Origin: Candidatus Zambryskiibacteriota bacterium
GTDB taxonomy: Bacteria; Patescibacteriota; Minisyncoccia; Phycocordibacterales; WO2-35-19
Direction: 5' to 3'
NCBI GenBank assembly: GCA_003233455.1
Contig: QILQ01000052.1
Location: 1-33,819 of the forward strand
Length of the DNA: 33,819 nucleotides
The position numbers were made by a program, and so were the translations under genes. Below, piece by piece: positions 1 through 33,819 of the stretch; within the stretch, counting starts at the first letter, position 1; each line of letters starts with the position of its first letter. Under the pieces are notes generated by a model. That model had not been told where the DNA came from. It did no database searches and saw only the letters and a program-made list of their open reading frames with translations.

Positions 1-24
1 TTCTTCTTTTATTGTTTTTGCCAT
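1..24 (-). CDS. 5' end of a CDS running off the left edge (MAKTIKEE...)
   Basis: Reverse-strand ATG (cat at 22-24) opens a frame to the window edge; only 8 codons visible. Confidence 0.25.
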
Positions 25-126
25 ATGTATTGCCATATACCGAGACTATACCGTCTTCGGTGAAAACCGCCATATGTGTGTGTACATTACCTTTGCATAT
101 TGACATTTACAAAATATGTTTTAATA

Positions 127-154
127 TTGACAAACTTTATCAATAATATATACT
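127..154 (+). promoter_or_regulatory. sigma70-type promoter for the zinc-ribbon gene
   Basis: TTGACA (127-132), 16-bp spacer, TATACT (149-154), about 55 bp upstream of the ATG at 209. A second TTGACA lies just upstream. Confidence 0.6.
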
Positions 155-208
155 GGCATCAGAGTTGGTCTCACGAACCAACACATTTTATAGAAAGGAG
201 CTCAAGAC

Positions 209-403
209 ATGGAGTACTACCGGGAATGCCCCAACTGTGGTAACCAAGAAGAAGGGGAAAGAGTCTGGGAGTGTAAAAACTGTCCTGGTGAGGTGCATTG
301 TGACTCCTGCGAAGGAGACGACAGAAAATGCCCCCATTGCGACGATGATCCAGGACACGGTGGATTCGGCCACAAAATCGTCGGATACATTAAAGACGAC
401 TAA
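209..403 (+). CDS. small multi-CxxC zinc-ribbon/knuckle protein (64 aa)
   Basis: MEYYRECPNCGNQ...CKNCPGEVHCDSCEGDDRKCPHCDDD: repeated CxxC pairs; AAAGGAG ribosome-binding site upstream of the ATG. Confidence 0.7.
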   Translation: MEYYRECPNCGNQEEGERVWECKNCPGEVHCDSCEGDDRKCPHCDDDPGHGGFGHKIVGYIKDD

Positions 404-417
404 TGAGAAGATCAGAC

Positions 418-447
418 AGGGTCGAAGATAATTAAATCTTCGCCCCT
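418..447. terminator. bidirectional intrinsic-terminator-like hairpin
   Basis: AGGG-t-CGAAGAT-aattaa-ATCTTCG-c-CCCT stem (7 bp + 4 bp with one mismatch) between convergent genes, followed by a T-rich tract. Confidence 0.65.
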
Positions 448-451
448 GCTC

Positions 452-1009
452 TTATTTTATGTTGTAAATAAATAATTTATGCTTGTATTTAGATAATTTA
501 TTATCCAAATTTACAACATCAATCAACTTGAGGTTTTTAATTTCAAAATCACATGAGATGATTCGGACATTGTCTTGACATTCTCTTTTAAATTTTTCTT
601 CTAGTTCACTTAAACACTTTGGATAAAGGTAAACATAGATATGAGTAGCATTTTTAATATCAGCGTCAAAAATGTTAGTTTTTTTAATTTCTATCTGTTT
701 AAAATATCGAGATATAAATTTTGCAAGAAAAAAAGGCCACAAAGCTTTTTCAATACCGATAGCTGATATATCGTTAATTCGGGTGACAGCATGACGTAAT
801 ACTCTTCCATCTCCACAACCTAAATCTATTAGGACACTTTTTTTATTTAACCTAAGATTAGATACAATTTCATCAATTATATGCTTTTCAGTACCAATAA
901 ATGGAGCATCTAGAATATATGATTCAATAAAATTTATTATTATCACAAGACAAATGAACAACAATATTAAACCCAAGAAAGTTATAAGAAGTAGTTCGAA
1001 CAATAACAT
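452..1009 (-). CDS. membrane-anchored class I SAM-dependent methyltransferase-like protein
   Basis: N-terminal hydrophobic segment, then VLIDLGCGDGRVLRHA (motif I of class I methyltransferases). Confidence 0.6.
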   Translation of the reverse strand: MLLFELLLITFLGLILLFICLVIIINFIESYILDAPFIGTEKHIIDEIVSNLRLNKKSVLIDLGCGDGRVLRHAVTRINDISAIGIEKALWPFFLAKFISRYFKQIEIKKTNIFDADIKNATHIYVYLYPKCLSELEEKFKRECQDNVRIISCDFEIKNLKLIDVVNLDNKLSKYKHKLFIYNIK

Positions 1010-1114
1010 AATTATATTTATACACTAATTAATAAAGTAAACGAGCGCAACACAATTATCTTAAAAACTAATTTTGATTTGTATTCTAACTTTTTGTTTA
1101 CTTTGTATTAATGT

Positions 1115-1120
1115 TATACT
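1115..1120 (+). promoter_or_regulatory. possible -10 box (TATACT) for the serine recombinase, with TTGTTT at 1094-1099
   Basis: TTGTTT - 15 bp - TATACT directly before an inverted repeat leader; sub-optimal spacing. Confidence 0.35.
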
Positions 1121-1125
1121 AAATA

Positions 1126-1197
1126 CGCACACAACTAAAGAGGAAGCCTTTTTTAATGGCCGTCTCAGTACGATCAAGGTTTCCTTGGTTGTGTGCG
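1126..1197. repeat. inverted repeat CGCACACAAC...GTTGTGTGCG, leader/att-like hairpin upstream of recombinase
   Basis: 10-bp perfect outer arms (1126-1135 / 1188-1197), with imperfect pairing continuing inward (gaggaagcctt / aaggtttcc). Confidence 0.6.
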
Positions 1198-1219
1198 CTG
1201 GGGCGGTCATTTGAGTTAT

Positions 1220-2785
1220 ATGAAATATTTTTTATACGCTAGAAAAAGCACTGATGTTGAAGATAAGCAAGTGATGTCTATTGAAGCACAACTTGCCGAA
1301 CTTCGTGCTGTTGCAAAAAGCGAGAATCTGGAAATTGCGGATGAATTTATAGAAAAAAGAACAGCTAAAATGCCGGGACGTTTTATTTTTAATAAAATGA
1401 TGAGGCAAATTCAAAAAGGTGAAGCCCAAGGAATAATTTGTTGGAAACTTGATCGTTTGGCTCGCAATCCAGTGGATGGAGGACAAATTAGTTGGATGCT
1501 TCAACAAAGTATTATTCAGCATATTCGTATTTATGATAAAAGTTATTATCCTTCCGACAATGTTTTGATGATGTCTGTTGAATTTGGCATGGCTAATCAA
1601 TTTATCCGTGACTTAAGTGTAAATGTAAAAAGAGGATTGCGAGCAAAAGTAAAGCGAGGAGAATTTCCAAGCACCGCTCCAGTTGGATATTTAAATGATG
1701 TAAGAAGAAAAATAATTGTTGTTGATCGTAAAAAATCAAAATTTATTTGCGAAGCGTTTGAATTATATGTTCTTGGAAATTCAACATTTGAAGATATTTC
1801 TAACTTTCTTTTTGAAAAAGGAGTACGAAGTTTGTTTGGTAATAAGTTGCATAAAGACCGAATAAAATGGATTTTCTCCAACACTTTTTATTATGGTCAT
1901 TTTAGATATGGTGGAGAAATTCACGAAGGTAAACACAAGCCAATTATTGAAAAACGACTTTTTGATAAAGTTCAAAAAGTGATGAAAGAAAGAGGTCATC
2001 CAATGAGGGCTGTTATTGAACCAAAACCTTTCTGTGGACTTTTAAGATGTGGCACTTGCAGAATGATGATAACTGGAGAGAATAAAATTAAAAGATGTAA
2101 AAATGGCAATGTCCACAATTATATTTATTATCGTTGCACTAAAAAATCAAAAACGATTAAATGTCTTGAACCACACATCAGAGGAGAAGTTTTAGCAGAA
2201 CAGCTTTCAGAAATTCTTTCAAACTACGCTATGCCATCGCCGTGGGTGAAGGAATTTAACTTTTGTATGAAAAAAGATGAAAACAAGGCAAATCACGAGT
2301 CCAAAGTGATTATAGATAGATTGAGGGATAATGTATCCGTACTCTCGGAAAAAATACAAAGACTTTTGGATATTTATCTCGCTCAAGATATTGATCGAGA
2401 AACTTATCTCAAAGAACGCTCAAAACTTTTCTCTGAAAAGAAAAGTTTTGAAGAGAAAATATCAAGATTAGAAAGAGACGCCACTTCGTGGCTCGAACCT
2501 ATGCAGAAATGGGTTGAAATGGCTTCATTATTGGATGAAATCGCGGAAAGGAACGACCTCTCCTCCAAAAAATCACATCTCCAGAAAATTTTCGGATCGA
2601 ACCTCTCTTTGCACAACAAAAAAGTCCAAGAAAACCCTCCTTTTCCTTATGCGATGCTTCGCACCGCTCGACAAAATTTTTCTCCAAATCAGACAAGTTT
2701 TATTCGTGCTGTGTTCTCCGGTCTAGAACCTTTAGGGGTGAGACCCCATAAGCGTATTATAGCAAATTTTAGTGTCTCATATTGA
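1220..2785 (+). CDS. large serine recombinase (resolvase domain, recombinase domain, zinc ribbon)
   Basis: YFLYARKSTDVEDKQVMSIEAQLAEL catalytic N-terminus, KLDRLARNP, GLLRCGTCRMMITGENK zinc ribbon, C-terminal coiled coil. The ATG at 1220 is preferred over the GTG at 1193, which lies inside the inverted repeat. Confidence 0.9.
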   Translation: MKYFLYARKSTDVEDKQVMSIEAQLAELRAVAKSENLEIADEFIEKRTAKMPGRFIFNKMMRQIQKGEAQGIICWKLDRLARNPVDGGQISWMLQQSIIQHIRIYDKSYYPSDNVLMMSVEFGMANQFIRDLSVNVKRGLRAKVKRGEFPSTAPVGYLNDVRRKIIVVDRKKSKFICEAFELYVLGNSTFEDISNFLFEKGVRSLFGNKLHKDRIKWIFSNTFYYGHFRYGGEIHEGKHKPIIEKRLFDKVQKVMKERGHPMRAVIEPKPFCGLLRCGTCRMMITGENKIKRCKNGNVHNYIYYRCTKKSKTIKCLEPHIRGEVLAEQLSEILSNYAMPSPWVKEFNFCMKKDENKANHESKVIIDRLRDNVSVLSEKIQRLLDIYLAQDIDRETYLKERSKLFSEKKSFEEKISRLERDATSWLEPMQKWVEMASLLDEIAERNDLSSKKSHLQKIFGSNLSLHNKKVQENPPFPYAMLRTARQNFSPNQTSFIRAVFSGLEPLGVRPHKRIIANFSVSY

Positions 2786-2877
2786 CCCGTCATGGTCAGG
2801 GTCATCCAGTAAGAATAAGGGTATTTTAAGGTAATGAGACAAATGAGACATTACAAGGGTGTTTCAGGCATGTCTCA
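2773..2877. repeat. cluster of four TGAGACA/TGTCTCA heptamers
   Basis: TGTCTCA 2773-2779, TGAGACA 2835-2841, TGAGACA 2844-2850, TGTCTCA 2871-2877. Confidence 0.55.
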
Positions 2878-3534
2878 CTTTTTCTCCTCTTCTAAAGGAA
2901 CTACTCGTAAATAATCCATAATCTTATAGCTCTTGAGGTGTTCGTGAGCATCAACAAACTTATACCACGGCTCCGAATGGTACCAATCTTTTCCGTCTTT
3001 TGTCTCTTTTACCATATGCGATTCCACTAGCTTTTTTGGCGGTAAGGTGTCCTTATTATCTTTAATTAGAAAAACTTGCAGATGAACTTTATTGTCGGTA
3101 TTTGTAATATTTCTCGCTTTCAAAATTCCTTTTTTGATCCAGCTATTCAGAGTCGGACCTTTGATATTAAAATAACTTTGGAGATCATATCTTGAATACC
3201 AACTTCCTTTGTTTTTTCCCAAAGTTGCAGGAATTTCTTTTCTATCTATGGCCTTTTGACATGTCATACACTTAATTCCATGTTTGTCATACCAAGAAGC
3301 GGAGTATCTGCAAATAGAACATGAGTAGCCATCACTTTCAAGGTCAAATCCTTTCGGAAATTCCTTGAGCTTCTTTTTCCTTTGTATATCTTTTTTCCAA
3401 AGATCAAAACAAAGTTCGGCTAACCCAGCTAAATTATGTGCCTCCTCAGAGGCTTCCTGCCATGTAAATTTTCTCCCCTTGTTTTTTTCAAGGAGATCCT
3501 TCATCTCTTGGATACGCTCATTTGATAGTTCCAT
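2875..3534 (-). CDS. hypothetical protein with two CxxC pairs and helix-turn-helix-like segment
   Basis: CSICRYSASWYDKHGIKCMTCQ zinc-binding-like; YDLQSYFNIKGPTLNSWIKKGILKA HTH-like. Confidence 0.55.
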   Translation of the reverse strand: MELSNERIQEMKDLLEKNKGRKFTWQEASEEAHNLAGLAELCFDLWKKDIQRKKKLKEFPKGFDLESDGYSCSICRYSASWYDKHGIKCMTCQKAIDRKEIPATLGKNKGSWYSRYDLQSYFNIKGPTLNSWIKKGILKARNITNTDNKVHLQVFLIKDNKDTLPPKKLVESHMVKETKDGKDWYHSEPWYKFVDAHEHLKSYKIMDYLRVVPLEEEKK

Positions 3535-3658
3535 AGTTAATATAATAATGATATTTTTTTGCTTATCAACAAGGCAACCTTGTAAATAAAAATAGGTTGT
3601 ATATACTTAAGAATAAGAAGTATTTTGATACTCATTGCATGCATTGAAATCTGTTCAG

Positions 3659-3867
3659 CTCTCCTCTTCAGAGAGTATAAACCGAAGCAAAACCTGGATA
3701 AAAACGATGTGATGCAACTAGATCAATTTTTAATCTCTCCTCTCCACGAGAGCCGAAAAACTGGAGTTAAACAATTATTGAGTCGTTCTAGAGTGTGAGG
3801 CGATGTGATAAAAGAAATTTTATCTCAACGCTTTGTGTTCTCTGTCGGCTCTTTTTGTTTCCGACAG
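3659..3867 (+). ncRNA. candidate structured non-coding region / leader RNA or cis packaging site
   Basis: Tandem hairpins CTCTC..GAGAG (3659-3675; 3735-3752), each followed by CCGAA..CTGGA and CGATGTGAT (3705-3713; 3801-3809); GATAAAA-GAAA-TTTTATC hairpin (3807-3824); CTGTCGG..CCGACAG hairpin (3842-3867). Confidence 0.45.
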
Positions 3868-3909
3868 AAACAAGTGTCATTGCTTCGAATTAGAAATTAA
3901 TTAAAAGCG

Positions 3910-5238
3910 ATGAATAAATTAAATATTGTATATGTTCCGATCGGTGATCTTCACAAATCGGAAGATAATCCTAGAAAATGGAGTAAGGAAGCGACCGAAC
4001 AGCTCAAAGAAAGTATTAAACGATATGGAATTGTCGATCCTCTTTTGGTAAATTCGGCAGAAACGCGTAAAAACGTGGTTATTGGAGGGCATTTTCGTCT
4101 AACCGTTCTTAAAGAACTGGGGTTCAAGGAAGTACCAGTGGTATATGTAAATATCTCTGATATTGAAAAAGAAAAAGAGCTTAACATTCGCCTCAACAAG
4201 AACACTGGCGAATTTGATTGGGGTCTGCTCTCAAAATTAGATGAGAAGTTTCTGTCTGATATTGGTTTCAGTTCCGAAGAACTTGACGATATCTTTGTGA
4301 TTGAAGACACGCCTGAAGAATTTGATCTTGAAAAAGAACTGGAAAAATTAAAAATTACTGAGATTAAAATCAAGAAGGGCGACATCTATGATCTTAATGG
4401 GAGTCGTCTCGGGTGTGGCGATAGCACCATAGAATCTGACATGATGAAACTAATGGATGGAGCTAAGGCAAATATGTGCTTTACAGACCCACCTTATTTG
4501 TTGGATTATTTGCATGGCAAGACTCGCCATGGCAAAGCAACAGTTGGATTTGGTGCAAAGAAAAATAGACGCTACTTGGAAACCGAATCTCTACCAGATA
4601 ATTTTACCGAATTATGGATGAGTTGTATAGCTAAGATACAAAAACCAGATTTTTCCATTATTATCTTTGAAAATCCTAAAAACTTAAGAACTATCTGGAA
4701 TGAATTAGAAAAGCATTGGAAGTACAGAAACACAATTACTTGGCATCTACCCAACCGCATGCAAGGGTTTTCGGCTAAATATAAATTCTTCAACAAAACA
4801 GATATTGCCCTAGTTGGTTCAAGAGGAAAGATAGAACTCAACTTAGAACCTGAAGAAGAGCTTTTCCAAAATGAGTATGAGAATGCAATTTACGCGACTT
4901 CGGGCAAACCTCATTGGGAAAGTTATGCAAAAGGTAAGAAAATCTGTCCAACAGATTTTATCTCACATGTGGTGGCTGATGAGAAATCTTCGGGTCAAGG
5001 AATCGTATTTGGAACCAAACCAATCGAACTACTTATTCCTTACATAAAAGTTCTAACAAAAAGAAACGACCTTATTATTGAACCATTCGGTGGTAGTGGA
5101 TCAACCCTAATCGCCGCAACTAAAATGAAGCGTTGCTGTTTTCTCATGGAAAAATCTCCAGTCTATGCCGAAGTGATTAAGAATCGCTGGGAAAAACTTA
5201 CTGGTCTAACCGCAAAGAAAATATATGGAAAACAATAA
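3910..5238 (+). CDS. ParB/Srx-like N-terminal domain fused to DNA (adenine) methyltransferase
   Basis: ParB-like VPIGDLHKSEDNPRKWSKEATEQLKESIKRYGIVDPLLVN...VIGGHFRLTVLKELG; methyltransferase motifs CFTDPPYLLDY and IIEPFGGSGSTLIAATKMKR. Confidence 0.88.
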   Translation: MNKLNIVYVPIGDLHKSEDNPRKWSKEATEQLKESIKRYGIVDPLLVNSAETRKNVVIGGHFRLTVLKELGFKEVPVVYVNISDIEKEKELNIRLNKNTGEFDWGLLSKLDEKFLSDIGFSSEELDDIFVIEDTPEEFDLEKELEKLKITEIKIKKGDIYDLNGSRLGCGDSTIESDMMKLMDGAKANMCFTDPPYLLDYLHGKTRHGKATVGFGAKKNRRYLETESLPDNFTELWMSCIAKIQKPDFSIIIFENPKNLRTIWNELEKHWKYRNTITWHLPNRMQGFSAKYKFFNKTDIALVGSRGKIELNLEPEEELFQNEYENAIYATSGKPHWESYAKGKKICPTDFISHVVADEKSSGQGIVFGTKPIELLIPYIKVLTKRNDLIIEPFGGSGSTLIAATKMKRCCFLMEKSPVYAEVIKNRWEKLTGLTAKKIYGKQ

Positions 5239-5656
5239 TAAAAAAGAAAATACAATTGCCATACGGCAAACAAAGGAAAAAGAAGCTGTTTTTGAAGCTC
5301 TAAAAGAAATCCCGATCGTGCAAATGGCTTGTAAAAAAGCGGGTATTGGTCGTGCAACCTATTACCGATGGCTAAAAGAAGACAGAAACTTTCAAAAGCA
5401 GGTAGACAATGCTATGAATCGGGGCTTCGAATACATTAATGACATGGGAGAAGCTCAAGTTATTATACTCATTAAAGAGAAAAAACTACCCGCTATCGCC
5501 TTATGGCTTAAGCATCATCATCCGCACTATGGAGCGAAAGTTGAAATTGAACGTAAAGGAAATATTCAAGAACCTCTCTCTGCCAAACAAGAAGAAATTG
5601 TCAGAAAAGCTCTTCAGGCGGTAAAACCTAAAAAAGCATATGAAAAAGGTAAATAA
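5225..5656 (+). CDS. small terminase subunit-like HTH protein
   Basis: EIPIVQMACKKAGIGRATYYRWLKEDRNFQKQVDNAM HTH; overlaps the upstream methyltransferase by 14 bp and the downstream TerL-like gene. Confidence 0.65.
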   Translation: MENNNKKENTIAIRQTKEKEAVFEALKEIPIVQMACKKAGIGRATYYRWLKEDRNFQKQVDNAMNRGFEYINDMGEAQVIILIKEKKLPAIALWLKHHHPHYGAKVEIERKGNIQEPLSAKQEEIVRKALQAVKPKKAYEKGK

Positions 5657-6656
5657 AAATGAAATTGCTAAAAATATTATCTGTGATCAGCAGATTCGCC
5701 GTACACTCACTCAAAAAAGCTTCTCTTGGTTCATTAAAATATTCTTAAGTGAATATCTTGAATATGATTTTGCTCCATTTCAAGAAGAAATGATGTACTT
5801 GGTAGAAAATGACACACAGCAGATGCTCTCTGTCATGGCTTTCCGAAATTCAGGAAAATCGACCATTCTTAATCTCGGACTTGTGCTGTGGTCAGTCTTG
5901 GGAGTGATGCAAAAAAAGTGCGTAATCATTGTGAGTGGAACACAGGTTCAGGCAAAAAATCACTTTTTAAACATTAAAAGTCAGTTTGAAAATAATAAGC
6001 TACTTGTAAGCGACATGGGACCATTCAAATCAGATGAAAATTTCTGGGGAATGCACAGTCTAGAGTTGCCTCAATTCGGCGCCAAAATTCTTTGTATTCC
6101 AAAAGAGCAAAGTATTAGAGGAATTCGCTATAACGAGCATAGGCCTGATCTCATAATCTGTGATGATGTAGAAGATACTATCTCTGTTGGAAAAGAAAGT
6201 GAAATGGAAGAGGGCTATCATTGGTTTACAAACGAGGTAATTCCGGTAGCGGGTGACAGTGCAAAGATTGTCGTGCTAGGAAATCTGCTCCATGAAAAAT
6301 CTCTTCTCATGAAACTCAAGGACTACGCGGATAAAAATCCAAAGAAGAATATCTTCAGAGCATACCCTATTCTTGATAAGGAAGGCAGGATATTGTGGCC
6401 ACAGAAATTCAACAAAAAGAAAATCAATTCCTTTTTCGAAACAATACCACTGCTAGTGCGGGAAAAAGAATATATGTTAAGGATTGTACCGGAAATGACC
6501 ATTATTTTAGACGATGAAGATGAGGATGAGAACGATTTCCTTGGTCCAGAATTCTACAAACAAACAGCATTCATTAAGAAAATGCAGAGATATGATATAA
6601 ATGTACCGTATATACGAACCTGTGGAATCATTAGAGCAAAACGAATTCCTGGTTAA
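5640..6656 (+). CDS. terminase large subunit-like ATPase; nuclease domain apparently absent
   Basis: Walker-A-like MAFRNSGKSTILNLGL, Walker B LIICDDVEDT; 338 aa, shorter than typical full-length TerL. Confidence 0.7.
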   Translation: MKKVNKNEIAKNIICDQQIRRTLTQKSFSWFIKIFLSEYLEYDFAPFQEEMMYLVENDTQQMLSVMAFRNSGKSTILNLGLVLWSVLGVMQKKCVIIVSGTQVQAKNHFLNIKSQFENNKLLVSDMGPFKSDENFWGMHSLELPQFGAKILCIPKEQSIRGIRYNEHRPDLIICDDVEDTISVGKESEMEEGYHWFTNEVIPVAGDSAKIVVLGNLLHEKSLLMKLKDYADKNPKKNIFRAYPILDKEGRILWPQKFNKKKINSFFETIPLLVREKEYMLRIVPEMTIILDDEDEDENDFLGPEFYKQTAFIKKMQRYDINVPYIRTCGIIRAKRIPG

Positions 6657-6675
6657 TTAATCTCTGTAGACTCTC

Positions 6676-7911
6676 TTATATCTCGAAATCTTTATACCCA
6701 TCAAAATGGGCTTCTGGTGAATTTTCTTTGCCGTAAAAATCAATATACAGTTTCTCTACCTTTTTTCTGGTTTCTGAAGAGTGAGTTGGATCAGCAATTA
6801 TTGCCACACCAAGATAATAATCAAAATATGGTATCAATGATTTTCCAATAGGCCTGTTCATTATTAGTGGACGCATTTTACTAGGAACATTATCTTTAAG
6901 AGAATACAAGTCTTTTTCCATTTTCTTTGCTGCTTTTTTGTATAAATCAGCAAAATCATTAACTGCTAAAACAAGATTAGCTGTTTCTTTGTCAAATTTA
7001 AATATTCTTGGAATGGCTGAATTATATGAAGCATTATTAGACCCCGAATAAGAGAAAAAATATCTTGAATCATCTAGAACAAGATAAAGCTCGCTATTTA
7101 TTGTGAAAAAATCATTTATCCGTAAGTAGTTTGAAAAATCTGCATCATCAATAATCTTTCCAACTGTTAATTCATTACTGGTATATATAATCGGTATAAG
7201 TATTCCGCAACCGTGCATACCTCCTCCGCACAATCCAAACAGATAATATGATACTTCACCGACTTGAATTTTATATATATGATCAAAATTAACTTTTTTG
7301 TAATCCTGGACACCCGCAGATTTTCCATCTTTTGTTATTACAATATGAGTATAATAATCGTCATAATCTATTGCACGTTCCCGCGGTGAAGTAATAGTGA
7401 GTCTGTATTTACCAATATTAATGACGCTTTCTTCTACAGTAGATTTTTTTACACCAGATATATATTGTTTTTTTTCATAACTAGGGTGCCATAAAAATTT
7501 CATGTTCTTACTTGCCCTATTTAATTTTTTGATTTCCGCATCAAATACTCTTCTAGAATCATATAGAGAGTCATAAGATTGATAGAGTAATTCTCTTGTG
7601 ACCAAAACTTGAGGATCAGGTGTTTTTATTTCTTTCTTTGCATTTTTAGTTATGTAGTCGTCATAGATTTTTAAGTCTTCCTCACAATTTTCTGCAAAAT
7701 GTCTTTCTATCTCTACTGGTCCCAAATCTACATCTAGATTCTCTTTAGATAAATCATCATAATGTTGACTCAGGGCTTTTACAGCAATATTCCAATCAAC
7801 ATAGTCATCAGGACAAATTGGATTATTGGATTTATAAAATATATTTATAGACCACACTATAGCTATGAGGATGGCTAGGATCAGAATATTTCTTAATTGT
7901 TCAACTATCAT
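6676..7911 (-). CDS. hypothetical protein with N-terminal transmembrane anchor
   Basis: LRNILILAILIAIVWSINIFYK then a long soluble region; intact 411-codon ORF. Confidence 0.6.
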   Translation of the reverse strand: MIVEQLRNILILAILIAIVWSINIFYKSNNPICPDDYVDWNIAVKALSQHYDDLSKENLDVDLGPVEIERHFAENCEEDLKIYDDYITKNAKKEIKTPDPQVLVTRELLYQSYDSLYDSRRVFDAEIKKLNRASKNMKFLWHPSYEKKQYISGVKKSTVEESVINIGKYRLTITSPRERAIDYDDYYTHIVITKDGKSAGVQDYKKVNFDHIYKIQVGEVSYYLFGLCGGGMHGCGILIPIIYTSNELTVGKIIDDADFSNYLRINDFFTINSELYLVLDDSRYFFSYSGSNNASYNSAIPRIFKFDKETANLVLAVNDFADLYKKAAKKMEKDLYSLKDNVPSKMRPLIMNRPIGKSLIPYFDYYLGVAIIADPTHSSETRKKVEKLYIDFYGKENSPEAHFDGYKDFEI

Positions 7912-7974
7912 ATTAGTTCATATTTTTTACCGAAAGTATTACTATAAAAATAATTATTACTTTTTTTCATAAAA

Positions 7975-8487
7975 TTATAAATGTTTGAGTTTATCGCAAA
8001 AAAGCTGTCCAAAACTACCAAAGCAAATATCATTATCATTCAACATCGCTTCTTTTACTTTTATCCAGTTTACATTAGGGAAATTTTGCTTTTCAAAAAA
8101 CTCCCTAAAATCTTGGATAAAGAAATTGGCGAATTTTTCAAAAGTAGTAAGTCCTCCAGCGCGTTGTGCAATATCCCACGGTCTTGCGTTCATATTACTA
8201 ATGCCGTACTCAATTTTAGGATATAGTGTAATTGATTGAAATTTTGCATATTCATTTTTGAAATAGGTGTACATCACTTGATCAATAAGAACAGTGAATG
8301 CGAGGCAATACAAAAATCGCACAGTATGACGAGGATCAGTTTTAACATGGGACATAGTATCTTCATTCAAATCTTGAATCAGGATATAAATACCATCGCC
8401 CGAATGTTTATGAGCCATTTTTGATTTCGCCATAAATTCAGCAAAGTCAGTGCGGAAATGATCGTAATAATATTCTTTAGGATTCAT
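7975..8487 (-). CDS. hypothetical protein (170 aa)
   Basis: Intact ORF co-oriented with its neighbours; no motif recognised. Confidence 0.55.
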   Translation of the reverse strand: MNPKEYYYDHFRTDFAEFMAKSKMAHKHSGDGIYILIQDLNEDTMSHVKTDPRHTVRFLYCLAFTVLIDQVMYTYFKNEYAKFQSITLYPKIEYGISNMNARPWDIAQRAGGLTTFEKFANFFIQDFREFFEKQNFPNVNWIKVKEAMLNDNDICFGSFGQLFCDKLKHL

Positions 8488-8574
8488 ATTTGTTCAACTT
8501 TTTTATTTGAATTTCTTGAAACAAGATTCTGTTTTTATTTTATAAAGTTCGTCATTATCGCCATTTTTATAATT

Positions 8575-8745
8575 TTATTCATTTTGATTTTCCTTTTTTA
8601 TTTTTTCCTTTAGAAGTTGTTCATATATAAAGTGTATTTTGGAACTGATATCTTGTAATTTAGTTGCATTTCCCTTAACAATTCCAAAAATTCTTATCAA
8701 GGAAAAGAAAATAATAATTCCCAAAAGTATATAGATTGTTGTCAT
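8575..8745 (-). CDS. small single-TM protein (56 aa), not in ORF track
   Basis: My translation: MTTIYILLGIIIFFSLIRIFGIVKGNATKLQDISSKIHFIYEQLLKEKIKKENQNE*; lies between two co-oriented genes. Confidence 0.5.
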   Translation of the reverse strand: MTTIYILLGIIIFFSLIRIFGIVKGNATKLQDISSKIHFIYEQLLKEKIKKENQNE

Positions 8746-8767
8746 TTTTGTTTCTTTAATTTATTAA

Positions 8768-9307
8768 TCATTTTTCTTTAAAATCCCAATTATCTTCATA
8801 TTTTTCCAATACCGGAGTTTCTCTCAATCTGCCTTTGTGGTTTTTTGATCCAATACGAAAATTTCTCATACTAACATTTTTAGCAATTTCACCAGCTTCC
8901 TTTTTCATTTTATGAAAGTACTCAAATTCCCATCTTATATAATCCGCGACTACTTTGGCTGGAATAATGAAAAATCTAAATTGTTTTGTATTTTTTATGA
9001 TATTTGTAAAACAATAAAATAAATTATATTGTTTTTTCTTATTATATTTTCCGTGATTTTCATTCATTATCCATGAACTTGAAAATCTCCCAAAAATTCT
9101 AGATTTGATTCCATTACTGCGGATACTTCGACAATGCGTTTTTACTTCTAGTTTTAACATTCTTCCCGTCGCTGGGTCAGATACCAAAATATCAACACCT
9201 TTTGTGTTACCAAGAGTCATGTTGGCGTCTTTTCCTCGTAAAGCAAGTTGTGACAAAACAGCAAATTCTCCGGCTAAAGATACTAGTGTCTTATCATTTT
9301 TTTTCAT
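8768..9307 (-). CDS. PD-(D/E)XK nuclease-fold-like protein
   Basis: GNTKGVDILVSDPATGRMLKLEVKTH: D...(L)EVK spacing typical of the PDDEXK core. Confidence 0.55.
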   Translation of the reverse strand: MKKNDKTLVSLAGEFAVLSQLALRGKDANMTLGNTKGVDILVSDPATGRMLKLEVKTHCRSIRSNGIKSRIFGRFSSSWIMNENHGKYNKKKQYNLFYCFTNIIKNTKQFRFFIIPAKVVADYIRWEFEYFHKMKKEAGEIAKNVSMRNFRIGSKNHKGRLRETPVLEKYEDNWDFKEK

Positions 9308-9310
9308 ATT

Positions 9311-9449
9311 GTTCGTCGCGTTTTAAATAATATCTTTGTGTAGATACACAAAGCCCGCCCCTAGGAAGGCACCTTGCGGTAACCTCTACCAAAGTTTCCC
9401 TTGGTAACGCGACGAACGCCCTAAGAACGGGTTCTCTATGTTCGTCGCG
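9311..9449. other. structured intergenic element with alternating decamer GTTCGTCGCG / CGCGACGAAC / GTTCGTCGCG
   Basis: Decamer at 9311-9320, its reverse complement at 9408-9417, direct copy at 9440-9449. Inner hairpins CTTTGTGT-agat-ACACAAAG, TACCAA..TTGGTA, AGAAC-gg-GTTCT. Confidence 0.6.
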
Positions 9450-9527
9450 ATTCTTTGCCATGCCAGCAAAGCTGGTTTAGGCTCACTACTAATATTCAAT
9501 TGTTAATGTTCATAATACAGCGACCAC

Positions 9528-9586
9528 CTGTATTAGTCCACCATCTTAGCTTAGTTATTGGGGTTTGCGAAGCGAGTTACCAACAG
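9528..9586 (-). repeat. 59-bp direct repeat, copy 1 (putative cassette recombination site)
   Basis: ctgtattagtccaccatcttagcttagttattggggtttgcgaagcgagttaccaacag, identical to 19168-19226. Weaker homology extends 5' (9509 onward), including an AATACAG..CTGTATT hairpin. Confidence 0.9.
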
Positions 9587-9610
9587 GTTAGAAAAATCAA
9601 TAAATAGCAA

Positions 9611-10135
9611 CTATTTTGTCAGATAGGTATTTAATTCATTCGTTAATTTAGACACTAATTTTTTAACATCTGATTCCTCGCAACTATCTAAAAATTCACG
9701 AATTGAGGCAACGTATTTATCATTATTTGCAAACTTCGGATAGAAACCTTGCTGACCAACTTTGTATATTTCAATAAAATTTCTAAGATGAGATGTAAAG
9801 TCAGCCATTTTAATCATTTTTGCTCTTGGAGATATTGATTTTAATTTCTCATAAAATTGTATTCTCTGTTCATGATTATAGTTTTTAGGATGGGAGACTT
9901 CTTCTACTAGATCGGCGACATCTTTGGAGAAAGTTTCTTTCAATTCATTATAAGTGGTATCTGTATCTTCAAGGGTATCGTGAAGAATTGCCGCAATAAG
10001 CAAATTTTGGTCATTAATACCAAATTTGTCTTGAAGAATTTGGCAAACTTCCAAAAAGTGATTTCCTGTCCCAGCCGCTTCAAACTTTTTACGCGCAAAT
10101 TCTTTGGCTAATTCAATTTGATCAACAGATTCCAT
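9611..10135 (-). CDS. HD-domain hydrolase, small alarmone hydrolase/RelA-SpoT HD-like
   Basis: LLIAAILHDTLEDTDTTYNELKETFSKDVADLVEEVS, typical of (p)ppGpp-hydrolase HD domains. Confidence 0.75.
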   Translation of the reverse strand: MESVDQIELAKEFARKKFEAAGTGNHFLEVCQILQDKFGINDQNLLIAAILHDTLEDTDTTYNELKETFSKDVADLVEEVSHPKNYNHEQRIQFYEKLKSISPRAKMIKMADFTSHLRNFIEIYKVGQQGFYPKFANNDKYVASIREFLDSCEESDVKKLVSKLTNELNTYLTK

Positions 10136-10137
10136 TT

Positions 10138-10572
10138 TTATTGATTTAATCCCAAACTCGCAATATCACCAACTTCTCCATTTTTTACTAGCTCGCTAAT
10201 ACCATCCTTAAACTTACTGAGATAAAACTGGAGTTTTTTAGTTAAATTTATTTTAAATGCATCTTCTATACTGAAAAATTCTAATTTTTGTCCTTCGTTT
10301 CCTAATTTTATATTTGCAACATCTTCATCAGTTAAAAAAGCAAAAAATACTTTTGTGTTATCTGGAGCAGAACCAAGACATTTTAATTGTTGAGGGATAA
10401 TACTTATTTCTTCTTTCAATTCTCTTTGGATAGCTTGAAAATAATCCTCACCTTCTTCGACTCCACCACCAGGAAGCTGCCAGGTATTGGGTTCTGGAAT
10501 TTCTGGTTTATCGTCTCTTAAGATAAGTAAGATTTTGTTGTTATGGACTAAAATTGAAGTTGAAGATGTCAT
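10138..10572 (-). CDS. NUDIX hydrolase
   Basis: Nudix box GGGVEEGEDYFQAIQRELKEEISI. Confidence 0.88.
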   Translation of the reverse strand: MTSSTSILVHNNKILLILRDDKPEIPEPNTWQLPGGGVEEGEDYFQAIQRELKEEISIIPQQLKCLGSAPDNTKVFFAFLTDEDVANIKLGNEGQKLEFFSIEDAFKINLTKKLQFYLSKFKDGISELVKNGEVGDIASLGLNQ

Positions 10573-10598
10573 GAAATATATTACATTCTACCACTTGT

Positions 10599-12353
10599 TT
10601 AAAGTTTTTTGGAAAGATCTTTCATTAAGTCGTTTGCCATTTTTTGAATAGGCTTTTCAAGTGAGGCAAACTTATCATCTAATCTAGAAATACTCAACAC
10701 TTCTGCTAAAGCAAAAAGTTGGGTAAGATGCCCATCTCGTGTATTTAGTAATTCTTTAAATGTCGCCTTGAGACATCGTACAAGCGTGGGATTATCAGCG
10801 GAGAAAGCCAACAAAAGAGCTGGATCATAATTAGATGGTCCCTTTCCCCACATTTCCCAATCCAAAATATTAAGCTCGGGTTGAGTCAAATTACCCCAGT
10901 GCAAATCTCCATGTATAGTAGTCCAAGAAGAAATAGATGTATCAAATTTATCTGAAAAAACCTTTTTAATTGTTTCTGAAACCTTGTCCTGTGTGATAGC
11001 AACTCGATTTGTTTTATGTTGAGAAAGTATGTCAAGTTGTTTTTTGAGTTTTTTAAACCAAATCGCAGACGGAATATTATTTGAATTTACTAAATGAGGA
11101 TTCGTGCTACAAGGAGGCTCGCTAACATACGACGATAGTAATGCTCGCCATTTTGTACCACCCTTATCCCAATCAACATGATCAAGAAGTTGTGGTTTTG
11201 AAATGGAAGGATCAATAGAATGAGCATCCAGTTCACCATTCCAGGCATTATTGTTGTCTATTTTAGAATTGTTAGCACATTGAACCCGTATCCACACATT
11301 AGTATTGTTGTCAGTTAATGCCTTAGAACTTATGGTGGTGTCATTCCAATTATAAAACAACCCACCTTGAGGTGTAATTCCTAACTGATTCGTAATATGT
11401 ACTAATGAAGCAAGGAGATCCTTTCTGTCCTGTTGAGCCATCGGTAAGATTTTTTGTTCTTGGTATTTCATTATGTTATTAGTAGGTTTAGTTGTCGTTA
11501 TTGTTTCCCAAATATGAGGGTTTTGTGAGTTATGAACTTGATAACTCGCACAAATTCGACAATATAAATCAAGTAGGTAGTAACCCATAAAAAATATCAA
11601 ACATTTTTTTCCAGCAACATATAATGATTTACGCCAATCTTTCTCAACTCGGGAAAAGAACCTGAAATCTGTATATTGTCGTCTTCCCATTCGCGTTCGA
11701 ATTTTTTGCTTTACGAATTCACTAAGTGTCTGCGGAAATAACACTTTCACTATTGCATTTTCAACATATTTAAACCTTATACCTTTTTTGTATAATAATA
11801 AGCCAATACATCCATCTTCATTAATTATATCATCATTTAACTTAATCCTCCCGAGTAGTTCAGATTTGAGAGCATAAAGATATCCTGTTGGGTATAGGAA
11901 TAATTCCTGACCATCTTTTGATTTTCGTAAATGATGCCACGCATCACAGCCAAGTTTTGATAACTTATACATAAAACGTGACTTTTGTTTAAGTGAGACC
12001 ACGCGAGCTGTAGCCGCCAATGTATCAATTTTGTCGAGAGAGTTTATTAGGTGTGACAAGCAATTATCTCCCAAAACAATATCACCATCAGTCATGATAA
12101 CAATATCTCCTTTAGACTCCTTAAATATTATTTTTAGTGCAGACATTTTACCTTTACGCTCATTCTCAATAATTAATTGTGTAGATCTGACAGATCGGAC
12201 AATTTCATTGGTTTTATCTGTAGAACCACTTGAAACGATTATGATTTGGGTATCATATTTATTAGTTTGCGATATCACCTGATCTAAAATTCTACGAATA
12301 TTAGCTTCTTCGTTATAAACAGGGATACCTATTGTAATCTTCTTTTTTGTCAT
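10599..12353 (-). CDS. family 2 glycosyltransferase fused to a C-terminal aminoglycoside/choline kinase-like phosphotransferase
   Basis: N-term ITIGIPVYNEEANIRRILD...TDGDIVLGDN (GT2, GT-A fold); C-term TTIHGDLHWGNLTQPELNILDWEMWGKGPSNYDPALLLAF (APH-type Brenner motif). Confidence 0.8.
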   Translation of the reverse strand: MTKKKITIGIPVYNEEANIRRILDQVISQTNKYDTQIIIVSSGSTDKTNEIVRSVRSTQLIIENERKGKMSALKIIFKESKGDIVIMTDGDIVLGDNCLSHLINSLDKIDTLAATARVVSLKQKSRFMYKLSKLGCDAWHHLRKSKDGQELFLYPTGYLYALKSELLGRIKLNDDIINEDGCIGLLLYKKGIRFKYVENAIVKVLFPQTLSEFVKQKIRTRMGRRQYTDFRFFSRVEKDWRKSLYVAGKKCLIFFMGYYLLDLYCRICASYQVHNSQNPHIWETITTTKPTNNIMKYQEQKILPMAQQDRKDLLASLVHITNQLGITPQGGLFYNWNDTTISSKALTDNNTNVWIRVQCANNSKIDNNNAWNGELDAHSIDPSISKPQLLDHVDWDKGGTKWRALLSSYVSEPPCSTNPHLVNSNNIPSAIWFKKLKKQLDILSQHKTNRVAITQDKVSETIKKVFSDKFDTSISSWTTIHGDLHWGNLTQPELNILDWEMWGKGPSNYDPALLLAFSADNPTLVRCLKATFKELLNTRDGHLTQLFALAEVLSISRLDDKFASLEKPIQKMANDLMKDLSKKL

Positions 12354-12841
12354 AGGGAGATTTTAAATATGTTGTCTATTGCTTGTATAATTAGTTTAAA
12401 ATTATGCTCAACAGCAAGAACATTATTTTTTAAGTTAACTACTTTTATGTCCTCAATTTCATCGAGTGGTTTATTTAAAAAATTTCCTAGTAAATATACC
12501 TTTCCTGAGGCGTCTTCATTTGATTGTAATATTTTTTTTAGATTATACAAATCAACAGCAAATATAACAGATGAAGCACTAATATCCTTATTCTCTATAG
12601 CTCTAGGGACATGATTTGATAAATCAATCCCAAATTGTTTAGCAATGTTAATCACAACCCCATCAGGCTTGTTATAAAATAATTCTGTACCTCTAGAAAA
12701 TGCAAAGCAATTCATCGTTTGATTCTTAGCAATCATATTAAAATAATATTCTGCAAATGGGCTTCTGAAAATATTCCCAGCACAAACAAATAGAACATCG
12801 GAGAGATCAATTTTTTCCTGTTTAATGTTTATAAAATTCAT
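12350..12841 (-). CDS. low-molecular-weight protein-tyrosine phosphatase-like protein
   Basis: DVLFVCAGNIFRSPFAEYYF: C(X)5R P-loop. Confidence 0.8.
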   Translation of the reverse strand: MNFINIKQEKIDLSDVLFVCAGNIFRSPFAEYYFNMIAKNQTMNCFAFSRGTELFYNKPDGVVINIAKQFGIDLSNHVPRAIENKDISASSVIFAVDLYNLKKILQSNEDASGKVYLLGNFLNKPLDEIEDIKVVNLKNNVLAVEHNFKLIIQAIDNIFKISL

Positions 12842-12920
12842 AATAATGAGTCAAAACTATTAAATTTCATTTGGAAAATCTAACCCCTCGTTCCTTTTAC
12901 AAAACAAGGGGTTTATTGTG

Positions 12921-13853
12921 CTAAAACACAAAATTGAATGATTGAACATCCCTTACTGGCTGATTGACCTCCTCAAGCAAATTTCTCACGCTCGAGCAAT
13001 CATTTTTTTTCATCAAGATTCCAACGGAATACAACATGTTTTTCAGTATAGCCAATGGATATCTCAAGGGATAGAACTGCCTATAAAAGGGATATAGTCG
13101 TGCAAACTGGATTGTGTAATTTGTGAGACTTGAAATATATTCCCTTCTGGTTTGATATTTTGTTAAACACCAAAACAGGTTTCGAATAGCCAAATTACAA
13201 GTTAATGGGTTTGAAAATGATTGCTTACTATCATGCCAAACCACAGATTTACCTGAGAACATCAATTTACACTTGAGTCGAGACAGAACTCGTAAGGAAA
13301 ACTCGACATCTTCATGATACATAAAGAAGTCCTCGCGAAAATATGCCTCTGCACCTAGTGTTTCCAGATTTAACAACATTGCGGTTCCTGGAACAAAACT
13401 GACAACCTTGTCCTCATTCGTAGGTGTAGCTACGACGATTAAACCGCTCTCAATGTCGAAGAATAACGGGTAGCCAGAGACTATCTTCGGGTAATCTCCG
13501 TACTCAAGAATGGTAGAAGAGACAGCGCCAACCTGAGGATTGGAGTCAGCGAGTTCAATAAGTTGATGTAGCCACATCTTATCAACTATGGTGTCAATAT
13601 TTAACAAAGCTACATAAGGAGTTTTTGTTTCTCTAAGTGCAATGTTGTTGCCACCAGCCCATCCGTAATTCTTATTCATTTCTAATACTTGCACAGGAAA
13701 TTTTTTAAGAAGTTGTACGCTATGATCTAATGAATTATTATCAATAACCATAACATCAAAATCGTCAAATTCCTGAGCAAATACTGAACTTAGACACTTC
13801 TCAATAAACTGGGTGCTGTTATACGTTGGGATGACAATCGTCGCCTTTTTCAT
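12921..13853 (-). CDS. family 2 glycosyltransferase (rhamnosyltransferase-like)
   Basis: ATIVIPTYNSTQFIEKCLSSV...VMVIDNNSLDHSV...NKNYGWAGGNNIAL. Confidence 0.88.
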   Translation of the reverse strand: MKKATIVIPTYNSTQFIEKCLSSVFAQEFDDFDVMVIDNNSLDHSVQLLKKFPVQVLEMNKNYGWAGGNNIALRETKTPYVALLNIDTIVDKMWLHQLIELADSNPQVGAVSSTILEYGDYPKIVSGYPLFFDIESGLIVVATPTNEDKVVSFVPGTAMLLNLETLGAEAYFREDFFMYHEDVEFSLRVLSRLKCKLMFSGKSVVWHDSKQSFSNPLTCNLAIRNLFWCLTKYQTRREYISSLTNYTIQFARLYPFYRQFYPLRYPLAILKNMLYSVGILMKKNDCSSVRNLLEEVNQPVRDVQSFNFVF

Positions 13854-14526
13854 TTTTAAAGATCCTTTCTGTCATGTTGTTCAACCTCGTTATTTTATCA
13901 ACTTGATTGTGAAATAAGGAGCACATTTGTGATGAGTAGAGATCCATCGCATTATGTTTACTCTTTAAATCATCTGCACACAGCTTTATTGACTTGTATA
14001 ACTCCAAACCCGCGTCACTGCTTATGCGGCTGTATGGTATATCGTCGACATACAAAAGCTCAATATTTGGAATTTTCTGAGCCACCTTAACAATCAAACG
14101 ATGATCAAAATGTCGTTTGTTACCACTAGGATAATGAACAACAACTTGGTTAAGTTTACTTTTTATTATGTATTTTGTCAATCTTCGAACCAAATCATCA
14201 AATAGTTTTTTGTCTATATTTAATTGGGTTTCATTAAAAAAAACTCGCCTGTGTCGTAGGAGGCAATCTGGTATTTTGAAATAATCAAAATTAATTCCCA
14301 CCTCTTTAGCAAACCTTTTGTCTTCTTTTAATCTAGTCATTGTAACATCATCTTTTGTTTTGTATATTTCCCTCTTACTAATATCTACGTACTCCGAAAC
14401 GCCAAATATCGTTAGAAGTGTTTGGTGTTTTGATAAAATTTTCTTTCTGATAATTTGAAAACTCGACATAACTATGTCATCTGAATGAGGTGAAATAAAG
14501 CATGTTCTAATTTCATTATCTTTCAT
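13819..14526 (-). CDS. PIG-L family deacetylase-like protein
   Basis: CFISPHSDDIVMSS (cf. PHPDDE) and VVHYPSGNKRHFDHRLI; N-terminus lies in a glycan operon. Confidence 0.7.
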   Translation of the reverse strand: MKDNEIRTCFISPHSDDIVMSSFQIIRKKILSKHQTLLTIFGVSEYVDISKREIYKTKDDVTMTRLKEDKRFAKEVGINFDYFKIPDCLLRHRRVFFNETQLNIDKKLFDDLVRRLTKYIIKSKLNQVVVHYPSGNKRHFDHRLIVKVAQKIPNIELLYVDDIPYSRISSDAGLELYKSIKLCADDLKSKHNAMDLYSSQMCSLFHNQVDKITRLNNMTERIFKNEKGDDCHPNV

Positions 14527-15467
14527 ATTATAATATTTTGTAAGTAATACTCTTGAGCGCCTAATCGGTATTTATATGGTTCATTTCCTCTTGTAAAATC
14601 CATAATATTATATTTTTCTCTTTCATTTCTTAATCCGCTCCAAAAATCTAAAATTAAACCATATGACACATCGTTAGAACCTTGTTCATGAGCACGTAAA
14701 TAACATATTGAATCATGCTTGTGTGTTAAATTCAATGAACAAGCGACCAGCCTACTAGAGTCAAAACAATAATCAATATATACATGCTCTTTTAGTGTAT
14801 CGGTGAAGCAAAATTGATATATCAGGTTATTAAACTCTTTATGGAAGGAGTCGTTCATCTCTTCCACTTTTCTTGAATTCAATTTGTTATGGCGTTTATC
14901 GAGAAGCCAGGACAATAATCGTTTACCTTGATCTGTTTTAATACCAAGATATTCCCTTCCAAAAGTCAACCCAGACTCTTTACCTTTATAATACATTTTA
15001 CTTATACGCTCAGAAACTAGTGGAACAAACTGATGATTCTTAGGCTCAATGTGCAAACTATTTGTTCTTGATTTCGACGTAGCATGATTTAAAAAATGGC
15101 TACTTACATCTTCTTCAAATAACGAATTAAGCCTAAGTGTTAAATGATTTTTCTTAACATAATCTAAAAGCGGTTTATAATATGCAACTTGGTCATTTTT
15201 TATGTTATAAAAACCGTTGAAATCATTGAAGGGATCCCCAAGAAACATCAAATTACTACCATTACGCACGAAAACAGCATAATTAAGTAATTCACACGCA
15301 CTTGTGATTAAAACAATATTTTTTGGTTTATATATATGACAGTATGATTGGATCCATTCTCTCCCAGAAAAAATATAGCGATAATTAATCAGTTCTTTGG
15401 TTAAGCGTAGTGACTTAACAATCTCACTTGATGCCTCAGTGTTTATTTCTATTATTTTACCCAACAT
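14523..15467 (-). CDS. CelD/BcsL-type GNAT acyltransferase
   Basis: C-terminal YNIMDFTRGNEPYKYRLGAQEYYL is characteristic of CelD/BcsL-like GNAT proteins. Confidence 0.65.
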   Translation of the reverse strand: MLGKIIEINTEASSEIVKSLRLTKELINYRYIFSGREWIQSYCHIYKPKNIVLITSACELLNYAVFVRNGSNLMFLGDPFNDFNGFYNIKNDQVAYYKPLLDYVKKNHLTLRLNSLFEEDVSSHFLNHATSKSRTNSLHIEPKNHQFVPLVSERISKMYYKGKESGLTFGREYLGIKTDQGKRLLSWLLDKRHNKLNSRKVEEMNDSFHKEFNNLIYQFCFTDTLKEHVYIDYCFDSSRLVACSLNLTHKHDSICYLRAHEQGSNDVSYGLILDFWSGLRNEREKYNIMDFTRGNEPYKYRLGAQEYYLQNIII

Positions 15468-16570
15468 AAATTATTAAATACCTTTAAATAAACCTTAATT
15501 GCGTTTTCAATGGTATGTTCACTATTTACATAATTATATGCATCAACAATCATTGATTTTTTTCTTTTGCTATTTAGCACCTTGTCAATTTGTTTTGCAA
15601 CATCGAAACTAGAAGTATTATAAGGAAATAAAATACCTCTATCTGATGCCAACAAGGTGAGCATATGCCCCACCTCTCTTGAAACAACTAATGTTTTACT
15701 ATTCATGGCTTCTACAGCCACACGAGGGCAACCTTCCGTGTCTGAGCAAATCAACAATGCATCAGCACTACGATAATAATCGATGGTATTTTCTATAAAG
15801 CCAATAAATTGGACCCTGCTCTCTATACCAAGACGCTTTGCTTGTAATTTTAGATTATCAAGTTCATTCCCATCTCCGATTATCTTAAAACAATAATTTG
15901 TATTAAAACTATTAAGATAACTAGCGATATCTAAAAACATATCGAATCGTTTTTCTTGTGATAAACGACCAATAGCCATGATGACCCTTTCGGTTTCGCA
16001 TTTCTCAATTTTATGTATTGATTTATTTTCTAAGCGATCAAAATTGATAAATGACGGAGAGTAATATACATTATTTTGCTTGTATTTTAGAACAATTTCT
16101 TTCATACCTGGTTCAACTACAAATACTGCATCAAAACATTTTAATGTAAAATTATCAAAGAATGTTTTAATAATTTCAAACACATTATTTCTGATCCATC
16201 CGTGTTCAGTACAACTAAATGTTAAAGTAATCGACTTCCTTAATTTAGGATAATATAGAAATTTGAAAATAGTTACAATAAAATTTGAGTGGTAACCGTT
16301 TGAATGAATGACTGAAGGGTTATATTCATGAACCAATTTAGCCAACCTAAACGCACACTTCCAAATATTATCTCCTATCCATCTACTAGGTACATTATAA
16401 GAATCCAAAAAAACACCACAGTTTTTATTGTGAGAATATAGAATAGTACATTTTATGTTCGTTTTTGAATTCAGTCCCTGCGTAAGTTCTGTAGCATAAA
16501 ACTCAGCTCCTCCCAAAACAGATCCTGGACTCAATATTACCAACACATTTGTTTGTTTACTTATGTTCAT
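15452..16570 (-). CDS. GT4-type glycosyltransferase
   Basis: VIMAIGRLSQEKRFDMFLDIA...GDGNELDNLKLQAKRLGIESRVQFIGF...LICSDTEGCPRVAVEAM. Confidence 0.9.
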   Translation of the reverse strand: MNISKQTNVLVILSPGSVLGGAEFYATELTQGLNSKTNIKCTILYSHNKNCGVFLDSYNVPSRWIGDNIWKCAFRLAKLVHEYNPSVIHSNGYHSNFIVTIFKFLYYPKLRKSITLTFSCTEHGWIRNNVFEIIKTFFDNFTLKCFDAVFVVEPGMKEIVLKYKQNNVYYSPSFINFDRLENKSIHKIEKCETERVIMAIGRLSQEKRFDMFLDIASYLNSFNTNYCFKIIGDGNELDNLKLQAKRLGIESRVQFIGFIENTIDYYRSADALLICSDTEGCPRVAVEAMNSKTLVVSREVGHMLTLLASDRGILFPYNTSSFDVAKQIDKVLNSKRKKSMIVDAYNYVNSEHTIENAIKVYLKVFNNLCWVK

Positions 16571-17432
16571 TTATATATTTATCCATATTTCGATAACCTC
16601 TTACATATTGTTTGTAATAATCAATAAAAGGCTGTCTAGATTTTTTTAAAAAAAGGCATTTTATTTGTTCAACTACTAACCATTTAACAAATTTAAAAAG
16701 ATGATAGAAATAATCAAGTTTTGATATTTTGTTCATTTTAGAGAAGAATGCTCCTGCTGCATAGCCATATAATTGCATTTGTTGCTGATCTTCTCCTGTC
16801 GATCTCCATGACCGATGAACAACAATAGCTGATGGTTCATAAAGAATTTTATATCCACTTGTCAAAACCCTATACCCCCAATCGTTATCGTCAGAGCTTA
16901 AAAAGAGAGAGCCTGGACCTAAATTTTCATCAAAACCACCAATATTTATTACAACCTCTTTATTAAAAGCCATGTTGCATCCAGATAAGATAAATATTGG
17001 TGTGATTATTCCCTTTTTGTACAATTTACGTCTACTTAAAATATCGTCTAGACGTGACTTGACCGAATTATCCTCAATATCACCAGCAACTACTCGGCCA
17101 GTAATAATATCTGTAGTAGTTTCGTTAAATACTCGGACAAGATTCTCTACCCATCTTTCATCAGCCAAACAATCGTCATCAATAATGGCAATATATTTTG
17201 AGATAGATTTATGAATCCCTTCATTAATCGCTTTTGATTTGTTTTGGTCAAACAACTTAACGTACGTAAATAAATAATCTCGGCATATATTTTCTGTTTT
17301 TTTATCAAAAGATTGATCAAGAATTATAATCTCATCAGGTTTAAGTGATTGTCTCCTTAAACTATCAAATACAGGCCTCAACATATGACTTCTATTAGCA
17401 GTAGCTAATAATATTGTGATATTTGTTCTCAT
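16557..17432 (-). CDS. family 2 glycosyltransferase
   Basis: NITILLATANRSHMLRPVFDSL...IIILDQSFDKKTENI...IAIIDDDCLADERWVENL. Confidence 0.88.
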   Translation of the reverse strand: MRTNITILLATANRSHMLRPVFDSLRRQSLKPDEIIILDQSFDKKTENICRDYLFTYVKLFDQNKSKAINEGIHKSISKYIAIIDDDCLADERWVENLVRVFNETTTDIITGRVVAGDIEDNSVKSRLDDILSRRKLYKKGIITPIFILSGCNMAFNKEVVINIGGFDENLGPGSLFLSSDDNDWGYRVLTSGYKILYEPSAIVVHRSWRSTGEDQQQMQLYGYAAGAFFSKMNKISKLDYFYHLFKFVKWLVVEQIKCLFLKKSRQPFIDYYKQYVRGYRNMDKYINEHK

Positions 17433-17464
17433 TTGTATATTCTATATAATGAGACAATACCATA

Positions 17465-18031
17465 TCAACAATATAATTGCTTAAATTCTTTTTCGACCTC
17501 ACTTGCATCTTCAAATGTTTTGTAACCATATCGCTCTGCCTCTTCTTTGTATTTCTTACCTTCGTAATAATAAAACATTTCAGCTTCTTTTCTTTGTAAT
17601 TCTTCAGTCTTTCCCCAGCGTGGATCTTCCATATTCCGTTTAAGTATTAATTCAAAAGATTCACCTAGTAAATAAATACCTGATATTTCATTGTATTCTT
17701 TCATCAAATGAGGTAGTAGATTTACTCCTTCAAAAATAGCTGGTTTACCATCAGTAATCACTGAATCAATCTTATTTTTAATTGTTGGCCAAAATGCTTC
17801 TGATTGATTTTTTAGATTTTGCCAATCCTGATCACAAGAAGTATTTTCCCAATATTCTGTTTCGTCTTGGTCAAGAAAGAAATTAACCCATTTTTTTAGT
17901 TTTTCATCTTTTGTCATTTCTCCACGTAAATTATCAATATCGACATGAAGCAAATTTAATTCCTTTGCCATCTTACTAGCCAACCAACTTTTTCCCGAAG
18001 CCGGTATTCCACTGATAAAAAAGTATTTCAT
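17465..18031 (-). CDS. P-loop nucleotide/2-phosphoglycerate kinase-like protein
   Basis: FFISGIPASGKSWLASKMAKEL Walker A. Confidence 0.7.
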   Translation of the reverse strand: MKYFFISGIPASGKSWLASKMAKELNLLHVDIDNLRGEMTKDEKLKKWVNFFLDQDETEYWENTSCDQDWQNLKNQSEAFWPTIKNKIDSVITDGKPAIFEGVNLLPHLMKEYNEISGIYLLGESFELILKRNMEDPRWGKTEELQRKEAEMFYYYEGKKYKEEAERYGYKTFEDASEVEKEFKQLYC

Positions 18032-18774
18032 ATTATTAATAAATCTTTTAACAACTTAAATTCTTTTTCTTTTTTAATCACTTCTTCATGATACTTGTTT
18101 GTTTTCCAATAAATCTTGTAAGCATTAGCTGATGATTTAGAGCTGATAATTCTATATTTATCATCAATAATTTCAATGGTACAGCAATTATCTATAGCGA
18201 CAGCAATGCCTGGCGTTTTCCTCATCATTTTTTTAAGGTCTGGTTTTCTATCTTTCTCAAAATCATAGTGTGGACAATACAGAGCATTTATTAAACCAAG
18301 ACCGGAAACTTTTATTAAATCCGCTTTGGAGTTAACAGATTTTCTGGAATCAGAACTTCCATATTTAAACCAACAAATTGAACCAGCACTCAATCCCGAA
18401 AGAACGGTACCTTTCTCATAAGCTCGTTTTAAAATTTTATCAACACCAGTTTTTCTCCAAATATTCATCATTTTCAAAGTATTGCCGCCACCAACATAGA
18501 TTATATCTGAACCAAAAACCTTTTTCTCAATCTCTTTCTTGCTAAGATTTTTGTTTATTAAATACAAAACATCGGTTTTGCATCCAAGTTTGCCAAAATG
18601 TTTTTTTACAGTTTCGTAATACGATTCTGAATCAGCACTGGCAGTTGGAATAAAAAGTAATCTGGGATTTTTCTTTCCCGTTAGTTTTATTATTTCTTTG
18701 TCTATTCGGGTGGTTTCTACAGGAAAACCTGGTCTACCTATTTCACCGCCACCAATGGCCATAATTTTTTTCAT
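18028..18774 (-). CDS. peptidase S51 (dipeptidase E-like)
   Basis: IMAIGGGEIG...DIIYVGGGNTLKMM...LSGLSAGSICWF nucleophile elbow. Confidence 0.85.
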   Translation of the reverse strand: MKKIMAIGGGEIGRPGFPVETTRIDKEIIKLTGKKNPRLLFIPTASADSESYYETVKKHFGKLGCKTDVLYLINKNLSKKEIEKKVFGSDIIYVGGGNTLKMMNIWRKTGVDKILKRAYEKGTVLSGLSAGSICWFKYGSSDSRKSVNSKADLIKVSGLGLINALYCPHYDFEKDRKPDLKKMMRKTPGIAVAIDNCCTIEIIDDKYRIISSKSSANAYKIYWKTNKYHEEVIKKEKEFKLLKDLLII

Positions 18775-18815
18775 AAATTTATAATACTACGATTTTGGAG
18801 CGAAAATAGATGGCC

Positions 18816-19130
18816 TTATAAAAGGCCAAATTCAACGGTAATTTCATTAGGGACTTTTTTATCCAACTCTGTATTTATTATCCCACCAATATTTAAAAAC
18901 ATTTTGAGTGATCGCTTATTGTGCTCCTGAATATGGGCGTATAATTTTTTGACCTTTTTGTTCCGACACATATCTAAAAAATATTTCACAAAATTTGAGC
19001 CGATACCTTTGCCCCTATAATCTTTTTGTATGGTTATTTGTTCTAAATACCAATGTTCAGAATTGTCATGGAATTTTTTATCCCATCCGAGAAACCCAAT
19101 GATTTTGTTTTCATAAACTTTAAAAGTGTA
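18816..19130 (-). pseudogene. GNAT acetyltransferase, 5'-truncated
   Basis: Manual translation: YTFKVYENKIIGFLGWDKKFHDNSEHWYLEQITIQKDYRGKGIGSNFVKYFLDMCRNKKVKKLYAHIQEHNKRSLKMFLNIGGIINTELDKKVPNEITVEFGLL*. GNAT motif A YRGKGIG present, N-terminus missing, in-frame TAG immediately upstream, no usable start. Confidence 0.75.
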
Positions 19131-19167
19131 CTAGTTTGAGTACTATATATTCATAGTACAACGGGTA

Positions 19168-19226
19168 CTGTATTAGTCCACCATCTTAGCTTAGTTATTG
19201 GGGTTTGCGAAGCGAGTTACCAACAG
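19168..19226 (-). repeat. 59-bp direct repeat, copy 2 (putative cassette recombination site)
   Basis: Identical over 59/59 bp to 9528-9586; upstream 19150-19163 also matches 9509-9522 at 12/14. Confidence 0.9.
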
Positions 19227-19229
19227 TCT

Positions 19230-20435
19230 CTATATGTTCCTACTTCCGAATATTTGTATTATCCCAGCACCTTTATAGTCTTCTCGTCTGTAATCTTTTA
19301 CTTTCAACAGTAACTCTGGAAAGTTATTTTGAACCATTTTTATATCTCTGGGAGTTTTACTTAGAGTACTCGCTAATTTCTTTTTTAATGCTATTGTTAG
19401 TTTTATTTTATTTTTCTCATCTGAATTAAAGATAAAAATATCTTGGTTATTAACCCTTACAATATTATTCATCTTTCCAAATTCAGCCTTTCTTCTCACT
19501 TTCACCTGAACAATACCGTGGAAAAATATGAAGAATTTCAAAATCGTCTGCGATACTATATCAAACGCATCTGACTGGAAATTGGTTCTACTAGGTATTG
19601 GAAATTGAGGTGGTAAATATCCTCTCTGATCAAACAAATCAGCATGGGCCACATCTTCTTTATTTCTCTTCTTCCATAGTTTCAAAATATCCTTTTTTAT
19701 TTCATTAGATAAACCAATAGTCTTAGACATAGATTCTAATCTATTGGGAAAATACCTACCAGTAAATATTTTGGTTAGCACTTCTACACTCTTTGCTAAA
19801 TCAAGGATAACTTTGTCTAACAGGAACCCCTGGTGGAATAATCGCCTGGCTTCAAGAAAATACTCGAGTGATTTGCTTACAGTATAAATATCTGTTTTAT
19901 ATATTCTGTTTATCAAATCTTTACCCTCTTCATCAAAATTATTTTCTATGGGAAGGTTTATTTGACTCACTGAACCCCCAAAAAATATTTTATCTTCATC
20001 AACTTCTTTTTCTTTATCATTTACTATCTGATAAATCTTACATATTTGATAATCATACGGTTTAAATAAATATCTGTTGTGCTTCCTTTCAAATAAAGAT
20101 GAAGCAGACAAAGATAATGAAACTACTAGTCTGTCGAATCTGCCTATGGCAACGCCCAATACACCACCGAGATCTGGGTATGAAATGTCTGTGTAAGTTA
20201 CAATCTGGCTTTTTATAATACGACTATCCGAAGTCCTCACTGGTATGAGAAAACTCTTATAATCCGTGGTAACTATCGATTCTGGATTTTTAACAGCCAA
20301 TGGAGAAAAGTGTCTATTTTTCTGTTCTTCCTGTGTCATCGTGACAATAAAGCAGTCTCCAATCTTCAATTTTTCTTTAGGTAAGATATAACCAATTATT
20401 TTTGCATAGATTCTATATTTACTAGTACTTTTCAT
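19230..20435 (-). CDS. hypothetical protein with HEPN-like motif
   Basis: LFHQGFLLDKVILDLAKSVEVLTKIF...LWKKRNKEDVAHADLF: RNx5H resembling HEPN Rx4-6H. Stop codon 3 bp from the 59-bp repeat. Confidence 0.5.
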   Translation of the reverse strand: MKSTSKYRIYAKIIGYILPKEKLKIGDCFIVTMTQEEQKNRHFSPLAVKNPESIVTTDYKSFLIPVRTSDSRIIKSQIVTYTDISYPDLGGVLGVAIGRFDRLVVSLSLSASSLFERKHNRYLFKPYDYQICKIYQIVNDKEKEVDEDKIFFGGSVSQINLPIENNFDEEGKDLINRIYKTDIYTVSKSLEYFLEARRLFHQGFLLDKVILDLAKSVEVLTKIFTGRYFPNRLESMSKTIGLSNEIKKDILKLWKKRNKEDVAHADLFDQRGYLPPQFPIPSRTNFQSDAFDIVSQTILKFFIFFHGIVQVKVRRKAEFGKMNNIVRVNNQDIFIFNSDEKNKIKLTIALKKKLASTLSKTPRDIKMVQNNFPELLLKVKDYRREDYKGAGIIQIFGSRNI

Positions 20436-20534
20436 TATTTTAAAGTTTATTCAAGTTATTCAAATCTTCTTAAGAATTTTTGTTGATCATATAAATTTTT
20501 ACCTAACAGAAATCTATAATATTACAATAGACTT

Positions 20535-21551
20535 TTAACCCTTTATTTTATATTCACCCGATTCTAATTTGGATACAATTTCCTTCGTACCTTCATTAAA
20601 AGTTTTGAATGCATCACCTTTTAGTGGTTCATCTTTTATTTGAAGAAGTTTTTTCTTAATATTTTTATCCACTCCTTCTATATCATCAATAGTCTTTATG
20701 AATACATTTGGTTCATTTCGTAATAAAAACCACTCTTTATCAGTATTTTTATTTTTATCTAATAAGTCTAAATCTTCGTGTGTCATTTTTGGGAATAAAT
20801 AATAGAATTTTTTATTATAAAAATAATATTTAGTGAGAAACATTTCACCTACAGCAATATGACCAGCACGTTGTGATCCGTCAGTAAAATTCCTTCTACT
20901 TCTCCCAGCGTATTTTATAACATAATCATCTTTTATTATTGTTGATCTTTTTTTTGCAAATTCATTCCAATCTCCCTTATAAAATAATTGGAATTTTTCA
21001 TTGAATATTTCATACATCTTTTCCAGATAATCTTTTATAAAAAGATCAAAAGAGTTTTTATCGTTATATCTTTCTAATAATTCTTTTACTACATTAAGAT
21101 CATCCGTTATTAAATAATTACCTTTTTCTACTTGAGAGGCATAGTAAGCCATTCCATATAGATCTGGTTGTATTTTAGTAAGACCTTTTTTAAGATAATA
21201 GACCCCAACCAGGCCATTTTTAACAGCACCTAATGCATGATGAAATCTTTGGTATAGAGCATTTCCGCCAGAATTTCTATTTAGAGCATCAGTCCCTTCA
21301 AGTGCAATCACTGGTTTTTTATCAATTTCTTTCCCATTAAGTCCATCAATCCACTTTTCATCAACATACCACGCCGCATCACACGAACCATAAGAGACCC
21401 CATTAAACCCAAAGGTAAGACCACCTTCTGAGAATAATTTTTGATCATCATTACTACTTTGTGGAAAAATGCGTAGTTTAATATCGTTAATCTCATGACC
21501 AAGATAATCTATAATTTCTCGTTTTATTATTTCATCACTTGAATATGCCAT
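20535..21551 (-). CDS. putative restriction endonuclease subunit
   Basis: SCDAAWYVDEKW...KKPVIALEGTDALNRNSGG: D...ExT nuclease-like core; adjacent to two DNA methyltransferases. Confidence 0.55.
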   Translation of the reverse strand: MAYSSDEIIKREIIDYLGHEINDIKLRIFPQSSNDDQKLFSEGGLTFGFNGVSYGSCDAAWYVDEKWIDGLNGKEIDKKPVIALEGTDALNRNSGGNALYQRFHHALGAVKNGLVGVYYLKKGLTKIQPDLYGMAYYASQVEKGNYLITDDLNVVKELLERYNDKNSFDLFIKDYLEKMYEIFNEKFQLFYKGDWNEFAKKRSTIIKDDYVIKYAGRSRRNFTDGSQRAGHIAVGEMFLTKYYFYNKKFYYLFPKMTHEDLDLLDKNKNTDKEWFLLRNEPNVFIKTIDDIEGVDKNIKKKLLQIKDEPLKGDAFKTFNEGTKEIVSKLESGEYKIKG

Positions 21552-21552
21552 A

Positions 21553-22653
21553 TTATAAAGATTTTATTTTCTCTAAAATTTCTTCTATTTCTAACTCTAA
21601 AACAAAACTGACAAGGTCTGATTCTTTGTTCATTTTTCTATTCTTAACTTCAAAATAAAATTTTTTGAGCTCATCATTGGTAAAATTAGCAATCAGATAA
21701 AATTTTATATAATTTCCAAGCCAATCGATGTACTCTTTTTGTGATAAAGAATCCTCTGCAACATATTTAGTCTCTGGGAGAGTTATTTTGATTTTGTAGT
21801 TAATATCAAGTGTAATTAAGCCGAAATAATCTTTGGATGGTTTTGTTTTAGATGGATGAATTTCAAATCCCTGATCAAACAATCCAGTATTGAGATATTT
21901 CTCTAATTGTTTGGTCATAACTGAATTACCGGTCTTTGCCTCACCCACAATAAAATTATGTGTGACATTGTTATGTTCTGCCCTTGTTCCATGCTTAAAA
22001 TTTCTAATAAGTGCCAACTCAATCATATGGAAGCCCTCGTTAGGTAAATAACCATAACTGCTTATTTTTGTTATTATCTCATTGAGACCATACCCCGCAA
22101 AATCTGGCGATCCAATTGCATGAGCGAGAGGTATTTGACTTTCAACGATAAAACCAAGATGTCTGAAATATTCTCCCGCTAAATATTCCATGAACGGTTC
22201 CATACCATTACCCTGTTTACTTGTCTCGATTCTTTGGATTATATAATTTTCCCTGTCTTTAATGTAGTCAAATTTTTCTCTGAGTATATTATTTAGTTCT
22301 TCCTCTGATTCGAATTCAACTGGTACTACGTATTTATCACTTTCAAACAAATGGTGCTTCGCTTGAGACAGAATATACGGAGTATTTTTCAAAACCCCGT
22401 TGTCAAAAATTCCAGAAACAAATTTGTAGCTGAAAGCGTTATAAAATAACTTCATTAAACCCTTGGGGGTAAACTGATAAGTTGGATTCTCTAAATAACC
22501 AGCACCTGTAACACTGCTATAAATAAAAGCTTCTTTGGGTGGCATCTTGACTGCTGTACCCATTTCAGTCTCAACAATTCCAAAATTGAAATTGTTTTTA
22601 AATATTTTTAAAAAATCTTGTTTGTATATTTCCATATGTTTAAATATGTTCAA
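21553..22653 (-). CDS. putative restriction endonuclease, PD-(D/E)XK
   Basis: AIGSPDFAGYG...HNFIVGEAKTGNS: PD...ExK arrangement; overlaps the methyltransferase gene by 14 bp. Confidence 0.6.
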   Translation of the reverse strand: MNIFKHMEIYKQDFLKIFKNNFNFGIVETEMGTAVKMPPKEAFIYSSVTGAGYLENPTYQFTPKGLMKLFYNAFSYKFVSGIFDNGVLKNTPYILSQAKHHLFESDKYVVPVEFESEEELNNILREKFDYIKDRENYIIQRIETSKQGNGMEPFMEYLAGEYFRHLGFIVESQIPLAHAIGSPDFAGYGLNEIITKISSYGYLPNEGFHMIELALIRNFKHGTRAEHNNVTHNFIVGEAKTGNSVMTKQLEKYLNTGLFDQGFEIHPSKTKPSKDYFGLITLDINYKIKITLPETKYVAEDSLSQKEYIDWLGNYIKFYLIANFTNDELKKFYFEVKNRKMNKESDLVSFVLELEIEEILEKIKSL

Positions 22654-24256
22654 ATTTAAATAACGCCGATTGTGTAACTTCTTTATTTTGATGTTGAGTA
22701 GCTTTCTGAAAAAGATTTGTGATACTTTCGATATTTAATTTTTCATAATCAGCCACCTGTGATCCGTCGAAAATTTTACTAATTACCACACCCACAAATA
22801 AATCATAAGCTTTGTTAAGATTGAATAATTTACCATTATTTTCCCCTAAATACTTTATGATTTCATCAGCAATTTCATTAGGATATGCAACTTTTTTACT
22901 TGAAGTTTTGATCTTATTTCTCCTATTCTTGAATGTAACATAGAAATCCGATTTGGGGGAGAATTTTGCCCAGTTTTTGTTGTATGGACTTCCAAAGGTA
23001 TCGTAAGATGAAATGTCTACCAATTCCATTCCATTATCCCTTATTAATTCCGCCAAATTTATCCAAATCTTCAAATCCTTATTTTGAAAAGCTAAGGTAA
23101 AATAAGCATTCTTTTTTAAAACTCTTCTGACTTCACTAATAAAAGAAACGAGTTGATTATAATATTCGTTTATTCCTTTATTCTGAACAGGATTGATGAT
23201 CACTTCTTTATCTATATTAAATTCTTTATTAAGCCAACAATTCCAAATATATGAAAGTTCTGAATATTGGATAGTATCCCCGTAAGGAGGGTCTGTAATT
23301 AAATAATTTATGCTTGATGGTTTGACCTCAGACATTTTTAAGGATGACTTATTGTAAAGCTTTGATCTAGGTTTAGAAATCTGGTTTTGTGAGGCTTTTT
23401 CTGCAATGACCTCTTTCGCCATTTTGACATTATTAACACGATCAACAAATCTCCACCACACATTTTCTTCGATAAAGTCGTCCGGAATCCAAAAATTATT
23501 TACACTAAGAGGGCGGACATTTTCAGCCTTCAATTTGCTTACGTGCAATAAGGTATTAGTAAAGGCAAGCACAAACAACTTTTTATTTTTTAAGGATAAG
23601 TTGTTGATTGTATTATAAAGCAGGGCTAATGATAATAAATTTCTCTTTGAGAACATATCCGATACACGACGTACGCCTTTATATGAAAATCTGTCTTTAT
23701 AAAATTTACTTGGGAAATCTTTATCTGGGTAATTTAAATTTTCTGGGAATTTTATATTTGGCTTTATCTTATTTTTTGATAAGGTAACCTTTTCTTTATT
23801 TTGGAAATTTTCGTTGGCAATTATAGCGTTATAATCTTTTTCATTTTTTTTACCTAAAATAGTGTAAAGAATATATTTGTCTTTTATTTTGTAAAGAGAC
23901 ATTATTTTTTTTCTCACTGCCTTTTCAATCATTCTGAATTCCTTTTCAAGAAGTGCCTGGTCATAACTAATATTTAGTGAATTCTGTGTAAGAAAAACTG
24001 CAAAAGGATTTAGATCATATCCGATAAAATTTCTACCAGCGAGTATTGACTGTAATCCAATAATTCCACTACCACAAAATGGATCCAAAACTAAATCATT
24101 TTCCTTTGAAAATTTCTGAATATATCGATCAATAACAAACCATGGTTTCCTTGACCAATATTTATGAAGTTTGGCGACACGAGAATACTTCCTGTCATAC
24201 CCAATAGCATTTATATCGATCAGATTATTTACAATTTGTGGGAGAGTTAAAGACAT
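22640..24256 (-). CDS. DNA methyltransferase (DPPY type)
   Basis: LVLDPFCGSGIIGLQSILAGRNFIGYDLNPFA and YLITDPPYGDTIQYSELSYIWNCWL. Confidence 0.88.
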   Translation of the reverse strand: MSLTLPQIVNNLIDINAIGYDRKYSRVAKLHKYWSRKPWFVIDRYIQKFSKENDLVLDPFCGSGIIGLQSILAGRNFIGYDLNPFAVFLTQNSLNISYDQALLEKEFRMIEKAVRKKIMSLYKIKDKYILYTILGKKNEKDYNAIIANENFQNKEKVTLSKNKIKPNIKFPENLNYPDKDFPSKFYKDRFSYKGVRRVSDMFSKRNLLSLALLYNTINNLSLKNKKLFVLAFTNTLLHVSKLKAENVRPLSVNNFWIPDDFIEENVWWRFVDRVNNVKMAKEVIAEKASQNQISKPRSKLYNKSSLKMSEVKPSSINYLITDPPYGDTIQYSELSYIWNCWLNKEFNIDKEVIINPVQNKGINEYYNQLVSFISEVRRVLKKNAYFTLAFQNKDLKIWINLAELIRDNGMELVDISSYDTFGSPYNKNWAKFSPKSDFYVTFKNRRNKIKTSSKKVAYPNEIADEIIKYLGENNGKLFNLNKAYDLFVGVVISKIFDGSQVADYEKLNIESITNLFQKATQHQNKEVTQSALFKFEHI

Positions 24257-24257
24257 A

Positions 24258-25280
24258 TTATTTCTTTTTAAAAATTAGGCAGTAGTGATGAAGGATATTA
24301 CTAGCCCATGCCGAAGGATAACCATAAGGGGCAAGTCCTACCTTATCTTGTATCCAAAGTTTTTCATCTTTAAGCTGATATTTTTTGGAAAGAATCCGCG
24401 CTAAATCCCATGCTAAAGGGTACATTTTGCCTTCTTTTTTAATATTTTTAACAATAACAGTCAGATACCCACCATCTTTGAGTAAATCAAAAATATCAAA
24501 ATAGATTTTAGCCAATCTTTCTAGAAATAATTCATAATCTTCAACATTGCCTAAATCATCTTGGTGCTCTGAATAATTCACATCAAAACCATTCTTAGTT
24601 CTATCAGTCTTAAAATTTTTTGTGCTTCGATTTAAAACATTCCAGTATGGTGGTGATGATATTGAGTAATCAATTTTTGGTAGATTAAGTTTCTTGATAT
24701 CTTCAGCATTTTTATTGAAAATATTTTTTTTAAATTCGGGCGTTCTTTTTATAGATAGTTTGTAATATTTCTTGTTCAATTCAATTCCGTAGCCAACTCT
24801 ACCAGTACGTTTACAAGCAACAAGAGTGCTTCCAATCCCACAAAAAGGGTCTAGAACATTTTCGCCTTTTTTAGTGAAAAATTTTACAAAATCCTCAATC
24901 ATTGTTGGTGAAAATGTAGCTGGGTGATCTTGGGTGTTGGGGGATATTTCTCGTTCTTCTTTTAAATCTTTTTGTAAAGCATTAAAAATAAACCAGCTAC
25001 AGCTAAATTTTACCCACTCCTTGCCAGTCATGTTATTTAAATGATTAGACAGATCATAAGCACCGTTTTCGGGATCAATTAAAATAGCATTAGCTTTTTC
25101 AATATCACCACTAGGATTGTATAGAGCAACGTCTTGCCATTTCTCCAAAAAATATTCTGGTATCAATTTTTTTCTTGTTTTGTAAATTTCAGCAAGTTTC
25201 TTCTTCGCTAGTTTATTTTTCTCTTTATCCAAAACAGGTACAACCTGTTTTTTATCTTTGTAATAAAAATAATTCTTCAT
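24258..25280 (-). CDS. DNA methyltransferase (SPPY type, likely N4-cytosine)
   Basis: VLDPFCGIGSTLVACKRTGRVGYGIELN and YSISSPPYWNVLNRS. Confidence 0.88.
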   Translation of the reverse strand: MKNYFYYKDKKQVVPVLDKEKNKLAKKKLAEIYKTRKKLIPEYFLEKWQDVALYNPSGDIEKANAILIDPENGAYDLSNHLNNMTGKEWVKFSCSWFIFNALQKDLKEEREISPNTQDHPATFSPTMIEDFVKFFTKKGENVLDPFCGIGSTLVACKRTGRVGYGIELNKKYYKLSIKRTPEFKKNIFNKNAEDIKKLNLPKIDYSISSPPYWNVLNRSTKNFKTDRTKNGFDVNYSEHQDDLGNVEDYELFLERLAKIYFDIFDLLKDGGYLTVIVKNIKKEGKMYPLAWDLARILSKKYQLKDEKLWIQDKVGLAPYGYPSAWASNILHHYCLIFKKK

Positions 25281-25939
25281 ATTAATTTCTCATTCTTAAA
25301 ACTAAAATAATTGCTTTTTGTGACAATAATATGATCTATTATTTCAATACCTAAAATCTTACCCGCTTCTGTTAACTGTCTAGTGGTTTCTAAATCATCT
25401 TCTGATGCTTCTGAATCTCCAGATGGATGATTATGGGCAATTATTATCTGTGCGGCTAGATAACGTACTGCTGGCTCAAATACTTCTCTAGGATGGACAA
25501 GATTACCGTTTAGGGAACCAATGGAAATAATTTCGCGTTTGATTTCTTGATTTCTGGAGTCAAGGAAGAAAATAACAAAATGCTCCTTTTTGTGGTCACG
25601 TAAATCTTTGAGTTCGTCCCAAACATCTTTTGGGGATAGAAGCAAGGATGATTGTTTGTTTTGCAAAAGTCGTCGACCTAGTTCGAAACAAGCGACAATC
25701 TCACATGCTTTTGCACTACCCAAACCAAAAGTATCTTTTAACTCCTTAACATTTGCCTTACTTAATCCATCGCCACTAAACTTTTTGAGTATTTTATTTG
25801 AAAGTTCTACAACATTCACTCCTTTCGTACCAGTTCCCAAAAGAATTGCCAAAAGTTCTGAATTTGAAAGTCGTTCAGGTCCATATTTTCCAAGCTTTTC
25901 TCGTGGTCTATCAATTTTTGGTAAGTCTTTTATTTTCAT
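25277..25939 (-). CDS. radC: RadC/JAB-domain DNA repair-like protein
   Basis: IKDLPKIDRPREKLGKYGPERLSNSELLAILLGTG...IIIAHNHPSGDSEASEDDLETTRQL. MKIKDLP start preferred; the ORF-track start at 26005 adds a non-homologous extension. Confidence 0.9.
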   Translation of the reverse strand: MKIKDLPKIDRPREKLGKYGPERLSNSELLAILLGTGTKGVNVVELSNKILKKFSGDGLSKANVKELKDTFGLGSAKACEIVACFELGRRLLQNKQSSLLLSPKDVWDELKDLRDHKKEHFVIFFLDSRNQEIKREIISIGSLNGNLVHPREVFEPAVRYLAAQIIIAHNHPSGDSEASEDDLETTRQLTEAGKILGIEIIDHIIVTKSNYFSFKNEKLI

Positions 25940-25990
25940 AATTAGCTTTATTTTAGCAGTTTTTACACATTTTGGTAGGCTGTTTGATAG

Positions 25991-26030
25991 TAGCTTAAAA
26001 CACATTTTTAAAGAAATAAGTTGCCAACAG
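25991..26030 (-). repeat. degenerate third copy of the repeat core (tagctta-N22-gttgccaacag)
   Basis: Shares tagctta and gtt(a/g)ccaacag with the 59-bp repeats at exactly the same 22-nt spacing; located between radC and the divergent recombinase. Confidence 0.4.
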
Positions 26031-26085
26031 TTTGTCTACTACGGGTCTTGGACTAAGTTCGAGTCCAGCGTCATTCATTAAGTAT

Positions 26086-27417
26086 ATGGAAAATACAATG
26101 ATACAAGTGCCAAATGGGACCGTGGCACCCGAAATACAAGGCCCCGTAAAGTATGTACTATATGCCAGAAAAAGTTCGGAGGCTGACGAAAAGCAAGCCC
26201 TTTCGATAGATAGTCAAGTAAAAGAAATGTTGGCTATATCAGAAAGAGAAAAATTAGATATAGTCGACATACGAAGAGAGGCACATTCGGCAAAAGATTC
26301 TGGACAAAGACCAGTGTTCCAGGAAATCCTCAAAGACTTAAGAACTGGTAGATACACCGGAATCCTAACTTGGGCACCAGATAGATTAAGCCGTAATGCC
26401 GGCGATTTAGGAAGTTTGGTAGACCTTATGGATCAAAAACTTCTACGGAAAATTAGAACTTATGGGCAGAAATTTACTAATAATCCAAATGAGAAATTTC
26501 TACTAATGATTCTCTGTAGCCAAGCAAAATTAGAGAATGATAATAAAAGTGTAAATGTAAAAAGAGGTTTAAGAATGAGATGTGAAATGGGACTCTGGCC
26601 GGCACCTGCACCGACTGGGTATTTAAACGAAAAGAAAATTGATAGGAAAGGATATGTAATGGTAGATCCAGAAAGAGGCCCTGTTATGAGACAAATGTTT
26701 GAAAAAGTAGCTTATGAGGGATGGAGTGGAAGAAAGATTTATAACTGGCTTAAGTTTGATATGAATTTTAGAAGTGCGACGAGTAATAAACCTTTAACCT
26801 TAAGCAATATATACAGGTTATTACAGACTCCTTTCTACTATGGAGTCTTTGAATATCCAACTAAAAGTGGTAATTGGTATACAGGCAAGCATACACCTCT
26901 TATAACCAAAAAATTGTTCGAGAAAACCAGAGAAAAGCTGTTAAGATCGGAGATTAAAAATATAGACAAACAATTTGCTTTCTCAAGAATGATAATTTGT
27001 GGTATGTGCGGATCTGGGGTAACAGCAGATGAAAAATGGAAACCGCTTAAAAACGGAGGCCGAGCCCACTACATCTATTATGGATGTAATAGATCACGAG
27101 ATATTACTTGTAAATGTGGATATATACGGGAAGAGGAGATAATAAAACAACTTGTAGACCTCATAGGAGAGCTTGATATGGACCAAAATTTTATAAAGAG
27201 AAAATTTGAGGAAGAACGCGAGCGAGCCATAAAATTCCAAAGGAAATTCTATGGATCCGAAACTCCTAATCTATCCAAAACAGAGTTTGATCCCAAACAA
27301 TATTCTAAACATGTCCTAACTCAAGGTACGATTGAAGAGAAAAGAGAATTAATAAGTGGAGTGAGAAATAAAATTGTGTTGAGAAATAAGGTTATCACTT
27401 TATCCAATCAGATTTAA
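26086..27417 (+). CDS. large serine recombinase
   Basis: KYVLYARKSSEADEKQALSIDSQVKEM...TWAPDRLSRNAGDLG...SVNVKRGLRMRCEMGLWPAPAPTGYLN...MIICGMCGSGVTADEK. ATG at 26086 preferred over upstream TTG. Confidence 0.92.
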   Translation: MENTMIQVPNGTVAPEIQGPVKYVLYARKSSEADEKQALSIDSQVKEMLAISEREKLDIVDIRREAHSAKDSGQRPVFQEILKDLRTGRYTGILTWAPDRLSRNAGDLGSLVDLMDQKLLRKIRTYGQKFTNNPNEKFLLMILCSQAKLENDNKSVNVKRGLRMRCEMGLWPAPAPTGYLNEKKIDRKGYVMVDPERGPVMRQMFEKVAYEGWSGRKIYNWLKFDMNFRSATSNKPLTLSNIYRLLQTPFYYGVFEYPTKSGNWYTGKHTPLITKKLFEKTREKLLRSEIKNIDKQFAFSRMIICGMCGSGVTADEKWKPLKNGGRAHYIYYGCNRSRDITCKCGYIREEEIIKQLVDLIGELDMDQNFIKRKFEEERERAIKFQRKFYGSETPNLSKTEFDPKQYSKHVLTQGTIEEKRELISGVRNKIVLRNKVITLSNQI

Positions 27418-28945
27418 TACTCCAATCCTGTTTTGGAAAAATAGAAAGGGTTGACGTAAAAAGAGTTGATGTTGGATCTTCCATACTGATAATTATTGTT
27501 CTAACCTTTTTATCTTTATTTTTAGGAGGAAATGTGGATATTCTAGAAGCATCTTTATAAATCTCGTATTTCATACTAAATACAAACTTATAGCCAAAAT
27601 TTTGAATTTCTTCTACAAAATCATTTATTACGTTTAGACCTTCCTTAACAGACTCTATATCTTTATTTTGTAAAAATAAAGTTCCGTCATAAATATATTC
27701 GTTTTCAGTATTGTAGATATTTTTGATTTCAATACGCGGAAATCCTTTATTAGGTTTGTTATAAACTTCTCCTTTAAAGATTTGTTCCTTACTTTTTAAG
27801 ATAAATTCTATTGCTAAATGTCCTGTAGCATATATATAAAATAAAGCTCCGCGTACTATTTTGTCCTCAACAATTTTAGACACTTCACTCTCTATCAATT
27901 CTCCATGACGATTTAAAACTATGGGCCTCCAATACCCATATTCGTTGTATCTAGTATCTGTTTGTTCAAAAGGTTTACCATCAACTACCCAAGAGTGTGC
28001 TTCCTGATACTTATTCAAATCACCAACATTAAGAGAAATGCCTTCTTTTTCACACATAAAATTTAAACCTTTTGTCCCTTCATAATCCTCCCTTTCAAAA
28101 AAGGCGTGAGTTCCACTTGGAAAATGAACTTTAAATCCAGACAATAATTCTTCTGAATTAGTTAATATTTCAACAACCTCAAAATTTGGTCTTATGTGGT
28201 ATTTTTTACCATTCCCAATTGCTCTTCGAGCATTTCTATAAGTTATAAAAAATGCTGAATAAAATGCAAAACATTTTGCCAGAATACTCGATAATTCTTC
28301 AAGATTAACTATTTCTGTTGTCGGATTTCCTTCTTCTATAATTCGAAATTCATTTTCAGTGATGGTGTAGTCTGAATGATAAAATGCATTTCTTATGTCA
28401 TTTCTAAAATAACCATCAATTATTTCAAGTAAATTATCTTCTCCACATTTTTGTGCTAACTCTCTTAAATGTTCTATCTTTTTCTTTGGAGAAGGTGGTC
28501 TACTTTTACCAAATAAACCCTGTTTTCCAATTGGAGTTGCGAGACGTGAAAATGGTCTAAATTTATAAGGTTGCTCTTGGCAACAACGAAGTAAATTTGC
28601 AAGGATTTCATAAGGGGCAGACATTTCTGTAGAATGGCAATATAAAAGCATACCTAGTTGTATTGATCTTTTTTCCATCCCTTTTTGTTTCTGAAGAGAA
28701 CGTAGCATTTCACTAAAATCCATTATGGCTTCTTCTGCCTCTACAAAAGCATCCCAATGACCACTTGTAATACCTTGTACTCGGAGAAGTGTGTATAAAA
28801 AATCAAAGCCAGAAGTATTTCCTGCACGAAAAAATAAATGATCAAAATATTTCAAATACTCCTCGGTATATTTATCTATTTTGAGAGAATCTTCTTTCTT
28901 AAATATATTCTTAAGAAATTTTTTTATATTGGTAAAAAAATTCAT
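27395..28945 (-). CDS. hypothetical protein with HEPN-like motif
   Basis: GYFRNDIRNAFYHSDYTI matches an IRNxxxHxDY HEPN-type motif; 3' end overlaps the convergent recombinase by 23 bp. Confidence 0.5.
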   Translation of the reverse strand: MNFFTNIKKFLKNIFKKEDSLKIDKYTEEYLKYFDHLFFRAGNTSGFDFLYTLLRVQGITSGHWDAFVEAEEAIMDFSEMLRSLQKQKGMEKRSIQLGMLLYCHSTEMSAPYEILANLLRCCQEQPYKFRPFSRLATPIGKQGLFGKSRPPSPKKKIEHLRELAQKCGEDNLLEIIDGYFRNDIRNAFYHSDYTITENEFRIIEEGNPTTEIVNLEELSSILAKCFAFYSAFFITYRNARRAIGNGKKYHIRPNFEVVEILTNSEELLSGFKVHFPSGTHAFFEREDYEGTKGLNFMCEKEGISLNVGDLNKYQEAHSWVVDGKPFEQTDTRYNEYGYWRPIVLNRHGELIESEVSKIVEDKIVRGALFYIYATGHLAIEFILKSKEQIFKGEVYNKPNKGFPRIEIKNIYNTENEYIYDGTLFLQNKDIESVKEGLNVINDFVEEIQNFGYKFVFSMKYEIYKDASRISTFPPKNKDKKVRTIIISMEDPTSTLFTSTLSIFPKQDWSIKSDWIK

Positions 28946-28995
28946 AAATTAAAAAACAACGCTCTCCGGTCGCCTCGATAACGCGCTGACTCGTG

Positions 28996-29066
28996 CTGCC
29001 CGACAGGGACTCGAACCCCGATTTCCTGGACCAAAACCAGGCGTCCTACCATTAGACGATCAGGCA
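28996..29066 (-). tRNA. tRNA-Gln (TTG)
   Basis: Cloverleaf tgcctga...cctggttTTGgtccagg...cggggttcgagtccctg..tcgggca; no encoded CCA. Confidence 0.93.
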
Positions 29067-29118
29067 ATATTTTTTGACCCTTTATTTATACCTTTATAAA
29101 CCTTGTTCGTCCAGCCAA

Positions 29119-29826
29119 TTATTTTTGAAGATAATGTTCTAAAGTATATATCCAGTCTTCATCTTCGTTTCCAGACGCAAGTTTTTGTTTTAACAGCCAT
29201 TCTAAATAGCCTCTGTCATTTTTTATAACTTCTTCAATTTTTTCGTCTTTATGTTTACCAAAATTAAATTTTGTGAATAATGATGGAGTATTTGAAATTT
29301 CAATCATCTTTTGGATAGCTTTTTCATCTGCAGGCAATATTTCTTTAATTTTTGATAACAATCTTTCAAAAATTGCTTGCAATACATTCACATCTCCTTC
29401 CGCGTCATGAGCATTGCCAACTACTTCAAGATCAAGATAATATCTCAAAAACTGCAATCCGTATTCGGGAATAACATCATCAGTATCCAAATATCTAGCA
29501 ACACGCAAAGTACAAATACTTTTTGGAATAACAATTCCTTCCGCTTTTAACATTGCACAGTCAAATTTAGCGTTATGAGCTACCAATATTCCAGTAGAAA
29601 GTAATTTCTCCAGATCTTTTTTCATTTGACTGTTAGCGAATGGTTTTTTATCTTCAAGCATTTTATTGGTTATGTGAGTGATGCTCATAGATTTTATTGA
29701 CATTGGAAGGGGCGGTTTAAAATATTCCACTTTCGTTTCTTTTGAAGTTTTATAACAAACTTGACAAAGACGATCTTTGTCTAAAATATTTCCCGTTGTT
29801 TCTGTGTCTAAAAAAATTAATTCCAT
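29119..29826 (-). CDS. DEDDh 3'-5' exonuclease (DNA pol III epsilon-like)
   Basis: LIFLDTETTG...VAHNAKFDCAML...NAHDAEGDVNVL. Confidence 0.88.
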   Translation of the reverse strand: MELIFLDTETTGNILDKDRLCQVCYKTSKETKVEYFKPPLPMSIKSMSITHITNKMLEDKKPFANSQMKKDLEKLLSTGILVAHNAKFDCAMLKAEGIVIPKSICTLRVARYLDTDDVIPEYGLQFLRYYLDLEVVGNAHDAEGDVNVLQAIFERLLSKIKEILPADEKAIQKMIEISNTPSLFTKFNFGKHKDEKIEEVIKNDRGYLEWLLKQKLASGNEDEDWIYTLEHYLQK

Positions 29827-29845
29827 AAATTTATTTTATCATATT

Positions 29846-30919
29846 TTATTTTTCCTCTCCAGCGGTGTCAATAATAGCCAATTCTATAGGGAGTTCGGGA
29901 ATGGAAGCGTAAGTTTGGCGAGAGTAGGCTTCTAAAAAAGCGAGCAAGGTCTTTGAATTTATATTTTTAGCGGTTTTAGCTAATTTAAAAAGTTTTTCAA
30001 ATTCCTTCTCTCCCGTTTCATCCACTATAATACTTCTAACATCGTTGGTGTTTTTACTTTGCTTGGCTGAAATTTTTGACGAAGGAGAAGCGAAACGAAG
30101 CAAAAGAATAAAACGCAAAGAACGCAAAATCATTTTCAAAAATATTTGCATATCGGCATTTTCATTACCGGCGTCTCTTATCGCCCCAATCCCCTTTTCT
30201 GTGTTTTGTTCGGCGATACTTTCTAAAACCGTTAAAATCAAAGACTCTTTGGGAGCACCCAAAACTTTTTCTATTTCTTGGTGTGAAAGTTTTGTGTCAG
30301 CCGATGAATGCATCGCTTTTTGCAAAATTGAAAACGCGTCGCGAAAAGAACCGTCGGCCAAAGTGGCAATAAGTGAAGCGGATTTTTTTTCTATTTCATA
30401 TTTTTCGGCTTTGGTAATTTTAAGTATCGCTTCAACTAAAAATTTATGAGTCGGTTTTTTGAAAGCAAAACGTTCGCAACGAGAGACGACGGTGTCCGGC
30501 AATTTATGGACTTCGGTGGTCGCCATAATAAAAATGACATGCTTAGGTGGCTCTTCCAAAGTTTTGAGAAAAGCGTTCCAAGCTTCTTTAGTCAGCATAT
30601 GAACTTCATCCACTATATAAACTTTATATTTTGAAGAGTAAGGATAAGTATGCACCGCGTCTCTAATAGCTCTAATCTCGTCTATACCCCTATTGGAAGC
30701 GGCGTCTATTTCGTAAATATCTTCGCTGTTAATACCGAGACTTTTAGCGAAAATGCGAGCTACACTGGTTTTGCCGGTGCCTCTGCTACCGGAAAAAAGG
30801 TAAGCGTGAGCAACCTTGTTAGTCTTAACTTCATTTTCTAAAACCGAAATAATATGATCTTGTCCTTTTACTTCTTTAAAAGTTTGGGGGCGATATTTTC
30901 TATAAAGGGCGATTTCCAT
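29846..30919 (-). CDS. dnaX: DNA polymerase III gamma/tau subunit, short form
   Basis: YRKYRPQTFKEVKGQDHIISVL, GSRGTGKTSVARIFAKSL, VYIVDEVHMLTKEAWNAFLKTLEEPP, VVSRCERFAF. Confidence 0.93.
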   Translation of the reverse strand: MEIALYRKYRPQTFKEVKGQDHIISVLENEVKTNKVAHAYLFSGSRGTGKTSVARIFAKSLGINSEDIYEIDAASNRGIDEIRAIRDAVHTYPYSSKYKVYIVDEVHMLTKEAWNAFLKTLEEPPKHVIFIMATTEVHKLPDTVVSRCERFAFKKPTHKFLVEAILKITKAEKYEIEKKSASLIATLADGSFRDAFSILQKAMHSSADTKLSHQEIEKVLGAPKESLILTVLESIAEQNTEKGIGAIRDAGNENADMQIFLKMILRSLRFILLLRFASPSSKISAKQSKNTNDVRSIIVDETGEKEFEKLFKLAKTAKNINSKTLLAFLEAYSRQTYASIPELPIELAIIDTAGEEK

Positions 30920-30959
30920 ATTTCCATTCTATACTAAAATCTCTTATCTCACAAAAAAC

Positions 30960-31010
30960 AAAAATACAAAATAGCTTCTAAGGCACGCTCAAGAACTATT
31001 TTGTATTTTT
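30960..31010. repeat. 15-bp perfect inverted repeat between divergent genes
   Basis: AAAAATACAAAATAG (30960-30974) / CTATTTTGTATTTTT (30996-31010), 21-nt loop. Confidence 0.8.
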
Positions 31011-31012
31011 TT

Positions 31013-31088
31013 ATTAAAAGAAATTTACCCCAAAAGACTCTTGAAATGTCCCTGTCCCAAAGGGTCACCCTTAGAGATTTCTTTTAAT
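31013..31088. repeat. 12-bp inverted repeat enclosing an AAGGGT-C-ACCCTT palindrome, leader of ddl
   Basis: ATTAAAAGAAAT (31013-31024) / ATTTCTTTTAAT (31077-31088). Confidence 0.65.
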
Positions 31089-31111
31089 TTTCTCTGTGAT
31101 AAAATATAATT

Positions 31112-32095
31112 ATGTCTTTCTCTCATAAAACAAGAGTGGGAGTTTTGCGAGGTGGTCCTTCGCTAGAGTATGAAGTATCCTTAAAAACCGGCAAAACTAT
31201 TTTGGCAAACTTGCCGGAAGAATATGAACCGTTGGATATTTTTATTTCCAAAGACGGCGTTTGGCATACCAGTGGTTTGCAAAAAAAACCTTACAAAATC
31301 CTTCAAATGATTGATGTGGTAGTCAACGCTATGCATGGCGATTATGGAGAAGATGGTCAAGCACAAAAACTTTTTGAGCATTTTAATATTCCTTACACCG
31401 GTTCGGATTCAATGGCTTCCGCTTTAGGAATAAACAAAGTAATGTCTAAAGATATTTTCAATCGGCAAGGATTAAAAACTCCGCAACACATAATTATATA
31501 TAAAAATGAAGATTGGATTACTAAAAAAATAATAGAGAAAATAAACAGAAGTTTTCCTTTCCCTATTATAATAAAACCAATAAACTCCGGTTCATCGCTG
31601 GGCGTTTCTTTTGTAGACCGAAAAAGTCAGATAAGAGACGCTTTAGAAAAGGCTTTCAAATATTCATCCGTTATTATGGTGGAAGAGTATATAAATGGTA
31701 AAGAAGTTACTTGCGGAGTGATTGAAAATTTTCGTGACGCACCAATTTATTCGCTTTTGCCGGTGGAAGTGGCAGGTCCGGAAGATAAGTTTTTCCATAA
31801 TTATAATTCAAAATATATTGACTTAAAATCAAGATATAAAACGCCTGGCAATTTTACCGAGGAAGAAAACAAACAAATACAAAAAACGGCTGTTTTAATG
31901 CACAGAGCTTTGGGATTGAGGCATTATTCTCGCTCTGATTTTATCCTTCATCCAAGACGCGGACTTTTCTGTTTGGAAACAAATACTTTACCGGAGCTTT
32001 CTCATCATTCTCCTTTTATTAAATCTCTGGAAGCGGTCGGTGGTAATATTAAAGAATTTCTCTCTCACCTTCTTTCTAAAACTTTAGAAAAATAA
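31112..32095 (+). CDS. ddl: D-alanine--D-alanine ligase
   Basis: VGVLRGGPSLEYEVSLKTG, NAMHGDYGEDGQAQKLFEHFNIPYTGS, IIKPINSGSSLGVSFV, CLETNTLPELSHHSPF. Confidence 0.93.
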   Translation: MSFSHKTRVGVLRGGPSLEYEVSLKTGKTILANLPEEYEPLDIFISKDGVWHTSGLQKKPYKILQMIDVVVNAMHGDYGEDGQAQKLFEHFNIPYTGSDSMASALGINKVMSKDIFNRQGLKTPQHIIIYKNEDWITKKIIEKINRSFPFPIIIKPINSGSSLGVSFVDRKSQIRDALEKAFKYSSVIMVEEYINGKEVTCGVIENFRDAPIYSLLPVEVAGPEDKFFHNYNSKYIDLKSRYKTPGNFTEEENKQIQKTAVLMHRALGLRHYSRSDFILHPRRGLFCLETNTLPELSHHSPFIKSLEAVGGNIKEFLSHLLSKTLEK

Positions 32096-32149
32096 TTTTG
32101 TTTTTACGTTGAAATATGCTATAAATTTAATCGTTGGGTGATAAAATAT

Positions 32150-32222
32150 GGGCCTGTAGCTCATCTGGTAGAGCGCCTCATTTGCACTGAGGAGGTGGCG
32201 GGTTCGAGTCCTGTCAGGTCCA
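32150..32222 (+). tRNA. tRNA-Ala (TGC)
   Basis: Cloverleaf gggcctg ta gctc...cctcattTGCactgagg...gcgggttcgagtcctgt caggtcc a; no encoded CCA. Confidence 0.94.
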
Positions 32223-32346
32223 CATAATGCGATTTTCGTCGCGACAAAAAACAAAATGAATATATCTTTATGGGATGTTGAGATACATTAGTGTTTTGTA
32301 AAAGTTAGGTTATAGTATGTAGCACTAAAGTTGGCAAATATATATA

Positions 32347-32568
32347 ATGTTAATAATTATGAAAAAAGAAATTTTAATTAAATTTGGAAATAAAGTTAGA
32401 GAGAAAAGGTTAGCTTTAGGCTTATCACAAGAAGAGTTAGCTACTAGAGCTAAAGTCCATCGAACATATATAGGAATGATTGAGCGTGCTGAGAAAAATA
32501 TAACTTTAGAAAATATAGAAAAAATTGCTAAAGCTTTGGCAATTTCAGTTGATAGTTTATTAAAATAA
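32347..32568 (+). CDS. XRE-family HTH, restriction-modification controller-like
   Basis: FGNKVREKRLALGLSQEELATRAKVHRTYIGMIERAEKNITLENIEKIAKAL; immediately upstream of a putative REase. The internal ATG at 32359 may be the start. Confidence 0.88.
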   Translation: MLIIMKKEILIKFGNKVREKRLALGLSQEELATRAKVHRTYIGMIERAEKNITLENIEKIAKALAISVDSLLK

Positions 32569-32576
32569 AAAATTTT

Positions 32577-33182
32577 ATGGTAGAAGTACAAAATCACGGT
32601 TTTATATTTGAAAATTGGATCAAGTGTGTTTTGGGAGTTGAAAAACTTGCAAGTAATTATACTCAAAAATGGGATATTCTAAATGAAACTCCTATTAGTG
32701 TTAAATTTATGGGATTAACTAATGCTCTAGAATTTGGCAGTACCGTCAGAATATGGGAAATTAACAAACCTTTCACTTTAATAATTGGCAGATGGGAACA
32801 AGTAGAAAATAAAAAAATTGTGAGAAGTATTGATGAAATAGATATTACTCCAGAAGTTATGTCTAAAATGTGCGGAGATATTACACTAGAAAAAATCAAA
32901 GAATTTGATAAAAAAATAAAAAAATTTCCAGCAGGAAAAAGGGGGCAAAAAGAAGGAATTGAGTTTGCAAAAAAATGGATGTCGCAAAGAAAAGATAAAA
33001 TGGGATTATTAACTATAACTCGAAAAATTGACAGCAAAAACCAAAGAAGAATACAGTGCAACCTAAATTATAATAATTATATCAAGCTATTTGGAAAGCC
33101 TTCTTTTAAGACAGAATTTAGAGGTAAAAATTTTGCTCAAAAAATAGACCATTGTGCAAGAACTTTTAATAAAAAGAGTTAA
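32577..33182 (+). CDS. putative type II restriction endonuclease
   Basis: HGFIFENWIKCVL...NYTQKWDILNETPISVKFMG arrangement; flanked by C-protein and a convergent partial gene. Confidence 0.55.
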   Translation: MVEVQNHGFIFENWIKCVLGVEKLASNYTQKWDILNETPISVKFMGLTNALEFGSTVRIWEINKPFTLIIGRWEQVENKKIVRSIDEIDITPEVMSKMCGDITLEKIKEFDKKIKKFPAGKRGQKEGIEFAKKWMSQRKDKMGLLTITRKIDSKNQRRIQCNLNYNNYIKLFGKPSFKTEFRGKNFAQKIDHCARTFNKKS

Positions 33183-33819
33183 ATTTCTACTTTAAAATCT
33201 AAAATATTTTCTTTTTTAATAGATTTACTTCCTATTCGGCAGGTAATATTTCTAAAATAGTCAATATTATTATTTACTTTTTTGCATATATTTTCTTTTA
33301 ATTTTTTGTTCTGATTAAATTCTTCTTTAAAATCAAAAACATAAAACATATCATTTAAAATGTCTTTTTTGATATTTATTAGACCGCATTTTCCAACACT
33401 AGAATTTCCAACTCTAACAACAGCTATTTTATAGTTAGACACTTCTTCTTTCTCGGGAATTTTTGACCTTTCTAAAATATTTTTTGCTGAAACATTATTT
33501 TCTTTAAAAGATTTTGAAATTTTTAATCTTTTGGTGCTTAAAAAGTTATTTAAAGGAATCCCTTTTTCATTTTTTATGTAACCATTATTTTTATGAAAAA
33601 TAACTTGAGGAATTAGTTCTTCATGAATATTTGAGATATTAAAAACTTCTTCATTAATTTCACCATTTTCATAAATAATAATTATTTTATCTTTTAATTT
33701 TTTTATATTACTAAATATAGCAAAACCACAAGGAATATTTCTATCAAACCAAATTTGATCATTTTGATAAATTATTATAGTTGAAAATTTTTTCTTTAAC
33801 TCTTCTTTTATTTTTTTAT
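33179..33819 (-). CDS. partial CDS off right edge, probably C-terminal part of a DNA methyltransferase
   Basis: Frame is open through the edge upstream of the ORF-track start at 33442: ...FSTIIIYQNDQIWFDRNIPCGFAIFSNIKKLKDKIIIIYENGEINEEVFNISNIHEELIPQVIFHKNNGYIKNEKG... Confidence 0.5.
   Translation of the reverse strand, partial: KKIKEELKKKFSTIIIYQNDQIWFDRNIPCGFAIFSNIKKLKDKIIIIYENGEINEEVFNISNIHEELIPQVIFHKNNGYIKNEKGIPLNNFLSTKRLKISKSFKENNVSAKNILERSKIPEKEEVSNYKIAVVRVGNSSVGKCGLINIKKDILNDMFYVFDFKEEFNQNKKLKENICKKVNNNIDYFRNITCRIGSKSIKKENILDFKVEI

Follow-up and report, generated by a model that had tools for sequence, protein, structure and literature searches.

The stretch of DNA analysed here, a contig of 33,819 nucleotides that we refer to as the window, carries two identical 59-bp repeats (9528-9586 and 19168-19226), with gene blocks beside them and a large serine recombinase gene farther on. 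The two copies are 100% identical and in direct orientation, and their similarity extends to 81 bp at 91% (9506-9586 versus 19147-19226). An exact 59-mer repeat has a chance probability of ~1e-24, and none was matched in 100 shuffles. A search of the 736-kb assembly found only the two copies, both on the window contig, and a DNA-level search of plasmids and viral contigs found none. An earlier reading of the window, made from the sequence alone, had described two identical repeats, each beside a co-oriented gene block and lying 24 bp and 3 bp from the first stop codon, and these descriptions and distances are correct; both gene blocks do lie wholly on the minus strand, with the recombinase gene divergent on the plus strand. 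Its view of block A as glycan and stress genes and of block B as restriction-modification genes with radC agrees with the family matches listed in Table 1. The degenerate third copy that it placed before the recombinase is real, consisting of GTTGCCAACAG at 26020-26030 and TAGCTTA at the same spacing, although it is small and weak.

Table 1. Predicted features of the window and their positions.
Feature	Position	Strand	Basis and remarks
Second large serine recombinase, 530 aa, more distant type	1193..2785	+	Pfam Resolvase, Recombinase and Zn ribbon; PHROG 95 integrase
ParB-N / N6-N4 DNA methyltransferase, first of the genes in the conserved flanking module	3910..5238	+	PF01555 and PF02195; phrog_498
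Terminase small subunit-like gene	5225..5656	+	phrog_1482, E 2.7e-10
Terminase large subunit-like gene	5640..6656	+	phrog_38, E 3.3e-31
LOOT RNA (RF03000)	9366..9483	-	Adjoins P1; 67.6 bits versus gathering score of 46.4
P1, left arm and core	9489..9586	+	Model R1, E 5.4e-19; holds the first 59-bp copy
P1 core, GTTACCAAC	9576-9584	+	
Insert A	9587..19133	-	HD, NUDIX, glycosyltransferase, PIG-L, LMW phosphatase and peptidase S51 genes
P2, second left arm and core	19134..19226	+	Model R1, E 8.2e-15; holds the second 59-bp copy
P2 core	19216-19224	+	
Insert B	19227..26019	-	Two N6/N4 methyltransferases, RadC-like protein, and 401-, 338- and 366-aa proteins without assigned function
Core GTTGCCAAC (26020-26028) and right arm P'	26020..26085	+	Conserved ahead of most closely related recombinase genes
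Resident large serine recombinase, 443 aa	26086..27417	+	Pfam; PDB relatives; invariant catalytic motifs
tRNA-Gln, 3' end toward the island	28995..29066	-	

Most genes for close relatives of the recombinase (53 to 76% identical) are preceded by a 9-bp core, GTTACCAAC, and then a conserved right arm, P' (GGGACGCTCTGGACTCC...GCGTCATT). This core-P' block sits ~70 bp before the recombinase start codon, and the DNA to the left of the core is variable. The window repeat presents the mirror case, in which a conserved left arm, P (TTAGCTTAG...TTTGCGAAGCGA), leads into the same core and the variable DNA is on the right. Set beside these upstream regions, the 59-bp repeat is one half of a putative docking site, made up of the left arm and the 9-bp core, and the core with P' is the other half. 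The repeat had been taken for a complete attC-like site; it is instead one arm plus the core, and the other arm stays beside the recombinase. Folded as single-stranded DNA, the repeat gives a z value of 0.34 with no long hairpin over the core, and inspection of the DNA around the core revealed no RYYYAAC/GTTRRRY boxes.

The distribution of the site was followed through 397 genomes of the order, one genome per species and mostly MAGs. A seed search with one strict DNA pattern, ignorant of the position of the recombinase, matched 21 places in 20 of these genomes, compared with 6 for the reversed control, and 2 of the 21 fell inside apparent coding sequence. The sequence model built from the strict-pattern sites, R1, with sites accepted at E up to 1e-4, found 85 sites in the same genomes. 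Altogether the site family is present in 90 of the 397 genomes, in a fixed relation to the recombinase, and this refutes the reading of the repeat as a simple recent tandem duplication or an assembly error. Such an origin might be suggested by the finding of two identical copies in one MAG contig and by a truncated GNAT gene that ends beside P2, but we regard its probability as negligible. The truncated gene is a GNAT acetyltransferase-like frame (18816-19127, minus strand) without its 5' part, and because it ends just left of P2 we place a break point at about 19127-19146.

In all 68 cases where a P site and a close recombinase relative occur on one contig, the site is upstream of such a relative and on its strand. 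The 68 sites fall into two distance classes: 18 of them are 62-137 bp from the recombinase, with P, core, and P' joined in what we call the closed state, and the other 50 are 1.3-22.4 kb away, split by an insert; one genome (G224) has one closed and two split sites. Ten further R1 sites are on other contigs, several of them near contig ends (e.g., in G003), and seven R1 sites are in genomes without a close recombinase relative. The same two distance classes were seen among 116 loci from other collections, outside the training set, where 22 P matches were upstream on the same strand and 2 were placed otherwise. In several closed sites the arms are inverted around cores in tandem, and the arms of the G251 closed site are 16-bp perfect inverted repeats with a sequence unlike that of the other sites. 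A second full copy of P is found only in the window and in G076, with partial copies in G015, G017, G215, G275, and G295. In the window, where the P arm is present twice, the second copy divides the DNA before the recombinase into two blocks; most platforms hold one large insert in place of the cassette array proposed earlier. Both suppositions on which the sequence-only reading depended agree with these data: the repeat is tied to the recombinase family rather than scattered genome-wide away from it, and the gene content between repeat and recombinase varies among relatives while both ends stay constant.

Across the split loci the information content is 14.6 bits in P and 14.6 bits in P', compared to 4.1 and 4.3 bits at the insert ends, and the donor site is nearly undefined (~4 bits). 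Of 48 split loci, 28 have a core in front of the recombinase, against an expectation of ~0.3; in the other 20 the standard core was not found at this position, and therefore sites decay or other core types exist. When cores were compared, those at the two ends of one locus resembled each other only a little more than cores from separate loci did. Genomes G015 and G017 belong to different families and have flanks that are 91-94% identical, and G017 has a further 7.2 kb inserted at the core. In genomes G197 and G337 the homology reaches the core from either side, and the inserts between are unrelated. In G015, G017, and G215 the same 303-aa gene comes right after an outer P core, and beyond it are a second P arm and then differing DNA.

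These break points bear on the possibility that cargo is swapped by homologous recombination in conserved flanks, with LOOT-P at one end and the recombinase gene at the other, the recombinase being a bystander. Although the flanks are conserved enough between close relatives for such an exchange, and the cores at the two ends often differ, two independent pairs of genomes lose their homology at the core on either side, and arms conserved right up to the core beside unconserved insert ends are not what exchange of this kind would be expected to leave. We consider it improbable. What comparison between genomes shows is a two-part site with closed and split states, strict in position and orientation, with variable inserts and with break points at the core, and the pattern supports a resident docking site at which insertion would be site specific.

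The gene at 26086 had been read as a serine recombinase, and its product is a large serine recombinase by its Pfam matches and its structural relatives. It has Resolvase N-terminal, Recombinase, and zinc-ribbon domains, together with the conserved active-site residues of the large serine recombinase family, and it does not have the features of an IntI-type tyrosine recombinase. The catalytic motifs Y-x-R-K-S and D-R-[LI]-S-R are invariant in 18 relatives. Close relatives are present in 109 of the 397 genomes of the order, and, judging by the names of related records, the family belongs mainly to Paceibacteria/Parcubacteria. The best solved relatives in the PDB by sequence or fold are the SPbeta, Bxb1, phiC31, and A118 integrases, with SPbeta integrase complexes the closest; the fold matches rest on a predicted structure of moderate confidence. 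Integrases of the SPbeta type serve as an excision switch for spore genes, and a likeness to them could point to a programmed switch in which excision of a single resident element by the recombinase would activate some function. However, closing P-core-P' rebuilds no interrupted gene, and insert content differs in nearly every genome and is unrelated between species, which makes a switch very improbable.

Of the coding DNA in the inserts, 78% reads away from the recombinase, and 37 of 51 inserts are oriented predominantly this way; the co-oriented cargo and divergent recombinase noted in the window recur as a tendency of the family. Family matches for 256 insert proteins included N6/N4 methylases (27), ResIII (13), N6 methylase (11), type I specificity (8), HsdM_N (8), and HSDR_N (7) proteins, and a first set of 133 insert proteins included five reverse transcriptases and three bAvd proteins; the cargo was also screened with PADLOC. 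Type I/III restriction-modification families are far commoner in the inserts and nearly absent among 138 flank proteins, which have nine N6/N4 methylases, including the conserved ParB-methyltransferase. Reverse transcriptase and bAvd genes, as in diversity-generating retroelements, occur together in several inserts (e.g., L041 and L066).

Both of the block genes that were tested, among them the gene at 14523-15467 in insert A, are absent from all seven other genomes of the genus. Four genes of insert B are 75-85% identical to genes of G034, a genome from another family of the order, where the counterparts sit on the other side of the recombinase. A four-gene CBASS-like block, with a CD-NTase-like protein, is 90-96% identical between L082 (8045-10718, in G113) and L025 (2665-5314 in turned coordinates, in G034), and this identity between two families is a sign of recent island transfer.

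The LOOT RNA next to P1 covers positions 1-121 of the 121 of the RF03000 model, above the curated cut-off, and reads away from the recombinase on the strand opposite P; no LOOT RNA was found beside P2. LOOT RNA is present in 100 of 247 genomes of the order and in 0 of 14 control genomes. In the first 98 genomes, 31 of the 38 copies that share a contig with a serine recombinase are upstream of it on the opposite strand. LOOT RNAs also precede 530-aa serine recombinases from another branch (in G004, G018, G064, G072, G079, and others), and the link between LOOT and recombinases may therefore be wider than the resident recombinase family. Rfam lists LOOT RNA as an sRNA (RF03000); neither its function nor a link to serine recombinase docking sites was found in the open-access papers searched.

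The DNA to the left of P usually contains a module of ParB-methyltransferase, TerS-like, and TerL-like genes. Homologues of the ParB-N / N6-N4 methyltransferase are found in 47 platform genomes and the TerS-like gene in 40; the TerL-like protein of the window has 338 aa, compared to a family median of 493 aa. A minus-strand tRNA is located right of the recombinase in ~30 platforms, with differing specificities; in the stretches examined, neither the inserts nor the DNA left of P had a tRNA. In G113 a 17.6-kb island is framed by 40-bp direct repeats of the tRNA-Gln 3' end that are 100% identical, and in G215 a 24.5-kb island is framed by 43-bp direct repeats of the tRNA-Gln 3' end at 93% identity. 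Because such repeats frame the islands, we place the platform inside tRNA-integrated, phage-satellite-like islands. The tRNA-Gln of the window is the probable right border of its island; no left tRNA repeat was found in the assembly to which the window belongs, and the contig probably ends inside the island. A 516-aa protein encoded between the recombinase and this tRNA (27395-28945, minus strand) matches no Pfam family. Various tRNAs to the right of the recombinase have a shared motif (CTCTCCGGTC or similar) beside their 3' ends. This motif is probably the attachment arm of whole islands; the comparison was not convincing when it was considered as a second site of the same recombinase. The IMG/VR viral collection contains 53 loci of the recombinase family (L271-L323), and the islands are therefore partly catalogued as viruses.

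Tandem integrative elements could also produce platforms of this appearance. The recombinase would then be a satellite-like integrase; one element would end on its right in P-core, its neighbour would begin on the left with core-P'-recombinase, and host or accreted sequence would lie between the two. The terminase genes beside P are in keeping with this, as are the order recombinase-P-recombinase, in one orientation, in G337, G197, G138, and G224 and the exact repeats of the G113 island, in which no other recognisable integrase was found. Yet most genomes have a single close family member with P upstream of it, never only downstream, the joined P-core-P' is intact inside islands whose tRNA-repeat ends lack the core, and the P-to-P' inserts carry cargo genes with variable ends. 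A closed site in a single-element chromosome with defined outer ends would also tell against tandem elements, and G113 partly provides this case. We judge tandem elements to be unlikely, though less so than the exchange or the switch considered above.

The explanation that we favor, and consider likely, is a resident recombinase with a docking site that captures core-bearing insert blocks. The resident large serine recombinase (26086) would keep the docking site P-core-P' beside its own gene, circular DNA carrying only the short core would recombine with that site, and the product of capture would be P-core-(insert)-core-P'-recombinase; run in reverse, the reaction would free the insert and leave the site closed again. 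The inserts would be multi-gene blocks of mostly restriction-modification and other defence genes, and the platform would form part of a terminase-bearing island integrated at a tRNA 3' end, with LOOT RNA encoded beside the P arm. We infer the resident recombinase as the agent, the circular donor, the direction and regulation of the reaction, and the role of LOOT RNA. One point against the model is that some inserts of 2-4 kb contain the methyltransferase-terminase module itself and fit poorly with simple cargo.

On this comparative evidence the sequence-only reading is partly supported: its integron-like capture platform run by a serine recombinase is largely right, except that the platform is unrelated to integrons by descent. 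More tentatively, and as a proposal that may well prove too broad, the platform could be an independently evolved serine-recombinase counterpart of the integron, widespread in Patescibacteria and carried on a satellite-like island, with LOOT acting in or regulating the capture and expression of defence blocks. A search of open-access papers for serine integrons, LSR platforms, and satellites in Patescibacteria/CPR gave nothing relevant, and a serine-recombinase docking platform as an integron counterpart appears to be undescribed so far. Such a platform would explain the swapping of defence genes in genome-reduced Patescibacteria and place the orphan LOOT RNA in a definite genomic context. Its family of >100 recombinases, with natural docking sites, would be a resource for DNA engineering.

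Several known systems share features with the platform. PICI-like phage satellites are also compact tRNA-integrated islands with TerS/TerL-like genes and defence cargo, and one island here has a LexA-like repressor; the additional internal docking site sets the present islands apart. The large serine integrases of phages and IMEs (SPbeta, Bxb1, phiC31, and A118) are alike in protein architecture and fold matches, in having an attP-like site next to the gene, and in the inverted arms of several closed sites. There the integrated DNA includes the integrase gene and attP is divided between the two ends of the element, whereas here the attP-like site would be resident, with foreign DNA in its middle. 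Because the recombinase lies outside the inserted DNA, we set the platform apart from ordinary serine-integrase elements. SCC and SCCmec elements use Ccr large serine recombinases, form tandem islands, and carry defence cargo, and the present islands likewise combine a large serine recombinase and defence cargo with an ability to lie in tandem. The ccr genes travel inside the SCC element, which targets a conserved host gene; in the linked loci described here, the recombinase is outside the inserted DNA, beside the docking site.

Integrons combine the tyrosine integrase IntI, an attI site, and arrays of attC cassettes. The platform resembles them in having a recombinase gene beside its own site, which would receive foreign genes, in its conserved frame with variable content, and in cargo mostly oriented away from a divergent recombinase. 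It differs in that the large serine recombinase is unrelated to IntI, in having two arms around a 9-bp core with no attC hairpin found, and in inserts of 1-22 kb, mostly multi-gene, that are usually single and rarely two; LOOT RNA and a tRNA island with terminase genes are present here and in integrons neither is. We do not class the platform as an integron because it is without the tyrosine integrase and the attC hairpin, though it would work alike. To our knowledge, no bacterial system other than the integron, with its tyrosine enzyme, is well known for acquiring genes at a fixed site next to its recombinase gene, and another such system that uses a large serine recombinase would show that capture platforms arose more than once.

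Follow-up and report, generated by a model that had tools for sequence, protein, structure and literature searches.

Does a perfect direct repeat of 59 bp, found in a Candidatus Zambryskiibacteriota bacterium, merely record a duplication, or does it mark the end of an element that moves? The window analysed here is one entire contig of 33,819 nucleotides. As first noticed, the sequences at 9528-9586 and 19168-19226 are identical at 59/59 positions, in the same orientation and 9640 bp apart; the chance expectation for such repeat pairs is about 2e-27. The homology of the two copies extends, with differences, to approximately 81 bp (9507-9586 and 19147-19226, 91%). The source genome (736 kb, 52 contigs searched) contains two copies and no more, and searches with exact patterns and blastn gave no match in GTDB contigs, IMG/VR or phage records. 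Diverged relatives of the element occur in other genera and families. The initial annotation had linked a simple duplication to the existence of only two copies and the lack of structural conservation in any genome. This situation was not what we found, and simple duplication was rejected because the core and arm described below are common to relatives elsewhere.

The initial annotation had favoured a recombination site or mobile element end, which is near to the reading that we regard as the best one: the core at which the repeat begins is found again at cassette borders and beside a serine recombinase. It had missed the minus-strand promoter, the LOOT leader that follows copy 1, and the matching half-site and recombinase at 26 kb. 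Considering all of these features, the repeat probably forms the 5' boundary of a gene cassette within a capture platform that resembles an integron and is run by a serine, not a tyrosine, recombinase. The features concerned are the following.

8768..9307, minus strand: first gene 3' of LOOT, 179 aa.
9366..9483, minus strand: LOOT RNA (Rfam RF03000), leader of the next gene; 67.6 bits, E 7.8e-11.
9507..9586, minus strand: copy 1, containing 9528-9586; putative cassette border (core, arm) and hairpin promoter ahead of LOOT.
9512..9540, minus strand: predicted promoter, with -35-like TGGACT (9535-9540), 17-nt spacer and -10-like TATTAT (9512-9517), from the sequence and alignment A1.
9513..9535, minus strand: inverted repeat TAATACAG/CTGTATTA over the promoter spacer and -10 box, covarying in relatives.
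9545..9554, minus strand: conserved arm block CTAAGCTAAG.
9576..9584, minus strand: core GTTGGTAAC of copy 1, with CT before it.
9585..19224, minus strand: putative cassette 1 (9.6 kb), all intact genes on the minus strand.
19147..19226, minus strand: copy 2, with the same arm and promoter and without LOOT, followed by a GNAT-like remnant that lacks its start.
19216..19224, minus strand: core GTTGGTAAC of copy 2.
19225..26028, minus strand: putative cassette 2 (6.8 kb), adjoining the recombinase, all genes on the minus strand.
26020..26039, minus strand: recombinase-side site (half-site GTAGACAAA, CT, core GTTGGCAAC), just upstream of LSR2.
26086..27417, plus strand: large serine recombinase LSR2 (Resolvase, Recombinase, Zn_ribbon_recom), divergent from the cassettes.

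On the minus strand, each copy consists of a 9-bp core (GTTGGTAAC), a conserved arm (CTTCGCAA…CTAAGCTAAG) and a promoter, and the complete order is CT-GTTGGTAAC-TCGCTTCGCAAACCCC-N-CTAAGCTAAG-N-TGGACT-17 nt-TATTAT. The last elements of the repeat represent, as judged from their sequence, a predicted sigma-70-like promoter. The hairpin AATACAG-CGACCAC-CTGTATT proposed for the 5' side is present exactly, at 9514-9534, where it spans the promoter spacer and the -10 box; copy 2 has a weaker version of altered sequence. The suggestion that its stem be inspected for compensatory changes proved fruitful, and the hairpin is structurally conserved. In a set of 34 relatives' promoters, partly hand-picked from arm-block loci and aligned by plain MAFFT (alignment A1), the 8-bp stem is paired in 84% of cells and contains 45 double-change cells versus 14.6 +/- 3.6 after shuffling that ignores relatedness (0/500), with a covariation score of 0.475 versus 0.175. 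These values were much lower when the helix was slid. In a separate test, a significant inverted repeat was detected in 45% of the arm-block loci versus 12% of those without the arm block. RNAalifold gave no consensus fold on alignment A1; the counted helix, though clear, is short and AT-rich. The inverted repeat may act either as a double-stranded operator or as a single-strand hairpin. A second hairpin that had been proposed near the other end (TTGG..TTGC-gaa-GCGA..CCAA) can be drawn in the window sequence, but is not conserved: it shows no covariation, and 62% of its cells are paired, as in the shuffles.

Behind the promoter of copy 1 lies a LOOT RNA that passes the Rfam gathering threshold (67.6 versus 46.4 bits); no LOOT match was found after copy 2. 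The 179-aa protein encoded next resembles, by eye, the AGE(Y/F)-type, PD-(D/E)XK-like protein that follows LOOT in another locus (L007). LOOT has been mentioned, without a function, as a metagenomic RNA (PMC7779021). At the Rfam cut-off, it was detected in 122 of the 297 genomes of the order (Paceibacterota/Parcubacteria), often in multiple copies, and in none of 14 control genomes. Most of the 114 loci extracted show a -10-like box, followed shortly 5' of LOOT by ACAAYTRAATA, and a subset also contains the core, arm and inverted repeat. The core is located 60-135 nt upstream of 26 of 113 LOOT loci, once in reverse orientation and never farther upstream, and is absent from about 70% of the loci. 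We rejected the idea that the repeat is a 5' domain of the LOOT RNA, because the promoter intervenes and many LOOT loci lack the arm. Genome G004 carries six LOOT copies (including L056, L068, L083 and L091) and no LSR2-family gene, indicating that LOOT can exist off-platform.

The third core of the window lies beside LSR2. The three cores, at 26020, 19216 and 9576, are all preceded by CT, and within the window no further core was found beyond copy 1 or in the 6.4 kb available beyond LSR2. LSR2 belongs to the same family as the recombinases adjacent to LOOT elsewhere (52-60% identity), and its best PDB relatives are YokA and other serine recombinases. The geometry of its site recurs upstream of many related recombinase genes. 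An LSR2 orthologue (75%) resides near dnaX in a genome of another genus (G001), at the same locus with different cargo. The dnaX/tRNA-Gln region (26.0-31 kb in the window; L231-L235) is a hot spot for the family: in several genomes, dnaX has an LSR gene or a LOOT unit in its vicinity. The window also encodes a second, distinct recombinase, LSR1 (1193-2785), which is 33% identical to LSR2; no recognisable core was found upstream of it, nor were attachment sites of its own. An 8.5-kb element reaching from LSR1 (1193) to copy 1 was rejected, because LSR1 has no upstream half-site and because LSR2, not LSR1, is in the LOOT-linked family.

Relatives of LSR2 were identified in 88 of 247 genomes of the order, with named matches that include Campbell-, Nomura-, Adler-, Kaiser- and Staskawiczbacteria, and at several LOOT loci a divergent large serine recombinase is the upstream neighbour. 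When LSR and LOOT were paired within 15 kb, 42 of the 45 pairs were divergent, with LOOT upstream of LSR, a result with a probability of 3e-22 under a 1-in-4 chance model. The divergent pairs comprise 16 that are adjacent ('empty', 128-222 bp) and 26 with 1.4-11 kb of variable cargo between LSR and LOOT. The strict core GTTG[AG][CT]AAC was found on the expected strand upstream of 31 of 57 LSR genes, that is, in about half of the LSR upstream regions, never in reverse and in none of 49 control stretches. Some LSR-adjacent LOOT loci contain a palindromic full site, TTTTGCTAAG..GTTGGCAAC-NN-GTTGGYAAC..CTTAGCAAAA. The same LSR and core were also found on two contigs from a collection of viral metagenomes, one of which has LOOT as well. 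The genes downstream of LSR are ordinary ones and in some lineages shared. We also considered a matching dinucleotide before GTTGG as the overlap and rejected it, since in several arrays the two bases at the LSR-side border mismatch those at the LOOT-side one. The genomes were one representative per species, mostly drafts and without strain pairs, and among them no near-identical pair was found in which one genome has the site empty and the other has it filled.

At five empty platforms (L113, L082, L067, L115 and L035), long inverted repeats that look covarying flank the core (TTTTGCTAAG/CTTAGCAAAA; AAATCACTGAGGGG/CCCCTCAGTGATTT in L113). Six others (L040, L044, L047, L054, L098 and L100) have TGCATAGnCTATGCAGAACTA and CATACTCGCG between the arms instead of GTTGGYAAC, and these possibly represent another type of site.

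The intervals between the window's three cores (6.8 and 9.6 kb) both carry accessory genes. Cassette 1 encodes the GNAT remnant, an S51 peptidase, a kinase-like AAA protein, glycosyltransferases, PIG-L, LMW phosphatase, NUDIX and HD proteins, and close homologues of its S51 and HD proteins are mostly absent from other genomes of the genus. Cassette 2 encodes a RadC-like JAB protein, two N6/N4 methyltransferases and unknown genes. Across platforms, the cargo consists mainly of methyltransferases and restriction systems; inserts include type I systems, a cation ATPase, transporters, NUDIX proteins and glycosyltransferases (several named by eye), and a ParB-methyltransferase with a terminase-small-subunit-like gene is a recurring cargo. 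This methyltransferase and small-subunit pair recurs beside LSR genes in several genomes, and genes for a ParB-N6/N4 methyltransferase and terminase small-subunit-like and large-subunit-like proteins stand in a row at 3910-6656 of the window. The coding length of the cargo is mostly directed away from LSR (33464 versus 13136 aa), and promoter-like sequence lies next to the core in multi-gene units. Small MerR/HTH_17 proteins are encoded by the first cassette gene beside the core in three loci (L178 361-549, L159 339-524 and L166 355-2100), once fused to HsdM; they are candidates for excision factors or for regulators acting on the promoter inverted repeat.

A cargo segment shared by two platforms defines a left border exactly. 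L170 and L199 contain a homologous 2.9-kb segment (77% identical), the left end of which is the first core base in both; identity is 38% over the 60 bp before the core and 70-77% after it. Their LSR-side DNA differs, one having a second LSR-side arm and the other unrelated sequence. A homologous gene block adjoins LSR in L195, L197 and L213 and lies past another unit in L204. No conserved 3' half-site was found at the cassette ends.

A mechanism can be proposed for these arrangements. The chromosomal LSR2 would adjoin an attachment site of the form [GTAGRYAAR] NN [GTTGGYAAC], on the far side of which there would be a promoter and, in most cases, a LOOT leader and an accessory gene behind it. 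By joining circular or incoming DNA at the core, the recombinase would let cargo build up between LSR and the LOOT unit, with the newest unit beside LSR. Each cargo unit would open with a core and its own promoter and close just before the next core, and insertions by the resident recombinase would push the LOOT unit outward. Two such units, of 6.8 and 9.6 kb, would have come to lie between LSR2 and the LOOT unit of the window, which would place the arm-promoter module at two borders. From these arrangements we infer catalysis of insertion and excision by LSR2, a crossover within GTTGGYAAC, circular intermediates and a newest-first order. Several findings speak against this scheme: the mismatched bases before GTTGG, the absence of the strict core from about half of the LSR upstream regions and of the core from about 70% of the LOOT loci, the size of the cargo units in comparison with those of integrons, and the failure to find a conserved 3' half-site or a near-identical genome pair that differs in the filling of the site. 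The scheme also gives no detailed account of the identity of copies 1 and 2.

The main rival explanation is the tandem accretion of LSR mobile elements, in which serial insertions at the same site, as in SCC or genomic islands, brought in elements that partly lack a recombinase, with LSR2 being carried by one of them. The nearest named NCBIfam models of LSR2 are indeed SCC recombinases, although its CcrB match (E 1.4e-29, 103 bits) is far below the cut-off of 900; the segments are long and multi-genic, a different second LSR is present in the window, and terminase-like genes recur in the cargo. However, LSR appears to lie outside the inserts and diverges from LOOT, and in the 16 empty platforms there is no element between the two. 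The ordinary and partly shared genes downstream of LSR also speak against accretion, and the lack of additional cores past LSR2 and copy 1 weighs against it to a degree. We consider this explanation unlikely.

A purely regulatory role is much less probable. According to this explanation, a conserved promoter, with LOOT, was copied by homologous recombination or gene conversion and its linkage to LSR is incidental. The module does contain a promoter whose inverted repeat covaries, and genomes that lack the LSR2 family, such as G004, can carry LOOT, but the divergence of nearly all LSR-LOOT pairs, the core on the LSR side and the shared segment that starts at the core would be left unexplained. 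Least probable of all is a prophage or phage-satellite end, with LSR, terminase-like genes and LOOT as phage components and the repeats as attachment sites: the ParB-methyltransferase and terminase small-subunit-like genes near LSR and the two viral-collection matches point that way, but the window proteins searched included none recognisable as a structural component of a phage head or tail, restriction-modification systems, transporters and similar genes make up the other inserts, no DNA match was obtained in the phage collection, and LSR and LOOT point away from each other instead of facing inwards over a phage body.

Returning to cassette capture by a serine recombinase, we are inclined, by a rather narrow preference, towards a broader formulation: a 'serine integron', that is, a chromosomal cassette-capture system of Patescibacteria that may have evolved independently of the tyrosine-recombinase integrons, would collect mainly restriction-modification and accessory genes, with a hairpin promoter and LOOT leading the outermost unit. 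Integrons are regarded as an invention of tyrosine recombinases. If the proposal is true, modular gene capture would have had an independent origin and spread through reduced parasitic bacteria, which would account for the exchange of defence and surface genes among such small genomes and would offer a serine recombinase that may use short sites (about 20-60 bp). The orphan LOOT RNA gains a genomic context. In literature that covered few subscription papers and preprints, no description of such a system was found under integrons or integron-like serine recombinases in Candidate Phyla Radiation/Patescibacteria; papers of broader scope, judged by their titles and abstracts, likewise yielded none. 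No link of LOOT to a serine recombinase, the core or the hairpin promoter was found in the literature searched.

Among known systems, the closest in operation are integrons, which are tyrosine-recombinase (IntI) systems with attI, attC cassettes and Pc. As in integrons, the recombinase gene diverges from an adjacent site, which in the window occupies 26020-26039; accessory genes pile up between the recombinase and older material; and a short core starting with GTT marks the cassette borders. Cassettes bounded by a conserved site lie beside the recombinase, as seen from the left border in L170/L199 and from the 26 platforms with variable inserts, whose insertion is deduced from comparison. In contrast to integrons, the enzyme is a serine recombinase, the cargo units are large (1.4-11 kb) and multi-genic with their own promoter rather than promoterless single-gene cassettes driven by Pc, and the LOOT promoter is displaced outward instead of being kept at the site. 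At the cassette borders, the 5' core and arm are conserved, the second hairpin lacks covariation and no folded site resembling attC was identified. Because the enzyme is not an IntI tyrosine recombinase, the platform is not filed as an integron, although it appears to work like one. RF03000 clearly matches the sequence after copy 1, but the Rfam family covers the RNA alone. Mobile or duplicated promoters are similar in that a promoter module is repeated before unrelated genes; the module described here, however, starts with the core of a recombination site, and a dedicated recombinase lies beside that core. SCC elements carry their recombinase within the cassette, and their site is in rlmH. 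The CcrAB/CcrC systems of SCC share with the present platforms large serine recombinases, arrays of cargo segments at one chromosomal place and common restriction genes, but LSR2 does not reach the Ccr family cut-offs, and the recombinase here appears, from 42 of the 45 pairs, to stand outside the cargo.
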